A stretch of 64,000 nucleotides of DNA, taken from the NCBI RefSeq assembly GCF_003605475.1, contig NZ_RAHX01000001.1, positions 868,001 to 932,000 on the forward strand. Direction: 5' to 3'. The notes under the pieces were generated by a model. It did not search any database. It was not told the origin of the DNA and saw nothing but the letters and a program-made list of their open reading frames with translations. Below are positions 1-64,000 of this stretch, one piece after another; the first letter of the stretch is position 1, and every line of letters begins with the position of its first letter. The position numbers were made by a program, and so were the translations under genes. The stretch comes from Aurantiacibacter aquimixticola. GTDB lineage: Bacteria > Pseudomonadota > Alphaproteobacteria > Sphingomonadales > Sphingomonadaceae.

Positions 1-1051
1 CCCGGGTAATGCGCGGGTCTTTCTTCTCAGCCCATTTCACGCCGTCCTTTTCGGCATCGGTGCGCATGGAGCGCAGCTTCACCAGTTCGAATTTCTGCCC
101 GTACAGGCCGACGCGCGTCTGCCGGAAAAAGGCGGGACCCTCGCTGTCCAGCTTCACGATAAGCGCGAATAGCGCGATCAGCGGAAAGGTCAGAAGAAGC
201 AGGAGACCGCTGGCAAGGATATCGAAAATGCGCTTGGCCACGCTGGAGATCGCGCGCCCCGAGGAGAAACCGTCCGAAAAGATCAACCAGCTGGGATTCA
301 GAGTGTCGAGGTCCACACGGCCGGTCTCGCGCTCGAGAAAGCTGGAGAATTCATTGACGTGGACGCCCGCCGTCTTGACCCGCAACAAGTCTTTGAGTGG
401 CAAGGCATTGCGCCGCTCTTCCAGCGCCAGCACCACTTCGGTTGCGCCGAGATTGGCGACATAGGCGGAAAGATCGCCGATGGCCGACCGGTTCACGGCC
501 TGCGCCACCTGCGGCGTCGTCTCCGCCATGTTAATGTAGCCCACGACGGCAAATCCGCTTCCCTCGCGCGCCGCAAGCTGCTGCAGGCGCTCAGCCCGGT
601 GACCGGCACCCAGAACCAGCACGCGCCGCCGGAAGGCATGGGTGCCGAGAATGCCGCCGACGATCAGCCGGTTGAGCACCAAGGCGATCGTGGCCAGCAC
701 CATCGCGTAAAGCAGGATGGAGCGCCAATAGGTGCTGCCGGGCAGCAGAAAGTCGATCAATGCCAGCGCAAGGATGGCGAGGCTGACGGCGACCAGCAGA
801 CGCGCGCAGGCAAACCGCATGGAGCGCAGCGCCTCCGCACCGTAAACGCCGACCGCGATCATCGCCGTCTGCGTCGTCACGGCAAAGCCGATCAGCGCCA
901 ATGCGCGGGCACGCAGCGGCCCCGCTTCGGTACCGATCTGCGCGCTACGCAATTGCCATGCGACATCGGCCGCGATCAGCAGGAGCACGAAGTCCAGCAG
1001 GCCGAGCAAAAGCACGGCATGCGGGATATAGTGCTTGAAGAGACGGATCAT
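1..1051 (-). CDS. Polyprenyl-phosphate sugar phosphotransferase (exopolysaccharide priming), partial
   Basis: This is the N-terminal part, about 350 residues, of an initiating sugar transferase; the gene runs off the left edge. The product starts MIRLFKHYIPHAV and has about four hydrophobic segments in its first 130 residues. A CoA_binding_3-like Rossmann region follows (VLVLGAGHRAERLQ, near residue 145). Then comes the start of the bacterial sugar-transferase domain: KRIFDILASGLLLLLTFPL, followed by KLDSEGPAFFRQTRVG and the KLRSMRTDAE motif near residue 330. Family members are about 460 residues, so roughly 110 C-terminal residues with the DELPQ-type active-site part lie outside the window. 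The reaction is transfer of a sugar-1-phosphate from a UDP-sugar to undecaprenyl phosphate in the inner membrane. It differs in architecture from the short transferase at 34886-35446, so two priming enzymes are present. Confidence 0.88.
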   Translation of the reverse strand, partial: MIRLFKHYIPHAVLLLGLLDFVLLLIAADVAWQLRSAQIGTEAGPLRARALALIGFAVTTQTAMIAVGVYGAEALRSMRFACARLLVAVSLAILALALIDFLLPGSTYWRSILLYAMVLATIALVLNRLIVGGILGTHAFRRRVLVLGAGHRAERLQQLAAREGSGFAVVGYINMAETTPQVAQAVNRSAIGDLSAYVANLGATEVVLALEERRNALPLKDLLRVKTAGVHVNEFSSFLERETGRVDLDTLNPSWLIFSDGFSSGRAISSVAKRIFDILASGLLLLLTFPLIALFALIVKLDSEGPAFFRQTRVGLYGQKFELVKLRSMRTDAEKDGVKWAEKKDPRITR

Positions 1052-1162
1052 CGCACCACCGGTCCTGCCATCCGGAGGGATTTCCGGATTGCAGGACGGA
1101 ATTAACGACGACCTATGAAATGTCGGTAAACTTTACACCAGAGTGTAAAATGCCGGCGTAAA

Positions 1163-1471
1163 TCACTCGCCGGATAGGTTGTCCGCCGCGTCCTGCGCCG
1201 CTTCGCCGGCCTGGCTGGCGGCATTACCGACGCTGTCTGCGGCCTCGCCCACACTGTCTGCCGCGCCTGCGACCGCTTCGTCCTTCGCTGCTTCGGCCTC
1301 GCCCATCTGATTGAAGATCAGCAAGGCAAGTCCGCCCAACACGACAAGGATGAGGATCAGCGCCTATTTGCTGCTGCCGCCCGAACGGGTTTCCGCATCG
1401 CGAGTGATGGTCGTCGTAGTGTGGGTATTGCTCGCAGCGTCGCGGGTCTCGGTGGTGCGTTCTTCCACCAT
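1163..1471 (-). pseudogene. Small single-pass membrane protein interrupted by an amber codon
   Basis: A coherent 102-codon frame starts at ATG 1471 behind a GGGAGA ribosome-binding site and ends at TGA 1163-1165. It contains one in-frame TAG (1364-1366), at codon 36. The part before the stop is polar and Thr-rich (MVEERTTETRDAAS). The part directly after it is a clean transmembrane segment (ALILILVVLGGLALLIF), followed by an Ala/Glu/Asp-rich tail with repeated AxDSVGEAA-like units. The continuation across the TAG reads as one designed protein, and a single change TGG to TAG would explain the break. It could be a true nonsense mutation or a base-call error. I recognise no family. Confidence 0.6.
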
Positions 1472-1564
1472 TGCAATTCTCCCGAAATTTGCAGCTGAAC
1501 CACCGGGATATCATCCGGTTCCCACGGCGTTGGTAAGCGCGAATGGTCACCGCACCTGCAAGCT

Positions 1565-3364
1565 TCACATGCCGTAGGTCATCGCCAACAGGACGCTGAG
1601 CGTCACGACCATGATCAGCACCAGCGGCACGCCGGCCTTCACATAATCGCCGAACTGGTAGCTTCCTTCCGCCATGATCAGCATGTTCGTCTGATAAGCG
1701 ATGGGTGTTGCATAGCAAAGGTTGCAGCCGAACAGCACGGCGAGGATCAGCGGTTCCTGCGGCAGGCCGAGCTCGGTCGCGATGGCGAAGGCGATCGGCG
1801 TGCCGACCGTTGCCGCCGTTGCGTTAGACGCGAAGTTGGTGAGAACCGTGACGAACAGCATGATCGCCGCCAGCACGCCAGCCGGTGGCAGGAATTGCAG
1901 GCCAAGTGCCAGCGACTCCCCCAGCCAGCCCGCCGCCCCACTGTCCAGGACGAAACGGCCGATGGCGATACTTGCTGCAACCAGCACGATCACCTGCGCA
2001 GAGAGCGCGCGGCCAACCCGGTCGAACTTCACGCAGCCGGTCAGGAACATGAGGATGGCACCGCCCAGGGAGGCAATCGCGATGGGCAGCACGCCGATGG
2101 AGGCGAGCCCCACCGAAACGCCCATGATCGTGGCGGCAAGCAAGGCCTTGGAACGCCGCGGCACTTCGCGCGCGCCTTCGAGCTGGAGCAGGCTGTCCGC
2201 TTGCGCGAAGGTGTTGATCGTGCCGGTCAGCCCCATCACGAGCAGCACGTCCCCCTCGGCGAGCCGCATGTCGCCCGACGCATCGACCGCATCTTCGGCG
2301 CGCAGCGGACGGTTCGGCTTGTGGATACCGAGCACGGCGACGCCGAAACGGTCGGCGATGCCGGAGGTCGCCAATGTGCGATCGATGAGCCGGGAATCCG
2401 ACGTTACCACCATTTCGACCACCTGGATGTCTTCGCCAAGCCGCTTGGCCTCGCGCTCGACCTCGTCGACGACCCAGCCCGGCGCGATCTGACCCTTGAG
2501 AACCCGGATAGCATCTTCCAGCGCATCGTGCGTTCCTGAAACACGCAGCTTCTGTCCCGTCTCGAACGGCCCGGCGGGCCGCTCTTCGAAGCGGAAATCC
2601 TCCGGCAGCGTGTCCACCACCTCATCGAAATGGCGCCCGGCAAGATTGCTCGACGGCGGCACGCGCAGCCGCGTGACGAACATGCGCTGCGCTTCGCTGA
2701 CTTCGGGTGTATTGTCCCGCATCATGCGCGGCATGACGAGCCAGATATAGGGAAGCGCGATCAGCGAAGCGGCGAGGACGATGGGGGTGAAGTGGAAGAC
2801 ACCCATGCGCGGCATGCCGAGATCGACGGCAATGGCGACGACGAGGATATTTGTCGAAGTGCCGATAGTGGTCGCAAGCCCGCCAAGCAGCGATGCGGCG
2901 TTGAGCGGCATCAGCGTCTTCGATGCGGGCATCGCGCCGCGCAGCGCCAGGGTCACGAATATCGGGATCAGCAGCACCAGCACCGGCGTATTGTTCACGC
3001 CCATCGACAAGGCGAAGGCGATCAGCAGGGAGAAAAGCAGGCCAAGCTGCAGGTTCAGTTTGAAGACACGCTCCAGAAAGCGGGCCGCAGGCTCCAACGC
3101 GCCTGTTACCACCAGCCCTCGGCCCATCACCATCAGCGCACAGATAGTGATGAGAGCGTAATGGCCGAAACCGCTGAAGGCGAGTTGCAGCCCGTCGGTC
3201 GGCTGCGTGTGCGGCATGGGGTAGAAGTACAGTCCAACCGCAATGATCGCGATCGCCAGCAGCGACACGATCTCTATCGATATCCGGTCGCGCACGAACA
3301 GGTAGAACACGGCGACCGTGAGAGCCATCGCGGCCAGCGCATGAAGGGATGGAGCTTCGATCAC
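1565..3364 (-). CDS. SLC13-family (DASS) permease with two TrkA-C/RCK_C domains
   Basis: This is an inner-membrane transporter of the sodium/sulfate/dicarboxylate (Na_sulph_symp/CitMHS) type, 599 residues from the chosen GTG at 3364. Hydrophobic helices fill residues 1-180 and 370-599. Between them lie two soluble RCK_C-like domains (about 200-370, for example around RVSGTHDALEDAIRVLKG and RLAEGDVLLVMGLTGTIN). The motif SMGVNNTPVLVLLIPIF and the matching late segment ANFASNATAATVGTPIAFAI resemble the paired re-entrant substrate-binding regions of the family. I prefer the GTG start over an upstream ATG at 3478 because the extra N-terminal stretch is Arg/Cys-rich and unlike the family. The substrate cannot be read from sequence. 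The gene stands alone, next to tRNA-Leu. Confidence 0.85.
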   Translation of the reverse strand: MIEAPSLHALAAMALTVAVFYLFVRDRISIEIVSLLAIAIIAVGLYFYPMPHTQPTDGLQLAFSGFGHYALITICALMVMGRGLVVTGALEPAARFLERVFKLNLQLGLLFSLLIAFALSMGVNNTPVLVLLIPIFVTLALRGAMPASKTLMPLNAASLLGGLATTIGTSTNILVVAIAVDLGMPRMGVFHFTPIVLAASLIALPYIWLVMPRMMRDNTPEVSEAQRMFVTRLRVPPSSNLAGRHFDEVVDTLPEDFRFEERPAGPFETGQKLRVSGTHDALEDAIRVLKGQIAPGWVVDEVEREAKRLGEDIQVVEMVVTSDSRLIDRTLATSGIADRFGVAVLGIHKPNRPLRAEDAVDASGDMRLAEGDVLLVMGLTGTINTFAQADSLLQLEGAREVPRRSKALLAATIMGVSVGLASIGVLPIAIASLGGAILMFLTGCVKFDRVGRALSAQVIVLVAASIAIGRFVLDSGAAGWLGESLALGLQFLPPAGVLAAIMLFVTVLTNFASNATAATVGTPIAFAIATELGLPQEPLILAVLFGCNLCYATPIAYQTNMLIMAEGSYQFGDYVKAGVPLVLIMVVTLSVLLAMTYGM

Positions 3365-3604
3365 GGTTCCCGCATCCGTTCCCAAAGCTGGCAAGGGATT
3401 GCAAGTTTCTTCTGCCCGCGAGGCAGCACGAAGTGTGACACAGAAGCGGAAAAATGTGCACCTTGGCCGGGCGCGCATTTACGGATGGGAAGCCTTCATC
3501 CGGCCTGCGCAAGGCGTAACCTTCCAGATCGGCACTATACGCTATGATGGTCGAAACCGGCATACACGCCACGATGCAGCGTCGTCATTCTGTAGGAAAG
3601 TGGC

Positions 3605-3689
3605 TGGTACCCCTGGCCGGACTCGAACCGGCACTTCGTGAGAAACTCGATTTTGAGTCGAGCGCGTCTACCAATTCCGCCACAGGGGC
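3605..3689 (-). tRNA. tRNA-Leu (anticodon CAA)
   Basis: The minus strand folds into a class II tRNA with a long variable arm. The acceptor arm GCCCCTG pairs with CAGGGGT, the anticodon loop is CTCAAAA within stem CTCGA/TCGAG, and the T-arm has the loop TTCGAGT. CCA is encoded at 3605-3607. The anticodon CAA reads UUG leucine codons. Confidence 0.95.
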
Positions 3690-3714
3690 CTGCGGTTGCG
3701 AGCCGCGAGTAAAG

Positions 3715-4533
3715 CTACTTGAGCGCTTCCGCAATCATCTTGTGAAGGCGTGAATGCAACTGGTCGTTTCCAGCAATCACCTGTTCGTCGCAGATCGGCT
3801 GGGAGCGTCCGCGATAGTCTGTCACGAAGCCGCCGGCCTCGCGCACCAGCAGGCACCCGGCAGCCGTATCCCAAGGCGAAAGGCCGCTTTCCCAGAACCC
3901 GTCATACCGGCCTGCGGCAAGCCAAGCGAGATCGAGCGAGGCCGCGCCGAAGCGGCGAATGCCAGCGATATTGGGGCCGAGCGCGCCGAAGATCCGGCTC
4001 CATTCGGCAAAATTGCCGTGGCCCTGATACGGCGTGCCCGTGGAAATCAGCGCCTCGGAAAGCTGGCGCCTGCCGGAAACGCGGAGGCGGCCATCATGCA
4101 GCCATGCGCCGCCAGACTTTTCCGCCCAGAAGGTTTCGTCCGTGATCGGCTGGTAGACGACGGCGGAGGTGATGTCGCCCCAGTCGTCGCTGCCCAGCTT
4201 GCGCTCCTGCACCGCGATGCTGATCGCGAAATGTGGAATGCCGTGGAGAAAGTTGCTGGTCCCGTCGAGCGGATCGATGATGAAGCGCGGCTGGCCTGCC
4301 TCGCCTTCGAGCTCGCCGGCCTCCTCCATCAGAAAGCCCCAGCCCGGACGCGCGACTTTCAACTCGTCCCACAGCGTGCGCTCGGCAGCCTGATCGGCCT
4401 TGGACACGAAATCGCTCGGCCCCTTGCGGCTGACCTGGAGATGCTCGACCTCGCCGAAGTCGCGGCGCAAGCGGCCACCTGCCTTGCGGGCGGCCTTTTC
4501 CATGACGCGAACGATACCTGGAATTGCTGGCAT
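3715..4533 (-). CDS. Inositol monophosphatase family protein (SuhB/CysQ-type phosphatase)
   Basis: This is a 272-residue Mg2+-dependent phosphatase of the inositol monophosphatase superfamily. The metal-binding signatures are all present: the acidic pair in FLMEEAGE near residue 70, the core motif DPLDGTSNFLHG near 88-99, and the C-terminal signature WDTAAGCLLVREAGG near 220. Family members hydrolyse myo-inositol-1-phosphate or related sugar and nucleotide phosphates in the cytoplasm; in bacteria SuhB also has a role in rRNA transcription. Only 5 bp separate it from efp on the same strand, so the two are probably co-transcribed. The exact substrate cannot be decided from sequence. Confidence 0.93.
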   Translation of the reverse strand: MPAIPGIVRVMEKAARKAGGRLRRDFGEVEHLQVSRKGPSDFVSKADQAAERTLWDELKVARPGWGFLMEEAGELEGEAGQPRFIIDPLDGTSNFLHGIPHFAISIAVQERKLGSDDWGDITSAVVYQPITDETFWAEKSGGAWLHDGRLRVSGRRQLSEALISTGTPYQGHGNFAEWSRIFGALGPNIAGIRRFGAASLDLAWLAAGRYDGFWESGLSPWDTAAGCLLVREAGGFVTDYRGRSQPICDEQVIAGNDQLHSRLHKMIAEALK

Positions 4534-4538
4534 GGGAC

Positions 4539-5102
4539 TTAGCCGGCCTTCCCGACATATGTCTGCTCATACACATCGACGACGATCCGCGTGCCGCTTT
4601 CGATATGCGGCGGCACCATGATGCGCACGCCATTGTCCAGCACAGCGGGCTTGTAGCTGGAGGAAGCTGTCTGCCCCTTCACCACCGCATCCGCTTCGAC
4701 GATATCGGCTTCGATCTGGGCGGGAAGCTGCACGCTGATTGGGCGTTCTTCCCACAGCTCCAGCTGCACCTGCATTCCGTCCTGCAGGAACGGACGCGCA
4801 TCGCCCAGCAGGTCGCTCGGCAAATTGATCTGTTCGTAGCTGTCCGTGTCCATGAAAACGAGCATGTCGCCGTCTTCATAAAGGAACTGGTATTCCTTCG
4901 TATCCAGTCGCACCTTCTCGACCGTGTCGGCGCTGCGGAAGCGGACATTGGTCTTCCGGCCGTCGATGAGGTTCTTCATCTCGACCTGCATGTACGCCCC
5001 GCCCTTGCCGGGCTGGGTGTGCTGGATCTTGGCGACTTTCCAGATGCCGCCTTCATATTCGAGGATATTGCCGGGACGGATATCGACGCCGCTGATTTTC
5101 AT
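4539..5102 (-). CDS. efp: Translation elongation factor P
   Basis: EF-P of 187 residues, the usual length. It binds the ribosome between the P and E sites and relieves stalling at polyproline stretches. The chosen start is the ATG at 5102 ([19 protein letters not shown]); an upstream in-frame ATG would add 30 residues unlike the family. The modification loop near residue 30-36 reads [20 protein letters not shown], so the tip residue is a lysine. The C-terminal OB folds carry the family signature around [19 protein letters not shown]. It precedes the inositol monophosphatase-family gene on the same strand. Confidence 0.97.
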
Positions 5103-5215
5103 GGGATGCTCACATGCCTGAATTCGTGGGATTGCGCGCGCCCTAACGCCATGCGGGCAAGGCGGCAAGCGCGGCGGTTCATGACGATGCAATCCACAGC
5201 TGCTATGGACGGCGC

Positions 5216-5563
5216 ATGATCCGCTGGCTCTCCCTATTGGCGATCCCCGCCCTCGCCGCTGCGCCGGTTGCCGCGCAGGAGATGATCGGGACGATCGAGC
5301 GCGGCGTGTATCGCTGCGAACTGCCCGGCGATGCGGGCGGACCTGCCAGCATCGCGCAGCCGGAAGAAAGCTTCACCATTCTCAGCGCATCGCGCTATTC
5401 CTCGCCGCAGGGCAACGGAACGTATCTGCGCCGCGGAAGCCGCGTCACGATGACGAGCGGCCCGCGTAACGGGACCACCTACGCAATCGTGGGGGACGGC
5501 TTTCTGCGCAAGATCGAGAACGGCGAACCCAGCCGCCTGCGCTGCATTCGCAGCGATGTCTGA
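5216..5563 (+). CDS. Small exported protein of unknown function
   Basis: A 115-residue product with an N-terminal Sec signal peptide ([20 protein letters not shown], probable cleavage after AAQ or AA). The mature part contains two cysteines ([10 protein letters not shown] and RLRCIRSDV) that could form a disulfide in the periplasm. It is transcribed divergently from efp, and its stop abuts the M23 peptidase gene, which converges on it. I do not recognise the family. Confidence 0.7.
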
Positions 5564-6259
5564 TCAGGATGCCGGTTCGAGCGCCTGCCTGCGCTGGCGG
5601 GTTAGCAGCGGATAGGGATTGACCGATGTGGATGGCTCCCACCATTCCGCTTCGGCAGTGGTGCGCATCACTTCGAAATGCAGGTGCGGCGCTTCCGGAT
5701 CGGCATTGCCGCTCGATCCCACCGTGCCGAGCCGCTGCCCGCGCCGCACGGTCATGCCTTCGTTGAGGCCCGGCGCATATTCGTCGAGATGGGCGTAGTA
5801 ATAGATCGTCTCACGGTCTTCGGAGCGGATATAGACGGTGTTCCCACCCTGGTCGGACCGGAACAGGCGTTCGACCGTGCCCGGCGCCACGGAGACGACG
5901 GATGTTCCGGCTTCGGCCATGATGTCGATCGCTTCGTGCAACCGCGTGCCGCCGCCGCGTTCGTCCTCGAAATTGTCGGTCAGGTCGCTTGCGCTGACGC
6001 CGAGGACCGGGATCATGAGATTGGACGCCTGCTCCTCCGACTGTACCGAAGGCTCGGTGCGATCGCCGGGCGTGGTCTGCGCAGCCTGCGTTCCCTCGGA
6101 AGCAGGCGGGTCGGCCTCTTCCTGCTCATCGAGTTCGGCGGCGATTTCGGCGCTTTCCTCGCGGTCCATGATCACGGCGCCCGCCATGATCCACCCGGCC
6201 GAAACGACCGTTGCGGTGATCACGGCGACCTGGAGTTTTTCTACGAACGGTGATGCCAT
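5564..6259 (-). CDS. M23-family zinc metallopeptidase (LytM-type), membrane anchored
   Basis: A 231-residue protein with an N-terminal transmembrane segment (VAVITATVVSAGWIMAGAVI, residues 12-31), an acidic linker (about 35-80) and a C-terminal LytM/M23 domain. The zinc-binding pattern is visible as HEAIDIMAEAGTSV (H and D) and HLHFEV near residue 195. Family members cleave peptidoglycan stem peptides or act as activators in the periplasm. The start ATG at 6259 overlaps the stop of the upstream L,D-transpeptidase gene (TGATG). The two are therefore translationally coupled, which supports a joint role in cell-wall remodelling. Confidence 0.9.
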   Translation of the reverse strand: MASPFVEKLQVAVITATVVSAGWIMAGAVIMDREESAEIAAELDEQEEADPPASEGTQAAQTTPGDRTEPSVQSEEQASNLMIPVLGVSASDLTDNFEDERGGGTRLHEAIDIMAEAGTSVVSVAPGTVERLFRSDQGGNTVYIRSEDRETIYYYAHLDEYAPGLNEGMTVRRGQRLGTVGSSGNADPEAPHLHFEVMRTTAEAEWWEPSTSVNPYPLLTRQRRQALEPAS

Positions 6260-7506
6260 CAGGCTTCGAATATCACTTCTGTATCGGTGTTGACCATACC
6301 TGCTAGTCTGGCGGCGTCCCAATTGGTCAACCTTACGCAGCCACTGCTCTGCGCGCGACCGATGGTTTCAGGGTCCGGCGTGCCGTGAATGCCGTAGTGT
6401 TCCTTGCTGAGATCGATCCATACGACGCCCACTGGGCCGTTCGGGCCGGGCGGAAGCGTGTATTCCTCTCCCTCGGCGCCATCGCCATTCAAGACCTCCG
6501 GGTCGTAGGAATAGGGCGGATTGTACGCCTCGCCCACGATGTCCCATTCGCCCAGAGGCAGCGGGAATTCGCTCGATCCGGAGCTGACGGTGAAGAGAGC
6601 GACCAGCTCGTCGCCCTGATATGCTTTCAACGTCTTGCCCGCTTTGCTGACGACGATGCGATCGACCTCCGGTTGATCGCTGCCGACGCCGAGGCTGGCG
6701 AGCGTGCGCTGCCAGTCGGCATCCTGGAGGCTGCCGGGCGAGATGCGATCTGCGCCGATATTGGGAACGCGGATCTGCTGGCCTGCACGGAAAATCCCGT
6801 CATTCTCGGACTCGCTGTCGGAGGACGTGCCGGTGGCAGTGGGCGAAGGCGAAGCGTCGTCCTCCGGCGTGTCCATGCCTGCCGGGCGACCGTTCGGGTT
6901 CAATTCCTGCAGCACCTCCACCGTCGTGTGGAAGCGTTCGGCCAGCCGCTCGTCGAGCGATTTGTAGCCGAGCCGCTCCATTTCGGCCTTGGCCCCCGTG
7001 TCTTCGGGAATGTCGTAATATTCCGCATCGCCCCAGCTCGCCGGGATGGTCACGACGCGGGTGGCCGGGATGCGCTCCCAGCGCGCCAGCGCGGACTTCG
7101 TCGGCTCGTCCAGCTTGCCGGTCACGTCGAGATCGTTCGCCTCCTGAAAACCGCTGAGCGCGTTTTCGGTGCTCATGCCCATCTTGCCGTCGATCACGCC
7201 GGGGCCGAAGCCTTCCCGATCGAGCACGACCTGCGCCTGCATGATCGGGCGCTCCTCGCTGTCGGGGATTTCGTTATCGCGATTGGCGTCGGCCACCGAT
7301 CCATGGTCCTGGCCGACCGACATGTAGCGCTCATCCTCGGAGGCCATCGAGTCCGCCTGATTGTCGTCGCTCATCGGCTCGTAGCCAAGATCGCTATCGG
7401 CGTTGGCGGAGGCTTCCGTCTCGGTTTCCTCGGCATTGTCCGCACCGTCCATGGAACATGCGATGAGCGGCAGAGCAGCGATGATGGCGAGAAATTTGCG
7501 TGACAT
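6259..7506 (-). CDS. L,D-transpeptidase (YkuD) lipoprotein with peptidoglycan-binding domain
   Basis: A 415-residue lipoprotein. The signal peptide ends in a lipobox (ALPLIAC, Cys17), followed by a long acidic linker. A PG_binding_1 domain lies around residues 90-145 (VVLDREGFGPGVIDGKMG), followed by a LysM-like or linker segment around 185-260. The C-terminal YkuD domain carries the catalytic signature HGTPDPETIGRAQSSGCVRL near residue 375-395. The enzyme forms 3-3 crosslinks or attaches proteins to peptidoglycan in the periplasm. It is coupled to the M23 peptidase gene downstream. Confidence 0.93.
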   Translation of the reverse strand: MSRKFLAIIAALPLIACSMDGADNAEETETEASANADSDLGYEPMSDDNQADSMASEDERYMSVGQDHGSVADANRDNEIPDSEERPIMQAQVVLDREGFGPGVIDGKMGMSTENALSGFQEANDLDVTGKLDEPTKSALARWERIPATRVVTIPASWGDAEYYDIPEDTGAKAEMERLGYKSLDERLAERFHTTVEVLQELNPNGRPAGMDTPEDDASPSPTATGTSSDSESENDGIFRAGQQIRVPNIGADRISPGSLQDADWQRTLASLGVGSDQPEVDRIVVSKAGKTLKAYQGDELVALFTVSSGSSEFPLPLGEWDIVGEAYNPPYSYDPEVLNGDGAEGEEYTLPPGPNGPVGVVWIDLSKEHYGIHGTPDPETIGRAQSSGCVRLTNWDAARLAGMVNTDTEVIFEA

Positions 7507-7586
7507 TCAAGACCTCCTGAGACGGGCCTTTTCAGTGCCCTTGCATCCTCAACCCGCGAGAACGCCAATCTTTCCTGCCCGTGCGG

Positions 7587-8165
7587 CTATTCGCCGAAAA
7601 GCCAGAAATGGTGCATGAAATACACCTCGCGCAGCAGGAACGGTGCCTTGGTGCGCCAGCTGCGATAGCGCGTGGTGGGCGTCGCGCTCGATTGCGCCGC
7701 AATGCCGAGTGTCTCCGCCATTTCCATCGCCCGGCGCATATGCAGCGGGTCCGAGACGATGATGGCGGTCTCCAGCCCCTCCAGGTCCATGATCGCCTTG
7801 GCATTGCGCAGGTTCTGCATCGTGGTGCGCGACCGGGTCTCGATCAGGATCGTGTCTGCGGGAACGCTCGCATCGCGCGCCACCGCTCCCGCCGCTTCGC
7901 TCTCGGCCAGCGCGTCCGCAGCGCTCCTGCCGCCGGTAAACAACAAATGTCCGACCCGGCCTGCTTCGTAGAGATCGAGCGCATGGGAGATGCGCTCACA
8001 AAATACCGGGCTTGGCTCGTCGCCGTGAACCGCCGCGCCGAGCACGATGGCGACGTCGGCTGTCGCGGCAGGATCTTCGGTCGGTCCCGCACCGATCCAG
8101 TAAGCGACCGCGCCGAACCAGCCGACCAGCAGCGGGAGCATCGCGCGGAGGAGCTTCGTCTTCAC
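7587..8165 (-). CDS. YdcF family protein (DUF218)
   Basis: A 192-residue protein with one N-terminal transmembrane segment (LLRAMLPLLVGWFGAVAYWIG) and a DUF218 domain. The domain shows VAIVLGAAVHG near the start, LLFTGGRSAADALAESEA in the middle and the IIVSDPLHMRRAMEMAE segment typical of YdcF/SanA proteins. I chose the GTG start at 8165 because it overlaps the thiE stop as GTGA, a standard coupling arrangement. SanA/YdcF members are linked to envelope integrity, but the molecular function is unclear. Confidence 0.85.
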   Translation of the reverse strand: MKTKLLRAMLPLLVGWFGAVAYWIGAGPTEDPAATADVAIVLGAAVHGDEPSPVFCERISHALDLYEAGRVGHLLFTGGRSAADALAESEAAGAVARDASVPADTILIETRSRTTMQNLRNAKAIMDLEGLETAIIVSDPLHMRRAMEMAETLGIAAQSSATPTTRYRSWRTKAPFLLREVYFMHHFWLFGE

Positions 8166-8779
8166 CGCAGCTTTTCGGCGAATGCTTTCACCGCTGCGAC
8201 TTCGTCCGAACCCCACACCGCATTGCTCACCGCGAGGAAATCCGCACCAGCTTCGACCAGCGGTGCGCAATTATCCGGCGTAATGCCCCCGATGGCGACA
8301 CAGGGAATCTCGAACAGGCCGCTCCACCATTCGAGGACATCGACTTCGGGCCGATGGTCGCTGGCCTTGGTTTCGCTCGGGAAAAAGGCACCGAAAGCAA
8401 CATAGTCCGCCCCGGCCTCGCCCGCTTCCATCGCCAGGTGGCGGCTGGCATGGCAAGTGACGCCGATCTGCACGTCGCGGCCCAGCTCCTCGCGTGCCTC
8501 ACGAATATCGCCGTCGCCCTGTCCAAGATGGACGCCATCGGCCTTCAGCCGCTTGGCGAGCGGAACGCTGTCGTTGACGATGAAGCCCACATCACGCGCG
8601 GCGCAGATTTCCTGCAACGGAGCCGCAAGCCGGGCGGCCTCGTGCTGGTCCACATCCTTCACGCGGAATTGGAAGGCCGTTGCCAGCCCTTCGCCCGCCG
8701 CCAGCGCACGATCCAGCCGGTCGGGAAAATCGCCGACCACGTCTAGCGGCGAGATAAGGTAGAGCTGGCAGTCCGCCAT
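8162..8779 (-). CDS. thiE: Thiamine phosphate synthase
   Basis: A 205-residue TIM-barrel enzyme joining HMP-pyrophosphate and thiazole phosphate to thiamine phosphate. Visible family features are the QFRVKD strand near residue 35-40, the DGVHLGQGDGD motif near 80, and the phosphate-binding IGVTCHASRH and VAIGGITPDN segments. The ATG at 8779 overlaps the stop of the aldolase gene (TGATG); a TTG one codon upstream is a less likely start. It lies in a fda-thiE-ydcF operon, all members overlapping by a few bases. No TPP riboswitch is seen in this operon. Confidence 0.93.
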   Translation of the reverse strand: MADCQLYLISPLDVVGDFPDRLDRALAAGEGLATAFQFRVKDVDQHEAARLAAPLQEICAARDVGFIVNDSVPLAKRLKADGVHLGQGDGDIREAREELGRDVQIGVTCHASRHLAMEAGEAGADYVAFGAFFPSETKASDHRPEVDVLEWWSGLFEIPCVAIGGITPDNCAPLVEAGADFLAVSNAVWGSDEVAAVKAFAEKLR

Positions 8780-9666
8780 CAACAGGTTGAGGCGTCGTAG
8801 ATCGCGTCGATCGCATCACCCAGCGCTGCATCGAATTCCTCGTCGGACATCTGCGCGCGCAGCTCTTCCAGCAGGGCGCGGCTGAAACTGGCGATCATGC
8901 CGGGGTTCTTCGACAGCTCGCGGCAGGCGTCCTCGCGCGAATAACCGCCGGACAGCGCCACGACCTTCAGCACTTTGGGGTGCTCGATCAGCTCGCGATA
9001 ATGGTCCGCCTTCACCGGGATGGAAAGCTTCAGCATCACCTGCTCGCCTTCGGGCAGGCGATCCAGCTGCGTCAGGATTTCGGACTTGAGCAATTCCTCG
9101 CCCTCGGCCCGGTCCTCGGCCTGGATATTATATTCCGGCTCCAGCATCGGCATCATGCCGTGGGCGATGACCTGGCGGCCGACCTCGAATTGCTGCGCCA
9201 CGATTTCAGCGATGCCCTGCGCATTGGCGGACTGAATCACGGAGCGTTCCTTGGTGCCGAAAACGCCCAGCCCCTTGGCCTTGGTCAGCAGATCGTCCAG
9301 CGTCGGCATCGGCTTCATCAGCTGAACGCCGTTCGCTTCGTCCTCCAGCCCCTTGTCGATCTTGATGAACGGCACCACGCCCTTGTCGATCAGCGCCTGC
9401 GGAGTGGGCCTGCCGCCGACTTCGCCATCCATCGTCCGCTCGAACAGGATCGCGCCGACCACCTTTTCGCCGCCGAAAGCGGGCGAGGAAATGATGCGGC
9501 TGCGCATTTCGTGGATCTTGCCGAACATCTCTTCATCGTTGGACCATTCGTCGTCCGACACGCCGTAACCGCGCAGCGCCTTGGGCGTCGATCCGCCCGA
9601 CTGGTCCAATGCGGCGATAAAGCCGTCTCCGGCGGCGATCTTGGCGGTCATGTCGGCGGTTTTCAT
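8779..9666 (-). CDS. fda: Class I fructose-bisphosphate aldolase
   Basis: A 295-residue class I (Schiff-base) aldolase that interconverts fructose-1,6-bisphosphate with glyceraldehyde-3-phosphate and dihydroxyacetone phosphate. The N-terminal region AALDQSGGSTPKALRGYG is characteristic of this bacterial single-domain group. Candidate active-site lysines lie in PFIKIDKGLED and MLKLSIPVKAD. It heads the thiE/ydcF operon and faces the glycolytic genes pgk, gap and tkt encoded 2 kb away on the same strand. Confidence 0.92.
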   Translation of the reverse strand: MKTADMTAKIAAGDGFIAALDQSGGSTPKALRGYGVSDDEWSNDEEMFGKIHEMRSRIISSPAFGGEKVVGAILFERTMDGEVGGRPTPQALIDKGVVPFIKIDKGLEDEANGVQLMKPMPTLDDLLTKAKGLGVFGTKERSVIQSANAQGIAEIVAQQFEVGRQVIAHGMMPMLEPEYNIQAEDRAEGEELLKSEILTQLDRLPEGEQVMLKLSIPVKADHYRELIEHPKVLKVVALSGGYSREDACRELSKNPGMIASFSRALLEELRAQMSDEEFDAALGDAIDAIYDASTC

Positions 9667-9850
9667 TCGATGCTCCCTATCGAATTTGTGTGGTTGCCGT
9701 GGCTCCTATGCGGGCGGTGATACGGATGCAAGTTGATGAAACACATCCACGGGGGCATGTGCAGATGGCGATGGCGCAAGCACATCGAGCGGTCTGTAGG
9801 AAAGCGAAAATCTTCGGGCCGAGGCCACCACGTTTGCAGGGAGAGAAATC

Positions 9851-10609
9851 ATGACATTGAGCGACAGGCAGACGCAAATTTCGGAGGGCTGCGAGATCGA
9901 TTTTTCGGACCTGAAGGCGGTGCTGTTCAACGCCACGCTCAAGCCGCCCGCAGAGGCATCGCACACCGACACGCTGCTCGATGTCGTGGAACAGATTTTC
10001 GAGCATCAGGGCGTTTCCACGAAGCGCCATCGCCTCTCCGCCTACAATCTCGCGCCGGGCGTCTACCCGGACATGACGGAGCATGGCTGGGAGGAGGACG
10101 ACTGGCCGACACTAAGCCCCGACGTTTTCGAAGCCGATATCGTCGTTCTCGGCACGCCGATCTGGCTGGGCGAGAAAAGCTCCATCGCGCAGACCTTCAT
10201 CGAGAAGCTTTACGCGCATTCGGGCGAGACCAACGACAAGGGCCAGTATCGCTTCTACGGCAAGGTGGGCGGCTGTGTCGTCACCGGGAACGAGGATGGC
10301 ATCAAGCATGTCGGCATGGGCGTGCTTTATTCGATGCAGCATGTCGGCCTCACCATTCCCCCACAGGCCGATTGCGGCTGGATCGGCCCCGCCGGCCCCG
10401 GCCCGTCCTATGGCGATCAACAGGACGATGGCACCCGCGCCGGCTTCGACAACGAGTTCACCCAGCGAAACACCACCTTCATGGCGTTCAACCTGCTGCA
10501 CGCGGCACGCATGCTGAAGGATGCCGGCGGTTATCCTGCGGTGGGCAATGTGCGCACCGAATGGGATTGCGGCGTTAAGCCGGGCTGGCCGAACCCGGAA
10601 TATCGCTAG
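9851..10609 (+). CDS. Flavodoxin-fold NAD(P)H-dependent reductase family protein
   Basis: A 252-residue protein with a flavodoxin-like fold. After an N-terminal strand (KAVLFNATLKPP) there is the segment DIVVLGTPIWLGEKSSIAQ, which is the flavin-proximal T-P-x-W/Y motif of WrbA/NADPH-dependent FMN reductases. A further motif YGKVGGCVVTGNEDG follows. The start ATG at 9851 lies 8 bp after a GGGAGAG ribosome-binding site. The substrate is not predictable. It is divergent from fda, with a small lipoprotein gene following. Confidence 0.85.
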   Translation: MTLSDRQTQISEGCEIDFSDLKAVLFNATLKPPAEASHTDTLLDVVEQIFEHQGVSTKRHRLSAYNLAPGVYPDMTEHGWEEDDWPTLSPDVFEADIVVLGTPIWLGEKSSIAQTFIEKLYAHSGETNDKGQYRFYGKVGGCVVTGNEDGIKHVGMGVLYSMQHVGLTIPPQADCGWIGPAGPGPSYGDQQDDGTRAGFDNEFTQRNTTFMAFNLLHAARMLKDAGGYPAVGNVRTEWDCGVKPGWPNPEYR

Positions 10610-10653
10610 ACATGTTCAGCCTCGCGTCACCCGGCCCGGTGCTTTCTGGCCGC

Positions 10654-11040
10654 ATGATACGCGCCCTGCCCTGCTTCGCCGCTGTCGCCATCCTGTCCGC
10701 CTGCGCAACCACGCAGCAGGTGGCGCAGCCTGCCGGAAGCGCGATTGCGCTTGGCGAGAGTGTGGCGGTTGAGGAAATGTCGGTCACGCCGCTGCGCGTG
10801 GTCGAGGATTCCCGCTGCCCGATAAATGCGCGCTGCGTCTGGGCCGGGCGCTTGGTGGTCGAAGCGGCGATCCGAAGCGACGGGGTCGCCGAAACTCGCG
10901 AAATGACGCTGGGCGAACCTGAGTTGATGGGCGGGCAAAGCGTCCTTCTGTCGGAAGTGCTTCCCCGGCCGAGCACGCAGACAATGCCCGTCGCGCCTGG
11001 CGATTATCGCTTCGTGTTCACGAACGGGTCCAGCGACTGA
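10654..11040 (+). CDS. Small putative lipoprotein
   Basis: A 128-residue protein beginning MIRALPCFAAVAILSAC, a clear lipoprotein signal with lipobox LSAC, so it is probably anchored to a membrane by Cys17. An ATG 42 bases upstream (10612) would add residues in front of the signal peptide, so 10654 is preferred. The mature part contains DSRCPINARCVWAGRLVVEA, a Cys-containing block I have seen in other small proteobacterial lipoproteins of unknown role. It follows the flavodoxin-like gene on the same strand. Confidence 0.72.
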   Translation: MIRALPCFAAVAILSACATTQQVAQPAGSAIALGESVAVEEMSVTPLRVVEDSRCPINARCVWAGRLVVEAAIRSDGVAETREMTLGEPELMGGQSVLLSEVLPRPSTQTMPVAPGDYRFVFTNGSSD

Positions 11041-11682
11041 TCAGTGCGGCTTCTTCAGCGCCGCCGTCAGATTGATGGCGATGGAAATGCGTGTGCCGTC
11101 GCCATGGAACGGCCGCACCGCATGTTGCAGCCAGCTGGGAAACATCACGATCATGCCGGTCTGCGGGCGGACCGAAATCTCGCTCGCCATCGGCCTGCCG
11201 TTCGCATCGCGCATTCGCAGATCGGGGGCGTTCATCCGCACCATCGGCATGCGCGGATCGAGCAGCTGCAATTCCCCGCCAAGCGCCGGGTCGTCGCTAC
11301 CCGCATAGCCATCGTCGACATAGGCGACGAGCGACCAGTAGCTGCCGGGATGCGTGTGATATTGGTTCGCATGGTCCTTGCCGCTGACATTCGCCCACAG
11401 CTCCGGGATCCAGCCGAAGCGGCTTGCGTCCGGCGACACCGCGTCCAGCGTCGCCTCGTCCGCCATGCCCATCGCCTTGAAGACGAGCGCCTTCGCCGCT
11501 TCTCCGCCCCATTCGAGCATGTCGGTGTTGGAATGCCAGCCGCCGAGATTGGAAATGCTCAAGCCATCCGGATCGCGCCCCCGCTCCGCCTCAATAAGCT
11601 CGCGCAGCATGGCAACACCCGCCTCGCTCTGCAGCCGGTCGATGACGAACGGCGTAGAGAAGAGATGGCGAGCGGTGGGCAT
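11041..11682 (-). CDS. Putative 2OG-Fe(II) oxygenase (TIGR02466-like)
   Basis: A 213-residue cupin-like protein. It has the paired histidines NQYHTHPGSYWSLVAYVD in the middle and the C-terminal motif MFPSWLQHAVRPFHGDGTR, in which His and Arg would be the third iron ligand and the 2-oxoglutarate ligand. This arrangement fits the putative 2OG-Fe(II) oxygenase family PF13759; the substrate is unknown. The ATG at 11682 overlaps the pgk stop codon (TAATG), so the gene is coupled to pgk even though no glycolytic role is known. Confidence 0.82.
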   Translation of the reverse strand: MPTARHLFSTPFVIDRLQSEAGVAMLRELIEAERGRDPDGLSISNLGGWHSNTDMLEWGGEAAKALVFKAMGMADEATLDAVSPDASRFGWIPELWANVSGKDHANQYHTHPGSYWSLVAYVDDGYAGSDDPALGGELQLLDPRMPMVRMNAPDLRMRDANGRPMASEISVRPQTGMIVMFPSWLQHAVRPFHGDGTRISIAINLTAALKKPH

Positions 11683-12884
11683 TACGCGCTCAGAGCGGCA
11701 ACGCCCGGCAGTTCCTTGCCTTCCATCCATTCGAGGAAAGCGCCGCCTGCGGCCGAGACATAGGTCATCTGGTCGGCAACGCCTGCATGGGCGAGCGCGG
11801 CGACCGTGTCGCCTCCGCCCGCGACCGAGATGAGCGAACCGTCCTGCGTCAGCGCGGCAGCCGTGCGTGCAAGCGCGACGGTGGCCTCGTCGAAGGGCGG
11901 CGTTTCGAATGCGCCGAGCGGACCGTTCCAGACCAGCGTGGCGCAGGTCTTGAGCACATCGCCCAGCGCCTCGACCGCCTGCGGGCCGATATCGAGGATC
12001 ATCTCATCCTCGGCGACCTCATGGACGTTGCAGGTACGCAGGCTCGGCGGGTTGGCGGCAAATTCCTTCGCCACCACCACGTCGTAGGGGAGGTGGATCG
12101 TGCAGCCGGCCTCGTCGGCCGCATCCATGATGGTGCGCGCCGTGTCGGTCAGGTCGTGCTCGGCGAGACTCTTGCCGACCTTCACGCCGTTCGCGGCGAG
12201 GAAGGTGTTGGCCATTCCGCCGCCGATGATGAGATGCTGGACACGGCGGCTGAGATTTTCGAGCACGGCGAGCTTGGTGCTGACCTTCGCGCCGCCCACC
12301 ACGGCAGCGACGGGCGGCGTCGGATTGCCGAGCGCCGCGTCGAGCGCCTTCAATTCCTTCTCCATCGCGCGCCCCGCATAGGCTGGCAGCAGATGCGCCA
12401 GACCTTCCGTGCTGGCATGGGCGCGGTGGGCTGCGGAGAAGGCATCGTTGACGTAGAAATCGCCATGCGCGGCGATGGCCTTGGCGAAGTCGGGATCGTT
12501 CGCTTCCTCGCCGGGCCAGAAGCGAGTGTTTTCGAGAAGACCGATATCGCCGGGGCCGAGAATGTCGATCGCCTGCGCGGTGACGGGGCCGGACACCTCG
12601 GGAATGAACATGATCTCACGCCCGATCACGCCCGCCACATCGCCCTGCACGAAGCTGAGGCTCATGGTCGAATGCCGCTCGCCCTTAGGCCGCCCATAAT
12701 GCGCGAGAAGCAGCACTTTCGCGCCGCGATCCGCCAGTTCGAGAATGGTCGGCGCGACGGCGCGGGCTCTGGTGAGGTCGCTCGCCTGCCCGCCTTTCAT
12801 CGGCAGGTTGAGATCGACCCGCACCAGCGCACGCTGGCCGGTCAGGTCGTCGGGCAGATCGTCGAGTGTCTTGAAATCGGGCAT
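11682..12884 (-). CDS. pgk: Phosphoglycerate kinase
   Basis: A 400-residue phosphoglycerate kinase, the normal bacterial length. Signature RALVRVDLNLPMKGG lies near the N-terminus. The substrate-binding segments HYGRPKGERHSTMSL and LLENTRFWPGEEAND, and the nucleotide-binding VVGGAKVSTK and C-terminal VAGGGDTVAAL, are all present. It transfers phosphate from 1,3-bisphosphoglycerate to ADP. Gene order is tkt-gap-pgk-oxygenase on the minus strand. Between gap and pgk lies a palindromic repeat. Confidence 0.97.
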   Translation of the reverse strand: MPDFKTLDDLPDDLTGQRALVRVDLNLPMKGGQASDLTRARAVAPTILELADRGAKVLLLAHYGRPKGERHSTMSLSFVQGDVAGVIGREIMFIPEVSGPVTAQAIDILGPGDIGLLENTRFWPGEEANDPDFAKAIAAHGDFYVNDAFSAAHRAHASTEGLAHLLPAYAGRAMEKELKALDAALGNPTPPVAAVVGGAKVSTKLAVLENLSRRVQHLIIGGGMANTFLAANGVKVGKSLAEHDLTDTARTIMDAADEAGCTIHLPYDVVVAKEFAANPPSLRTCNVHEVAEDEMILDIGPQAVEALGDVLKTCATLVWNGPLGAFETPPFDEATVALARTAAALTQDGSLISVAGGGDTVAALAHAGVADQMTYVSAAGGAFLEWMEGKELPGVAALSA

Positions 12885-12987
12885 TTTGCGCTCCTTCTCC
12901 CCTACCGTGCACGGGAGGGGCAGTGAGACTTGGCAGCTTGCCTGCCTAGTCGCAGCCGGGTGGGCCTTGCAGGCCCATGCCCACCCC

Positions 12988-13016
12988 CAACCCCTCCCGC
13001 GAGCGGGAGGGGAGAA
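12988..13016. repeat. GC-rich inverted repeat between gap and pgk
   Basis: The 135-bp gap-pgk spacer contains a perfect palindrome in which CCCCTCCCGC pairs with GCGGGAGGGG across a 2-base loop. A second partial copy of the same theme (accgtgcacgggaggggca) lies near 12905. It has no T-run, so it is more like a dispersed REP-type element or an mRNA-stabilising hairpin than a classical terminator. Confidence 0.6.
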
Positions 13017-13019
13017 CTG

Positions 13020-14027
13020 TTACAGAAACTTCGCCATCACGCCCGCGGTGTCGATCATGCGGTTCGAGAAGCCCCATTCATTGTCGTACCAGCTGACAAC
13101 GCGCGCCAGCTTGCCTTCGAGCACCGCGGTCTCCAGCGAGTCTACGGTGGAGCTGGCCGGGTGGTGATTGAAATCGCTGCTGACAAGCGGCTTGTCGGTA
13201 TAGTCGAGCACGCCCTTCATCGGGCCGTCGGCGGCGGCTTTCAGCGCGTCGTTCATCTCTTCCTTGGTGGTGTCGCGCTTGGGCGTGAACACCAGGTCGA
13301 TCAGCGAGACATTGGGCGTGGGAACGCGGACGGAGGAGCCGTCCAGCTTGCCCGCAAGTTCGGGCAGCACCAGACCGACCGCGCGGGCCGCGCCCGTCGT
13401 GGTCGGGATCATGTTCTGCGCCCCGCCACGCGCACGGCGCATGTCGCTGTGCATCTGGTCCAGCATGCGCTGATCGTTGGTGTAGGAGTGGATCGTGGTC
13501 ATGAAGCCGCGCTCGATCCCCACCGTGTCATGCAGCACCTTGGCCACGGGCGACAGGCAGTTGGTGGTGCAGCTGGCGTTGGAGACGATGACGTCTTCCG
13601 CCGTCAGCACATCATGGTTCACGCCGTAGACGATGGTGGCCGAGACGTTCTTTGCAGGGGCGGAGATCAGCACGCGCTTGGCACCCGCATCGAGATGCGG
13701 CTTGGCCGCCTCGTGGCTCTGGAAGAAGCCGGTGCATTCGAGCACGATATCCACGCCCATTTCCCCATGCGGCAGGTTCGCCGGATCCCGCTCATTGGTC
13801 ACCGCGATGCGCTTGCCGTTCACCACCAGCGCATCGCCATCGACCTCTACCGTGCCGGGGAAGCGGCCATGCGTGCTGTCGAAACCGAACAGCAGGGCAT
13901 TCGCATCGGTATCGGCGAGATCGTTGATCGCGACGAGATCGAGATCGTGATCGTCCCGCTCCAGAATGGCGCGCGCCACGAGCCGCCCGATGCGCCCGAA
14001 ACCGTTGATCGAAACTTTCGTCGCCAT
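13020..14027 (-). CDS. gap: Glyceraldehyde-3-phosphate dehydrogenase, type I
   Basis: A 335-residue NAD(P)-dependent GAPDH. N-terminal [13 protein letters not shown] is the dinucleotide-binding motif, [15 protein letters not shown] carries the catalytic cysteine near residue 155, and the C-terminal [13 protein letters not shown] is typical. It oxidises glyceraldehyde-3-phosphate to 1,3-bisphosphoglycerate. It lies 15 bp after tkt and is presumably transcribed with it. Confidence 0.97.
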
Positions 14028-14042
14028 GGGAAATGCTCCTGA

Positions 14043-16037
14043 TTAGTCGTTGAGTTTGTTCATGATTTGCGGAACGATCTTGTCCGCGGTCAGGCCGAAA
14101 TAGTCGAACAGGTCGCTTGCCGGGGCAGATGCGCCGAAGCGGTCGATACCGATATTGAGGCCGTTCGCCATGGTGTAGCGTTCCCAGCCGAAGGTCGTCC
14201 CCGCCTCGATGCTGACCCGCAGGATTTCCGATGGATCGACATTGGGCAGAATGTCTTCCTTATAAACCGCGTCCTGCTCATCGAACAGTTCGGTGCACAC
14301 CATCGAGACGACATCCGCGCCGATCCCGTCCTGCTCCAGCCGGTCCGCGCATTCGAGCGCGAGATGCACTTCGGAGCCGGTTGCAATGAGGATGACGCGG
14401 CGCTTGTGGCCCGCTTTCTTGAGGCGGTAGGCACCGCGCGCGCAGCAGTCGACTTCGTCCGGCGCATTGCGGACTTGTGGCAGGCCCTGTCGGCTCAGCG
14501 CCAGGACCGTGGGCCGATCCGTCTGACGGAGCGCAATTTCCCAGCATTCGGCCGTCTCGACCGCGTCGGCAGGGCGCATGACGAGGATGTTCGGCATGGC
14601 GCGCAGCGATTGGAGATGCTCGATCGGCTGGTGCGTCGGCCCGTCCTCGCCGAGCCCGATACTGTCATGCGTCATCACGTAGACGACCGGCACCTGCTGC
14701 AGCGCGGAAAGGCGGATCGCGCCGCGCGCATAGTCGGTGAAGATCAGGAAGGTGCCGCCATAGGGGATGATGCCGCCATGCAGGGCCATGCCGTTCATGG
14801 CCGCAGACATGCCGAATTCGCGAATGCCGTAATAGACGTAGCGCCCCGAGTAGTTCTCGGCCGTCATCGCGCCGATGCCGCCCGCCTTGGTGTTGTTCGA
14901 GCCTGTCAGGTCCGCGCTGCCGCCGATCGTTTCGGGCAGCTTGCCGTTGATCTGATCGAGCGCCATCTCGCTCGCCTTGCGGGTCGCGACCTTTTGCGGG
15001 TTCTTCATCAACCCCTGGGTGTAATTGCCGAGCGAGAACTTCTCCGGCAGCTTGCCCGCCATGCGCCGCTCGAATTCGGCCTTGTGCTCGGAGGCATCAA
15101 GGCGGCCCTGCCATTCGCCATGCGCGTCTCCGCCGCGCTCCCCGGTGGCGCGCCAGTCGGCGAGAATGTCGTCGGGCACCACGAACGGATCGTGTTCCCA
15201 GCCCAGCTCCTTGCGCGCGGCGGCGATCTCGTCCTCGCCAAGCGGTGCGCCGTGGACCTTGCTCGTGCCACCCTTGTTCGGCGCGCCCTTGCCGATCACC
15301 GTCTTGCACGCCACGAGCGAGGGCTTGCCGGTTTCGGCGACGGCTTCGTCGATGGCGCGGCGAATGTCGGCAGCGTCATGCCCGTCGCACTGCGTCACGT
15401 GCCAGCCGGTGGCGCGATAGCGAGCGGGAATGTCTTCGGAAGAGGATAGCGACACCTCGCCATCGATTGTGATATTGTTGTCGTCCCACAGCACGATCAG
15501 GCGACCGAGGCCGAGATGGCCCGCAAGGCCGATCGCCTCGTGATTGACGCCTTCCATCAGGCAGCCGTCACCCGCGACGACCCAGGTGCGGTGATCGACC
15601 AGATCGTCCCCGAAAACGGAATTGAGATGCCGCTCCGCCAAAGCCATGCCCACGCCCATCGCCAGGCCCTGCCCCAGCGGGCCCGTAGTCGCCTCGACGC
15701 CATCCAAAAGGAAATTCTCGGGATGGCCCGCGCACGGGCTGCCCAGCTGGCGGAAATTGCGGATGTCGTCCATCGTCGGCGCGTCGTAGCCCGAGAGGTG
15801 AAGCAGCGCGTAGATCAGCATGGAGCCGTGGCCCGCGCTCAGCACGAAGCGATCGCGGTCCGCCCAGTGCGGGTCGGCGGCGTCGAATTTCAGATAATCG
15901 GACCACAGCACGGTGGCGACGTCGGCCATGCCCATAGGCATGCCGGGGTGCCCGGAATTGGCCGCCTGCACGGCGTCCATCGAAAGGGCCCGGATGGCAT
16001 TGGCCATATTGGTAAACCGGGTCTGCTCGTCGCTCAT
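14043..16037 (-). CDS. tkt: Transketolase
   Basis: A 664-residue thiamine-diphosphate enzyme moving two-carbon units between sugar phosphates. The start ATG at 16037 (MSDEQTRFTNMANAIRALSM) matches the family; an upstream ATG at 16127 would add 30 unlikely residues. Visible motifs are AANSGHPGMPMGMADV, the ThDP-binding region GDGCLMEGVNHEA to WDDNNITIDG, and the transketolase signature region around YGGTFLIFTDYAR. It is the first gene of the tkt-gap-pgk group. Confidence 0.97.
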   Translation of the reverse strand: MSDEQTRFTNMANAIRALSMDAVQAANSGHPGMPMGMADVATVLWSDYLKFDAADPHWADRDRFVLSAGHGSMLIYALLHLSGYDAPTMDDIRNFRQLGSPCAGHPENFLLDGVEATTGPLGQGLAMGVGMALAERHLNSVFGDDLVDHRTWVVAGDGCLMEGVNHEAIGLAGHLGLGRLIVLWDDNNITIDGEVSLSSSEDIPARYRATGWHVTQCDGHDAADIRRAIDEAVAETGKPSLVACKTVIGKGAPNKGGTSKVHGAPLGEDEIAAARKELGWEHDPFVVPDDILADWRATGERGGDAHGEWQGRLDASEHKAEFERRMAGKLPEKFSLGNYTQGLMKNPQKVATRKASEMALDQINGKLPETIGGSADLTGSNNTKAGGIGAMTAENYSGRYVYYGIREFGMSAAMNGMALHGGIIPYGGTFLIFTDYARGAIRLSALQQVPVVYVMTHDSIGLGEDGPTHQPIEHLQSLRAMPNILVMRPADAVETAECWEIALRQTDRPTVLALSRQGLPQVRNAPDEVDCCARGAYRLKKAGHKRRVILIATGSEVHLALECADRLEQDGIGADVVSMVCTELFDEQDAVYKEDILPNVDPSEILRVSIEAGTTFGWERYTMANGLNIGIDRFGASAPASDLFDYFGLTADKIVPQIMNKLND

Positions 16038-16229
16038 CGAATGCTCCGTAAGGCGCGCCCGCGACAGGCGAGCGATTCGGTTGCAGCGGTGTGTGATGGG
16101 GGCGGCGGGCAAGGTCAAGCAGAGCACCGGGACGGGCGGTGGCGAAGGTCGGCCAGGCCGTGAGGATTATTCACAGCTTTCGCCGCCAAGGCTTTGCCGC
16201 AGCACGAAACACGCCTAATCCTGTGCTGC

Positions 16230-16430
16230 ATGAGCGAGGACGCAATTGCAAAACGCGTGGACGCGGCGCTGGCGCGGATCGACGCGGCTGCCCGGCGGAT
16301 CGAGCAAGCGGCCGCGGCTCCGCAACCGGGCGACGATGGTGAGCTGGCGAAAAAGCACGCCGCACTTCGGCGCGAAGCGGGCGAGGCACTCCAACAGCTC
16401 GACCGACTGATCGGGACGATCGAGGCATGA
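16230..16430 (+). CDS. Short coiled-coil protein upstream of zapA
   Basis: A 66-residue, almost entirely helical protein rich in Ala, Arg, Glu and Gln with heptad-like spacing (RVDAALARIDAAARRIEQA and LRREAGEALQQLDRLIGTI). The start is the ATG at 16230; an in-frame extension upstream is possible but unnecessary. Its stop overlaps the zapA start (ATGA), so it is co-translated with zapA. A role as partner or accessory of the FtsZ-ring protein is an inference from position and coiled-coil character. Confidence 0.72.
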   Translation: MSEDAIAKRVDAALARIDAAARRIEQAAAAPQPGDDGELAKKHAALRREAGEALQQLDRLIGTIEA

Positions 16431-16756
16431 GCAATGTCACTCTCGAAATCGCCGGTCGCAAATACACCATCGCCTGCGCGGAGGGTGAGGAGCAACACAT
16501 CGAGAAGCTCGGCCGCTCCATCGACACCAAGCTTGCCGCGCTGGAAGGACTCCATGGCCAGACGCCCGAACGGGTGATGCTTTACGCCTCCCTGCTGCTG
16601 GCGGACGAGTTGCACGAGGCGTCGAACGGCATGGCCGCACCGACGCCCCCCTCCGAACCGGCAGTGGATGCCCGGCAGGCGGAGGTGCTGGAAAAACTGG
16701 CCGACCGCATGGAAGATATTGCCATGCAGCTTGAGACTGGCGGCGCGGCCTCCTAA
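16427..16756 (+). CDS. zapA: Cell division protein ZapA
   Basis: A 109-residue ZapA. The N-terminal SNVTLEIAGRKYTIACAEGEE strand region is followed by a long helix (LGRSIDTKLAALEG to LEKLADRMEDIAMQLE), the standard fold. ZapA crosslinks FtsZ protofilaments at the division site. It starts in an ATGA overlap with the upstream small gene and is directly followed by 6S RNA and fthC, the conserved zapA-ssrS-fthC order of proteobacteria. Confidence 0.92.
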   Translation: MSNVTLEIAGRKYTIACAEGEEQHIEKLGRSIDTKLAALEGLHGQTPERVMLYASLLLADELHEASNGMAAPTPPSEPAVDARQAEVLEKLADRMEDIAMQLETGGAAS

Positions 16757-16942
16757 GTGGTGCATGGCGGGACTGCCCGGCACGAGCCGTTCGAATATCC
16801 CTGAGGCTATAAGCAATCCAAGGGAGCTGTCCCTGCCCGGCGCACCAGTTCGGCTGTGGCGTCGGTGCATATGGCGCCCACCTGACGTTTTGGCGTCGGC
16901 GGATTTCCCGGAAAACGACCCATGGTGGTCCCGCCACTTTCC
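16757..16942 (+). ncRNA. ssrS: 6S RNA
   Basis: This 210-bp stretch lies between zapA and the 5-formyltetrahydrofolate cyclo-ligase gene, where proteobacteria keep 6S RNA. Its ends form a perfect 9-bp closing stem: TGGCGGGAC at 16765-16773 pairs with GTCCCGCCA at 16928-16936. Internally there are G/C-rich arms separated by an A/T-richer central stretch (ttcgaatatccctgaggctataag), consistent with the open-promoter-like bubble. 6S RNA binds the housekeeping RNA polymerase holoenzyme. Exact ends are approximate. Confidence 0.82.
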
Positions 16943-16970
16943 CCTGCGCTACCGAGCCGAGGCCCCCCGC

Positions 16971-17555
16971 GTGACAGACATTTCATCCGAAAAGGCGGCT
17001 CTCAGAAAGCGCCTGCGCGACGTTCGCCGCGAGAATGTCGCCGCGCTTCCCCCTCAGGTGAGCGCGCTCGTTTTCCGGCGACCGCCTGCCTCCGTGCTGG
17101 AAATGATCCCGTCCGATGCGGTGATCGGCCTCTATCGCCATTTGCATAGCGAGGCGCCCGCAGCGGGTTATGCACGCTTTTTCGCGGAGCAGGGGCACAC
17201 CATCGCCCTTCCCCGCGTCGGGGAGGATCGGACCATGGCCTTCCACGTCCACACCGACCCATTCGGCGAAAGCGACCTGGAGGAAAAACCGCCCGGCGTC
17301 TTGCAGCCCTTTGCCGATGCCAGGATCGTCTCGCCCGACGTGTTGATCGTGCCACTCATCGGCTTTACCGACCGCGGCGAAAGGCTCGGCCAGGGCGGCG
17401 GGTTCTACGACCGCTGGCTCGCCGATCACCCCGAAACGCTGGCGATCGGCCTTGCGTGGGACGTGCAAAAGGTGGACGCGCTGCCAACGGAGGCGCATGA
17501 TCGCAAGATGTCGGCCATCATCACCCCCACCCGCATCTACGGACCATTCGCATGA
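16971..17555 (+). CDS. fthC: 5-formyltetrahydrofolate cyclo-ligase
   Basis: A 194-residue enzyme converting 5-formyl-THF to 5,10-methenyl-THF with ATP (also called YgfA/Fau/MTHFS). The start is the GTG at 16971 (VTDISSEKAALRKRLRD); the frame further upstream is taken up by the 6S RNA. The N-terminal basic segment KAALRKRLRDVRREN and the C-terminal signature LGQGGGFYDRWLA near residue 150 identify the family. Its stop overlaps the next gene (ATGA). Confidence 0.93.
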   Translation: MTDISSEKAALRKRLRDVRRENVAALPPQVSALVFRRPPASVLEMIPSDAVIGLYRHLHSEAPAAGYARFFAEQGHTIALPRVGEDRTMAFHVHTDPFGESDLEEKPPGVLQPFADARIVSPDVLIVPLIGFTDRGERLGQGGGFYDRWLADHPETLAIGLAWDVQKVDALPTEAHDRKMSAIITPTRIYGPFA

Positions 17556-17767
17556 GAACGGAACCTACCTGGCGCATTCCCGTCGGCATACTCGGCCTGT
17601 GCGCCGCGCTGACGGTGTATTCGATCCTCATCGCCATCTTCGTGCCGCCACTCATCGAGGCGTGGCACAATATCGCGCAGATGCTGGTCTACCTCATCCT
17701 CGGCATCGTCTGGCTGCTGCCGCTGCGCAACTTCCTGATCTGGATGGAAACGGGCCGCTGGGGTTGA
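17552..17767 (+). CDS. DUF2842 family small membrane protein
   Basis: A 71-residue protein with two transmembrane helices (VGILGLCAALTVYSILIAIF and IAQMLVYLILGIVWLLPL) and the conserved C-terminal LRNFLIWMETGRWG. This matches the alphaproteobacterial DUF2842 family of unknown function. The start overlaps the fthC stop (ATGA). Confidence 0.85.
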   Translation: MRTEPTWRIPVGILGLCAALTVYSILIAIFVPPLIEAWHNIAQMLVYLILGIVWLLPLRNFLIWMETGRWG

Positions 17768-17780
17768 GCGTTGGGGCACC

Positions 17781-18572
17781 ATGCCCGAACTTCCCGAAGC
17801 CGACGCCAATCGCCGCCGCATCGCCGAGCAATGCCTCAACCGCACGATAGAGGCAGTCGAGCTGGGCGACGATATCGAGCATGTCGAACTGCCCGGCGAC
17901 AATGAGCGCCAGCGACTGGTCGGGCGGCAATTCACCGAGACACATCGCCACGGCAAGCTGATCTTCGCAGGATCGCAGACCGGACCGTGGATCTGCGTGC
18001 ATCTGGGCATGACCGGTAAGCTGCTGCCCTTCGATGCCGATGAGCGGGACGCGCCCGAATACACGAAGTTTCTCATCAGGTTCGAAGGCGAGCGGCGGCT
18101 AGCCTGGCGTTGCCCACGCAAGCTCGGCTGGGTGCGCGTGGTGAATTCCCCGGACGAGGAAATCGAGCGCATTGGATTCGGGCCGGACGCGCTCGAAATT
18201 TCGGAGGGCGATTTTGCCGAGGTGATCGGCGGGACCAACGGATCGATCAAGGGTGCCCTGATGTCGCAGCAGAAGCTGGCGGGGATTGGCAATCTCTGGT
18301 CGGACGAAATCCTGTTCCAGACAGGCGTGCATCCCGAAACGACGGCGAGCGAGCTATCCGAAGACACGCTCTCCACCATGTTCGACAAGATGCGCAAGGT
18401 GCTGACGGGCGTGTGCGACGTGAACGCGCATTACAGCGAATTGCCGCGCACATGGTTGATAGCCGATCGCAAGGACGGCGCGGACTGCCCGCGCTGCGAC
18501 GGGACGATCAAAAAAACGAAAGTCAGTGGCCGAAGCGCCTATTGGTGCGACAGCCATCAGGCTTCGGATTGA
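17781..18572 (+). CDS. DNA glycosylase/AP lyase of the Fpg/Nei family
   Basis: A 263-residue base-excision-repair enzyme. It begins MPELPEAD, giving the catalytic N-terminal proline and the glutamate at the next position. HGKLIF contains the conserved lysine near 57, and the helix-two-turn-helix LAGIGNLWSDEILFQTGVHP is intact. The C-terminal zinc finger departs from the standard form: CPRC is followed after 16 residues by CDSH, so the set is three Cys plus a His instead of four Cys. That, and PEAD in place of PEVE, suggest a diverged Fpg-like enzyme rather than canonical MutM; whether another mutM exists cannot be seen here. Confidence 0.87.
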   Translation: MPELPEADANRRRIAEQCLNRTIEAVELGDDIEHVELPGDNERQRLVGRQFTETHRHGKLIFAGSQTGPWICVHLGMTGKLLPFDADERDAPEYTKFLIRFEGERRLAWRCPRKLGWVRVVNSPDEEIERIGFGPDALEISEGDFAEVIGGTNGSIKGALMSQQKLAGIGNLWSDEILFQTGVHPETTASELSEDTLSTMFDKMRKVLTGVCDVNAHYSELPRTWLIADRKDGADCPRCDGTIKKTKVSGRSAYWCDSHQASD

Positions 18573-18586
18573 AGGAAAGTCCCAAG

Positions 18587-18663
18587 TGGCGCGAGTGACG
18601 GGACTCGAACCCGCGACCCTCGGCGTGACAGGCCGATACTCTAACCAACTGAGCTACACCCGC
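18587..18663 (-). tRNA. tRNA-Asp (anticodon GTC)
   Basis: The minus strand gives a standard 77-nt cloverleaf. Acceptor GCGGGTG pairs with CACTCGC, the D-arm contains AGCTCAGTTGG, the anticodon loop is CTGTCAC, and the T-loop is TTCGAGT. The discriminator base is G and CCA is encoded. Confidence 0.96.
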
Positions 18664-18760
18664 GCATCTAAGCGGCTCTAGCGCCTCTTGGGAGCCGCGC
18701 ATCTAGTGGAGCACCTATACGCTGTCAACACGCCTTGCGCCGCTTTTCGAACCCTTTTTC

Positions 18761-20056
18761 CTACCCTGCCAAAATCGTGGCCGGAGCCTCTATCCGCTTC
18801 TTCACTTCCTGCACGAAAGCGGCGGCATCGTAGCCGTCGACGACGCGGTGATCGCAGCTGATCGAGATGTTCATCAGCTTGCGTTTGGCGATCGTCTCCC
18901 CGCCTTTGCCGTCCGGCACAAACATCGGCCGTTCGACGATGCGATTCGGGCCGATAATGGCGACTTCGGGTCGGTTGATGACAGGCGTGGTGGCGACGCC
19001 GCCGAGCGGGCCGAGCGAGGTGACGGTAAGCGTGGAGCCGGAAAGCTCTTCCGATTTCGCACTGCCATCGCGCGCGGCCTCGGCCAGGCGGACGATCTCG
19101 GTCGCCAGTTGCCAGAGGTTCTTCGCCTGCGCGTCGCGGATGAGGGGGACCATAAGGCCGTTATCGGTCATGGTCGCCATGCCGAGATGCACCGAGCCGT
19201 GGCGGGTGACGACCTTCGCCTCGTCATCGTAACGGGCGTTTATCATCGGGAAATCGGGGAGCGTCTTGCAGATCGCAGTAATCAGCAGCGGCAGCATGGT
19301 GAGCTTGGGCTTATCGCCCTTGTTCGCATTCAGCTGCGCGCGGGTTTCCTCGAGAGCGGTGACGTCACATTCCTCGACATAGGTGAAATGCGGAATGTTG
19401 CGCTTGGCCGCAGCCATGTTCTCGGCAATGCGCTTCCTGAGGCCGATGACCTTGATCTGCTCGTCCGAACGGGTGGGCGCGGAGCCGGAATAGCCGCCGG
19501 AATAGGCGATGAAGCTGTCGAGATCGGCATGGCGAACGCGGCCGTCCTCATGCGGCTTCACCTGCGCGAGGTCGATGCCGAGATCCTGCGCGCGCTTGCG
19601 AACGGCGGGACTGGCGAGAACCTTTGCGCTGGCCGGAGCGGGCGCCTGTGTCGGCTCGGTAACGGGCGGCGGGGTCGGCTCGGGAGCCTTTTCCGCCGCA
19701 TCTTCCTGATCGCTCGCATCGGGCGTTTCCACCTCGATGCGCTTCTCGACCTCGGGATCCTTCGGCGCGGGCGCTTCGTCCTGGTCTACCTGCTCGACAT
19801 CGTCGGGCACTTCGCCTTCAACCTCGACTACGATCAGCGGACTGCCGATCGCGACCATGTCGCCCGCTTCGCCGGCGACTTCCAGGATCTTGCCGGTAAC
19901 GGGGCTTTCCAGCGGCACGGTCGCCTTGTCCGTCATCATGTCGACGAATTCCTCGTCCTCTTCGATGCGGTCGCCGACCTTCTTGTGCCAGGCGACGATC
20001 TCCGCCTCGGTGATGCCTTCGCCGATATCCGGCATGGGGAAGGTGAACTTTGCCAT
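18761..20056 (-). CDS. bkdB: Branched-chain 2-oxoacid dehydrogenase E2 (dihydrolipoyl acyltransferase)
   Basis: A 431-residue E2 core protein. The N-terminal lipoyl domain (DIGEGITEAEIVAWHKKVGD, with the lipoylated Lys in MMTDKATVPLE near residue 43) is followed by an acidic/Pro-rich linker. A peripheral-subunit-binding domain lies around residue 155 (ASPAVRKRAQDLGIDLAQV), and the catalytic domain ends with SCDHRVVDGYDAAAFV. It transfers acyl groups to CoA in the branched-chain complex. The ATG at 20056 is chosen because the frame upstream is a repeat element (20077-20156). It follows the E1 alpha and beta genes; no E3 gene is in the window. Confidence 0.93.
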   Translation of the reverse strand: MAKFTFPMPDIGEGITEAEIVAWHKKVGDRIEEDEEFVDMMTDKATVPLESPVTGKILEVAGEAGDMVAIGSPLIVVEVEGEVPDDVEQVDQDEAPAPKDPEVEKRIEVETPDASDQEDAAEKAPEPTPPPVTEPTQAPAPASAKVLASPAVRKRAQDLGIDLAQVKPHEDGRVRHADLDSFIAYSGGYSGSAPTRSDEQIKVIGLRKRIAENMAAAKRNIPHFTYVEECDVTALEETRAQLNANKGDKPKLTMLPLLITAICKTLPDFPMINARYDDEAKVVTRHGSVHLGMATMTDNGLMVPLIRDAQAKNLWQLATEIVRLAEAARDGSAKSEELSGSTLTVTSLGPLGGVATTPVINRPEVAIIGPNRIVERPMFVPDGKGGETIAKRKLMNISISCDHRVVDGYDAAAFVQEVKKRIEAPATILAG

Positions 20057-20076
20057 CAGGCGTTTCCTCTCTTCAT

Positions 20077-20156
20077 CGTCATTGCGAGGAGCCGCAGGCG
20101 ACGCGGCAATCCAGTTACAACGGGACTGGATTGCGTCGCTCCGCTCACAATGACGC
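20077..20156. repeat. Dispersed palindromic element (long hairpin)
   Basis: The E1-beta/E2 spacer contains two inverted arms of about 30 bases: left arm CGTCATTGCGAGGAGC through CGGCAATCCAG, right arm CTGGATTGCGTCGC through CACAATGACG. A short AT-richer loop separates them. Read through, the element would encode the string CERSDAIQ seen where such repeats are mis-annotated as protein. It is a mobile palindromic repeat of the type scattered between genes in alphaproteobacteria and can fold as a long hairpin in the operon mRNA. Confidence 0.75.
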
Positions 20157-20168
20157 AAATGGTCGGCA

Positions 20169-21230
20169 TCACTCGCTCAAAATTGTGTCGATGGCCTCGC
20201 CGATGCGGACGGGACCGGGAAAATACGCCCATTCGAGGCTGTGCGGATAGGGTGTGTCGAAGCCGGTCACGCGCTCGACCGGGGCTTCGAGATGGTAGAA
20301 ACAGCGTTCGGTGACCAGCGCCGAAAGCTCCGCACCGAAACCGGATGTGCGCGTCGCTTCATGCACGATGAGGCAGCGGCCGGTCTTCTTCACCGACGCC
20401 TCGATCGCCTCGATATCGAGCGGGACGAGCGTGCGCAGGTCGATGATGTCGGCCTCCACGCCCTTCTGCTCGCACACGGCCTGAGCGACGTGGACCATGG
20501 TGCCGTATGTCAGCACGGTCAGCTCCTCGCCTTCCGTCACGGTGCGCGCCTTGCCGAGCGGGATCTTGTAGTAGCCTTCCGGCACCTGCGCGTCCTCGCG
20601 GCCCTTCCAGCTCTTGGCGGGCTTGTCGTAAAAGCCGTCGAACGGGCCGTTATAGATGCGCTTGGGCTCGAAGAAGATCGTCGGATCGTTGTCCTCGATA
20701 CAGCTGATGAGCAGGCCTTTCGCGTCGTAGGGCGTGGCCGGGATCACCGTCTTAAGGCCGGAGACATGGGTGAAGATCGCCTCCGGGCTTTGCGAATGGG
20801 TCTGCCCGCCGAAAATGCCGCCGCCGAAGGGCGAGCGTACCGTCATCGGCGCGATGAATTCACCGGCCGAGCGGTAACGCAGCCGCGCCGCTTCGCTGAT
20901 GAGCTGATCCAGCCCGGGATAGATGTAATCGGCGAACTGGATTTCGGGCACCGGGCGCAGGCCATAAGCGCCCATGCCCACGGCCACGCCGATGATGCCG
21001 CATTCGGAAATCGGCGTGTCGAACACGCGGGTCTTGCCGTATTTCTCCTGCAGGCCGGCCGTGCAGCGGAAGACGCCGCCGAAATAGCCGATATCTTCGC
21101 CCAGCAGGATGACGTCTTCATCGCGGCCAAGCATCACATCGAGCGCGGAATTGATCGCCTCGATCATGTTCATGTGCTTGGCCTCGCCGCCATCGATGGC
21201 GGGTGCGGTATCGGTCATCGCCTCGCTCAT
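20169..21230 (-). CDS. bkdA2: Branched-chain 2-oxoacid dehydrogenase E1 component, beta subunit
   Basis: A 353-residue E1 beta subunit with transketolase-like pyrimidine-binding and C-terminal domains. Visible signatures are MLGRDEDVILLGEDIGYFGG, FDTPISECGIIGVAVGMGAYG, and SPFGGGIFGGQTHSQSPEA. With the alpha subunit it decarboxylates branched-chain 2-oxoacids using thiamine diphosphate. The start overlaps the E1 alpha stop (ATGA). Confidence 0.93.
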   Translation of the reverse strand: MSEAMTDTAPAIDGGEAKHMNMIEAINSALDVMLGRDEDVILLGEDIGYFGGVFRCTAGLQEKYGKTRVFDTPISECGIIGVAVGMGAYGLRPVPEIQFADYIYPGLDQLISEAARLRYRSAGEFIAPMTVRSPFGGGIFGGQTHSQSPEAIFTHVSGLKTVIPATPYDAKGLLISCIEDNDPTIFFEPKRIYNGPFDGFYDKPAKSWKGREDAQVPEGYYKIPLGKARTVTEGEELTVLTYGTMVHVAQAVCEQKGVEADIIDLRTLVPLDIEAIEASVKKTGRCLIVHEATRTSGFGAELSALVTERCFYHLEAPVERVTGFDTPYPHSLEWAYFPGPVRIGEAIDTILSE

Positions 21231-22519
21231 TTCTTGAGGCCCTCCGGAAACTTGATCTCGCGCTCGCGGATCGCCTGCTCGCTCTGCTCTTCCAGATGCC
21301 AGGGCAATTCCTCGAACACGTCTTCGAACATGGTGGCGAAAGGATGGTGCAGGCCGTGGCCGAGAATACCATTCTTTTCAGCGGCCTTCTGCGCGTCCTT
21401 CACCATCTGGTCGAGCTCGGCATCCTGCGCTTCCTGCTGCTCTTCGGACCATTCGCCCAGCGCGATCAGGTGGTTCTTCAGGCGCATGACCGGATCGCCG
21501 AGCGGCCACTCGTCGCGCTCCTCCGCACTGCGATAGGCGCTCGGATCGTCGGAGGTCGAATGCCCTTCGGCGCGATAGGTGAAATGCTCGATCAGCGTCG
21601 GCCCGCCATTGCTGCGCGCACGGTCCGCCGCCCAGCGCTCGGCAGCATAGACGGCGAGCGGGTCGTTGCCGTCCACCCGCAGCCCCGCCATGCCGTAGCC
21701 GATCGCCCGCGCGGCGAAGGTCGCCCGCTCCGCTCCGGCAAAGCCCGAGAAGGAGGAAATCGCCCACTGATTGTTGATGACGTTAAAGATGACAGGCGCA
21801 TTATAGACCGTGGCGAAAGTCATGGCGGAGTGGAAGTCACCTTCCGCCGTGCTGCCTTCGCCCACCCAGGTGGCCGCAATGCGGCTGTCGCCCTTGCTCG
21901 CGCTCGCCATGGCGAAGCCTGTCGCCTGTGGCAACTGGGTCGCCAGATTGCCGCTGATGGTGAAGAAGCTCAGACGCTTCGAGCAATACATGATGGGCAG
22001 CTGGCGGCCCTTCAGCTTGTCGCCCTTGTTGGAATAGATCTGGTTGATCATCTCTTCCAGCGCGTAACCGCGCGCGATCAGGCAGCCCTGCTGGCGATAG
22101 GAGGGGAAGATCATGTCGTCGCCGGCCAGCGCATGGGTGGCGCAGACGCTCGTCGCCTCCTCGCCGGTGCACTTCATGTAAAAGCTGGTCTTGCCCTGCC
22201 GCTGGGCGCGATACATCCGGCCGTCGAATGCGCGCACCAGCGCCATTTCGCGCAGCATGCGCCGCAGCGTATCGGCATCCAGGCGCGGATCCCACGGCCC
22301 GTGCGCCTTGCCGTCATCGCCGAGCACGCGGATGAGGTCGTCGCAAAGCGGATAGGTCTCCTTCGCTTCGCACGCTTCGTCGGGGCGCGGCTGGTCTCCA
22401 GGCTGCGTAATGCCGAGATCGCTGAAATCGACCGCATCGCCGGGGCGATAGCGCGGTTCAGGTACATGCAGAGCGAGCTTCGGGCGATTGCGTCCCTGCT
22501 CGTCCGTCGCGTCTGCCAT
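21227..22519 (-). CDS. bkdA1: Branched-chain 2-oxoacid dehydrogenase E1 component, alpha subunit
   Basis: A 430-residue E1 alpha subunit. The ThDP-binding region is GDSRIAATWVGEGSTAEGDF through VIFNVINNQWAIS, and the phosphorylation-loop counterpart is TYRAEGHSTSDDPSAYR. The N-terminal extension of about 100 residues before LREMALVRAFDGRMYRAQRQ is typical of the branched-chain rather than the pyruvate enzyme. It is the first gene of the bkdA1-A2-B operon, whose role is degradation of Leu/Ile/Val keto acids and supply of branched fatty-acid primers. Confidence 0.93.
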   Translation of the reverse strand: MADATDEQGRNRPKLALHVPEPRYRPGDAVDFSDLGITQPGDQPRPDEACEAKETYPLCDDLIRVLGDDGKAHGPWDPRLDADTLRRMLREMALVRAFDGRMYRAQRQGKTSFYMKCTGEEATSVCATHALAGDDMIFPSYRQQGCLIARGYALEEMINQIYSNKGDKLKGRQLPIMYCSKRLSFFTISGNLATQLPQATGFAMASASKGDSRIAATWVGEGSTAEGDFHSAMTFATVYNAPVIFNVINNQWAISSFSGFAGAERATFAARAIGYGMAGLRVDGNDPLAVYAAERWAADRARSNGGPTLIEHFTYRAEGHSTSDDPSAYRSAEERDEWPLGDPVMRLKNHLIALGEWSEEQQEAQDAELDQMVKDAQKAAEKNGILGHGLHHPFATMFEDVFEELPWHLEEQSEQAIREREIKFPEGLKK

Positions 22520-22592
22520 GCCTCTCTCCCTAATGCTCTAGCGGCGCGGACCGATATTGGTTTCGTCTGAAACCGTCAATCTCTGTGCAGCG

Positions 22593-23537
22593 TCAGACCG
22601 CCACCGGCGCGCGCAACACGCCCTGTGGCTCGTAATCGCGCACCGCGAAATCCTCGATCGCGTAGTCGAAGATGGTGTCCGGCACCCTCGTAATGGCAAG
22701 CCGCGGCTCGCCCACCGGTTCCCGCCTCAGCTGCTCCTCCACCAGCTGCGTGTGGTTGAGATAGAGATGCGTGTCGCCCCCGCTCCACACCAGCTCACCC
22801 GCTTGCAAACCGGCCTGCGCCGCCATCATGCGCGTGAGCACCGCCGCGCCGACGAGGTTGAACGGCAGGCCGAGCGCAACGTCGCAGCTGCGCTGGTAGA
22901 GCAAGCAGTTGAGCCGCGCGTCCGTGCCCTGCCCCACGACGTGGAACTGATAGGTCTTGTGGCACGGCGGCAATGCCATCCGGTCGAGCTCGGCGACGTT
23001 CCAGCCTTCGATGATATGACGGCGGCTGCCGGGATCGGTCTTCAGGCTTTCGACCACCTGCGCGACCTGATTGATTCCCGGCCCCTTCTGATATTTGCCA
23101 TCCGGCCCGTATTCATAGGTCGGCCAGTCGACCCATTGCTTGCCATAGACCGGGCCGAGATCGCCCCAGTTTCGCGCAAAGGCGGAATCCTCGACAATCC
23201 GCGCCTCGAACTCCTCCTGCGCGATATCCTCGCCCGTCGCCTGACGATACTTTTTCAACGGCCAATCGCTCCAGATCCGCACGCCCTGCTGCAGCAGCGG
23301 GCGGATATTGGTGCTGCCGGTGAGGAACCACAGCATCTCCTTCACCGCAGCCTTCCAGAAGACGCGCTTCGTCGTCAGCAACGGTATGCGATCGTCCGAA
23401 AGGTCGAAACGAAGCATCGTGCCGAAGATCGATCGCGTGCCGACGCCGGTGCGGTCCACGCGCTCGTCGCCGTGCTCCCAGATATGGCGCATCAGATCAA
23501 GATATTGCCATTCGGGATGGCGGCCGGGCGTGCTCAT
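22593..23537 (-). CDS. thyA: Thymidylate synthase
   Basis: A 314-residue ThyA that methylates dUMP with methylene-THF. The catalytic cysteine lies in LPPCHKTYQFHV near residue 195. Other motifs include RTGVGTRSIFG, GDLGPVYGKQWVDW, and LYQRSCDVALGLPFN. It is somewhat longer than the E. coli enzyme because of the insert around the region NIRPLLQQGVRIW to ARNWG, as in many alphaproteobacteria. Confidence 0.97.
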   Translation of the reverse strand: MSTPGRHPEWQYLDLMRHIWEHGDERVDRTGVGTRSIFGTMLRFDLSDDRIPLLTTKRVFWKAAVKEMLWFLTGSTNIRPLLQQGVRIWSDWPLKKYRQATGEDIAQEEFEARIVEDSAFARNWGDLGPVYGKQWVDWPTYEYGPDGKYQKGPGINQVAQVVESLKTDPGSRRHIIEGWNVAELDRMALPPCHKTYQFHVVGQGTDARLNCLLYQRSCDVALGLPFNLVGAAVLTRMMAAQAGLQAGELVWSGGDTHLYLNHTQLVEEQLRREPVGEPRLAITRVPDTIFDYAIEDFAVRDYEPQGVLRAPVAV

Positions 23538-23576
23538 GCCAATGGCGCTAGCAAAGGGGCCTGCGAGTCGCCAGCG

Positions 23577-24572
23577 TCACAGCCCGTGATAGCTTCGATA
23601 CCAGTCGACGAAGCGCGGCACGCCATCATCGATGCTGGTGGTCGGTGCGTAGCCGAGATCGCGCTGGATCGCCTCGATATCGGCATAAGTGCGGGTCACG
23701 TCGCCTTTCTGCATCGGCTGCCAATCGATCTGCGCCTTCCGACCGCACGCATCCTCCAGAAGGCCGATCACCCGCATCAGCTTTTCCGACCGGTGATTGC
23801 CGATATTGTAGAGCGCGTGCGGCTTGGCCGAACCGCCGGCCTTCACCAGCCCGTCATCCTTCGGCGGCGCATCGAGCGCGGCGACGACGCCGCTGACGAT
23901 ATCGTCGATGTAAGTGAAATCGCGCCACATTTCACCCTTGTTGAAGACCGGGATGGGCTCTCCGGCAAGGATGCGCTGGGTGAAAATCCACATCGCCATG
24001 TCCGGCCGCCCCCAAGGTCCATAGACTGTGAAAAAGCGCAATCCGGTAAGCGGGATGCGGTAAAGATGGGCGTAGCTTTCGCTCAGCATTTCGTCCGCGC
24101 GCTTGGTCGCCGCGTATAGGCTTACGGGGTGATCGGCGCGGTCGTCCACGCTGAAGGGCAGCGTGTCGTTTCCGCCATAGACGCTGCTGGAACTGGCATA
24201 GACCATATGGCCGATTTCGCGGTGGCGCGCGATCTCAAGCATGTTGGCATGGCCGACGATGTTGGAGTGGATATAGGCCGCCGGATTTTCCAGAGAGTAC
24301 CGCACGCCTGCCTGCGCGCCGAGATGGACGATAGCGTCGAACCTCTGGCCTTCCAGCGCCGCAGTCAGCGCGCCCATGTCGGCAAAGTCCAGCTCGTGGA
24401 AGGCAAACTTATCGCCCGCCTTTTCGATCTCGGCCAGCCGTGCGCGCTTGAGCGAAGGATCGTAATAGTCGTTGCAATTGTCGATGCCGATCACCGCATC
24501 GCCGCGCGCCAACAGCGCCTGAGAGAGCGCCGCTCCGATGAAGCCTGCAGCCCCTGTAACCAATACGTTCAT
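23577..24572 (-). CDS. UDP-glucuronate 4-epimerase-like SDR (copy 1)
   Basis: A 331-residue extended SDR. GAAGFIGAALSQALLARGD is the NAD-binding motif, SSSSVYGGNDTLPFS and the YAATKRADE motif (Tyr-x-x-x-Lys) form the active site, and FTVYGPWGRPDMAMWIF is the substrate loop typical of UDP-glucuronate 4-epimerases. It would interconvert UDP-GlcA and UDP-GalA for polysaccharides. A close paralogue is encoded at 57946-58944; the two share almost all motif blocks. This copy sits outside the main polysaccharide locus, between thyA and tRNA-Pro. Confidence 0.88.
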   Translation of the reverse strand: MNVLVTGAAGFIGAALSQALLARGDAVIGIDNCNDYYDPSLKRARLAEIEKAGDKFAFHELDFADMGALTAALEGQRFDAIVHLGAQAGVRYSLENPAAYIHSNIVGHANMLEIARHREIGHMVYASSSSVYGGNDTLPFSVDDRADHPVSLYAATKRADEMLSESYAHLYRIPLTGLRFFTVYGPWGRPDMAMWIFTQRILAGEPIPVFNKGEMWRDFTYIDDIVSGVVAALDAPPKDDGLVKAGGSAKPHALYNIGNHRSEKLMRVIGLLEDACGRKAQIDWQPMQKGDVTRTYADIEAIQRDLGYAPTTSIDDGVPRFVDWYRSYHGL

Positions 24573-24730
24573 GACGTCGCTTTCGCCCCTTCCCGCTCCC
24601 TGTCGCTCTTACAGCGCACGCGGCGTGAAGCAATGGCGCGAAGGAAGGCAAAAGCCGGTTGCCAGCCCCCGGCCGTGCCCCTATAGGGCCGCCTCTGCCT
24701 CGCGGGGGTTCGCCCTCGCAAGCATCCGGT

Positions 24731-24807
24731 CGGGGAGTAGCTCAGCCTGGTAGAGCACTGTCTTCGGGAGGCAGGGGCCGGAGGTTCGAATCCTCTCTCC
24801 CCGACCA
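24731..24807 (+). tRNA. tRNA-Pro (anticodon CGG)
   Basis: A 77-nt cloverleaf: acceptor CGGGGAG pairs with CTCCCCG, the D-arm contains AGCTCAGCCTGG, the anticodon loop is TTCGGGA in stem CTGTC/GGCAG, and the T-loop is TTCGAAT. CCA is encoded. The C1-G72 pair and A73 are typical of proline tRNA. Confidence 0.96.
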
Positions 24808-24844
24808 TTATCGCATCCGGAACCGTTACCCGCGCGGCGCGCTG

Positions 24845-24867
24845 ACTCCCTGGTACAGGGAGTTTTT
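24845..24867 (+). terminator. Rho-independent terminator after tRNA-Pro, overlapping the ku ribosome-binding site
   Basis: ACTCCCT and AGGGAGT form a 7-bp stem around a GGTAC loop, followed directly by TTTTT. It lies 38 bases after tRNA-Pro and only a few bases before the ku ATG (24871). The 3' arm AGGGAG is also the best Shine-Dalgarno sequence for ku. Confidence 0.78.
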
Positions 24868-24870
24868 GGC

Positions 24871-25701
24871 ATGGCCGCACGCGCATATTGGACCGGACAG
24901 ATCAGGCTGGCGCTGGTCTCGATCCCGGTGGAGATATTCTCCGCCACGAAGTCCGGGGCGAAGATCCGGTTCAACCAGATTCACGAACCCAGCGGCAAGC
25001 GCGTATCCTACGAAAAAGTCGTGCCGGGCATCGGCCCCGTAGATCGCGACGAGATCATCCGCGGATACGAAGTTTCCAAGGGCAATTACGTCCTGCTGGA
25101 AGACGAGGAGATCGAGGCGGTCAAGATCGAGAGCAAGCGGACGCTAGAACTGGTCCAGTTCGTCGATGCCTGCGAGATCGATCCGCTCTATTTTGAAAAG
25201 CCCTATTATGTCGCGCCGCAGGACGAGCTGGCGGAAGAAGCCTTCATCGTTCTGCGCGAGGCGCTGCGAAAGGCGAAGAAGGTCGCGCTTGGCCAGCTTT
25301 CCGTGCGCGGGAGCGAGAAGCTGGTGGCGATCAAGCCCTGCGGCAAGGGCCTGCTGCTCGAAACGCTGCGTTATGCCGATGAAGTCCGCAAGGGGCAGAC
25401 TTTCTTCGACGAGATCGACGATGGCAAGCCGAAGAAGGAATTGCTCGATCTCGCCACTACGCTGATCGACCAGAAAAGCGCGCCCTTCGATGCGAATGAA
25501 TTCGAAGACCGTTATTCCGATGCGCTGCGCAAGCTTATCGACAAGAAGGCCAAATCGAAGAGCGGCAAGGCGGTGATCGAAGATGTGGACGAGCCTGGCA
25601 CCGGCGGCGGCTCCAACGTCATCGACCTGATGGCGGCGCTGAAAAAGTCGGTCGACCAGAAGCCTGCAAAATCGACGGGCCGCCGCAAGAAATCGGCCTG
25701 A
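24871..25701 (+). CDS. ku: Non-homologous end-joining protein Ku
   Basis: A 276-residue bacterial Ku. The N-terminal YWTGQIRLALVSIPVEIFSA, the FNQIHEPSGKRVSYEKVVPG block and the YFEKPYYVAPQ motif define the Ku core ring. A Lys-rich C-terminal tail (SVDQKPAKSTGRRKKSA) is typical of bacterial forms and can recruit LigD. It binds DNA ends as a homodimer. Its stop is one base before the ligD start, so both are expressed together. Initiation relies on an AGGGAG site buried in a terminator hairpin. Confidence 0.96.
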   Translation: MAARAYWTGQIRLALVSIPVEIFSATKSGAKIRFNQIHEPSGKRVSYEKVVPGIGPVDRDEIIRGYEVSKGNYVLLEDEEIEAVKIESKRTLELVQFVDACEIDPLYFEKPYYVAPQDELAEEAFIVLREALRKAKKVALGQLSVRGSEKLVAIKPCGKGLLLETLRYADEVRKGQTFFDEIDDGKPKKELLDLATTLIDQKSAPFDANEFEDRYSDALRKLIDKKAKSKSGKAVIEDVDEPGTGGGSNVIDLMAALKKSVDQKPAKSTGRRKKSA

Positions 25702-25702
25702 C

Positions 25703-28207
25703 ATGGCACGTTCCGATCCGCTTGCCGAGTACAACTCCAAACGCGATTTCGAGAAAACGCCGGAGCCCTCCGGCAAGCGCGCGCCGAGCGCAAACGGCAA
25801 TCGCTTCATCGTCCAGAAGCACGATGCCACGCGGCTGCACTGGGACTTGCGGCTCGAAATAGATGGCGTGCTGAAAAGCTGGGCCGTGACCAAGGGCCCC
25901 TCCCCCGATCCAGACATAAAGCGGCTCGCCGTGCGGACAGAGGATCACCCGATGTCCTATGCCGATTTCGAGGGCACGATCCCGAAAGGCGAATATGGCG
26001 GTGGCACCGTGATGCTGTGGGATTGCGGCACATGGGAGCCGATCGCGGGCAAGAGCGCGAAGGACCTGGAGAATGGTCATCTGCATTTCTGCCTGTCGGG
26101 TGAGCGGATGAAGGGCGAATGGCTGCTTATCCGCCTGAAGAAAAAGCCCGGCGAGAAGCGCGAAAACTGGCTGCTGCGCAAATTGCAGGACGAATATGCC
26201 GAGCCGGGTGACGGACTGGTCGAGCGAGAGCTGACCAGCGTGCTGACGGGTCGCTCCATGGCGGAAATCGCATCGGACAAGCAGGGCGAATATGCGCTGG
26301 CAGGCAAAAAGGACGACGCCTTTCTCGCGCAGATGGAAAAGGCCTCCGCGCACAATTCTCGCAAGCGTAAATCGAAGGCCTCTGCGCCGCTTCCGAAATT
26401 CCGCAAGCCGCAGCTGGCCACGCTGGTGGACGAGGTGCCCACCGGCAATGGCTGGATGCACGAGATCAAGTTCGACGGATATCGCGCCTTGGTGGCGGCC
26501 AGGGGCGGCGAGGTCCGCGTCTACACGCGCAATGGCAAGGACTGGACCGACAAGTTCGCGCCATTGGCACAGGCCGTGGCCGCGCTCCATCTGCCATCCT
26601 GCCTGATCGACGGTGAGATCGTCGCGCTGGACAGTGACGGCAATCCCGACTTCTCGACGCTGCAGAAAGTGCTGAAGCGCGGCAAGGGCGCGCAGGGCGC
26701 AACCGACGCGCTGCAATTGCATGCCTTCGATCTGCTGGAGCTTGGGGGGCAGGACTTGACCGACCTTCCAAACATCGAACGCAAGGAGCGGCTCGAGGCG
26801 CTTTTCAAAAACGCCGCCGATCCCGTATTCGTCGCCGACCATGTGATCGGCAGCGGCGAGGCGCTTTACAAGGCGATGTGCGATGCCGGTCAGGAGGGCA
26901 TCATCGCGAAGAAGGTCGATACACCCTACCGATCGCGGCGATCGAAAAGCTGGGTGAAGGTCAAATGCATCCGGCGGCAGGAATTCGTCATCGTCGGCTG
27001 GAAGGCGTCGACGGCGAAAAATCGCCCCTTCGCCTCGCTTCTGATGGCGCAGCATGAAGGGGGCGAGCTTGTTTACAAGGGCAATGTCGGCACCGGTTTC
27101 ACGGCGGACGATCTGGACGAGCTTGCGGGCAAGCTGAAACGGCTGGAGCGAAAGACCCCTCCGGTCGAGATCGACAAGGCCAGCGCGCGCGGCGTGACCT
27201 GGGTTACGCCGAAACTTGTCGCCGAAATCGCTTTTGCCGAATTCACCGCGGGCGGAAACATTCGGCACGGCAGCTATCTTGGCCTGCGGGATGACAAGCC
27301 TGCCGCGAAGGTGAAACCGGAACAGCCCTCGCCCACGTCGCGGGATGACGCGGTCAATATCAGCAGCCGCGAGCGGGTCATCTTCCCCGATAGCGGCCAG
27401 ACCAAGGGCGAGCTTGCCGATTATTACGAGGCGGTCGCGCCGATCATGCTGCCATTTGCCGCCAGTCGACCGATCAGCCTGGTGCGCTGTCCGCAAGGCC
27501 GCGCGCGCAAATGCTTCTTCCAGAAACACGACAATGGCGGCCTGGGCGATGCGGTACGCTCGGTGCCGATCCGAGAGAAGGATGGCGGGCGCGAGGACTA
27601 TATCTTTATCGACGATGCCCGCGGCCTGTTGCAATGCGTGCAGATGGGAACGATCGAATTTCACGGTTGGGCGAGCCGCAGCGGCGATGTCGAAGCACCG
27701 GACCGGATGGTCTTCGATCTCGATCCCGACGAGGGGCTCGGCTTCGATGACGTCAAGACGGCAGCGCGCGACATTCGCGATCGCCTTGCCGATCTTGGCA
27801 TTGTGAGCTTTGCCATGCTCTCCGGCGGCAAGGGCGTGCATGTCGTCGTCCCGCTCTCCCCTGGCCATTCCTGGGACGCGCACAAGGATTTCGCCAAACG
27901 CTTCGCCGAAGCGCTGTCGCTCGCCGAACCGGAGCGTTTCACCGCGACGATGAGCAAGGCCAAGCGCAAGGGCAAAATCTTTATCGACTGGCTGCGGAAC
28001 CAGCGCGGTAGCACCGCCGTCCTACCTTATTCAGCGAGAGCTCGAAGCGGCGCGCCGGTGGCGGTGCCGGTGGCGTGGAACGAACTCAGGAAGCTTGAGG
28101 ATGCGAAGCTTTTCTCGATCGACGACGCAACGAAATTGATCCGCCGAGCAGGCTCCAAGTCCCTGGCCGGATGGGGCATGGCAGAGCAGCGACTCCCGGA
28201 TTTGTAA
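25703..28207 (+). CDS. ligD: Multifunctional DNA ligase D
   Basis: An 834-residue three-domain repair enzyme in the order phosphoesterase, ligase, polymerase. The N-terminal 3'-phosphoesterase has the HDATRLHWDLRLE metal motif near residue 40. The ATP-dependent ligase domain (about 230-530) has the adenylated lysine in EIKFDGYRALV (Lys256) and the SWVKVKCIRRQEFVIVGW segment. The primase-like polymerase (about 545-830) starts at ERVIFPDSGQTKGELADYYE and has the metal-binding FDLDPDEGLGFDDVK. With Ku it repairs double-strand breaks. Confidence 0.96.
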   Translation: MARSDPLAEYNSKRDFEKTPEPSGKRAPSANGNRFIVQKHDATRLHWDLRLEIDGVLKSWAVTKGPSPDPDIKRLAVRTEDHPMSYADFEGTIPKGEYGGGTVMLWDCGTWEPIAGKSAKDLENGHLHFCLSGERMKGEWLLIRLKKKPGEKRENWLLRKLQDEYAEPGDGLVERELTSVLTGRSMAEIASDKQGEYALAGKKDDAFLAQMEKASAHNSRKRKSKASAPLPKFRKPQLATLVDEVPTGNGWMHEIKFDGYRALVAARGGEVRVYTRNGKDWTDKFAPLAQAVAALHLPSCLIDGEIVALDSDGNPDFSTLQKVLKRGKGAQGATDALQLHAFDLLELGGQDLTDLPNIERKERLEALFKNAADPVFVADHVIGSGEALYKAMCDAGQEGIIAKKVDTPYRSRRSKSWVKVKCIRRQEFVIVGWKASTAKNRPFASLLMAQHEGGELVYKGNVGTGFTADDLDELAGKLKRLERKTPPVEIDKASARGVTWVTPKLVAEIAFAEFTAGGNIRHGSYLGLRDDKPAAKVKPEQPSPTSRDDAVNISSRERVIFPDSGQTKGELADYYEAVAPIMLPFAASRPISLVRCPQGRARKCFFQKHDNGGLGDAVRSVPIREKDGGREDYIFIDDARGLLQCVQMGTIEFHGWASRSGDVEAPDRMVFDLDPDEGLGFDDVKTAARDIRDRLADLGIVSFAMLSGGKGVHVVVPLSPGHSWDAHKDFAKRFAEALSLAEPERFTATMSKAKRKGKIFIDWLRNQRGSTAVLPYSARARSGAPVAVPVAWNELRKLEDAKLFSIDDATKLIRRAGSKSLAGWGMAEQRLPDL

Positions 28208-28284
28208 GGCAGTTCGGGAAAGCACCTGACAAAGATCAAGAAATGTTGGATGGTGCCCGCAAGAGCGGTGGAGGGCTCGGCACT

Positions 28285-29055
28285 ATGTTTTCGCCAGATC
28301 ACGCCAATTATCCCAACACCGGACGGTTTCTGGCGGGCAGGCTGCGGCATGAAATGTCCGAAGACGAACGCGCCGGACTTGAAACCCTCGTCTCCGAGGT
28401 GAAAGATCACAAGAATGGCGACCGACTGATCGCTCGGGGCGATACGTGCAATCATTCCACAATGCTGATCGAAGGGTTCACTCTGCGCACGCTGGAAGCC
28501 GACGATCGCCGCCACGGCGTGAGCTTCCATGTGCCGGGCGACTTCATCGACCTGCATTGCTTCACCCTGAAGAAACTCGATCACAATATCGATTGCGTGG
28601 GTCCGGTGAAGGTCGGCCTCGTCCCGCATGAGGCCATCGCCGACGTGATGAAGGACAAGCCGCATCTGGCGCGGTTGCTGTGGTTCTCCACCCTGCTGGA
28701 TGCCGCAATGCACCGCGAATGGATTTTCAAGCTCGAACGATTGACGACGCCCAAGCGCATCGCGCACATCTTCGCCGAGATCTGGCGGCGGCTGCAGATG
28801 GTCGGCATGGGCTTCGACGACGGGTTCGAGACGCCACTGCGCCAATCCGACATCGCCGATATGTGCGGCGCGACCGCGATCCACACAAATCGCGCCCTGT
28901 CATTCCTGCGGGAAGAGGGAATCGCGAACTTCCAGCGCGGCGAGGTTCGCATCAAGAGCCGCGAGCGACTGGAAGCCTTCGCTGAATTCAGCCAGGATTA
29001 TCTCTACGGAGATGGCGACCTCTCGCTGGCAGGCGACGGCATCAAAGCCGCGTGA
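28285..29055 (+). CDS. Crp/Fnr family transcriptional regulator (copy 1)
   Basis: A 256-residue regulator from the ATG at 28285, preceded by GGAGGG; in-frame ATGs lie upstream at 28243 and 28171 but lack good ribosome-binding sites. Residues 30-140 form a cyclic-nucleotide-binding-like beta barrel (GDTCNHSTMLIEGFTLR, HVPGDFIDLHCF). The C-terminal winged helix carries LRQSDIADMCGATAIHTNR as the recognition region. The cAMP-contacting Arg-Ser pair of CRP and the FNR cysteine cluster are not evident, so the ligand is unknown. A second copy follows, and the polysaccharide locus begins beyond it. Confidence 0.88.
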   Translation: MFSPDHANYPNTGRFLAGRLRHEMSEDERAGLETLVSEVKDHKNGDRLIARGDTCNHSTMLIEGFTLRTLEADDRRHGVSFHVPGDFIDLHCFTLKKLDHNIDCVGPVKVGLVPHEAIADVMKDKPHLARLLWFSTLLDAAMHREWIFKLERLTTPKRIAHIFAEIWRRLQMVGMGFDDGFETPLRQSDIADMCGATAIHTNRALSFLREEGIANFQRGEVRIKSRERLEAFAEFSQDYLYGDGDLSLAGDGIKAA

Positions 29056-29083
29056 TCGGTCGGCACGAAAACGAACCTTTTTC

Positions 29084-29113
29084 GCAAGCTAGACCTTCGT
29101 CCTAGCTTTTTGC
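29084..29113 (+). terminator. Hairpin terminator between the two Crp/Fnr genes
   Basis: AAGCTAG (29086-29092) pairs with CTAGCTT (29102-29108) around a 9-base loop, and the downstream arm continues into a T-run (CTTTTT). It lies 30 bases after the first regulator gene and is absent after the second. Confidence 0.7.
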
Positions 29114-29201
29114 GGATCGCTCAAATTTCCTCGTTGAAAACGGCTTTTCAGCTAACATCCGTCAATTTTTTGGCACGTGGCCGTTTACTAATTCTCGTCG
29201 C

Positions 29202-29975
29202 ATGGACGCGTTTCGTGGACAGAACGATTTTGCCAGCTATCCGCACACCGGCCACTTCCTGGCCGGTCGCTTGCGGGAGCGCCTGTCTGCATCCGATCTC
29301 GATCACCTGGAAAGCCTGGTCCACGGAATCGAGCAACATGATCACGGCACGCGGCTAATAGCGCGCGGACAGACGACCGATCGCTCCATGATGCTGATCG
29401 AAGGTTTTGTTTTCCGCACGATCGAAAAGGGCAACAAGCGCTCTATCGTCGGTGTGCACGTGCCGGGCGATTTCGTGGACTTGCACGGTTTCGCGATGAA
29501 GCGGCTCGATCACAATATCGATGCCGCGGGGCCGGTGAAGATCGGCTATGTCGAACATTCCAAGCTGCGAGCGGTGATACAGGAGCGGCCCGCCCTGACC
29601 CACGCCTTATGGTTTGCCACACTGCTCGATGCCGCCATCCACCGCCGGTGGATTCAGATGCTCGGCAATCTGGAGGCCCCGCGCCAGATCGCGCATGTCT
29701 ATGCGGAATTGCACACCCGGCTCGGCCTGATCGGTTATCCCGAAATGCGGGTGCTGCGCACGCCTTTCACCCAAGCGGATCTGGCCGATATGTGCGGGGT
29801 TAGCGCCATCCATGCCAACCGCGCGGTCGCCAAGCTGCGCGACGCAGGTGTGGGCGAAATTCGCCGGGGCGATCTCTTCACCCGCGATTGGGACGCGCTG
29901 AAAGCCTACGCGCATTTCGAGCCGGCATATCTGTACGGCCAAGGCCCCTTATTCCTGCGCGAGGAACTGGAATAA
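29202..29975 (+). CDS. Crp/Fnr family transcriptional regulator (copy 2)
   Basis: A 257-residue paralogue of the preceding regulator with the same layout: ligand barrel (HVPGDFVDLHGFAMKRLDHN) and winged helix (FTQADLADMCGVSAIHANR). Many blocks are identical, including YPxTGxFLAGRLR near the start and KRLDHNID in the middle, so the pair arose by tandem duplication. The terminator after copy 1 suggests that each has its own promoter. Control of the polysaccharide locus 360 bp downstream is an inference from position only. Confidence 0.86.
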   Translation: MDAFRGQNDFASYPHTGHFLAGRLRERLSASDLDHLESLVHGIEQHDHGTRLIARGQTTDRSMMLIEGFVFRTIEKGNKRSIVGVHVPGDFVDLHGFAMKRLDHNIDAAGPVKIGYVEHSKLRAVIQERPALTHALWFATLLDAAIHRRWIQMLGNLEAPRQIAHVYAELHTRLGLIGYPEMRVLRTPFTQADLADMCGVSAIHANRAVAKLRDAGVGEIRRGDLFTRDWDALKAYAHFEPAYLYGQGPLFLREELE

Positions 29976-30331
29976 GAAACCTTTTTGTCGTTCAGCCTCC
30001 TTCAACACACGCCGGGCGATATCGTGGAGATCCACATCGGGGTGTTCCCGACCGTGTATGATTGGACTTGCTCGATGTGGAAGCCGCGATGATCGCTTCT
30101 AGAAACGTTCCCTGCGCGATTGCGGCCTTTCTAAACATTTTATGAGAAGTCATTTTTTCGACCGTACGTGTGAGGGTGACAGCTTTCGCCACGTTGAAAT
30201 CCTGTCACAGTATCGCTAATCCCATTCACGACAGCGGGCCACGGCGATCCTTGGCTCGGAATGGGACCGCAATAACAAAAGCAATGATTAAGAATTCGGT
30301 CCGCTTTGCAGCCCGATATTGGGAAAGCGTC
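29976..30331. other. Intergenic region before the polysaccharide locus
   Basis: This 356-bp spacer separates the second Crp/Fnr gene from the first polysaccharide gene. It is more A/T-rich than the DNA to its left and marks the start of the compositional change. It should hold the promoter of the dehydratase gene, but I see no -35/-10 pair or regulator site I can defend. No gene of convincing quality is present. Confidence 0.5.
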
Positions 30332-32218
30332 ATGATGGACGCTTTTCTCAATTTCGCCCAACGTCTCAGTGAGCTGCCGCGCCGCGCCAAGCAGGCAATC
30401 GTCGCTAGCATCGATGTGGTCATGTTGGTCGTGGCGACATGGACGGCATATTCTCTCCGGATGGACGAGTGGTCGCTGACGTCGCCGGCGATCCAAATAA
30501 TGCTGCTGGCCTCGATTATCCTAGCACCGCCTACCTTTTACGCCGCCGGCGTTTATCGCACCATCTTCCGGTTCGCCGGAGTAGGCATGCTGGCGACGCT
30601 GGCCAGAGCATTCATCGTCTATGGCGCACTCACTTTCATTGTCTTCACGCTCATTGGTGTAAAGGGTGTGCCACGCACACTGGGCGTGCTTCAACCAATC
30701 ACTTTTTTCATCCTCGTCGGCGGCGTTCGGATTAGCATCCGCTTCATCATAATTGACGTGCTTCGCCGTGGACGCTTCGACGGCGCATCGCGACGCACTA
30801 TGATCTACGGGGCGGGAATAGCCGGACAGCAGCTGGCGAATGCCCTGAAGATTGAACCCAACACGAAGCTAGTCGGCTTCACCGACGATGACCCACGCCT
30901 CGCAGGCCAACGGCTCGACGGCCTTACTGTGTATAGCAAAGGAAACCTCGCCGAGACAGTCGCGCGACTTGAAATTGAGGACATTTTGCTGGCGATTCCT
31001 TCCGTCGGCCGAAGCCGTCGACGCCAGGTCGTAAGGGAGCTTGCCGGACTCGGCGTAAAGGTTAAGACGCTGCCGCCAGCACGGCACATCATTGATGGCC
31101 AAGTGTCTGTCGACGACATTCGGCCCCTGCAAATCGGTGATCTGCTCGGTCGTGATCCGGTCGCGCCCGATCAAAAGTTGCTGACGCGTACTGTGCTGGA
31201 AAAGACTGTCATGGTCACGGGCGCCGGCGGCTCTATCGGCAGCGAATTGTGCCGCCAAATCTGCCAAATCGGCGCCACCAAGCTTCTTCTCTTCGAAATG
31301 TCGGAATTTTCGCTGTACGCAATCGAGAGAGAACTCAAACTTTCTTCCGCAGCCAAAACATGCGAGATCGTACCATTGCTGGGATCGGTGCGCGATACAG
31401 AGAAATTGGCTGATACCTTCCGAGACCACCGCGTCGACACAGTTTTTCACGCTGCCGCCTACAAGCATGTTCCACTCGTCGAAGCCAACCCCCTGGAAGG
31501 GCTCAGAAACAATATAGTCGGAACTCATCATATAGCGACCGTCGCGGAGGAAGCCGGCGTCTCCGACTTTATCTTAATCTCCACCGATAAGGCAGTGCGG
31601 CCCACGAATGTGATGGGAGCGAGCAAACGCGTGGCCGAGCAAGTGGTCCAGGCGGCCGCTCATCGCAGTCGCGGGACGCGCTTCTCGATGGTCCGCTTTG
31701 GAAACGTGCTTGGTTCGAGTGGTTCCGTGGTTCCCTTATTTGACAAGCAGATTCGTGCCGGGGGGCCCATAACGGTGACGCACCAAGATGTTACTCGCTA
31801 TTTCATGACCATTCCCGAAGCGGCAAATCTTGTCATTCAAGCGGGTGGCATGGCGAAGGGAGGCGAAGTGTTCGTACTAGACATGGGGAAGCCGGTGCGC
31901 ATTGCTGACCTTGCGCGCACTATGATCCAATTGTCTGGTCTGACAGTTCGCAGTGAGAAAAACCCCGATGGCGATATCGAAATTCGGGAGGTAGGATTGC
32001 GTCCGGGCGAGAAGCTTTACGAAGAGCTTTTGATCGGGAACGCGCCATCGAAAACGCGTCACTCGCGGATCATGATGGCCAGTGAGCACTTTCTGGCGTG
32101 GGATGAAATGCGGCCGTTGCTAGAAGATTTAAAGATCTGCCGGGACCCGGCAGAAGCCTTTGTCATGCTGCAGACACTGGTACCCGAATTTGAGCATTGT
32201 CGAGACAATGAAGGCTAA
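30332..32218 (+). CDS. Nucleotide-sugar 4,6-dehydratase, membrane-bound (CapD/WbpM/PglF type)
   Basis: A 628-residue inner-membrane SDR. Four transmembrane helices fill residues 20-140, followed by a CoA_binding_3 Rossmann domain (MIYGAGIAGQQLANALKIEP). The Polysacc_synt_2 catalytic domain follows, with the dinucleotide motif VTGAGGSIGSELCRQI near 295, FHAAAYKHVPLVEANP, and STDKAVRPTNVMGASKR. The MGASK motif replaces YxxxK, as in the WbpM/PglF group. It would convert UDP-GlcNAc to the 4-keto-6-deoxy sugar. The ATG at 30332 is preferred for its GGGAAAG site; 30284 is an alternative. It supplies the C4-reductase at 35497 and, through it, the priming transferase at 34886. Confidence 0.92.
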   Translation: MMDAFLNFAQRLSELPRRAKQAIVASIDVVMLVVATWTAYSLRMDEWSLTSPAIQIMLLASIILAPPTFYAAGVYRTIFRFAGVGMLATLARAFIVYGALTFIVFTLIGVKGVPRTLGVLQPITFFILVGGVRISIRFIIIDVLRRGRFDGASRRTMIYGAGIAGQQLANALKIEPNTKLVGFTDDDPRLAGQRLDGLTVYSKGNLAETVARLEIEDILLAIPSVGRSRRRQVVRELAGLGVKVKTLPPARHIIDGQVSVDDIRPLQIGDLLGRDPVAPDQKLLTRTVLEKTVMVTGAGGSIGSELCRQICQIGATKLLLFEMSEFSLYAIERELKLSSAAKTCEIVPLLGSVRDTEKLADTFRDHRVDTVFHAAAYKHVPLVEANPLEGLRNNIVGTHHIATVAEEAGVSDFILISTDKAVRPTNVMGASKRVAEQVVQAAAHRSRGTRFSMVRFGNVLGSSGSVVPLFDKQIRAGGPITVTHQDVTRYFMTIPEAANLVIQAGGMAKGGEVFVLDMGKPVRIADLARTMIQLSGLTVRSEKNPDGDIEIREVGLRPGEKLYEELLIGNAPSKTRHSRIMMASEHFLAWDEMRPLLEDLKICRDPAEAFVMLQTLVPEFEHCRDNEG

Positions 32219-32266
32219 TGCGGCGCATCGTCACGCGCGGCCTACCTCTTATAGGCGCTATGACGG

Positions 32267-33529
32267 TCATAGCCTCCAGAAAGCGGGATGACGCAGCGCA
32301 TTCTTGAGGTCGGCAGCGACACCGTGCTCGTTAATTAAGTCAAGAAGCCGATCGGCACCCATTTCGAGATATTCGCCATGCGGAACGGCGAGCAAAACCA
32401 GGTCGTAGGTGCGATCCAGCGCATGGTCATCAAGCTCCACGCCGTACTCGCGCATCGCTTCGGCTGGATCGGCGAGTGGATCATGCACCGTTACGTCTAG
32501 GCGATAGGATTTCAATTCAGAAATCAGATCCACCACCTTGCTGTTTCTGAGATCGGGTACGTTTTCCTTGAAAGTCATTCCGAGAACCAGGGCGTTGCGC
32601 GCGTCCTGCCCTGCCGCCTTTGACAATTGCGAAGCAATATAGCCCGGCATCGTGTCGTTCATCGTTCGTCCTGCGAGTATCACTGCCGGATCATGACCGA
32701 CCTCGCGCGCGCGATGGGCAAGGTAATAAGGATCGACACCAATGCAGTGCCCGCCGACTAGACCAGGCGTAAATTCAAGAAAATTCCATTTGGTTTTTGC
32801 GGCATCGAGTACATCCCACACCGATAGGCCCATCATCCCGAAAATGCGTGTCACTTCGTTAATGAAGGCAATATTGATGTCGCGTTGTGCGTTCTCGATA
32901 ACTTTGGCCGCTTCGGCTGCGCGGATGGAAGCAGCTCTGAAAGTGCCGCCACTAGTCACGCAATCATAAAGCCTCGCGACGGCGTCCAGAGTCTCTTCGG
33001 TATCGCCCGAAACGACTTTGGTAATTTTGTCGATAGTGTGTTCGCGATCACCCGGATTAATTCGCTCCGGGCTGTAGCCTACAAAGAAATCCTTTTTCCA
33101 TGCCAAGCCTGACCGTTCGCTCAAAATGGGTGCGCAGATCCGTTCGGTTACGCTCGGATATACTGTGCTTTCAAACACAATTATCGGCTTTTTGCCCGCT
33201 TGCGCAGCATCCTTAAGCAGATCACCGACAGTCTCGCTCGCTTTGCGAACCAGCGAGAGATCAGGATTTTTCGCGTCGTCGATCGGTGTCGGAACAGTAA
33301 CGATATAGAAATCCGCGGGCGGAATCTCAGCAATCGAACTGGTGCAGACGAGCGACGTATCGCGCATCCGTTCATCCTCGATTTCATTTGTCCGATCATA
33401 GCCTCCACGCAGTTCCTCGACACGTGACTGATCAACGTCGAAACCATAGGTTTCAAAGTTCTTCGACAAAGCTACGGCCAGCGGCAGACCAACATACCCT
33501 AAGCCGATCACACAAATCGTTTGTGACAT
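32267..33529 (-). CDS. tviB: UDP-N-acetylhexosamine/UDP-sugar 6-dehydrogenase (TviB/WbpA type)
   Basis: A 420-residue nucleotide-sugar dehydrogenase. GLGYVGLPLAVALSKNF is the NAD-binding site, and GLVGGHCIGVDPYYLAHRA contains the catalytic cysteine near residue 264. FKENVPDLRNSKVVDLI is the UDP-binding C-terminal region. The PYYLA variant and the GYDRTNEI segment match the TviB/WbpA group that oxidises UDP-GlcNAc or UDP-GalNAc to the uronic acid. It converges with the dehydratase gene (48 bp between stops) and is divergent from the next glycosyltransferase. Confidence 0.9.
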   Translation of the reverse strand: MSQTICVIGLGYVGLPLAVALSKNFETYGFDVDQSRVEELRGGYDRTNEIEDERMRDTSLVCTSSIAEIPPADFYIVTVPTPIDDAKNPDLSLVRKASETVGDLLKDAAQAGKKPIIVFESTVYPSVTERICAPILSERSGLAWKKDFFVGYSPERINPGDREHTIDKITKVVSGDTEETLDAVARLYDCVTSGGTFRAASIRAAEAAKVIENAQRDINIAFINEVTRIFGMMGLSVWDVLDAAKTKWNFLEFTPGLVGGHCIGVDPYYLAHRAREVGHDPAVILAGRTMNDTMPGYIASQLSKAAGQDARNALVLGMTFKENVPDLRNSKVVDLISELKSYRLDVTVHDPLADPAEAMREYGVELDDHALDRTYDLVLLAVPHGEYLEMGADRLLDLINEHGVAADLKNALRHPAFWRL

Positions 33530-33709
33530 CACTCATATTTCCGATAAGTTGGAGAAGGCTGCTGGCGGCGGATATATGGTGATGTAGGATCAATCAAGCG
33601 CTGCTCGCTAGACGAGCAGACCTTCCGCTCTGAAGCCACGCCTCTGTTTCGTTCATTCCGATCCTGCGCTACCGACAATGCATTTCTCGAGGGAAACTCG
33701 GCCAATTTG

Positions 33710-34885
33710 ATGTCAAATAACAAAGCCATTGCCGTCGGTCTGCGCCGCAAGTCGCGGATCGCGCTGATTGTGACGGACGCCTATGCGTTTAACACGCTAA
33801 GCCGCGGACAACTCGAATATTTCCGCGATATCGGAATTGATCTCGATCTGTTCTGCTATGGAACTCGCAAGCAGCTTGACTTGCTACGAAGCCGGAATGT
33901 CGGGCGGGTGATCCCTGTCCCCTTCCGCCGACAACCGCACCCAGCGATGGATTTGGTGGCGCTGATCGTCGTGCTTTGGCACCTTCTGCAGCGCCGTTAC
34001 ACATCGGTGGTTTATTCAACACCGAAAGCCATGCTGATCGGCTCGATTGCGGCATTCATGTCTTTCCAGGCTCGAAGGATTTGCTTTGTGCGAGGTCGCG
34101 CTTACGAAACGATGAAGGGACGTATGCGCCGCATATTTCTGCTGATGGACCGCGTCAGCTTCCGGCTTTCTCATGAAGTCATCTTTCTCAGCCGATCGTT
34201 GGCCCAGGCCTACCGCGAAGACGGCGTCGATCTCGGAGAAAGATTCCGGGTACTCGGCCACGGGTCTTCGAATGGCGTTGATCTCGATCGGTTTCGCGTT
34301 CTTGATGAAGGGCAGCGGGCGGCTTTGCGCAAGACAGAAGGTGTGTCAGAAACAGACTTCGTTATCGTGATCGCCGGCCGCATCGTGCCCGACAAGGGCG
34401 TACATGAAGCGCTTGCACTGATCGAGCGGCTGAAGGATCGCTCGGACCTACATTGGTTTTTCATCGGATGGCCCGAGTCGGACGAACTGACAGCGGCGAT
34501 AAAGGCGCTGGCCCATTACCGTGTATCCCACCTCGACCACTCGACGGATCTGCAGAATTGGCTGGGCATGGCCGACTTGTCTTTCTTGCCTAGCCATCGC
34601 GAAGGATTCGGTAATGTCGGCATCGAGGCCGCCGCGTGCGGTATACCAACGCTCGCTTTCGACGTTGTCGGGCTACGCGACAGTGTCGCGGAAGGACAAA
34701 CCGGCACGCTCGTTGAATTTGGAGACCTCGAAGCCTGCGAAGCTTTCATCCGCGCCGCCGCCGCCGATCGAGCCGATTTCGCGTCTCGATATCCGGCAAC
34801 CCGCGAATGGGTTGCGGAGCGATTTGAGAAGGAAACGGTATGGAGACGTTACGCCAACGCATTTCTTGGCGTCGATATAGCATGA
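33710..34885 (+). CDS. Glycosyltransferase, GT4-like
   Basis: A 391-residue GT-B glycosyltransferase. The C-terminal half has the strand VIVIAGRIVPDKGVHEAL near residue 220 and the donor-binding motif SHREGFGNVGIEAAACGIPT near 300, with the E-x7-E pattern of GT4 enzymes. It would add a sugar to the lipid-linked repeat unit on the cytoplasmic face. The start is the ATG at 33710. Its stop abuts, without a spacer, the stop of the convergent sugar transferase gene (34886). Donor and acceptor cannot be inferred. Confidence 0.9.
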   Translation: MSNNKAIAVGLRRKSRIALIVTDAYAFNTLSRGQLEYFRDIGIDLDLFCYGTRKQLDLLRSRNVGRVIPVPFRRQPHPAMDLVALIVVLWHLLQRRYTSVVYSTPKAMLIGSIAAFMSFQARRICFVRGRAYETMKGRMRRIFLLMDRVSFRLSHEVIFLSRSLAQAYREDGVDLGERFRVLGHGSSNGVDLDRFRVLDEGQRAALRKTEGVSETDFVIVIAGRIVPDKGVHEALALIERLKDRSDLHWFFIGWPESDELTAAIKALAHYRVSHLDHSTDLQNWLGMADLSFLPSHREGFGNVGIEAAACGIPTLAFDVVGLRDSVAEGQTGTLVEFGDLEACEAFIRAAAADRADFASRYPATREWVAERFEKETVWRRYANAFLGVDIA

Positions 34886-35446
34886 TTAATGAGCGATACC
34901 GTCGTTCCGCACTGCCCGATAAACTGTCAGAAAGAGGATTTTGAAATCGAAGAAGACTGATTGCCGTTCGAGATATTCACGCTCCAGCGCAACCTTGCGT
35001 TCAAGCGATAGTTCGTCTCGGCCATTGATTTGTGCCCAACCTGTAATTCCCGGTCGAAGACCAGCAACGCCCGCCTCCACACGCATCGCCATGAGATCAT
35101 GTTGATTGAAGAGCGCGGGACGAGGGCCCACCAAACTCATGTCGCCTTTTAGAACGCTCCAGAGTTGCGGCAGCTCGTCAAGCGAAGTGCTGCGCAAAAT
35201 CCGGCCCACCCTGGTGATGTAAGCCTTAGCGTCAGTCAGAAGATGCGTCGGCAACTCAGGCGTATCTGTCCGCATCGAGCGAAACTTCGGCATCGCGAAT
35301 AATGATTGATCCCGACTGAAGCGTTTGGAAAAATGCAGTGCGGGACCCTCGCTGTCGAGGCGGACCAACAGACCCGCAACTAACATCAAAGGTAGCAGGG
35401 CGATCAGACCGGCGAGACTACCGGTAATATCGATAAGACGTTTCAT
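34886..35446 (-). CDS. Small phosphoglycosyltransferase (PglC/WreU-like sugar transferase)
   Basis: A 186-residue monotopic phosphoglycosyltransferase containing only the catalytic unit. It has the N-terminal re-entrant helix [19 protein letters not shown], the basic [11 protein letters not shown] segment, [20 protein letters not shown] with the Asp-Glu catalytic pair, and GPRPAL to [13 protein letters not shown]. It transfers a sugar-1-phosphate to undecaprenyl phosphate. Next to a 4,6-dehydratase and a C4-reductase-like SDR, it most likely uses a 2-acetamido-2,6-dideoxyhexose such as QuiNAc or FucNAc. It reads in the same direction as the SDR at 35497. Confidence 0.92.
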
Positions 35447-35496
35447 GAGAGGCTAGTTGAAAAGGTTTCATCGCGATGGAAAGTGGCCGCGGGGTT

Positions 35497-36420
35497 TTAA
35501 ATCGTCGCCATCATTTCGTCTACAGCGCGATTTATCGACATCGGCGGACGCCAGCCGGTTTCCGCTGCGAAGCGAGAGCCGTCATAAGCTGCATTGCCTA
35601 GAAGACTGTCCTTTCGCGCGCCGAGCGCCGCAGCAGCAGCGATCTCTAAGAACTTCTGAGGCACGCGCAAGGCCCGATCCCCGTAGCCGGCGCCACGCAG
35701 CATATCGCGGTAAAGTGTGCCTATGCTCATAGGCGAACTGTCGGTCACAATGTAAGCACCGCGCACACCGTGGGATAAAGCGATTAGGGTCGCATCGGCT
35801 AAATTGTGCACTGCCATAAAGCTGCGTGCGTTTTGAACGCCACCAATTGGCAGAGGCACACCATGAGCGGCTGCGCGCGCGAACTTGCGGATGAAACCAA
35901 TCGGCTTCGGTCCAAGCAGCGCGGGCGGACGCAAGCAGGCGATCGTCATCTCTTCCTGGTCCTCGGCTATCAGTGCCTCATCGGCTTCCAGCTTGGATAC
36001 GCCATATGTGCGATCGGGCTCGGGATCTGTCTCATCGTCAATCACTTCGCCCGGACCGGTAGTCGATCGGACCGCTGCGACGGAACTGATATGCACGTAG
36101 CGCGAAACGCCTGCCATTCGAGCCTGTGCGGCGAGTTCAATCGCGAGATCGTGATTGATCGAGCGAAACGCCTTCATCGACGCCTGAGGATCCTCCTTCG
36201 CCAGCACATGCGCGCGTCCGACGCAATTGACCGCCCAGTCACTGTCGCCGAAAAGATCCTCTGTATCGCCGAGGTCAGCGTGAATAAATTTCCGGACACC
36301 GGGCGATGTTTCCCAGTCTCGCCTGGCAACGGCGCGAACGCGGTGCCCGGCAGAAATCGCGGCATCACATAGCCTGCGCCCCACAAATCCATTTGCGCCC
36401 AAGATGGTGAGAGTCTTCAC
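35497..36420 (-). CDS. NAD-dependent epimerase/dehydratase, probable UDP-4-keto-6-deoxy-sugar C4-reductase (WbpV/WreQ-like)
   Basis: A 307-residue SDR with GANGFVGRRLCDAAISAGH at the N-terminus and YGVSKLEADEAL as the active-site Tyr-Lys pair near residue 140. The block NCVGRAHVLAKEDPQ and the RPPALLGPKPIGFIRKF block are typical of the WbpV/WreQ/FnlB-like enzymes found beside priming transferases. The proposed reaction is reduction of the 4-keto sugar made by the dehydratase at 30332. It precedes the priming transferase on the minus strand with a 50-bp gap, so a two-gene operon is likely. Confidence 0.85.
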   Translation of the reverse strand: MKTLTILGANGFVGRRLCDAAISAGHRVRAVARRDWETSPGVRKFIHADLGDTEDLFGDSDWAVNCVGRAHVLAKEDPQASMKAFRSINHDLAIELAAQARMAGVSRYVHISSVAAVRSTTGPGEVIDDETDPEPDRTYGVSKLEADEALIAEDQEEMTIACLRPPALLGPKPIGFIRKFARAAAHGVPLPIGGVQNARSFMAVHNLADATLIALSHGVRGAYIVTDSSPMSIGTLYRDMLRGAGYGDRALRVPQKFLEIAAAAALGARKDSLLGNAAYDGSRFAAETGWRPPMSINRAVDEMMATI

Positions 36421-36599
36421 AAAATGGCCCAGTCTCTCACTTGATTGTGAACGATTTTTGCCCGCGCGCAGAGAGCTGCGAGCGGTTTAACGCGCAATAT
36501 CACCGCCATATCTCGAGCACCCATCTAATTTCGATTTTTGATCTGTCATAAACAGAAGGCTCTGCCTATAGGGGCCGCATGCCGCGTACCGGGAGAAGC

Positions 36600-37994
36600 A
36601 TGAGCGCTCAATCTCAGAAATTGGGCACTGACCTGCTCGCCCCCCGTCTGATGTTTGCGCTTTTCGTCCTATTCGCATTGTTCGGTGGTGCTTCACGCGG
36701 CGATGAGTTCGTTTTGGTCCTGCTACGGCCCGTGATTCTTGTCATGGCTGCCGTCGCACTTTGGACCTGGGAGATCGACCGCTTCAAGGTCGGTTGGCCC
36801 ATTATTTCTCCAATAGTCGCGATCGCCTTTTTGTGCATCCTGCAATTGGTCCCCCTGCCGCCATCGATCTGGGCTGATTTGCCTGGGCGAGAGGCGATTG
36901 TTGGCATCGATCAATTGCTGTTCGACAATCTGCCTTGGCGACCGATCACCATGTCGCCGTCGGCAACATACAATGCACTGTTTTATAGCCTGACGATGGT
37001 TGGCGCATTCCTCGTTTTTAGCGCGGCCGCCAAAGATCGCGAGGCTACGATTCTTCGAGCCATTCTCGCCATTGCGACCATAAGCGTCGTGATTGCGTTG
37101 ATCTCAGCGCAAATTGGCATGAGGCTTTATCGCCCCTATGACATCATGTCGGTCGGTCCAAGTGGTCTGTTTAGCAACGCCAACCATTTTGGGGTGTTTT
37201 GTTCGGTCGGGATGCTCGTCGCATTACGACTCGTGTCGATCGATCGGCTTGTGGGCGGTCAAGCGACGCAATGGATCGCATTTTCTGGTCTTGCCGTACT
37301 CATGCTCGTCGGAGCGGTGCTTTCGACTTCGCGATTGGCATTCGCCACCGCAGGAATCGCGGTGGCTTGCAGTTCACTGGTTTTTCTGCGTCACGTCGTT
37401 TTCGCGAGCGCTTCTGAACGAGGGTCGAGAGTTTTGAAAACGAAAAAACAGCAATGGATTATAGGCGGTTCGATCGTGATCGCTGCCGTATTGACGATAG
37501 CGCTATTCATTTATGTGGCATTCATTCAGCGCGAAGCTAGCCTGGGTAATTTTGAGGAAGTTGAATTGACAGAAAGCCTGCGCGTCCGGCTAGCGCCAAT
37601 ATTGTTGACGATGGCTGCCGATCAATGGCTGGCAGGCATCGGATTCGGCAGTTTTGCCGATTATTACGCTATAATCGAGCCGACTGAATTCGTCGGACCT
37701 CAATATGTGAATCAGGCACATAACGATCTGGCGCAGTTCTTCATCGAAGGCGGGATTCTGTCTGCATTCATCGCGCTTGCAGGCTTGGCGTGGTTAGCGT
37801 GGCGCGTGTTTGGTCTTTTCCGAGCTGGTTATGGCAACTGCGGGATTATCCTGATCGGCTTGCTGGTGATTGTCGCCCTTGGTTCTACGGTCGATTATGT
37901 GCTTCGCGTTCCGCTTTTTGCATATGTGACGGGGGCGTTGCTTATTGTGTGGCTTAATGCTGTGAACGGGAAACAGCATAAAGGCGCCATATAA
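36600..37994 (+). CDS. O-antigen ligase/polymerase family membrane protein (Wzy_C)
   Basis: A 464-residue inner-membrane protein with about ten transmembrane helices. A large periplasmic loop around residues 320-380 contains GFGSFADYYAII and QAHNDLAQFFIEGG, the NxH..H-like motif region of the Wzy_C/WaaL family. It would join repeat units or ligate a polymer in the periplasm. The ATG at 36600 is chosen for its GGGAGAAG site; the upstream ATG at 36579 lacks one. Its composition is clearly A/T-richer than the housekeeping genes. A second polymerase-like protein is encoded at 42795. Confidence 0.88.
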   Translation: MSAQSQKLGTDLLAPRLMFALFVLFALFGGASRGDEFVLVLLRPVILVMAAVALWTWEIDRFKVGWPIISPIVAIAFLCILQLVPLPPSIWADLPGREAIVGIDQLLFDNLPWRPITMSPSATYNALFYSLTMVGAFLVFSAAAKDREATILRAILAIATISVVIALISAQIGMRLYRPYDIMSVGPSGLFSNANHFGVFCSVGMLVALRLVSIDRLVGGQATQWIAFSGLAVLMLVGAVLSTSRLAFATAGIAVACSSLVFLRHVVFASASERGSRVLKTKKQQWIIGGSIVIAAVLTIALFIYVAFIQREASLGNFEEVELTESLRVRLAPILLTMAADQWLAGIGFGSFADYYAIIEPTEFVGPQYVNQAHNDLAQFFIEGGILSAFIALAGLAWLAWRVFGLFRAGYGNCGIILIGLLVIVALGSTVDYVLRVPLFAYVTGALLIVWLNAVNGKQHKGAI

Positions 37995-38231
37995 TGAGCA
38001 GTGGCACCGAGGGCGCTCGAATATGGGATCTATGTCTGTGAAGGCGTTGCTGATGATTTTTTTTGGTAGTGCATCGGTCCGTGCTTGGGCTATCCGCACC
38101 TCGATTGAGTGCAGCCCAAATGCCTCAGAGTAAACAGTTTTTCTTGATAGTTTACCTATCGAGCGATCACCTTACCGTATTTCAGAAGTTCCTTCTGATC
38201 GAGCGGCCTAGGTAATTTCAGGAAAGTTTTG

Positions 38232-40364
38232 ATGAACACTGCTGCTTTGCCCCTCGCAAGCGACTATGGCGCGATCGGCCCAACTTCGGAGAATACGGTC
38301 AGCCCGCTGGAGCATTATTTCTATCTCGCGCGCCGTAAGTGGAAACTGATTGCGGCAATCTTGCTCGGTTTCCTAGTTCTCGGCCTCGTCGTGACGATGC
38401 TCACGACTCCGCAATATCGGTCCACCGCGCGGATAGAGATCAGCCAGATCGATACCAATGTCGCCGATGTGGAAGGGGTCGACAGGCAGCGCCCAATCAT
38501 GGAGCGCGCCTATTTGCAGACGCAGTATGAGCTGCTGGAATCGCGCTCGCAAGCCGAGCGAGTTGCCCGTGCGGCTAGACTTCAAAGTGACCCGGCTTTC
38601 TTGGAGGCCTACGGGCTTTCACCGGAAGCGACAATTCCCATGGGAACGATCATAGCAATTCTGCGGCGCGATGTGACCATCGATCCAGTGGTTGGCTCAA
38701 ACTTGGTGGACATCCGCTTCACTAGCCCCGACCGTGAGCTGTCAGCCAAGATCGCCAACACATGGGCGCAGCAATTTATCACCTCGAATTTCGATCGTCT
38801 ATTTGGCTCAAACGTGCAGGCCAGAGAATATCTCTCGGAACGTTTGAGCGAGGTGCGGGAAAGCTTGGAAGAGAGCGAGAGCGAGCTGATCGACTACGCC
38901 ACCAGTCGGCAAATCGTTCAGATCGGCAATGGCGGCAATGGAACCGAGGGTGATGGTGTTTCCAGAACATTGGTTTCGGACGAGCTCGAGACACTTAATT
39001 CTCAGCTCGCAAACGCGACAGCTGCAAGGATCGAAGCAGAAAGCTCAAGCCTAAGCCCGCGTTCCGCATCATCAGAAACGCTTGGCTCCGTCGCTGCATT
39101 CAGGCGTCAGCTGGCATCCGCACGCGCGGAACTGGCCGACGTTTCGTCAAGATTAGGAGACCAGCACCCGGCGGTTATCGCGTTGCGTTCCCAAATCGAA
39201 GAGCTCGAAAGCGCGATTGCGACCGAGACGCGGCGCGCAAGCAGTGAATCTCAAAGAAACGTCGCGAGCGCGCGCGCGAACGAAAGGGCTCTCCGTCAGC
39301 GAATTGCTAGCTTGAAGAGCGAGTTCCTGCGGGAGCAGCAAGCTGGTGTCCAGTTTGCCATTCTTGATCGGGACGTTCGTACCAATCGTGAATTATATGA
39401 TGCGCTCCTTCAACAATACAAAAATCTGGGCGCGGCGGGTGTCGGACGCAACAACATGGCCATGGTTGATGCGGCGGAAGTGGCTAACAATCCCGTGGAA
39501 CCCAATCTGCTTTCCAACCTGCTGATCTTTCTCGCCATGGGCACGCTGGCATCTCTTGGAATGCTCTACGCGATTGAGTCAGTCGACAACGGATTTACGG
39601 ACACCGCGCAGGTCGAAAGCGAGCTCGGCCTGCCCTTGCTCGGCGCGATTCCTCGCACGTCCGGGATATCGCCGGCGGAAGAGTTGGAGATGCGCAGTTC
39701 CGAACTATACGAGTCTTATACGACCGCGCGTTCGAACCTCTCCTTCCTGACAAATCAGGGGATCCCCAAAACCCTGATGCTGACAAGCAGCCGCGCCGCC
39801 GAAGGTAAAAGCCTATCCGCTTTCGCACTGAGCAAACTTACGGCAGAGCAAGGTAAGCGAGTCCTTCTAATTGATGGAGACATGCGCAACAGCGGGTTGG
39901 GCAAATACATTGATGTCGAGAACACCGTAGGATTGAGCAATCTTTTGGCCGGCGAGGAGCTTGAAGCGGACGGCATTATTTCACTGAGCGAAGATAAATT
40001 TGACGTTTTGCCCTCGGGCCGCGTTCCGCCTAACGCCGCAGAGCTCTTGGCGGGTCCAGCACTTTCTGCACTTATGCAGAAATTTCGCTCACGCTACGAT
40101 CATGTCATCATCGATGGACCGCCCGTACTAGGTTTGGCCGATGTCCAAGAGATGGGACGAGTGCTAGATGGCGTGGTGATGATTATCGAAGCTGGCGGTA
40201 GCAAACAGCGGGCAGTCCGTCAGGCGCTCAAGCGGGTCCAGAAGAACGGTACACGTGTCTATGGCGCGCTGATGACGAAGGTGACCGATGACGGTCTGCA
40301 CTATGGCTATGGATACGGTTACGGCTATGGATCGCAGCAGAGTGAAAAGTCCGAACCGGCCTGA
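38232..40364 (+). CDS. Polysaccharide co-polymerase with BY-kinase domain (Wzc/GumC-type)
   Basis: A 710-residue inner-membrane protein that controls chain length and export. A Wzz domain opens at residue 26-90 with TM1 (LIAAILLGFLVLGLVVTML). A long periplasmic coiled coil follows (about 190-410), then the Pro-flanked second TM (NPVEPNLLSNLLIFLAMGTLA). The cytoplasmic kinase has Walker A SSRAAEGKSLSA, Walker A' LLIDGDMRNSG and Walker B HVIIDGPPVLG. The C-terminus is a tyrosine cluster (YGYGYGYGYG) suited to autophosphorylation. The matching Wzb phosphatase and Wza export protein are not in the window. Confidence 0.94.
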   Translation: MNTAALPLASDYGAIGPTSENTVSPLEHYFYLARRKWKLIAAILLGFLVLGLVVTMLTTPQYRSTARIEISQIDTNVADVEGVDRQRPIMERAYLQTQYELLESRSQAERVARAARLQSDPAFLEAYGLSPEATIPMGTIIAILRRDVTIDPVVGSNLVDIRFTSPDRELSAKIANTWAQQFITSNFDRLFGSNVQAREYLSERLSEVRESLEESESELIDYATSRQIVQIGNGGNGTEGDGVSRTLVSDELETLNSQLANATAARIEAESSSLSPRSASSETLGSVAAFRRQLASARAELADVSSRLGDQHPAVIALRSQIEELESAIATETRRASSESQRNVASARANERALRQRIASLKSEFLREQQAGVQFAILDRDVRTNRELYDALLQQYKNLGAAGVGRNNMAMVDAAEVANNPVEPNLLSNLLIFLAMGTLASLGMLYAIESVDNGFTDTAQVESELGLPLLGAIPRTSGISPAEELEMRSSELYESYTTARSNLSFLTNQGIPKTLMLTSSRAAEGKSLSAFALSKLTAEQGKRVLLIDGDMRNSGLGKYIDVENTVGLSNLLAGEELEADGIISLSEDKFDVLPSGRVPPNAAELLAGPALSALMQKFRSRYDHVIIDGPPVLGLADVQEMGRVLDGVVMIIEAGGSKQRAVRQALKRVQKNGTRVYGALMTKVTDDGLHYGYGYGYGYGSQQSEKSEPA

Positions 40365-40370
40365 TTTCAT

Positions 40371-41519
40371 ATGGTTTTCCGTCGCTTTCTCGCTTTTCTG
40401 TTTCTGTCGACAGCCGCGCTGTCTGGCTTGGCGTCGCTGACCGTATCTCGAGGCGACCAGGCGCCCACTATTGCCAGTCTTGGAGAGATCTTCGACGCTA
40501 CCACTAACGCTAGGTCGTTGCGCAAACAGGTAAGCTTGTGGCGAGACGAGGAAGCTGAACGATCACAGACAATCGCGGAGCCCTCCGCGCTCGTCAATTC
40601 GTTGCAGGAGACGATCCTCAATGAGCCGTTGAATGCGCCCGCATTCACGGCGCTCGCGCTCATTATGCAGGAGACCGGCGACTCGCGTTTTCCGGATTTT
40701 ATCGACGCCGCCACGGATGCTTCCCCGCGCACGCCTTCACTGATTGCTCTTCAGCTCGAACGCGCAGCTCAGCGCTCCGACCAGATGGCTGCTTTGAGAT
40801 TGCTAGATCGAGCAATGCGTTTGCGCCCAGCCAGAATGCGCGAATTCATGCCACAATTTGTTGCAAGAATCGCGAACGACCCGGACGCATTTGCGCTGGA
40901 GGAAGGTCTTTTAATGGAGCCTCTCTGGGCGCGGCAATTCCTGAGTCTCGCGGCCGACGAACCAAACTTGCTTCCACGAATCGCCCAAGTGCGTGTGGAA
41001 AATCCGTCTGCTGCTATCAGCAATGAAGCGGTTGACGCCAAGCTCGCGAGGCGGTCCGCCGAAGCGGGAGATTATATGACCGCTTGGCGTATTTTTCGCC
41101 TAAACCGGCAGTCACAGCCCGGCACGCTGCAGTTCGACACTCAATTCATACCTTTCGACTGGTCACTTACCGCGGACGCAGCCCAAACAGCATTGTTGCG
41201 GGAGAAAGGAACGCTTGAGATCGATTTTTTGACGGGCGGAGGAGAAGCGGCTGCGCAGGTTGTACCACTTCGACAAATGCCCTCTCGTTTGACGGCTGAA
41301 ATCCGGCGAGAAGGCGAAGGCGATAACGACATCACGGTGATAGCGGCGTGCGTGTCCGGAGGCGAAGCGGAAACCAGCGTCCTGATTGCGCCCGATGCGA
41401 AGGCGTTGTCGCTCTCCATGCCGCAGCCATGCCGCTTCGCGAGGATCGCCATTTCAACCGAGCGGCGATATTCGACGACTCCTACGGTCGTCACTCTCGA
41501 TAACCTGTCGATCCGGTAA
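40371..41519 (+). CDS. Exported or membrane-anchored protein of unknown function in the polysaccharide locus
   Basis: A 382-residue protein starting with a hydrophobic signal or anchor (RFLAFLFLSTAALSGLASL). The middle part (about 70-230) is helical with TPR-like pairs (ALALIMQETGDSRFPDF, QLERAAQRSDQMAALRLLDRAMRLRP). The C-terminal 120 residues are beta-rich (a possible jelly-roll or carbohydrate-binding module). It starts 7 bases after the wzc stop and is therefore probably co-transcribed. I cannot name a family. Its place directly after the co-polymerase suggests a periplasmic role in polymer assembly or export. Confidence 0.75.
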   Translation: MVFRRFLAFLFLSTAALSGLASLTVSRGDQAPTIASLGEIFDATTNARSLRKQVSLWRDEEAERSQTIAEPSALVNSLQETILNEPLNAPAFTALALIMQETGDSRFPDFIDAATDASPRTPSLIALQLERAAQRSDQMAALRLLDRAMRLRPARMREFMPQFVARIANDPDAFALEEGLLMEPLWARQFLSLAADEPNLLPRIAQVRVENPSAAISNEAVDAKLARRSAEAGDYMTAWRIFRLNRQSQPGTLQFDTQFIPFDWSLTADAAQTALLREKGTLEIDFLTGGGEAAAQVVPLRQMPSRLTAEIRREGEGDNDITVIAACVSGGEAETSVLIAPDAKALSLSMPQPCRFARIAISTERRYSTTPTVVTLDNLSIR

Positions 41520-41541
41520 GTAATCAGCCGTAAATCGTCCT

Positions 41542-42798
41542 TCAAAGCTGACCGAGAGACTGCGCCTGGACTTTTCTGAAGAACGCTTCGCGCCGCTCTG
41601 CAAGCGTGGGCGAGAGATAGGCATGCGCTGTTTTGAAATTTCGCATGGCTTGCCGCGCCATCTCATCGCTGTCAGCCATGAGCGCCAAAATTCTTTGCAG
41701 CAGCGCATCAACGTCACGCATCGGGACGACCATTCGCTCATCGAGCAATTCAGGAATCCCCGCGCAGTTTGATCCGATCGCAGGGCATCCGCGGCTCATC
41801 GCTTCTATCAGCGCGCGGGGCAGGCCTTCCTGAAGCGATGGCTGCAGATAGATATCGATGTGATCTAGCCAATCGAACACTGCCTGGCCTTCCGGAAGGC
41901 TACCATGAAATGTGACAAGATCGGCCACGCCGTGCCTCTTTGCCTCCTCGATCCACGGTCGTGCATCTCCTGCGCCCAGAACATGAAAACTAAATGGCCG
42001 GTCACACCTTTTGAGCGATTTGAGCGCCGGCAGAACGAATTGGATGCCTTTGGAGCGAACCCGCAAACTGCCCACAAGGCCGAGCCGCAACTCGCCCTGC
42101 ACGGCGCATTCAATCCGCTTTAGGCGTTTCGTGAGTGTCGCGCGATCGAGGGTTGGTTGGCCTTCGATAATATCGCTAGGCGGCAGCTCCACATTTGACG
42201 CATTCGAAATATTTTGCGCGCGCGTCGGATAGCGATCTTGGAGAAAATTCTCCGTCACGTATATCACATTGTCCGCGCGTCCTACGGCCTTGCGCATCTG
42301 CCTCCAATGTATCGGAGCAAACGCTTTTCCAGCCGCTGAGCCATGATCCCACATCGCGCTCCAAGCGCAGCCAACCGCTTCGACCGCCACCGGTTTGCCC
42401 ATCCTACGTGCGATGGAGATCGCCATCAGGCCGAGCACGCTAGGAACTCTCGCAATTACAACGTCGTGCGTTGCAATCACCTGCTCTAGAATGACGCGAG
42501 CTTCGGCGAAAGCCCGAAGCCTCGCCAGGCCTCTTCCCCGATCCGGCAAAAGGCGGAATTCGACGCTTTCACGAGACGATACAATCAGCTCCTCGCGCGG
42601 TGCGGGCGCGCCCTCGCGTCCGATAACCGTGATCGCGTCACAGTAAGGGAGATAGCGCTCCCATAATTTCGCTCCGAAGCCGCTGCGCGATCCAATGAAA
42701 TCATCGCAGGGGACAAAGTGGTGATCATGAACGAATAACCAGCGCGAGACGGCTGGGTCTTCAGCCGTAGAAGCGCCACTTTCTTCGAAGGTGGTCAC
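41542..42798 (-). CDS. Glycosyltransferase, GT4-like
   Basis: A 418-residue GT-B enzyme. The acceptor half includes VIARVPSVLGLMAISIARRM. The donor half has LRLGLVGSLRVRSKGIQFV near residue 235 and SLQEGLPRALIEAMSRGCPA near 330, the E-x7-E motif of GT4. The GTG start at 42798 overlaps the stop of the upstream polymerase gene (GTGA), so translation is coupled. It converges with the gene at 40371. The sugar transferred is unknown. Confidence 0.9.
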   Translation of the reverse strand: MTTFEESGASTAEDPAVSRWLFVHDHHFVPCDDFIGSRSGFGAKLWERYLPYCDAITVIGREGAPAPREELIVSSRESVEFRLLPDRGRGLARLRAFAEARVILEQVIATHDVVIARVPSVLGLMAISIARRMGKPVAVEAVGCAWSAMWDHGSAAGKAFAPIHWRQMRKAVGRADNVIYVTENFLQDRYPTRAQNISNASNVELPPSDIIEGQPTLDRATLTKRLKRIECAVQGELRLGLVGSLRVRSKGIQFVLPALKSLKRCDRPFSFHVLGAGDARPWIEEAKRHGVADLVTFHGSLPEGQAVFDWLDHIDIYLQPSLQEGLPRALIEAMSRGCPAIGSNCAGIPELLDERMVVPMRDVDALLQRILALMADSDEMARQAMRNFKTAHAYLSPTLAERREAFFRKVQAQSLGQL

Positions 42799-44375
42799 AT
42801 CCGTCCTTGCTGTCCCGCCAAGGTAGTGACGTGGTTTTCGCCATCTTCCAAAGGAACACTCGCAATCATCTTCAGTCCAAAAAATGCAAGCTTCAGCAGC
42901 ACGAAGAGCTGGAGGAAAGGCACGATTTGGTCGGTCGCCACGTCGGCCATTGAGACAACCGAGAGCAAAAGTAGCACGACGGCCTCTACGTCTTGAGGCC
43001 GCTCTGTTACACGCAAGGCAACAAATTTATGGAACACTCCAAACAAAGCGTAGATCGCCACGATGCCGAACCAGCCGAAATTCCAGAAAGCTTCCGTGGG
43101 TCCGCCCACCGGATAAGCGGCGCCTTCAAAACCCTCAACAGTGTCCTTCTTCAAAAACAGCAGCGCATTCGCGGTCGCACCCACGCCTCGCGGCTTCTCA
43201 TTCCAAACCGAACGAGGAACCCAGAAAAGCACGGCGGCGACATAAGTCTGTCCGAAAAGGTGCGCGTTCTCGCGAGGAACCAAAGCTGCGATCGCAACGC
43301 CAGCTTGTCGCCAATTCCTTTCGGCGACCTCTTCGTCATTTCTTTGAAGAATTTCCGTTACATCCATTGAAAGCACAGAGGTCGTTTCCAGATCGCCCTC
43401 GATTTGGCGCGCGTCAGTTCGGATTTGCCCGAGGATAGCCAGTGTTAAAATCGCGACAAAAATTCCAATGGCGCCGGCCAGGGCAGGAATTCTGCGATTG
43501 CGGTATATCCACCCTGCCGTAAGGACGACCATTGGTATCAGCACGGAAGAGCGGCTTCCGTCGGCAGCAAATTGCAGCGCCAAGGCAAAAATCAACATCG
43601 CCCAAAAGATGGGAGTGCGAAAAATCTCCGGGCGAAGGAGATACCAAATTACCAAAAGATAGGGCATGAAGCCGATTGAAACCAACAACACGCCTGTGTT
43701 TTCTCGAACACCGAAGCGACCCAGTGCCAGATTGGAAAAATGGGTGGCGAGGCCACCGCTCAGAGCGATCAAAATGACGAAGGCCAGAGTGAGAAGGCCG
43801 AAGATAATTACAAAGTATAGGTGCGGAGCTTCCCGGACCAGGGTCCGCTTGGATTTGCGACGAGTCTGGAAAAGGAAAAAGCCGAGATGATATGCGAGAA
43901 GGGAAATCGCACCCATCGCAGCAATCTTGAATTCCAGGGACTGAATAGCATCGAGGCTCCAGTAAGTCAGCAGCTCGTGTTCGAGAGGCACTGGTTCACG
44001 CAGCCATATGACCAGCGGTTCAACGATGTGAATCGGCCGTTGGATTACGGTTTTCACGATCGTTATGGCGCTCGCAAGCGCGAGTGGGTTCAGCCAGCCC
44101 ATCGGCATGCCGCCGAAGCTCTTCACCAAGAAGGGAAGCATCGCGAAACCGATCGCTAGCAAATTGAAAAAGAGATTGAGGCCCAGCACCGTGCTCGTAC
44201 TCGCCTCGCTTCGTAAGGCTAGTACGACTTCAGGCAAGATCCGCCAGAAGACAAAATATATGAGCAAGACGCTTCGATAGACGTCCGATATCTCGAAAAA
44301 CGGATTGTCTGCTCGGCTTTGCGCTGCCCTCGGATCGGATTCAGAAGCTGGGAGGGTGAGGGTCGCAGAGGCCAT
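42795..44375 (-). CDS. wzy: Oligosaccharide repeat-unit polymerase-like membrane protein (Wzy)
   Basis: A 526-residue protein with roughly twelve transmembrane helices and a large periplasmic loop around residues 345-430 (LETTSVLSMDVTEILQRNDE to YPVGGPTEAFWNFGWFGI). This resembles O-antigen polymerases, although the sequence family is highly variable. The ATG at 44375 is chosen because the upstream extension is Arg/Cys-rich and non-hydrophobic. It sits between two glycosyltransferase genes on the same strand, with 14 bp to the upstream one and a 4-base overlap to the downstream one. It is the best Wzy candidate, together with the Wzy_C protein at 36600. Confidence 0.78.
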   Translation of the reverse strand: MASATLTLPASESDPRAAQSRADNPFFEISDVYRSVLLIYFVFWRILPEVVLALRSEASTSTVLGLNLFFNLLAIGFAMLPFLVKSFGGMPMGWLNPLALASAITIVKTVIQRPIHIVEPLVIWLREPVPLEHELLTYWSLDAIQSLEFKIAAMGAISLLAYHLGFFLFQTRRKSKRTLVREAPHLYFVIIFGLLTLAFVILIALSGGLATHFSNLALGRFGVRENTGVLLVSIGFMPYLLVIWYLLRPEIFRTPIFWAMLIFALALQFAADGSRSSVLIPMVVLTAGWIYRNRRIPALAGAIGIFVAILTLAILGQIRTDARQIEGDLETTSVLSMDVTEILQRNDEEVAERNWRQAGVAIAALVPRENAHLFGQTYVAAVLFWVPRSVWNEKPRGVGATANALLFLKKDTVEGFEGAAYPVGGPTEAFWNFGWFGIVAIYALFGVFHKFVALRVTERPQDVEAVVLLLLSVVSMADVATDQIVPFLQLFVLLKLAFFGLKMIASVPLEDGENHVTTLAGQQGRM

Positions 44376-44389
44376 CGGTTGCTTCCTTA

Positions 44390-45523
44390 TCACTTCGATG
44401 CGGCGATTTGACGCAGTGTTTGCGCATATTGCCTGGCGATCGCCTCCACGCCAAAGTCTTCTGCACGCTCTTTGCCCGCGGCGGCAAGCCTTTCCAAGAC
44501 TGCACGATCGGCCAGCAAGCTGTCGATTGCGTGTGCGAGACCTGCACTGTCGCGAACCGGGACAAGCTTGCCGTTGACATCGGACGTGATAATTTCGGAG
44601 GGACCGTGCGGACAATCAGTCGCAACGACGGCGGTACCCATCGCCATCGCCTCGACGATTACATTAGCAAACCCTTCCCAGCGAGACGACAGCACGAAAA
44701 GATCGGCGGCGCGCATATGCGCAAGTACATCATTACGGAAGCCTAAAAACTCAATCCGATCCTCAAGCCCTTTAGATCGAACCAAATCGCGTAAACCGTT
44801 TTCATCCTCCCCGGTGCCGAGGACGCGCAATAGGGGCGTTGGCCGTGTCTCCAACATTTGCATCGCCGCGAACATTGTAGGATAGTCTTTCTGTTCGGTA
44901 AGCCTTCCAACAGCAATCAGCACGGCGCGATCATCAGGGCGATCCGGGCGGGTGTCCCTTACGCGCTCCATTTCTCGCGACATTGGCTTACCGCAATTGT
45001 GGATCACATGCAGGAGGTCAGCCGCGTCGGGCACATGACGCGCAATATCATCGGCCACGCCATGGGACAGGGCAATGATCCCATCGACCTTTGGCCAAAG
45101 ACGCGGAACAATTGCGCGTTGCGCCAGCGCGATCGGCGTGCGCCTAGCGAACACCTGAGTACCGAGCGCGTTCTGAATACTCAGCACGATCTTCGGCTTG
45201 TGGGAGGAATGGCGACAAGCGAGAATTGCGGGAATGGTCGTGAGCGTAAGCACCGGACAGACAATATCCGGCTTCAACTCGTCGATCACGCGAGCCAAAG
45301 GCTTGATCGCCGCAGCCAATTTGCGAACGGTCGAACCGCCATCGCCTTCGAATAAAACACGATGCTCGATACCTTCATCAAGCAGCGTCTCATAATCACC
45401 TTGACCACGGATCGTTACAAAAATTGGTTCGATAGTATTTTCGCGCAGCGCGCTCGCCATGCGCACGAAGTGCATTTCCGCGCCGCCGCCACCAAGCACA
45501 TTCAGGAAAAACAGGACACGCAT
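44390..45523 (-). CDS. Glycosyltransferase, GT4-like
   Basis: A 377-residue GT-B enzyme starting at the ATG at 45523 (MRVLFFLNVLGGGGAEMHF), whose Gly-rich N-terminus is typical of GT4 proteins; an ATG 42 bases upstream is less likely. The donor half has RAVLIAVGRLTEQKDYPTMF and SSRWEGFANVIVEAMAMGTA near residue 285. It is the first gene of a GT-wzy-GT minus-strand operon. Specificity is unknown. Confidence 0.91.
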   Translation of the reverse strand: MRVLFFLNVLGGGGAEMHFVRMASALRENTIEPIFVTIRGQGDYETLLDEGIEHRVLFEGDGGSTVRKLAAAIKPLARVIDELKPDIVCPVLTLTTIPAILACRHSSHKPKIVLSIQNALGTQVFARRTPIALAQRAIVPRLWPKVDGIIALSHGVADDIARHVPDAADLLHVIHNCGKPMSREMERVRDTRPDRPDDRAVLIAVGRLTEQKDYPTMFAAMQMLETRPTPLLRVLGTGEDENGLRDLVRSKGLEDRIEFLGFRNDVLAHMRAADLFVLSSRWEGFANVIVEAMAMGTAVVATDCPHGPSEIITSDVNGKLVPVRDSAGLAHAIDSLLADRAVLERLAAAGKERAEDFGVEAIARQYAQTLRQIAASK

Positions 45524-46030
45524 GGATATCTTACCTAGGCATCGCCAATTTCTGCTATCGCGCACTGCATTGTTTGCTCAGACATGAGCAGTGTGTCCGC
45601 GCATCCCTGGTCTCGCCGATCTTGCGATGAAAACGCTTTTCGCTTCACCGAGCATGTCGCCGCGCAACATAAGTGTCGAAGGACATTGATCAAACCCCGA
45701 TGGCCATACCGTCAATCATGACGCGCGCAACCCCTTCGTTAGACAAAGCGCCGTCCACATCGCCCGCGCACTCCCGAAATGGGTGGGCAAAAGACCCGAA
45801 ACCTCTCTCTAGACTGCGGTCCATGTGAGATCCGCACGGATCAGCATGAACGAGCAGGGAGTACGATATCCAGCCGCCAGCGTAATCCTTCGACCGGCTA
45901 TTTATCTCAGCAGGTCAAATGGGTATGAGCGCGCTGTCGGCCCTTGCCGGCTCCGGCCAATGGCCGGCTTCGCTAAATATCGATCGCGGGCCCAGCCTTG
46001 CGATTGCAACGCATCGAGCCTCCAAATCCC
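45524..46030. other. Divergent intergenic region of 507 bp
   Basis: This region separates the minus-strand GT-wzy-GT operon from the plus-strand murA-like operon and must hold promoters for both. Open frames here are short and overlap one another without good ribosome-binding sites. A partial G/C-rich inverted pair (GCCGGC at about 45938 and 45961) lies near the murA-like gene. I see no repeat or RNA that I can defend. Confidence 0.5.
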
Positions 46031-47332
46031 ATGTCCGATCAAATTCTTATCGCCGAAGACACCGATCACTTGAGTGTGACTATGGACGGTCGCCCTTGCA
46101 CCGGGCGCATTGAACTGGCGGGCGCAAAGAACAGCGCGCTTCGCCTGCTCGCGGCGACTTTGCTGACCAGTGAGCCGGTGCGGCTGACGAACTATCCGTC
46201 ACAGCTTCTCGACGCTAAAATCCATGTTGGCATGCTTGAGCGGCTCGGCAAAAGCCCGAGCCTTGAAGGTGAAGATGCAATTGTCATCACAGAGGCTAAA
46301 ACTCCCCCAGCTCAGCTTGAATGGCCAGGCCGGTCGATCCGCAACACGCTCTTGATCCTAGGCTGCCTGCTGACTCGTATGGGCGAAGGACGCGTACCGC
46401 TTCCCGGAGGCTGCAAGCTGGGCGAGCGCAAGTACGATATCCACGTCGGTATCTTCGAGAAGCTCGGCGCTCGCGTCTGGGAAGAAGGTGACGATCTATG
46501 CGCAAAGACCGATGAGAGGCTTGTGGGAGCCGATATCCACCTGCCGATCCGATCCACTGGCGCTACCGAGAATGCAATCCTGTGCGGGACGCTTGCCAAA
46601 GGCGTGACACGGGTATGGAATCCCCATGTCCGCCCGGAAATTCTCGATCTGGTGGGCATGCTGCGCTCGATGGGTGCGAAGATTGAGGTATTCGGGCAAG
46701 AACATATTCGTATCGATGGCGTTGAAACGCTAAGTGGGTGCGACCACCGCGTAATTCCCGACAATATGGAAGCAATCACGTGGCTGGTCGCCGCGGTAAT
46801 CACCGGCGGCGATGTCGAGATTGCGGACTTCCCCTACGCCGACCTGGAAGTCGTGCTCGCGCATCTGACAGCTGCTGGTGCTCGACTTTTCCGGAGCGAA
46901 AACTCTCTGATCGTGCGCGGAGGACGTCCCTACCCACTCGAAATCAGCACCGGCCCCCACCCGGGCATCAATTCGGACGTACAACCGATCCTTGCCGCTT
47001 GGGCAGCTGCGGCCCTTGGTGAATCGCGCATCGTCGATCTGCGCTTTCCAGGCCGTTATGCCTATGCAGCCGAGATGCAGAAGCTTGGTGTGCAATATGC
47101 GGTCGAAGGTGATTTGCTCACAATCAATGGTGCAGGCATCGCTTTGAAGGGAGGCCGAACGAAGGCTCTCGATCTGCGTGCGGGGGCAGCATTGGCTCTT
47201 TGTGGCCTGATCGCGAAAGGCACCACGACGATTGAAGACGCTTGGCAGATAGGCCGTGGGTACGTCAATTTTGGTCAAAAGCTGCGGTCTCTCGGTGTCG
47301 AAGTTGAACTCGGGCGTAGCGCGGCTTCATGA
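46031..47332 (+). CDS. MurA-like enolpyruvyl transferase (UDP-GlcNAc 1-carboxyvinyltransferase family) in the polysaccharide locus
   Basis: A 433-residue EPSP-synthase-fold enzyme. The MurA catalytic residues are visible: Lys in LAGAKNSALRLLAA, the loop cysteine in PGGCKLGERKYDIH (about residue 128), the Arg after it, Asp in VIPDNMEAITWLVA, and Arg in DLRAGAALALCG. GATENAILCG is also conserved. The reaction would add enolpyruvate from PEP to the 3-OH of UDP-GlcNAc or a related UDP-sugar. The ATG at 46031 is chosen over 45998. Its stop overlaps the murB-like start (ATGA). It is diverged (for example RSTGATEN instead of SVGATEN) and lies among polysaccharide genes, so it is probably a specialised paralogue. 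Confidence 0.88.
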   Translation: MSDQILIAEDTDHLSVTMDGRPCTGRIELAGAKNSALRLLAATLLTSEPVRLTNYPSQLLDAKIHVGMLERLGKSPSLEGEDAIVITEAKTPPAQLEWPGRSIRNTLLILGCLLTRMGEGRVPLPGGCKLGERKYDIHVGIFEKLGARVWEEGDDLCAKTDERLVGADIHLPIRSTGATENAILCGTLAKGVTRVWNPHVRPEILDLVGMLRSMGAKIEVFGQEHIRIDGVETLSGCDHRVIPDNMEAITWLVAAVITGGDVEIADFPYADLEVVLAHLTAAGARLFRSENSLIVRGGRPYPLEISTGPHPGINSDVQPILAAWAAAALGESRIVDLRFPGRYAYAAEMQKLGVQYAVEGDLLTINGAGIALKGGRTKALDLRAGAALALCGLIAKGTTTIEDAWQIGRGYVNFGQKLRSLGVEVELGRSAAS

Positions 47333-48321
47333 TAAGATTCGATGACGGTGTCATCAGGCAGGTCGAACGCATCTGCCCTTCAGGTGTGATGCGAAATTTT
47401 GATTTTGCGTCACGTTCGTGGTGGCGCATCGGCGGCACCGCGCCTCTGGCAGCGCGCCCGCGCACAAGAAGCGATATTGTAGCGCTGCGCAGATTTTCTC
47501 AAAATGTGGATCTACCCACACTTGTGATTGGCGAGATGAGCAACCTCCTGTTTGCCGACGAGCGCGTCGACGCGCTCGTTTTGCAGCTAGGCGCAGAATT
47601 CTCGCGACCAACGCTTGTGGACGCCACAACCGTCCGGATTGAAGCAGGGGCTTGGGTGCCCGGTGTAGCGCGGTTCCTGCAACAACACGGCATGTCCGGA
47701 CTCGAACATATCTGCGGAATCCCCGGCACGCTTGGCGGGCTTGTGATGATGAATGGTGGCAGCCTGCGCCGATCCATTGGTGAGCATGTGGTCACGGTTA
47801 CAAGCGTCGATGCAAATGGCGACACGATTGAGCGCACGCGCGATGAGTGCGATTTCGCTTATCGGCATTCCGTCTTCGCCGATCTCGATGAAGTCATCGT
47901 GGACGTGACGCTGCGCTTGGAAAAGGGCGACCCGGTTAGAATGCGACAGACGATGCGCGACATCCTCCGCTCTCGGAGGCTGAAATTTCCGCGAAAACTT
48001 CCAAATTGCGGATCGGTGTTCAAGAGCAATCCTGCATGCTACGCGGAATTCGGCCCTCCCGGTGCGATGATCGAGCGAGCCGGATGGAAAGGGATGATCC
48101 GTGGGGGGGCGCAGGTCTCGCCGCTGCACGCAAACTTCATCGTGAACCGCGGCGGCGCGCAGGCCGTCGACGTCCTTTCGCTGATTGGCGACATTCGTCA
48201 GTCGGTCCACGATCAAACCGGCCACCTGCTCGAGCCGGAGATACGCTATGTCGACAATGACGGTAAAGTGTGGACTGCCGACGAAGCGCACAGCCGTTTC
48301 ATTGCAAACGCATCAGGATGA
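47329..48321 (+). CDS. MurB-like enolpyruvyl-sugar reductase in the polysaccharide locus
   Basis: A 330-residue FAD enzyme of the MurB family. The N-terminal FAD domain has WWRIGGTAPLAARP and LEHICGIPGTLGGLVMMNGG. The catalytic part has FAYRHSVFAD (Tyr/Arg), NCGSVFKSNP with the proton-donating serine, and LEPEIRYV with the C-terminal glutamate. The usual GxGSN FAD loop reads GEMSN, a mild deviation. It would reduce the enolpyruvyl group to a lactyl ether with NADPH. It overlaps the murA-like gene before it and the glycosyltransferase after it (ATGA at both junctions). Confidence 0.88.
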   Translation: MIRFDDGVIRQVERICPSGVMRNFDFASRSWWRIGGTAPLAARPRTRSDIVALRRFSQNVDLPTLVIGEMSNLLFADERVDALVLQLGAEFSRPTLVDATTVRIEAGAWVPGVARFLQQHGMSGLEHICGIPGTLGGLVMMNGGSLRRSIGEHVVTVTSVDANGDTIERTRDECDFAYRHSVFADLDEVIVDVTLRLEKGDPVRMRQTMRDILRSRRLKFPRKLPNCGSVFKSNPACYAEFGPPGAMIERAGWKGMIRGGAQVSPLHANFIVNRGGAQAVDVLSLIGDIRQSVHDQTGHLLEPEIRYVDNDGKVWTADEAHSRFIANASG

Positions 48322-49439
48322 CGCAGCACGATAGACCAAAAACCGCAATCGTGGTGGCAACTGAAAGTTTGTCGGGCGCACAAAATCGCGCAATTAAGAT
48401 CTACCGCGCTCTGAAGAACGACGGTTATCCTGTCGAACTCTGGCTGAACCCTGCGCTAAAGCGGCTAATAGCCGCCGATTATCCAGCCGAGGCCGACGAT
48501 GCGATTGAATATCGTGCGGGCGGACCGATCCATCGGCTGCTCCGGCCATTACAGCGGTCCAAACGGCTGTGGGCGATGCTCGAAAACTCGGGCCTGCCTG
48601 CGCTTGTCGGTGAACCGAGGTTCGAACGTCTCGCCACGCAACGCGGCATTGAGCTCGCCCATATTTTTCTCGATTTACAAATCGGCCACGTGCGCAATCT
48701 GCCCACGATCTTTGAACTCACTAGTCCCGACATCGCAGACACGATGGGAAGCCAACCGCTTGCTCGCCGCCGTTCGCACACACTCTATCATGCCGTAAGC
48801 CCAAGCGTCGCCAGGCGCTTTTCGGCACTCAGTCCAAACACGTCAATGGTTGAAGCAAACGGCCCATTCTTTTCACGTCGTGTCGAGCCGATCACAGTCA
48901 TCAAGGAAAACACGGTGGTGTTCGCGCACCGCTTCATTCCGAGAAAGAACGCCGTTCTCTTCGCGCGAGTTGCACGGCGTTTCGTCGACAGGCGTCCGGA
49001 CTGGCGCGTGCAGATCCTCGGACGGGGTAGCATGGAGGAGGAAGTCCGCTCCGCTATTAAGGGTGTCGCTGATAAAGTCGAAGTGGCTTTTACTTCAGAT
49101 CTGGCAGCCGCCTTGTCGCAAAGCCGCGTTTTCGTGAGTCTGATACAGCCGGACAATTACCCATCGCAATCAGTCCTGGAAGCGATGTCGCTTGGCAACG
49201 CACTGCTGCTGTCTGACACTGGCGATAGTGTTTCGAAGTTTCTCGGCGGAAATGGTGTGGCGACCGATCTGAATGAGGATGCCATCCTGCACAATCTGCT
49301 CGAACTGGTTTCCGACGAGGCCGAGCTTGACCGAATGGCGGATCGCTCACGCGAATTGGTCGACGAGCGGTTTTCAGCGCGCGCCTATCTAGACCATCTC
49401 AGATCGCTTTACGCTACAACGGTGGAAATTGGCAGCTGA
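48318..49439 (+). CDS. Glycosyltransferase, GT4-like, coupled to the murA/murB-like pair
   Basis: A 373-residue GT-B enzyme. The N-terminus [20 protein letters not shown] is the Gly/Ala-rich acceptor loop. The donor half has [19 protein letters not shown] near residue 200 and [20 protein letters not shown] near 290, the GT4-type Glu motif. The ATG at 48318 overlaps the murB-like stop, giving a tightly coupled three-gene unit, so it is the best candidate to transfer the sugar that the pair makes. Specificity is inferred from position only. Confidence 0.88.
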
Positions 49440-49518
49440 CACTCGGTTGCACCCGCGCGCCGGTCCGCTTAAGCAACGTCGCTTTCAACTTAGCGCTTAT
49501 TCTCAAGAGAGTTCATTC

Positions 49519-50493
49519 ATGCCGAGCATCACTGGCAATAAATTCGGCCGCCGGCGCATATTGGTGACCGGTGGCGCGGGGTTTCTCGGCTCGCATCTAA
49601 TCGATCGCTTGCTCAAGCGCGGTGATGAAGTGCTCTGCGTCGATAATCTCTTCACCGGCAACAAGGCCAATATCGACCATCTAGCGAACGAGCCTCGTTT
49701 CGAATTCATGCGCCACGACATCTGCTTCCCGCTTTATGTGGAGGTGGATGAGATCTGGAACTTGGCCTGCCCTGCCTCGCCTATCCATTATCAGCACGAT
49801 CCAGTGCAGACGACCAAAACAAGTGTGCACGGCGCTATCAATATGCTCGGCTTGGCTAAGCGGCTCGATTGTCGGATTTTCCAGGCCTCGACGAGCGAAG
49901 TTTACGGCGATCCTGCGGTGCATCCACAAACCGAGTCATATTGGGGAAACGTCAATCCGATTGGCATCCGAAGCTGTTACGACGAGGGCAAACGATGCGC
50001 AGAAACACTGTTTTTCGATTATCATCGCCAGCATGATCTCGACATCAAAGTGGCGCGAATTTTCAACACCTATGGCCCGCGGATGCACCCCGCCGATGGG
50101 CGCGTCGTTTCGAACTTCATCATGCAGGCGCTCGCTGGTGAACCGATCACCGTATATGGTAAGGGCGAACAAACGCGCAGTTTCTGTTATGCCGACGACC
50201 TGATCGATGGCTGGCTCAAGTTTATGGACACCGAAAAGGGATTCACCGGCCCGGTTAATATCGGCAATCCGCACGAGTTTACCATTCGTGAACTTGCTGA
50301 GAAAATCATCACAATGACTGGTTCCTCATCAGCGCTCGAATTCAAGCCGCTTCCGCAGGACGATCCAATCCAACGCAAGCCCGATATATCGCTGGCGATT
50401 GAAAAGCTCGATTGGCAGCCGTGTATCGAGCTCGACGAGGGGCTGGAAAAAACCATTTCCTATTTCAAAACTGTAACCCAATTATCCCCTTAA
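49519..50493 (+). CDS. uxs: UDP-glucuronate decarboxylase (UDP-xylose synthase), 3' end altered by a transposon
   Basis: A 324-residue [23 protein letters not shown] is the NAD motif, [20 protein letters not shown] is the signature of UDP-xylose synthases, and the active site is [14 protein letters not shown] with [11 protein letters not shown]. It decarboxylates UDP-GlcA to UDP-xylose. The last codons lie inside the transposable element at 50477: the protein now ends KTV-TQLSP. Rejoining the flanks over one copy of the 8-bp duplication gives KTV-MS and a stop at 52728-52730, so the insertion only changed the tail. Start ATG at 49519. Confidence 0.92.
50469..50476. repeat. Target-site duplication, left copy
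   Basis: AACTGTAA lies immediately outside the left inverted repeat and is repeated exactly at 52715-52722 outside the right one. An 8-bp duplication is the usual footprint of IS1595-family insertion. Confidence 0.88.
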
Positions 50494-50501
50494 CGCATGT
50501 G
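50477..50501 (+). repeat. Left terminal inverted repeat
   Basis: The left end reads CCC, two variable bases, TTATCCCCTT, two variable bases, CGCATGTG. It is the inverted counterpart of 52690-52714 with mismatches only at positions 4, 5, 16 and 17. It contains the present stop codon of the UDP-xylose synthase gene. Confidence 0.87.
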
Positions 50502-50623
50502 ACCTAAAGCTCAGAGTGTTCGCCCCTCGTTCCGGTCACACGGCATCACTTTCCACAGTCAATTTCATCTCGCCCCACTTTTCGGTTGTGACACCTCATG
50601 AATGGGTCTACCGAGGTGAAGCT

Positions 50624-51427
50624 ATGACTGATTCCACCCCTTCGACCTTTAGCTTGTCGGCCAGCGAAATTTCGCATTGGCGGGAGGAGTGCGCCGAGAT
50701 TGATCGCAAGATTGAGCAGCTTCGCAAGAAGAAGGGCGACATAGAGGAGCGGCTTTCGGCTGCGCAGTTGCTGGCTCCTTCGCTTTTCGTGGCCTCAGAA
50801 CCTGAGAAGGGCAAGGGACGCGGGCAGGCTAAGATGCGCAAGGGCCTTATGACTTGGCCCCATATTATCGAAGAGGCCGTGAGGAATTCAGAAACCGGTC
50901 TTCGGCAGCGCGACTTGCTCGAAAGCATCCGTAGTGGTCGGCACGGAAAGCGTCTGACTGAAAGTGAATCCGCCTACTATAATGCGATCCAGAAGGTGCT
51001 GAAGCGCAAGATCGTCATCAAGAGAGGTGAATGGCTTTTCACACCTGCGCAGCACGATGAATACCTGAGAAAGGTTGACGCTGGCGAGGTCAAGGATGTG
51101 GCCGAAGTCGAAGAATACGGCTCGCCAAGTGCAGCCGAGGCTGTGCGATTTGTGACCGCATCGCCCGGTAGGAAGTCAATCGATGTAATCAAGCATATCT
51201 GGGCAACACAGGACGCCGACAAAAAGCAGCGCCAAAGCAAGACGAGCCTCTACAACGTGCTCGCACGTTTGGTTGAGCAGCAAAAGTTGTCGAAAGATGA
51301 TGAGGGGCTTTTTTACCCCTTCAACGAGAATGAGGCCCCGTCGGACGAACCGACCGGGGCCTCAGAAACCGGGGAAGTTGCAGCTTCCTCATCCGATACT
51401 TCACCGCTCTTTCGAGTGGTGAAGTGA
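50624..51427 (+). CDS. Element-borne protein with predicted winged-helix repeats, unknown function
   Basis: A 267-residue acidic-tailed protein. Residues 10-45 are a coiled coil (EISHWREECAEIDRKIEQLR). Two helical segments of winged-helix appearance follow: LMTWPHIIEEAVRNSETGLR with KVLKRKIVIKRGEWLF, and KSIDVIKHIWATQDADKKQR with VLARLVEQQKLSKDDEGLFY. The C-terminal 40 residues are Glu/Ser-rich and low in complexity. The ATG at 50624 follows GAGGTGAAGC. It lies wholly within the transposable element, upstream of the other passengers. A role in regulating transposition or the target is possible but unproven. Confidence 0.72.
   Translation: MTDSTPSTFSLSASEISHWREECAEIDRKIEQLRKKKGDIEERLSAAQLLAPSLFVASEPEKGKGRGQAKMRKGLMTWPHIIEEAVRNSETGLRQRDLLESIRSGRHGKRLTESESAYYNAIQKVLKRKIVIKRGEWLFTPAQHDEYLRKVDAGEVKDVAEVEEYGSPSAAEAVRFVTASPGRKSIDVIKHIWATQDADKKQRQSKTSLYNVLARLVEQQKLSKDDEGLFYPFNENEAPSDEPTGASETGEVAASSSDTSPLFRVVK
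51332..51363 (+). repeat. Perfect-armed inverted repeat within the passenger gene
   Basis: GAGGCCCCGTCGG and CCGACCGGGGCCTC pair, with one bulged C, around an ACGAA loop inside the coding sequence near its 3' end. No T-run follows. It may act as a folded mRNA element or be a transposon-internal site. Confidence 0.65.
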
Positions 51428-51489
51428 ACCTTGCTCTACCCGAGCAGCCGACCGGGGGCGGTTCAGTCCCCCGGAGAAGGGACCAGGCA

Positions 51490-51552
51490 ATGCTAACTAC
51501 AGGTTTGATCGCACTGGGGGCCATGGCCCTAATCGCGATCCTGTTAATATAG
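51490..51552 (+). CDS. 20-residue hydrophobic peptide ORF inside the element
   Basis: A very short frame (MLTTGLIALG followed by AMALIAILLI) preceded by GGAGAAGGGACCAGGCA, a strong ribosome-binding sequence at reasonable spacing. It would form a single membrane-spanning helix. A 10-bp hairpin follows its stop. Such small hydrophobic peptides can be toxins or leader peptides, but nothing here proves expression. Confidence 0.4.
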   Translation: MLTTGLIALGAMALIAILLI

Positions 51553-51562
51553 CGTTGTCGGC

Positions 51563-51588
51563 CACGGCGGGGTTTGGGCCCCGCCGTG
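51563..51588 (+). terminator. Strong hairpin after the small peptide ORF
   Basis: CACGGCGGGG (51563-51572) pairs perfectly with CCCCGCCGTG (51579-51588) around TTTGGG. There is no T-run after it, so it may be an RNA-stability or attenuator-like structure rather than a classical terminator. It separates the passenger genes from the 63-residue gene. Confidence 0.55.
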
Positions 51589-51635
51589 CGTCGTCACATA
51601 GCATTGACAATAAATCTCGTCTATAGGGAAGAGCG

Positions 51636-51827
51636 ATGACCAAGCTTTCTCTAGCGGACGCGCTCGCGTCCAACCGATTAGACGAGTTCGTTGCACAAGC
51701 CGAGGCCGATGGCGTCGGTCCCGCCGATCGCGCTCAATTCGAAGTCCTAGTAGGGACGCTCACAGCGCCCCAACCAGAAGGTCAAACATCCCGTTCACGC
51801 GGTGGCGGTTCGAAGCGCGGAAAGTGA
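51636..51827 (+). CDS. 63-residue protein overlapping the transposase gene antisense
   Basis: A small hydrophilic protein (MTKLSLADALASNRLDEFVA at its N-terminus) with a predicted acidic helix and a Gly/Arg/Lys-rich tail (SRSRGGGSKRGK). The ATG at 51636 follows GGGAAGAGCG. Its last 68 bases overlap the 3' end of the transposase gene on the other strand. It lies inside the transposable element. The function is unknown; an association with regulation of transposase translation is only a guess. Confidence 0.6.
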   Translation: MTKLSLADALASNRLDEFVAQAEADGVGPADRAQFEVLVGTLTAPQPEGQTSRSRGGGSKRGK

Positions 51828-52671
51828 ATTCGTCCAGATAGCGCTGCATGTGCTTTCCGCTGATCTGCACGTGCGTTGACCGCACCGAAGCCTTGAACAG
51901 CTTCCAGAAGCCCTCAACCGTGTTGACGTGGAAGTTCTCGCCACGCTGATAGTCATACCACACATATTCCTTGCGACCGTGCTTCACAGCGCCGTGCGAG
52001 TAGCCATCGAAGGTCAGTAAATTGTAGCTGTAGAGTTCGTCCGTCGAGACGGTAGCGCCCGCCTCCACGTTTTGCAGCACCACATCGCGCAGCGTGTTTT
52101 TCTTCACATCGGGAATGACTACAGCGCGCATACGGCCTTCGCGCTCCGCAAGGCCCATGACAATCGTTTTGCCGGGAGCGCCGCGACCGCGCTTGCCATC
52201 AGAGCGGCGACCGCCGACGTAGGCCTCGTCCAGCTCGATGTGGCCAGTCAGGAGCGCGTCAAAGCCCTGCGCCTTGCTCATAAGATCGCGGATTTGCTGG
52301 CCGATGCGATAGGCAGTCTTATAGGTCACGCCAAGCTGGCGTTGCAGTTCCTTGCCGCTCACACCGTGGCGCGTCGTGCAGAACAGATAGATTGCATAGA
52401 ACCACGAAACGAGCGGTGTGCGAGTGTTCTCTAGGATGGTGCCAGCGGTGGGGTTCACATGGTGGCCGCAAGAAGCGCAAACGTAGGTGCGGCGCTTTTG
52501 CAGCTTGTGGAACGTGCTTTCGACGGTGCCGCATTTCGGGCAGTCAAAGCGGGTGCCGCCGAAACGAACGGCCATGATGTGCTCAAGGCAAGCGTCTTCA
52601 TCGGGGAAGCGCTGGAAGAACTCGCGGACACTGAAATCAGGGGAGGCAGATGGGCTTTTCGTCATGACCAT
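51760..52671 (-). CDS. IS1595-family (ISXO2-like) transposase
   Basis: A 303-residue transposase. An N-terminal zinc ribbon has CPKCG and CASCG. The DDE-type catalytic core has HIELDEAYVGGRRSDGKRGR, VSTDELYSYN, and HVNTVEGFWKLFKASVR, supplying the Asp, Asp and Asn/Glu residues of the IS1595 group. It encodes cut-and-paste or copying movement of the surrounding element. The start at 52671 (ATG) is likely; 52665 and 52683 are alternatives. It appears complete and potentially active. Confidence 0.93.
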   Translation of the reverse strand: MVMTKSPSASPDFSVREFFQRFPDEDACLEHIMAVRFGGTRFDCPKCGTVESTFHKLQKRRTYVCASCGHHVNPTAGTILENTRTPLVSWFYAIYLFCTTRHGVSGKELQRQLGVTYKTAYRIGQQIRDLMSKAQGFDALLTGHIELDEAYVGGRRSDGKRGRGAPGKTIVMGLAEREGRMRAVVIPDVKKNTLRDVVLQNVEAGATVSTDELYSYNLLTFDGYSHGAVKHGRKEYVWYDYQRGENFHVNTVEGFWKLFKASVRSTHVQISGKHMQRYLDEFTFRASNRHRVNGMFDLLVGAL

Positions 52672-52689
52672 TATATAGCGCACTCACCA

Positions 52690-52714
52690 CACATGCGCCA
52701 AGGGGATAAACGGG
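52690..52714 (-). repeat. Right terminal inverted repeat
   Basis: Inverted counterpart of 50477-50501. Read on the minus strand it is CCC, two variable bases, TTATCCCCTT, two variable bases, CGCATGTG. It lies just upstream of the transposase start. Confidence 0.87.
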
Positions 52715-52722
52715 AACTGTAA
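52715..52722. repeat. Target-site duplication, right copy
   Basis: AACTGTAA, identical to the copy at 50469-50476. It is followed by TGAGTTAA, which restores the original end of the UDP-xylose synthase frame when the element is removed. Confidence 0.88.
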
Positions 52723-52746
52723 TGAGTTAACGCTGCCAATCGAGCT

Positions 52747-53449
52747 ATGCGAAATAATGAAGCACGAGCTACTAGTAGAATCATTAGCGAATTGCCTGAT
52801 GCAGATCTCGATCCATTCCTGAATTTGGGATCCTCGACCCGTCAGTTTAGAACGGAGGCGCAGCCGCATATCGATCAGCACATCTTCGCGCCCCTGCGAG
52901 AGCGTGACATCACTGTGATCCACGCTGACATTTGGGCGGCGCCGGGCGTCGATTTGGTTGGCGATGTGTACGACCCCGGAGTATCGCGCGCACATTTTGC
53001 AGCTGTCGCCTGCTCTTGTGCTTTGCTCAAATATGCTTGAGCACCTTGATGACCGAGAGGGCTTTGTCGTCATGTGCGACGAAATGCTGTTACCGGGTGG
53101 CTTAATCCTTTTCACGGTTCCACTGGACTATCCGCTGCATCTGGATCCTATCGATAAGTATTATCGCCCGAAACCAGCGGACATTGCACGTCTCTTGCCA
53201 AATTACGAAACTGTCTGGTCCGAGGTCGTTTCCGATACTTGTTTCAAAGATGACTTTGCGAAATTGCCCTTCAAGAAAAAGGCCTTGCAAATTGCCGCTT
53301 TTGCCAAAGCGCCTTATCTGTATCTAGTTGATCGACAGCGGTTTCTCGGCCGGTATCATCGCTGGCGGTGGTGGAACCGCCCTTACCGCGTGTCTTGCGC
53401 GCTTTTGCGCAAGCCCGGCGGAAACGCGCCGAGGCTATCAGCAAGCTAG
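52747..53449 (+). pseudogene. SAM-dependent methyltransferase gene with a frameshift
   Basis: The first frame (52747-53040) gives a protein ending prematurely after GDVYDPGVSRAHFAAVACSC. The continuation EYRAHILQLSPALVLCSNML followed by EHLDDREGF is in the next frame up to 53449. Deleting one C from the CCCC run at 52974-52977 fuses them into a roughly 230-residue class I methyltransferase, with the motif I-like FLNLGSSTR and LLPGGLILFTVPLDYP. Either the gene is inactivated or the base run is a sequencing error. It begins 16 bases after the original UXS stop, so before the insertion it was the next gene of that operon. It probably methylated a sugar in the polymer. Confidence 0.78.
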
Positions 53450-53518
53450 CGAAGAAAAACGATGCTTGGGGCGGCGGCCCGGTCACGATTGTGATCGATC
53501 CGGCGACTGAAGCATAAA

Positions 53519-54649
53519 TTAGCAGCGATCGGTCGTCACGATATCGCGATTCTCGTCACTCGCAGCGATGAGCGGTCTCGACGTTTGCATCCGATTGTCC
53601 GCAAGACGTGCGCCGAAGACGCGCTGCAGCCAGACGCCGCGGCCCACATTGCGAGCGGCATTGGAACATATGCGCACATCACTGAAGCGCCGCGTGCCTC
53701 TACCGTGATCGTCTAGCAAACGGATTGCGATCGGCTCCGCCGACCCACGGCCGTCTATCTCATTTCCAGTGATCGTCACCGACGACATTCCATCGATCGG
53801 AGCCCGCAGGAAAATGCCATACGTGTACCGATTACGAAATCCGGTTATCCGATTGTTTGCAATCGTTATGTTGCTGAATCGACCGCCCGCCGCCGAAGGT
53901 TGGTCAGGGCCGATAAACACTCCGATCGCGGTTGGCGTTTCAATAGTGTTGTTGGTGATCGCGATGTCGCGGAATTCGACACGATCGCCGAGCGTCGAAA
54001 TGGCAATAGCGTTCGCGCGCGCGTTAATGACACGATTATAGGCAATCCGCGCACCAATCACTCCGGCCCCGCCGCCCGCGGTCAACTGCACATTGCCGCG
54101 GACTTCATTTCCCGTGATCGTGATGTTGCGGCTCGGCGAGTCAGTAGCGGAAAGTTCGATTGCCCAGCGATCGCCACGTCCGCCGCGAAAATTGCGTTCG
54201 AAAAAACAATTGTCAGACACCGTGATATTCGATGATCCGCGTCCACGAAACCCGATGGCACGGTAGAATTGCGGCGCGCCGTTATACGAAAATTCGATTC
54301 CGCGAACTGCGGCGCTCTGGACACCTTCGAATCGAAACATGATCTGACCGGACTGACCTGTGCGCCGCAATACCGATCTGCCGCATCCCTGCCCCGCGAG
54401 CGTGACGCCAGAAGACATACGAACTGCCCTTGATACGTCGAAAACACCTGTGGGGATCCTGACCGTGTCGCCCGGACGAGCTCGTCGCAAGGCGCGCTCT
54501 ATCGCGGCGCTATCGTCGCGGCCGTCATCCGCGCGCGCACCGAATTCGCGAATGTCGAGCTGCGCGGCCAGTGTGGGTGACGATTGAAACGCCGTCGCGA
54601 GCAGGGTTGCGGCAAATGCCGTACGAAAGTTTCTGTCGAAAATGACCAT
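53519..54649 (-). CDS. Exported right-handed beta-helix (pectate-lyase-like) protein
   Basis: A 376-residue protein with a Sec signal peptide (FRTAFAATLLATAFQSSPTLAA, cleavage about residue 28). The mature protein begins DIREFGARADDGRDDSAAIE, the entry motif of parallel beta-helix enzymes. Repeated ITxNx coils follow (NITVSDNCFFERN, NITITGNEVRGN, IAITNNTIETPT, SVTITGNEIDGRG). In a polysaccharide locus, such proteins are lyases, hydrolases or C5-epimerases acting on the polymer in the periplasm or outside. The exact activity is not decidable. It converges with the methyltransferase pseudogene. Confidence 0.83.
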   Translation of the reverse strand: MVIFDRNFRTAFAATLLATAFQSSPTLAAQLDIREFGARADDGRDDSAAIERALRRARPGDTVRIPTGVFDVSRAVRMSSGVTLAGQGCGRSVLRRTGQSGQIMFRFEGVQSAAVRGIEFSYNGAPQFYRAIGFRGRGSSNITVSDNCFFERNFRGGRGDRWAIELSATDSPSRNITITGNEVRGNVQLTAGGGAGVIGARIAYNRVINARANAIAISTLGDRVEFRDIAITNNTIETPTAIGVFIGPDQPSAAGGRFSNITIANNRITGFRNRYTYGIFLRAPIDGMSSVTITGNEIDGRGSAEPIAIRLLDDHGRGTRRFSDVRICSNAARNVGRGVWLQRVFGARLADNRMQTSRPLIAASDENRDIVTTDRC

Positions 54650-54730
54650 AGCTCGGCGTTAAGAAAAATAGCCTTTCTGATGAATGAACCATCGCGCCAG
54701 ATCAGAAGGTCTGTAGCATTACCGGGTTAC

Positions 54731-55234
54731 TCACGGGCCCCGTCCGGATTTGACAATCACTCTCGCTGGGTTCCCTGCAACGGTTGTGTGAGAGGGGACG
54801 CTTTTCGTTACGACACTGTTCGCGCCGATGATGCAATTTTCGCCGATCTCGATATTGCCGATGACGATGCTGCTCGAGTACAATATGCTGCCTGACCCAA
54901 TCTTCGGACAAGCTTCCTTTTTTCTTCCTATCGTAACGTTCTGGAAGATTTTTACGTTGTCGCCGATTTCTGCCCCTCTCCCGATAACGACGCCGATAGG
55001 ATGAGGCATCTGCAGGTTCTTGCCGATGCGAGCCTCCGCTGAGATGGCCACTCCGAACCGCAGTTCGACGCATTTCTGTATGCGCCGCGCCTTTCCATAC
55101 CGACCCGCAGAAATATGGCGCTGCATGCGTTCTATGGCATGCGCGAGCCTCGCTTCCCGATCGCCCAAATAGCGACGGTATATCGATGACAGAAGCGGGG
55201 ACGCCTCGACGAAGCTGCTGAGCAGAGATTTCAT
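54731..55234 (-). CDS. Hexapeptide-repeat acetyltransferase (serine O-acetyltransferase-like)
   Basis: A 167-residue left-handed beta-helix protein. A helical N-terminus (ARLAHAIERMQRHISAGRY) is followed by hexapeptide turns: HPIGVVIGRGAEIGDNVKIF, QNVTIGRKKEACPKIGSGSI and IGENCIIGANSVVTKSVPSH. The His of MPHPIGVVIG is the expected catalytic base. It resembles CysE-like acyltransferases used to O-acetylate capsule and colanic-acid sugars. It stands between the ATP-grasp gene and the beta-helix gene, all on the minus strand. Acetylation of the polymer is likely by context. Confidence 0.87.
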   Translation of the reverse strand: MKSLLSSFVEASPLLSSIYRRYLGDREARLAHAIERMQRHISAGRYGKARRIQKCVELRFGVAISAEARIGKNLQMPHPIGVVIGRGAEIGDNVKIFQNVTIGRKKEACPKIGSGSILYSSSIVIGNIEIGENCIIGANSVVTKSVPSHTTVAGNPARVIVKSGRGP

Positions 55235-55269
55235 GGTAGCTTGACTTCGCTACCGAATTTTCGCCGCCG

Positions 55270-56268
55270 TCAAGGCGTTTTCAGGTCGGGAAGTTCCAAA
55301 AAATCGACCAGTTGATACCATTGCGGGGGGCGATTGTCGTGCGACACAAATTTGCCCTCCGGTGTGAAGTAGCCCGGCGCGCCAGCAATCGCAGCGCCAA
55401 CGGCGGCATAGTTCATTTCGACAAGCATCGGGCGTGGCTGTGTCAGGTAATCATACGCCATCATTGAAAAGCCGAAGCGCTTCGAAATCTCGAAAGATTT
55501 TGCAATCAATTCCTTGTCCGCTTTGTCCGGGTCGTAATCGAAAATACCACTCCCGCTCGCGCGAAAATCGCCCGGGCGGTTGCTGCGCTTAAAGTAAAAT
55601 GCACGATCACCAATGGTTGTTACCCGGTGATCGCCATCATTGCCGGGAGCGAATTCCTGAAGGAGCAGCCCCGTGTTTGGTACGGCAGGACGACGAAGCA
55701 GTGCATCCTCGAGTATTTGAGTGACACCCGGATCCATCCGCCCATCGACCATACGCGCCGTAAACAGGCGCTCTGCAATACGGTCAAGTTGCGCAGCATC
55801 GTGGATCATCTCAACATTAATTGACGATGCACCGTGACGCAGCTTGCCGACAACGGGAAAGAAGCCGCGTTCGGCTTTCCAGCGCTCGACGTCTTCCATG
55901 CTGAACACAGCATCGGTGCGCGGCGCATCGATATCGTTGGCAGCATAAAATGCCGCGATGCGCAATTTATCTCCGCAAAACCGGAAGCCATCATACTCAG
56001 GCAAACACTTCACCCCAGCCGCTTCAAGCGGCGGAAGGATCGAATGGCCGATGCTGAGGTCCGGCTCGTAACCCTTGAAACGGGCGATGAAATGAGTTGC
56101 GGAAAGCGCCTGCTCCCAGAAATCCTCCTGCCCGAACCGCACCGTCTGAAACGGGATAGCGTTCTCGCTCAGGATCTTTTCGTACATCTCGACGTAGGAA
56201 AGGCCAGTCCGCGTGCCGCCTGCCCATTCCTTCTTTTCGCTGTCGAGCTTGAGGATGATTATTTTCAC
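55270..56268 (-). CDS. ATP-grasp family ligase of unknown substrate
   Basis: A 332-residue protein with a pre-ATP-grasp domain (KIIILKLDSEKKEW at the N-terminus) and an ATP-grasp fold: GFFPVVGKLRHGASSINVE (the lysine and Gly-rich loop near residue 145), LLLQEFAPGNDGDHRVTTIG, and the metal-binding C-terminal PMLVEMNYAAVGAAI. ATP-grasp enzymes join a carboxylate to an amine or thiol through an acyl phosphate. The start is taken as GTG 56268 because the strand would then begin directly; ATG 56298 is the alternative. In this locus, attachment of an amino acid or organic acid to a uronic acid is a plausible but unproven role. Confidence 0.78.
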   Translation of the reverse strand: MKIIILKLDSEKKEWAGGTRTGLSYVEMYEKILSENAIPFQTVRFGQEDFWEQALSATHFIARFKGYEPDLSIGHSILPPLEAAGVKCLPEYDGFRFCGDKLRIAAFYAANDIDAPRTDAVFSMEDVERWKAERGFFPVVGKLRHGASSINVEMIHDAAQLDRIAERLFTARMVDGRMDPGVTQILEDALLRRPAVPNTGLLLQEFAPGNDGDHRVTTIGDRAFYFKRSNRPGDFRASGSGIFDYDPDKADKELIAKSFEISKRFGFSMMAYDYLTQPRPMLVEMNYAAVGAAIAGAPGYFTPEGKFVSHDNRPPQWYQLVDFLELPDLKTP

Positions 56269-56332
56269 GCGTCCACCACCATCATCAATCGCGACCATTC
56301 GATTGGCGCAGGTAACGCAGCAAAGAGCGACG

Positions 56333-57637
56333 TCAAGACGCGCTCGCCGCGCGTCGTTGCGTGTGGACGTTGAGCCGATGCAGAACAGTCACCACACTCA
56401 CCGACTGCAGCAGGAACATCGCACAGGAATAGGCCAGCACGGTATCGTAGAGATCGAAACCAATTTCCGGCAGCGCGATGAAGATTGCGCATATGATAGT
56501 AAGGCGTGAGCCGTTAATCACTAGCAACAGCCATTGCTCGCGCAGCAGATCGAGCAGCCGCATGATCGGAGACGCGACGAGCCCAGAGAAGAGGTAGACT
56601 GACAGCAATTCGCTTATGCGCCCCGCTGCTGCCCAGCGGTCTCCAAACAAGATCACAGCCACTTCTTCGCCCAGCAGCATCAGTGCCAGCGCAAATGGCG
56701 CGCCTGTAAGTGCAAGGCGCTTGATCGTATGCCGGGTAATCTCGCGGATCTCGGCCACTCGCTTCAAGCCCATTGCGGCGACTTCTCCGTAAAACGCCTG
56801 GCTCAATCCGCGCACGAGGAATGTCATCGGCACGGCGACGAGTGTGAGAGCAAGACCGAACTGACCTGCCGTCGCCGCATCGTATCGCGCCGCGATGAAC
56901 AGCACCGGTGACTGTATAGCTGCCGCAAGCAATATCTGAGCGGGCAAGCGATACAGCGCGAAAGAACTGTAGAGCTTTGCTGCCTTGCCTATGCGCAACT
57001 GCCCTACACGCCTGAATTCGGCGGTATAGCGCATTGCCAAAGTGCCCAATCCGCCGCCGATAGCCAGAATCTGACCGAGCAATAGGCCAATCGGACCGGC
57101 CGCCAAAAAGCCCATTCCCACCTTTACGACAGCGCTCGACAGCGATTGCTGCACGGAAGTCCTGGCGATGAGCTTGAAGTCTTTCTTGCGCGTCCCCCAT
57201 GATGACAACGTTTCATAAGATGCCGAAGCCATGATTCCCACCGCAACGAGCCACCAATATGGTATTAGCGCCTCCATCGAGAAATGAGGCAAAAGCACCG
57301 GAGCGGCCAAGTAAAGCGTCACGGCAGCTAACGCGCCGATGACCGAGATGAGTCCGAAGCAAAGAGCGACCAGGCTGACGGCCATTCGACTGCTGCGGGG
57401 AAGCGGTATCGCCACGGGAAAACGCAATGCCATGAATGGGCCGACCAGCATCACGAGGGCGGTGTAGACCGACAAGACGCCAAAATCCGCCGGATCATAG
57501 ATCCGGGTTAGGATGGGTATCGCGATTAGCCCGATAATACGTCCGAAAACCAAGCCACCGGTCAGGGTCGCCATTCCGCGGAAGACATCTCCGGACGCAC
57601 CGGAAAAGGCGCGCTCACCAATTTTCCCCCAGTTCAT
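56333..57637 (-). CDS. wzx: Polysaccharide flippase (Wzx, MOP superfamily)
   Basis: A 434-residue inner-membrane protein with about twelve to fourteen helices spread evenly over its length. The N-terminal IIGLIAIPILTRIYDPADFG is the standard Wzx/MATE-like opening, followed by LSVYTALVMLVGPFMALRFP. It would flip lipid-linked repeat units from the cytoplasmic to the periplasmic leaflet. It is the first gene of a wzx, ATP-grasp, acetyltransferase, beta-helix minus-strand series. It would cooperate with the Wzy-like proteins and the Wzc-type protein. Confidence 0.88.
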   Translation of the reverse strand: MNWGKIGERAFSGASGDVFRGMATLTGGLVFGRIIGLIAIPILTRIYDPADFGVLSVYTALVMLVGPFMALRFPVAIPLPRSSRMAVSLVALCFGLISVIGALAAVTLYLAAPVLLPHFSMEALIPYWWLVAVGIMASASYETLSSWGTRKKDFKLIARTSVQQSLSSAVVKVGMGFLAAGPIGLLLGQILAIGGGLGTLAMRYTAEFRRVGQLRIGKAAKLYSSFALYRLPAQILLAAAIQSPVLFIAARYDAATAGQFGLALTLVAVPMTFLVRGLSQAFYGEVAAMGLKRVAEIREITRHTIKRLALTGAPFALALMLLGEEVAVILFGDRWAAAGRISELLSVYLFSGLVASPIMRLLDLLREQWLLLVINGSRLTIICAIFIALPEIGFDLYDTVLAYSCAMFLLQSVSVVTVLHRLNVHTQRRAASAS

Positions 57638-57945
57638 CGCGGTCCCCTAGCACCCCATCGACCGCGCGTCATCCAACCTTTGCGGGCCTGCTCGAGAGAT
57701 GCACCCCCCGGCTACGGGGCAGCGCATAAGCTGTACTTCTCGGTTTGCCCTTCGCGGCGCGGCCCGCTAATCGCTCGCAATTAGATACGAAGAAGGCCAG
57801 GCGATCGATCGCATCCCCGAGCCAGTCGGCTGCTCGGGGATGTTTCGAATTTTCAGAACTGATGCGTGTCGGCGCGCAGTCGGCAGACTGCGGGATATTT
57901 CTCGATTGACGCCGTAACTGGCTGCGAAAAAATGGAGCAAATCGA
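57638..57945. other. Divergent intergenic region closing the polysaccharide locus
   Basis: This 308-bp spacer lies between wzx (minus) and the second epimerase gene (plus). Apart from the strong hairpin at 57812-57842 I see no gene or defined site. It marks the return to the higher-GC composition of the housekeeping genes. Confidence 0.5.
57812..57842. terminator. Strong hairpin upstream of the second epimerase gene
   Basis: CATCCCCGAGC (57812-57822) pairs perfectly with GCTCGGGGATG (57832-57842) around a 9-base loop and is followed by TTTCGAATTTT. It can act as a terminator for rightward transcripts or as a structured leader element of the downstream epimerase gene, whose ATG is 104 bases away. 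Confidence 0.6.
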
Positions 57946-58944
57946 ATGCGCGTTCTGATTACCGGGGCAGCTGGCTTCATCGGCTATAGCGTCGCGCGCC
58001 GACTGATGGAGCGCGGTGATGACGTGCTCGGCATCGACATCATGAATGACTATTACGATCCGTCGCTAAAGGAAGCGCGCATCTCGCAGCTGCGACAGGA
58101 TTTCGATGATAAATTCGAATTCGTGAAATCGGATTTTTCGGACATGGCGGCGCTAACCGGCGCGCTTAATGGGCAGCACTTCGACCGCATCGTTCATTTA
58201 GGTGCGCAGGCCGGCGTCCGCTATTCCATCGAAAATCCACATGCATATCTGTCGGCAAACCTCGCAGGCCATCTTAACCTGCTGGAGATCGCGCGCCACC
58301 GCGAGTGCGAACACATGGTCTATGCCAGTTCCAGCAGCGTCTATGGAGGCAATACCAAGCTGCCTTTCTCGGTCGACGACCGGGTCGATCACCCGGTAAG
58401 CCTTTATGCCGCCACCAAGCGCGGAAACGAGTTGATGAGCGAATGCTACGCCCATCTCTATCGCCTCCCGCAGACAGGATTGCGCTTCTTCACGGTCTAC
58501 GGCCCCTGGGGCCGACCGGACATGATGATGTGGATATTCACCCGAAAGATTCTCGCGGGTGAGCCGATACCCGTTTTCAACAATGGCGATATGTGGCGAG
58601 ACTTCACGTTTATCGACGATATCGTCTCCGGCGTGGTCGCGTGTCTCGACAATCCGCCGACCGATAATGGCGAAGCGAAGGCTGGTGGCAGCACGAAGCC
58701 GCACCGATTGTACAATATCGGCAATCACCGGTCGGAACATCTGATGAAAGTCGTCGAAATCCTGCAGGACGAGCTCGGCCGGAAGGCCGAAATCGATCTG
58801 CTGCCGATGCAGCCCGGAGACGTGCGGCAGAGCTTTGCCGACATCGACGCAATCCGGGACGATCTCGGTTATGAACCGACGACAAGTGTCGAAAGCGGTG
58901 TGCCAAAATTCGTGGCTTGGTATCGCGATTACCACGGCGAATGA
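57946..58944 (+). CDS. UDP-glucuronate 4-epimerase-like SDR (copy 2)
   Basis: A 332-residue extended SDR with VLITGAAGFIGYSVARRLME, SSSSVYGGNTKLPFS and YAATKRGNE as the NAD and active-site motifs, and VYGPWGRPDMMMWIF as the substrate loop. It closely matches the copy at 23577-24572 but differs in many surface positions, so the duplication is not recent. The ATG at 57946 is preceded by GGAG. It would provide UDP-GalA for the polysaccharide locus that ends just before it. Confidence 0.88.
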   Translation: MRVLITGAAGFIGYSVARRLMERGDDVLGIDIMNDYYDPSLKEARISQLRQDFDDKFEFVKSDFSDMAALTGALNGQHFDRIVHLGAQAGVRYSIENPHAYLSANLAGHLNLLEIARHRECEHMVYASSSSVYGGNTKLPFSVDDRVDHPVSLYAATKRGNELMSECYAHLYRLPQTGLRFFTVYGPWGRPDMMMWIFTRKILAGEPIPVFNNGDMWRDFTFIDDIVSGVVACLDNPPTDNGEAKAGGSTKPHRLYNIGNHRSEHLMKVVEILQDELGRKAEIDLLPMQPGDVRQSFADIDAIRDDLGYEPTTSVESGVPKFVAWYRDYHGE

Positions 58945-59178
58945 GGCTTTCTGGGCACTTCCACTGGGATGCTACTTGTTTTGAGTATGCAACGCGCATT
59001 CGAGAGACTCGAACGTGGCGCGGAACATACCCAAGGGTTCTCGGACCCTGAAAACGTCACAAGCATGGTCAGGATTGCGCCCGCTTTCATCCGTCAAGAG
59101 CTAAGGGAACGATCTCTTGTAATCAGATCGCTACGTTGCCATTGCAGCGTGAATTGCCACCTCAGTCCGATGGGAAGT

Positions 59179-60669
59179 ATGAGCAACCGCAACCCCCTTC
59201 CCCTCGACGAGGACGGCGACGACAAGCTGCATGAAGAATGCGGCGTATTCGGTATTATCGGCGGAGACGAAGCTGCTGCCGTCACCGCGCTCGGCCTCCA
59301 TGCCTTGCAGCATCGCGGGCAGGAAGCGGTCGGCATTTCCGCCTTCGACGGTACGGATTTCGTAACCCGGCGCGGCCTGGGCCACGTGGCCGACAACTTC
59401 TCGACCGGCGATTCGATCGCCGAACTGCCCGGCCACATGGCTGCAGGGCACGTCCGATATTCGACCACGGGCGGCGCGGGCCTGCGCAATGTGCAGCCGC
59501 TTTATGCCGATCTCGCCAGCGGCGGCTTCGCGGTGGCGCATAACGGCAATATCTCCAACGCCAGCGCGCTGAAGGCGGAGCTGGTGCAGAAGGGGGCCAT
59601 CTTCCAGTCGACCTCCGACACCGAAGTCATCATTCACCTGGTCGCCACCAGCCGCTATCCAACCATGTTGGACAAGCTGGTCGATGCGCTGCGGCTGGTC
59701 GAGGGTGCATATGCCCTGATCGTGATGACGCCGCGCGGCATGGCCGCCTGCCGCGATCCTCTCGGCATTCGCCCGCTCGTGATGGGCAAGCTCGGCGATG
59801 CCGTCGTCTTCGCCAGCGAAAGCGTCGCGCTCGATGTGGTTGGCGCGGAATTCACGCGGCAGGTCGAACCGGGCGAACTGATCGAGGTCGATTTCGATGG
59901 CACGGTCCGCTCGCACCGCCCCTTCGGCGATCCCCCTGCCCGGCCCTGCATCTTTGAACATGTCTATTTCAGCCGACCGGATTCGATCTTCAACGAACGC
60001 TCGGTCTATGAAAGCCGCAAGCATATCGGGATCGAGCTGGCCAAAGAGGCGCCCTGCGATGCCGAACTGGTGGTGCCCGTGCCCGATAGCGGCGTGCCCG
60101 CAGCCATTGGCTACTCCCAGCAATCGGGCATTCCTTTCGAACTCGGCATCATCCGCTCGCATTATGTCGGGCGGACCTTCATCCAGCCGAGTGACGGCGC
60201 CCGCCATGCCGGGGTGAAACGCAAGCACAACGCCAACCGCATGCTGGTGGAGGGCAAGAAGATCGTCCTGATCGACGATTCCATCGTGCGCGGCACGACC
60301 AGCATGAAGATCGTCCAGATCATGCGCGATGCGGGAGCGGCCGAAGTGCATTTCCGCGTCGCCAGCCCGCCGACCGGGCATGGCTGCTATTACGGCGTCG
60401 ACACGCCGGAACGCTCCAAGCTGCTGGCGGGCCGGATGGATCTTGCCGCCATGCGCGAATTCATCAAGGCGGACAGCCTGGCCTTCGTCACAATCGACGG
60501 GCTCTACCGCGCGGTCGGACTCGCCAAGCGCGACAATGCCTGCCCGCAATATTGCGATGCGTGCTTTACCGGCGAATATCCGACCGCGCTGACCGATCTC
60601 GCTCGCAGGCACGAACGCGATGCGCAGCTTGTCCTGCCGGTTAGCAAACCCGTCCACAAGGTAGCCTGA
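59179..60669 (+). CDS. purF: Amidophosphoribosyltransferase
   Basis: A 496-residue PurF catalysing the first step of purine synthesis, PRPP plus glutamine to phosphoribosylamine. After a short propeptide (about 19 residues) comes HEECGVFGIIG, whose cysteine is the glutaminase nucleophile. HRGQEAVGISAFDG and the PRPP-binding IVLIDDSIVRGTTSMKI near residue 365 are intact. The ATG at 59179 is chosen, with GGGAAG upstream; 59170 is an alternative. It is followed after one base by the SDR gene. Confidence 0.96.
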   Translation: MSNRNPLPLDEDGDDKLHEECGVFGIIGGDEAAAVTALGLHALQHRGQEAVGISAFDGTDFVTRRGLGHVADNFSTGDSIAELPGHMAAGHVRYSTTGGAGLRNVQPLYADLASGGFAVAHNGNISNASALKAELVQKGAIFQSTSDTEVIIHLVATSRYPTMLDKLVDALRLVEGAYALIVMTPRGMAACRDPLGIRPLVMGKLGDAVVFASESVALDVVGAEFTRQVEPGELIEVDFDGTVRSHRPFGDPPARPCIFEHVYFSRPDSIFNERSVYESRKHIGIELAKEAPCDAELVVPVPDSGVPAAIGYSQQSGIPFELGIIRSHYVGRTFIQPSDGARHAGVKRKHNANRMLVEGKKIVLIDDSIVRGTTSMKIVQIMRDAGAAEVHFRVASPPTGHGCYYGVDTPERSKLLAGRMDLAAMREFIKADSLAFVTIDGLYRAVGLAKRDNACPQYCDACFTGEYPTALTDLARRHERDAQLVLPVSKPVHKVA

Positions 60670-60670
60670 C

Positions 60671-61402
60671 ATGTCCGACACCGCCCCAGACCGGCCCCTT
60701 GCCGGCCAGATCGCGCTCGTCACCGGTGCAAGCCGGGGGATCGGCGCTGCAACGGCGAAAGCCCTCGCCGCAAAGGGCGCACACGTCGTGCTCACCGCGC
60801 GCAAGGCGAAAGACCTGGAATCGGTCGAGGAAAGCATCCACGATGCGGGCGGCACGGCCACCATCGCGCCGATGGACCTAACCGAAAGCGAAAGCGTCGG
60901 TCGCCTCGCGCAGGCCATCGCCGAACGGTGGGAAAAGCTCGATATCCTGGTGATTTGCGCAGCGCAATTGCCGGTCCTCACACCCGTCACCCAGATCGAT
61001 GCAAAGCAATTCAACCAAGCGTTGACCCTCAATGTCCTGGCAACGCAGGCGCTTCTGGCAGCGTTCGATCCCTTGCTGAAGCGCTCCGATCATGCTCGCA
61101 TCGTCGGCCTCACAAGTTCGCTGGCGCGGGATTCCCGCCCCTTTTGGGGTGCCTATGGCGCGACCAAGGCGGCGTTCGAAAACCTGCTGGAAAGCCACGC
61201 CATGGAAGTCGAGCGGATTTCGGAAATCCGCGTCGCCATCATCGATCCCGGCGCGACGCGCACGGCCATGCGGGAGCGGGCGTATCCTGGCGAAGACCCG
61301 CAAAGCGTAAAGCCGCCGGAAGTCGTCGGGACGCGCGTCGCAGACCTTCTGGCGGAGGGTTTCGCCAATCTGCACCGCGAGCGGATAGAAAAACCGAATT
61401 AA
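60671..61402 (+). CDS. Short-chain dehydrogenase/reductase
   Basis: A 243-residue classical SDR with the cofactor motif ALVTGASRGIGAATAKALA, the catalytic serine in VGLTSSLARD and the YGATKAAFE pair (Tyr-x-x-x-Lys). The normal NNAG motif is replaced by VICAAQLP. It begins one base after the purF stop, so it is co-transcribed with purF, although no pathway link is evident. Substrate unknown. Confidence 0.9.
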   Translation: MSDTAPDRPLAGQIALVTGASRGIGAATAKALAAKGAHVVLTARKAKDLESVEESIHDAGGTATIAPMDLTESESVGRLAQAIAERWEKLDILVICAAQLPVLTPVTQIDAKQFNQALTLNVLATQALLAAFDPLLKRSDHARIVGLTSSLARDSRPFWGAYGATKAAFENLLESHAMEVERISEIRVAIIDPGATRTAMRERAYPGEDPQSVKPPEVVGTRVADLLAEGFANLHRERIEKPN

Positions 61403-61508
61403 CCACTTTCGGAGAGCTCCCGGTAAGCAATTTCGGAGCATTGATGCCTTTCGCGGCCTCGCAACGGGCCGGGTTGGGGACCGTCAACGCTTGCATGGGA
61501 ACTGCGCG

Positions 61509-61856
61509 ATGAGCTTGCAGAATACGACAGGACGTTACGAAACCGCCGCGCAGGAGGACCGTTCGGCCCCGCGCCACCGCATCATGATTCCCGCCCAGCT
61601 GCGCGCTTCGGGCAATCGCGCTTTCCAGACCGTCGTTAACGACCTGTCGCTATCGGGATTTTCGGCAACCGCGGTCAACCGCATGCATCCCGGTGCCGTG
61701 TGCTGGCTCACCCTGCCCGGCCTGGAATCGCTGCAGGCCGAAGTCGTATGGTGGGAAAACGGCGTTGCCGGGTGTGCGTTCTCCAACCTGCTGTCGCCCA
61801 TCGTGCACGACAACATTCTCGCCCGCTTTCGCAGCGATGGCAGCTTCCGGCCGTAA
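61509..61856 (+). CDS. PilZ domain protein (c-di-GMP receptor)
   Basis: A 115-residue single PilZ domain. RSAPRHRIMIPAQLR carries the Arg-rich switch, and DLSLSGFSATAV is the second ligand motif (D-x-S-x-x-G). Such proteins bind cyclic di-GMP and control motility or polysaccharide synthesis. The ATG at 61509 is chosen over an ATG 18 bases upstream. Its place between purF and the wecC-wecB sugar genes makes a polysaccharide role possible. Confidence 0.86.
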   Translation: MSLQNTTGRYETAAQEDRSAPRHRIMIPAQLRASGNRAFQTVVNDLSLSGFSATAVNRMHPGAVCWLTLPGLESLQAEVVWWENGVAGCAFSNLLSPIVHDNILARFRSDGSFRP

Positions 61857-61873
61857 AGGCAGCGTCGGGGGCC

Positions 61874-63145
61874 TTAGTCTCGCTCCACCGCCTTCGCCTT
61901 GCGGGTGGAGAACATGCCGGTCGTGTCCACTACCGCTTTCGACAGATAGCTGTCCGCTTCAAGCCGTTTGAACTGGCGATGGCCGACCAGGAAGGTGACG
62001 ATGTCCGCCGCTTCGCGCGCTTCGTCGCTGGTGGCGTGGCGGACGTTTTCGCGGCCAGCGAGTGACGCTGGCAGGGCATCGAGGTTCGGCTCCACGACCA
62101 ACACCTGCGCGCCATCCAACTCGGCGACGGCCTCCACGATTTCGAGCGCGGGACTCTCGCGCACATCATCGACATCGGGTTTGTAAGTGATGCCGTAGCA
62201 GGCGATGGTCGGCGACTTGAAGCGGTCCGCCAGCGCCGCGATCGATTGCACGACGCGGCGCGGCTTGTCGTCATTCACCTCGCGCGCGGTGCGGATCAGG
62301 CGGGCCTCGTCCGGCGCGCTGGACACGATGAACCAGGGATCGACGGCAATGCAGTGACCGCCAACGCCCGCCCCCGGCATTAGGATATTCACGCGCGGAT
62401 GCTGGTTCGCCAGCTCGCGCACCTGCCAGATATCGGTGCCGAGTGTGTCGCAGATCACCGACAGCTCATTGGCGAAAGCGATGTTCACGTCGCGATAGGC
62501 GTTTTCGGAAAGCTTGCAGAGCTCTGCCACCCGGCTGTCGGTGACATAGCACGTCCCCATCACGAAGCTTTGATAGAGCCGCGCAGCCTTGTTAGCGCAA
62601 GCTGTCGTCAGCCCGCCGATGATACGATCGTTGCTGACAAGCTCGCGCAGCATCTGTCCGGGCAAGATGCGCTCGGGGCAGTGGCACAGCGCCACATCCG
62701 CATCCCGGTCCTCGTCGCGATAGCGCGGGAAGACTAGGTCCGGGCGCTCCTCTGCGAAGATATCCGCTAGCCGCTCGGTGCTGCCGACAGGGGACGTACT
62801 CTCGAGGATGACCACATTGCCCTTCTCCAGCACCGGCGCGATGGTGCGCGCAGCGGCCTCGACGAAAGACATGTCCGGACCATTGCCTTCCACCAGCGGC
62901 GTCGGCACCGCAATCAGGAAGAATTCGGCGGACTCGGCGTTGGTCGTTGCGCGCAGGCGTCCGGTCTCGACCGAGGCCGAAAGCAGCATCTGCAAGTCCG
63001 GCTCCTGAAAATGGGCCTGTCCCGCATTCACCGCATCGACCACGCTTTCATTCACGTCGAGACCGACGACTTCGTGCCCGCGGCTCGCCAGCATGGCGGC
63101 GGTGGGCAGGCCGATATAGCCGAGGCCGACGGTGCAGATTTTCAC
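61874..63145 (-). CDS. wecC: UDP-N-acetyl-D-mannosaminuronate dehydrogenase-type nucleotide-sugar dehydrogenase
   Basis: A 423-residue enzyme oxidising UDP-ManNAc to UDP-ManNAcA. Motifs are GLGYIGLPTAAMLASRGHE at the N-terminus, VVILESTSPVGSTERLADIF, SENAYRDVNIAFANE, GAGVGGHCIAVDPWFI with the catalytic cysteine, and YGITYKPDVDDVRESPALE. The GTG start at 63145 overlaps the wecB stop (GTGA), so both are translated together. It differs in subgroup from the TviB-like enzyme at 32267. Confidence 0.92.
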   Translation of the reverse strand: MKICTVGLGYIGLPTAAMLASRGHEVVGLDVNESVVDAVNAGQAHFQEPDLQMLLSASVETGRLRATTNAESAEFFLIAVPTPLVEGNGPDMSFVEAAARTIAPVLEKGNVVILESTSPVGSTERLADIFAEERPDLVFPRYRDEDRDADVALCHCPERILPGQMLRELVSNDRIIGGLTTACANKAARLYQSFVMGTCYVTDSRVAELCKLSENAYRDVNIAFANELSVICDTLGTDIWQVRELANQHPRVNILMPGAGVGGHCIAVDPWFIVSSAPDEARLIRTAREVNDDKPRRVVQSIAALADRFKSPTIACYGITYKPDVDDVRESPALEIVEAVAELDGAQVLVVEPNLDALPASLAGRENVRHATSDEAREAADIVTFLVGHRQFKRLEADSYLSKAVVDTTGMFSTRKAKAVERD

Positions 63146-64000
63146 TGTGCGCGCTCCATCAGGAAAGCGGAAATGCTCGCCGCAATCTTCTTCGAGGCGG
63201 TGCCATCGCCATAGGGGAAGACCTTCTGGGCACAACGCGCGTAATGCTTCGGCTCGTCCAGCAGGCGCGCGGCTGCAGCAAGAATGGTGTCGATGTCGGT
63301 GCCGACGATCTGCGCGACGCCGGTCTCGACCGCCTCGGGCCGTTCCGTCACTTCGCGCATCACCAGCACCGGCTTGCCCAGAGCAGGCGCTTCTTCCTGG
63401 ATGCCGCCGCTGTCGGTCAGCACGAAATGCGCCGCCTGCATCAGCGCTACCATCTGCACGTAGTCGACCGGAGGGATGAGATGAATCGCATCGGTATCGC
63501 CCAGCCGAGCTTCGACCACGTTCTTCACCTGCGGATTGAGGTGCACGGGATAGACGATCTGCAAATCGCCCCGATCGGCCAGTGCGCGCAAGGCATCGCA
63601 AATGCGCGCGAAGCCATCGCCGAAACTCTCGCGCCGATGGCCCGTCACCAGCACGAGCTTGCGGGCGGGATCGAGCGATATGGGCAGCGTGTCCAGTCCT
63701 TCGCCCGCCAATCGTCCCGCGACGTGAAGCAGCGCGTCGATGCCGGAATTGCCTGTCACCTCGATCTGGCGACCACCCTGTTTCACGGGGCGCTCGCGAC
63801 GCAGGTTTTCCGCGGCGATTTTCGTCGGCGCCCACAAAAGGTCCGCAACGGCATCGATGGCGATGCGATTGAACTCCTCGGGCCATGGCCGTTGGATATC
63901 GTGGCTGCGAAGCCCCGCCTCGACGTGACCGACCGGAACACGCGCGTAGAATGCCGCCTGTGCCGCCGCCATGGCCGATGTAGTGTCGCCGTGCACCAGC
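63142..64000 (-). CDS. wecB: UDP-N-acetylglucosamine 2-epimerase, partial
   Basis: About 286 C-terminal residues; the N-terminus lies beyond the right edge. HGDTTSAMAAAQAAFY, VGHVEAGLRSHDIQRPWPEE, VTGHRRESFGDGFARI and DSGGIQEEAPALGKPVLVMR are the standard non-hydrolysing epimerase motifs. It converts UDP-GlcNAc to UDP-ManNAc, the substrate of the coupled dehydrogenase downstream. The full protein is usually about 370-380 residues, so roughly 90 are missing. Confidence 0.94.
   Translation of the reverse strand, partial: LVHGDTTSAMAAAQAAFYARVPVGHVEAGLRSHDIQRPWPEEFNRIAIDAVADLLWAPTKIAAENLRRERPVKQGGRQIEVTGNSGIDALLHVAGRLAGEGLDTLPISLDPARKLVLVTGHRRESFGDGFARICDALRALADRGDLQIVYPVHLNPQVKNVVEARLGDTDAIHLIPPVDYVQMVALMQAAHFVLTDSGGIQEEAPALGKPVLVMREVTERPEAVETGVAQIVGTDIDTILAAAARLLDEPKHYARCAQKVFPYGDGTASKKIAASISAFLMERAQ

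What the first reader, a model, noticed from the sequence alone, without database searches (positions are those of the whole stretch)
46031..49439. Coupled murA-like / murB-like / glycosyltransferase unit inside a polysaccharide locus
The murA-like and murB-like genes keep their catalytic residues (PGGC loop cysteine, IPD aspartate; NCGS serine, LEPE glutamate). They overlap each other and a GT4 glycosyltransferase by ATGA at both junctions. Housekeeping murA and murB are not normally placed with Wzx/Wzy genes. Inference: this unit makes a UDP-sugar with a 3-O-lactyl ether (UDP-MurNAc or an analogue), and the coupled transferase adds it to the repeat unit, giving a muramic-acid-type exopolysaccharide. 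A simple duplication for peptidoglycan supply is the main alternative.
Basis: partly seen in the sequence, partly recalled or inferred. Interest (0 to 1): 0.78.

Follow-up and report, generated by a model that had tools for sequence, protein, structure and literature searches.

The report
Muramic-acid-like sugar genes for surface polysaccharides
Among its capsule-type genes this bacterium carries extra, specialised versions of the two enzymes that normally make the cell-wall sugar muramic acid; the same specialised pair is scattered over many bacteria and a few archaea that have no peptidoglycan, probably to build an unusual lactic-acid-bearing sugar into surface coats.

Summary
Confirmed. murA-like (46031-47332), murB-like (47329-48321) and a GT4 glycosyltransferase (48318-49439) overlap by ATGA at both junctions inside a Wzx/Wzy-type locus. 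They are not the housekeeping genes: the genome has another, divergent MurA and a dcw murB.

The window MurA belongs to one clade (56 of 56 rows, SH-aLRT 100) spread patchily over at least seven bacterial phyla and Methanosarcina; none of 30 congeners searched shows it. Next to it stand MurB (34 of 36 loci with 5 kb flanks) and Wzx (27 of 36). In Methanosarcina spelaei, whose genus makes no peptidoglycan (recalled), it is the only MurA; in a relative (L183) it lies in one run with MurB, a hexapeptide acyltransferase, Wzx, two epimerases and a UDP-sugar dehydrogenase.

All catalytic residues checked are kept, but the acceptor pocket is rebuilt with the same changes throughout the clade, including two new arginines (V161R, I/V327R; 56 of 56 and 240 of 240). 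So the pair very likely makes a UDP-3-O-(R)-lactyl sugar for polysaccharide. Whether that is UDP-MurNAc or, as the pocket hints, another sugar such as a UDP-uronate is open. No chemistry was tested. My searches of the held literature found no description of this clade.

The parts
46031..47332 (+). MurA-like enolpyruvyl transferase of the polysaccharide-type clade ('pMurA'); an in-frame TTG start at 45998 is also possible
   Evidence: PF00275 233.3 bits; NF006873 367.7 (cut-off 297, met); TIGR01072 349.7 (cut-off 392.7, not met); clade in tree
47329..48321 (+). MurB-like enolpyruvyl reductase ('pMurB'), ATGA overlap with murA
   Evidence: MurB_C 99.7 bits, FAD_binding_4 63.5; NF010480 262.6 (cut-off 259, met); TIGR00179 192.4 (cut-off 144.5, met); clade of 35
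48318..49439 (+). GT4 glycosyltransferase, ATGA overlap with murB; candidate transferase of the lactyl sugar
   Evidence: Glyco_trans_1_4 46.7 bits; murB-GT overlap also in L042 and L040, 54-56% identity
49519..50493 (+). NAD-dependent NDP-sugar epimerase/decarboxylase-like (UDP-xylose-synthase-like by recall)
   Evidence: PF16363 167.6 bits; 80-81% identical homologue in the same clusters of G148 and G009
30170..32218 (+). CapD/WbpM-like UDP-GlcNAc 4,6-dehydratase
   Evidence: PF02719 407.7 bits; PseB model 191.1, below its cut-off
32267..33532 (-). UDP-N-acetylhexosamine 6-dehydrogenase (TviB-like)
   Evidence: TIGR03026 368 bits (cut-off 189.8, met); TviB model 406.2, below its cut-off of 592
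33707..34885 (+). GT4 glycosyltransferase
   Evidence: PF00534 89 bits
34886..35446 (-). initiating sugar-phosphate transferase (Bac_transf)
   Evidence: PF02397 188.7 bits
35497..36420 (-). NAD-dependent epimerase/reductase
   Evidence: PF01370 96.3 bits
36579..37994 (+). Wzy_C / O-antigen ligase-like protein
   Evidence: PF04932 50 bits
38229..40364 (+). Wzc-like chain-length tyrosine autokinase
   Evidence: TIGR01007 143 bits (cut-off 108.05, met)
40371..41519 (+). unknown protein, kept in the two relative clusters
   Evidence: 40-44% identity in L042 and L040
41542..42798 (-). GT4 glycosyltransferase
   Evidence: PF13692 93.1 bits
42795..44615 (-). Wzy-type polymerase candidate
   Evidence: TIGR04370 30.2 bits, below cut-off 40; 46-58% homologues in the relative clusters
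44390..45565 (-). GT4 glycosyltransferase
   Evidence: PF00534 129.3 bits
53519..54649 (-). right-handed beta-helix / pectate-lyase-like protein
   Evidence: PF12708 46.8 bits; 68% homologue in L041
54731..55234 (-). hexapeptide acyltransferase of the type that often stands next to this MurA elsewhere
   Evidence: PF00132 47.8 bits; homologue within 5 kb of pMurA in 21 of 36 loci; in the window itself it is 7.4 kb away
56333..57637 (-). Wzx flippase
   Evidence: PF13440 75.2 bits
57946..58944 (+). NDP-sugar C4-epimerase (TviC/GalE-like)
   Evidence: PF01370 173.4 bits; TviC model 132.7, below its cut-off
51760..52683 (-). IS1595-type transposase inside the locus (hint of mobility)
   Evidence: PF12762 140.9 bits

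Best explanation
The three overlapping genes are a portable cassette for a lactyl-ether sugar in a surface polysaccharide. The MurA-type enzyme moves the enolpyruvyl group of PEP onto a hydroxyl, presumably O-3, of a UDP-sugar. The MurB-type flavoenzyme reduces it to a (R)-lactyl ether. A coupled glycosyltransferase then adds the sugar to an undecaprenyl-linked repeat unit that Wzx flips and a Wzy-type polymerase joins. The MurA belongs to a separate clade ('pMurA') that kept the MurA chemistry but rebuilt the acceptor pocket. Shown here: gene content, coupling, clade, distribution, residue changes. Inferred: the reaction, the product, the role of the GT, the polymer.
For: Separate housekeeping copies: the own genome has AroA, this MurA and one divergent MurA, plus a dcw murB. 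In 30 carrier genomes (of the 50 loci), 29 of 29 bacteria also have a housekeeping-type MurA that falls outside the clade. Single clade: 56 of 56 rows, SH-aLRT 100, branch 1.66, phyla mixed. Context: of 36 loci with at least 5 kb on both sides, within 5 kb: MurB 34, Wzx 27, epimerase 22, hexapeptide transferase 21, UDP-sugar dehydrogenase 16, GT 16, Wzc 11 (some loci are near kin). Archaea: pMurA in 5 of 199 genomes of the class of M. spelaei, itself included, one of them M. barkeri Wiesmoor by name and contig length; M. spelaei has only AroA plus pMurA, and one MurB; L183 has Wzx, hexapeptide, MurB, MurA, two epimerases and a dehydrogenase in one run. Minimal plasmid cassettes: hexapeptide-pMurA-pMurB-GT2 in Qingshengfaniella, pMurA-pMurB-GT2-Wzx in Rhizobium gallicum. 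Catalysis kept: K22, N23, R91, C115, R120, D305, R331, D369, R397 in 56 of 56 and 240 of 240. Chemical precedents: N-acetylmuramic acid in a Vibrio vulnificus capsule (PMC7247339, passages) and 3-O-[(R)-1-carboxyethyl]-D-glucuronic acid in Alteromonas EPS (PMC9229347 and PMC9605250, passages).
Against: No enzyme or polymer was assayed, and no polymer of known structure was tied to a pMurA gene here. 3 of 29 carrier bacteria show only one MurB, not beside pMurA (two of the three pMurAs lie within 2 kb of a contig end), so the pair may not be obligatory. In Qingshengfaniella no Wzx/Wzy is annotated near the cassette. 2 of 36 well-flanked loci lack a nearby MurB and 9 of 36 lack a Wzx match within 5 kb.
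Confidence: 0.83

Rival explanations
1. The acceptor is ordinary UDP-GlcNAc and the product ordinary UDP-MurNAc, used as a monosaccharide of the polymer (a muramic-acid polysaccharide in the strict sense). This is a narrower form of the best explanation, not its opposite.
For: Fold is MurA (up to TM 0.96 by target, rmsd 1.6). Partner MurBs come from at least two MurB lineages, and 4 of 48 group near housekeeping ones; 3 of 29 bacteria show only one MurB, which is easiest if the intermediate is the ordinary one. N-acetylmuramic acid is reported in a V. vulnificus capsule (PMC7247339, passages).
Against: Positions that are mostly conserved in 54 housekeeping MurAs are changed and nearly fixed in the clade: A92N, V161R, V163T, A185P, A186H, T304S, I/V327R in 56 of 56 and 240 of 240; E188R in 54 and 240; R232N in 54 and 235. 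Several are at or next to residues that contact UDP-GlcNAc (docking table, PMC11628175, passages). A dedicated UDP-GlcNAc enzyme has no evident need of this.
Confidence: 0.42
2. Extra peptidoglycan-precursor supply (a MurZ-like second copy), or a fosfomycin-bypass copy.
For: Firmicutes carry two MurAs (recalled). The own housekeeping MurA is divergent (26% identity).
Against: Found in Methanosarcina, which has no peptidoglycan (recalled); M. spelaei has no other MurA. The fosfomycin-binding cysteine is kept in 56 of 56. NF009470 (MurZ by recall) 295.7 bits against a cut-off of 552. Not seen in 30 congeners searched (6 of them under 90% complete), where by score a divergent MurA is the one MurA (one 70%-complete genome shows a further match). 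Genomic place is in polysaccharide loci.
Confidence: 0.06
3. The enolpyruvyl group itself, unreduced, or a reduced group that is further amidated, is the final decoration.
For: Some loci have no second MurB. An asparagine-synthase-like gene follows pMurB in Photobacterium, and a V. vulnificus capsule has an amide-linked serine (PMC7247339, passages).
Against: MurB is within 5 kb in 34 of 36 loci; MurB catalytic Ser and Glu are kept in 35 of 35 and 34 of 35 main-clade rows (one gap). The Asn-synthase type was found in 1 of 36 loci.
Confidence: 0.08

Closest known systems
MurA (UDP-GlcNAc enolpyruvyl transferase, TIGR01072)
   Same: Same fold and the same PEP/catalytic residues; 31-37% identity to five housekeeping MurAs aligned with it
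   Different: Separate clade; fails the TIGR01072 cut-off in 6 of 6 tested members, while 5 of 5 housekeeping controls from other genomes pass; acceptor pocket rebuilt; found in polysaccharide loci and in archaea
MurB (UDP-MurNAc dehydrogenase, TIGR00179/NF010480)
   Same: Passes both cut-offs; catalytic Ser and Glu and the YR arginine kept
   Different: Main partner clade of 35 apart from the housekeeping MurBs (100/99); a second partner lineage of 9, mostly from Bacteroidota
NikO (nikkomycin enolpyruvyl transferase, acts on UMP)
   Same: Precedent that the MurA family can change its acceptor (PMC6801904, passages)
   Different: 25% identity, farther in fold than MurA; no nucleoside-antibiotic genes noticed here
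Muramic-acid capsule of Vibrio vulnificus ATCC 27562
   Same: A capsule polysaccharide with N-acetylmuramic acid, from a locus with wza-wzb-wzc and wecA genes (PMC7247339, passages)
3-O-[(R)-1-carboxyethyl]-D-glucuronic acid EPS of vent Alteromonas (strains 1644 and HYD657)
   Same: A 3-O-lactyl ether on a polysaccharide sugar, the bond a MurA/MurB pair would make (passages; the (R) form is stated for strain 1644)
   Different: The sugar is glucuronic acid, not GlcNAc; its genes were not found in my searches

Membership tests
MurA equivalog (TIGR01072) | score at or above 392.7 bits | tested here: not met
   Window 349.7; five other clade members 367.6-382.3; five housekeeping MurAs 443.7-598.8. 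The own genome's divergent MurA also fails, at 316.6, so the cut-off alone does not mark the clade
MurA equivalog (TIGR01072) | PEP-site/catalytic residues K22, N23, R91, C115, R120, D305, R331, R397 | tested here: met
   56 of 56, 240 of 240; which residues count as PEP site is partly recalled
MurA equivalog (TIGR01072) | UDP-GlcNAc-site residues as in housekeeping MurA (A92, V161, V163, A185, A186, E188, R232, T304, V/I327) | tested here: not met
   All changed, in 54-56 of 56 and 235-240 of 240; roles in UDP-GlcNAc binding partly from a docking table for 1UAE (PMC11628175, passages), partly recalled
MurA equivalog (TIGR01072) | turns UDP-GlcNAc + PEP into enolpyruvyl-UDP-GlcNAc | not testable with these tools
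   needs an enzyme assay
MurA fold | two-domain MurA structure | tested here: met
   AlphaFold2 pLDDT 93.1; the first 43 PDB rows are MurAs, 30-36% identity
Firmicutes MurZ/second MurA (NF009470, identity with MurZ recalled) | score at or above 552 bits | tested here: not met
   295.7. No Firmicutes MurZ was put in the tree
MurB (TIGR00179, NF010480) | scores above 144.5 and 259 | tested here: met
   192.4 and 262.6
MurB (TIGR00179, NF010480) | catalytic Ser, Arg, Glu | tested here: met
   S229 35/35, R179 35/35, E304 34/35 in the main clade; the roles are recalled and from PMC12844806 (passage, Arg159 and Glu325 in E. coli)
Wzx/Wzy-dependent polysaccharide locus | flippase, chain-length kinase, initiating transferase, several GTs | tested here: met
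Wzx/Wzy-dependent polysaccharide locus | a polymerase | tested here: inconclusive
   Wzy_C protein above cut-off; TIGR04370 candidate below cut-off
Lactyl-ether polysaccharide producers | lactyl sugar in the polymer | not testable with these tools
   needs NMR/MS

The most novel reading that the evidence does not exclude
pMurA is an enolpyruvyl transferase with a new acceptor: not UDP-GlcNAc but a UDP-uronate or other modified UDP-sugar, its carboxylate perhaps held by the invariant new Arg327. With pMurB it makes a UDP-3-O-(R)-lactyl-uronate, the missing genetic basis of lactyl-glucuronic-acid-type polysaccharides. The module has moved between bacterial phyla and into Methanosarcina, which would give an archaeon without peptidoglycan a muramic-acid-like sugar in its coat.
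Probability: 0.38. Interest if true: 0.82.

Novelty: new variant of a known kind. Interest (0 to 1): 0.7.

Why it matters
Lactyl-ether sugars in capsules and exopolysaccharides are known chemically, but I found no paper in the held library that names the genes. This clade gives a sequence signature (N92, R161, T163, P185-H186, R188, R327) by which such polymers could be predicted, and a two-enzyme test. It also shows that MurA/MurB homologues in a genome, an archaeal one included, need not mean peptidoglycan. Where databases name these proteins they call them 'UDP-N-acetylglucosamine 1-carboxyvinyltransferase', so cell-wall surveys would miscount them. A clade with a changed acceptor would be a second case, after NikO, of MurA changing substrate.

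Tried and rejected
Rejected: 'only murA/murB of the genome'; 'recent duplication of the housekeeping gene' (26% identity to the own second MurA; separate clade); 'MurZ'; 'contaminant contig' for the archaeal cases (four of the five lie on contigs of 4.5-4.9 Mb; M. spelaei's is 29 kb). A sixth hit in that class (G659, 37% identity, 9 kb contig) groups with housekeeping MurA and was not counted as pMurA.

Wzx clusters without pMurA as a background rate for UDP-sugar dehydrogenase neighbours: only 2 of 59 genomes matched, one the own, so I have no control for the dehydrogenase/epimerase neighbours and do not use them as proof of a uronate acceptor. Prevalence: pMurA in 4 of 198 other family genomes, 2 of 395 other order genomes and 0 of 396 other phylum genomes; the samples overlap and lean to near kin, so these are not phylum-wide rates. 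Literature searches for the gene pair, the sugars or the archaeal case; listings only, except the papers cited, of which I saw passages. Searches for MurA contact residues.
Full report
WHAT IS THERE. They sit in a Wzx/Wzy-type locus of about 29 kb (30170-58944) with an initiating transferase, Wzc, Wzx, a Wzy_C protein, a weak polymerase candidate, three further GT4 enzymes, a TviB-like UDP-sugar dehydrogenase, epimerases, a hexapeptide acyltransferase, a beta-helix protein and an IS1595 transposase.

NOT THE HOUSEKEEPING COPIES. The genome (2.55 Mb, 100% complete) has three PF00275 proteins: AroA (L001), the window protein, and L003 1453-2751, a divergent MurA (26% identity to the window protein; NF006873 334.4 bits, cut-off 297). 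It has two MurB_C proteins: the window one and L004 1489-2448, which lies between a MurC-like and a Ddl-like ORF, the dcw order (MurC and Ddl named from sequence by eye). In 30 congeners searched with PF00275 (24 at least 90% complete) no match has the window type's score. Of the 24, 23 have two matches, by score AroA and the divergent MurA, and one shows the divergent MurA alone; one 70%-complete genome has a further match of unknown type. At a strict E-value the window MurA itself found none of the 13 congeners sampled. So the window MurA is dispensable in the genus and most simply a gain.

ONE CLADE, MANY PHYLA. Relatives at 57-80% identity occur patchily: 4 of 198 other genomes of the family, 2 of 395 others of the order, 0 of 396 others in a phylum sample. 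A scan of GTDB species genomes gave 50 loci, in Pseudomonadota, Bacteroidota, Balneolota, Verrucomicrobiota, Thermodesulfobacteriota, Actinomycetota (Microbacterium), a cyanobacterium, a Bacillota MAG and Methanosarcina spelaei; several are MAGs. In a tree of 128 rows all 56 window-type MurAs form one clade (SH-aLRT 100, branch 1.66); the 54 housekeeping MurAs are outside it (quick method; several AroA rows, the own divergent MurA and one housekeeping row are long branches, and the deepest MurA forks are open). I call the clade pMurA, to avoid confusion with 'MurA2' of Firmicutes. It fails the MurA equivalog cut-off in 6 of 6 tested members, while 5 of 5 housekeeping controls pass; the own divergent MurA fails too.

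CONTEXT. Of 59 pMurA loci tabulated, 36 have at least 5 kb on both sides (not all independent: five Methanosarcina-type loci and three from the window's family are near kin). Within 5 kb of pMurA: MurB 34 (26 within 100 bases), Wzx 27, epimerase 22, hexapeptide transferase 21, UDP-sugar dehydrogenase 16, GT 16 (only homologues of four window GTs were counted), Wzc 11. In 30 carrier genomes taken from the 50 loci, 29 of 29 bacteria also have a housekeeping-type MurA; 26 of 29 have at least two MurBs, 3 have one (two of those three pMurAs lie within 2 kb of a contig end). Partner MurBs fall in a main clade of 35 (100/99), a second clade of 9 (100/97) and 4 rows near housekeeping ones, so pMurA is single in origin while its reductase seems to have been recruited more than once. 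On a Qingshengfaniella plasmid the module stands alone as hexapeptide transferase, pMurA, pMurB, GT2; on a Rhizobium gallicum plasmid it is pMurA, pMurB, GT2, Wzx; 7 of 72,556 plasmid records have the clade.

ARCHAEA. 5 of 199 genomes of the class of Methanosarcina spelaei, itself included, have pMurA at 62-64% identity. Four lie on contigs of 4.5-4.9 Mb; one of these is M. barkeri Wiesmoor by matching name and contig length. M. spelaei has AroA and pMurA only, and one MurB, beside pMurA; the control M. acetivorans has no MurB_C match. Methanosarcina has no peptidoglycan (recalled), so there the pair must serve something else.

POCKET. In E. coli numbering (from a 419-residue Photobacterium MurA minus one), K22, N23, R91, C115, R120, D231, D305, R331, D369, R371 and R397 are invariant in 56 of 56 pMurAs. 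Changed: A92N, V161R, V163T, A185P, A186H, T304S, T326L, I/V327R in 56 of 56; E188R and R232N in 54; N330G in 53; Y393W in 55. In 240 further proteins N92, R161, T163, P185, H186, R188, S304, L326, R327, G330 and W393 are found in 240 of 240 and N232 in 235 (these are the top 120 hits of two searches, so near relatives by selection). R91, R120, K160, V163, E188 and R232 are listed as UDP-GlcNAc contacts in one docking table (PMC11628175, passages); S162-G164 are called the diphosphate region (PMC8698320, passages). The model has the MurA fold (pLDDT 93.1; the first 43 PDB rows are MurAs). My reading: PEP chemistry kept, acceptor changed or differently held.

WHAT IT DOES. Best reading: UDP-sugar + PEP to enolpyruvyl-UDP-sugar (pMurA), reduced to a 3-O-(R)-lactyl ether (pMurB), transferred by the coupled GT to a Wzx/Wzy repeat unit. 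Strict UDP-MurNAc is possible, and it is favoured by the interchangeable MurBs. A UDP-uronate is favoured by the new arginines and by known 3-O-(1-carboxyethyl)-D-glucuronic acid in Alteromonas EPS, the (R) form stated for strain 1644 (PMC9229347, PMC9605250, passages). N-acetylmuramic acid is known from a V. vulnificus capsule (PMC7247339, passages). I could tie neither polymer to a pMurA gene. Dehydrogenase and epimerase neighbours are common but I have no control rate.

NOVELTY. Lactyl sugars in polysaccharides and acceptor change in the MurA family (NikO; PMC6801904, passages) are known; a dedicated cross-phylum MurA clade for polysaccharides was not found in my eight searches of the held library, which lacks most subscription journals. 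Hence 'new variant of a known kind'.

Noticed in passing
L003 1453-2751 (own genome C1:810739-811974): The only other MurA of the genome, and by score the one MurA of its near-complete congeners, is very divergent (26% to the window protein, 316.6 bits against the TIGR01072 cut-off of 392.7); in my alignment it lacks the first residues of the PGGC loop and the equivalents of R331 and D369. Several other genera of the family gave similarly weak best MurA matches.
   Followed up: partly
L078 12324-14102: An asparagine-synthase-like gene directly follows pMurB in Photobacterium; it could amidate the lactyl carboxylate, as in the serine-amide capsule reported for V. vulnificus.
   Followed up: no
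L202 13392-17193: On a Qingshengfaniella plasmid the module is a lone four-gene cassette among catabolic and transport genes, with no Wzx/Wzy annotated in the 29 kb shown.
   Followed up: partly
genome of L060 (Marinobacter segnicrescens, G506): Two PF00275 matches at pMurA-like scores on two contigs (one should be the L060 copy) and three MurB_C matches: possibly two pMurA modules in one genome.
   Followed up: no
window 24871-28207: Ku and LigD (with phosphoesterase, ligase and primase-polymerase domains) side by side, a two-gene bacterial NHEJ system, followed by two Crp-type regulators at 28171-29975.
   Followed up: no
window 53519-54649: A pectate-lyase-like beta-helix protein inside the polysaccharide locus, kept at 68% in a relative's cluster: a candidate lyase for the polymer itself.
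   Followed up: no
window 50516-51427: A 303-residue ORF without a Pfam match between the cassette and the IS1595 transposase.
   Followed up: no
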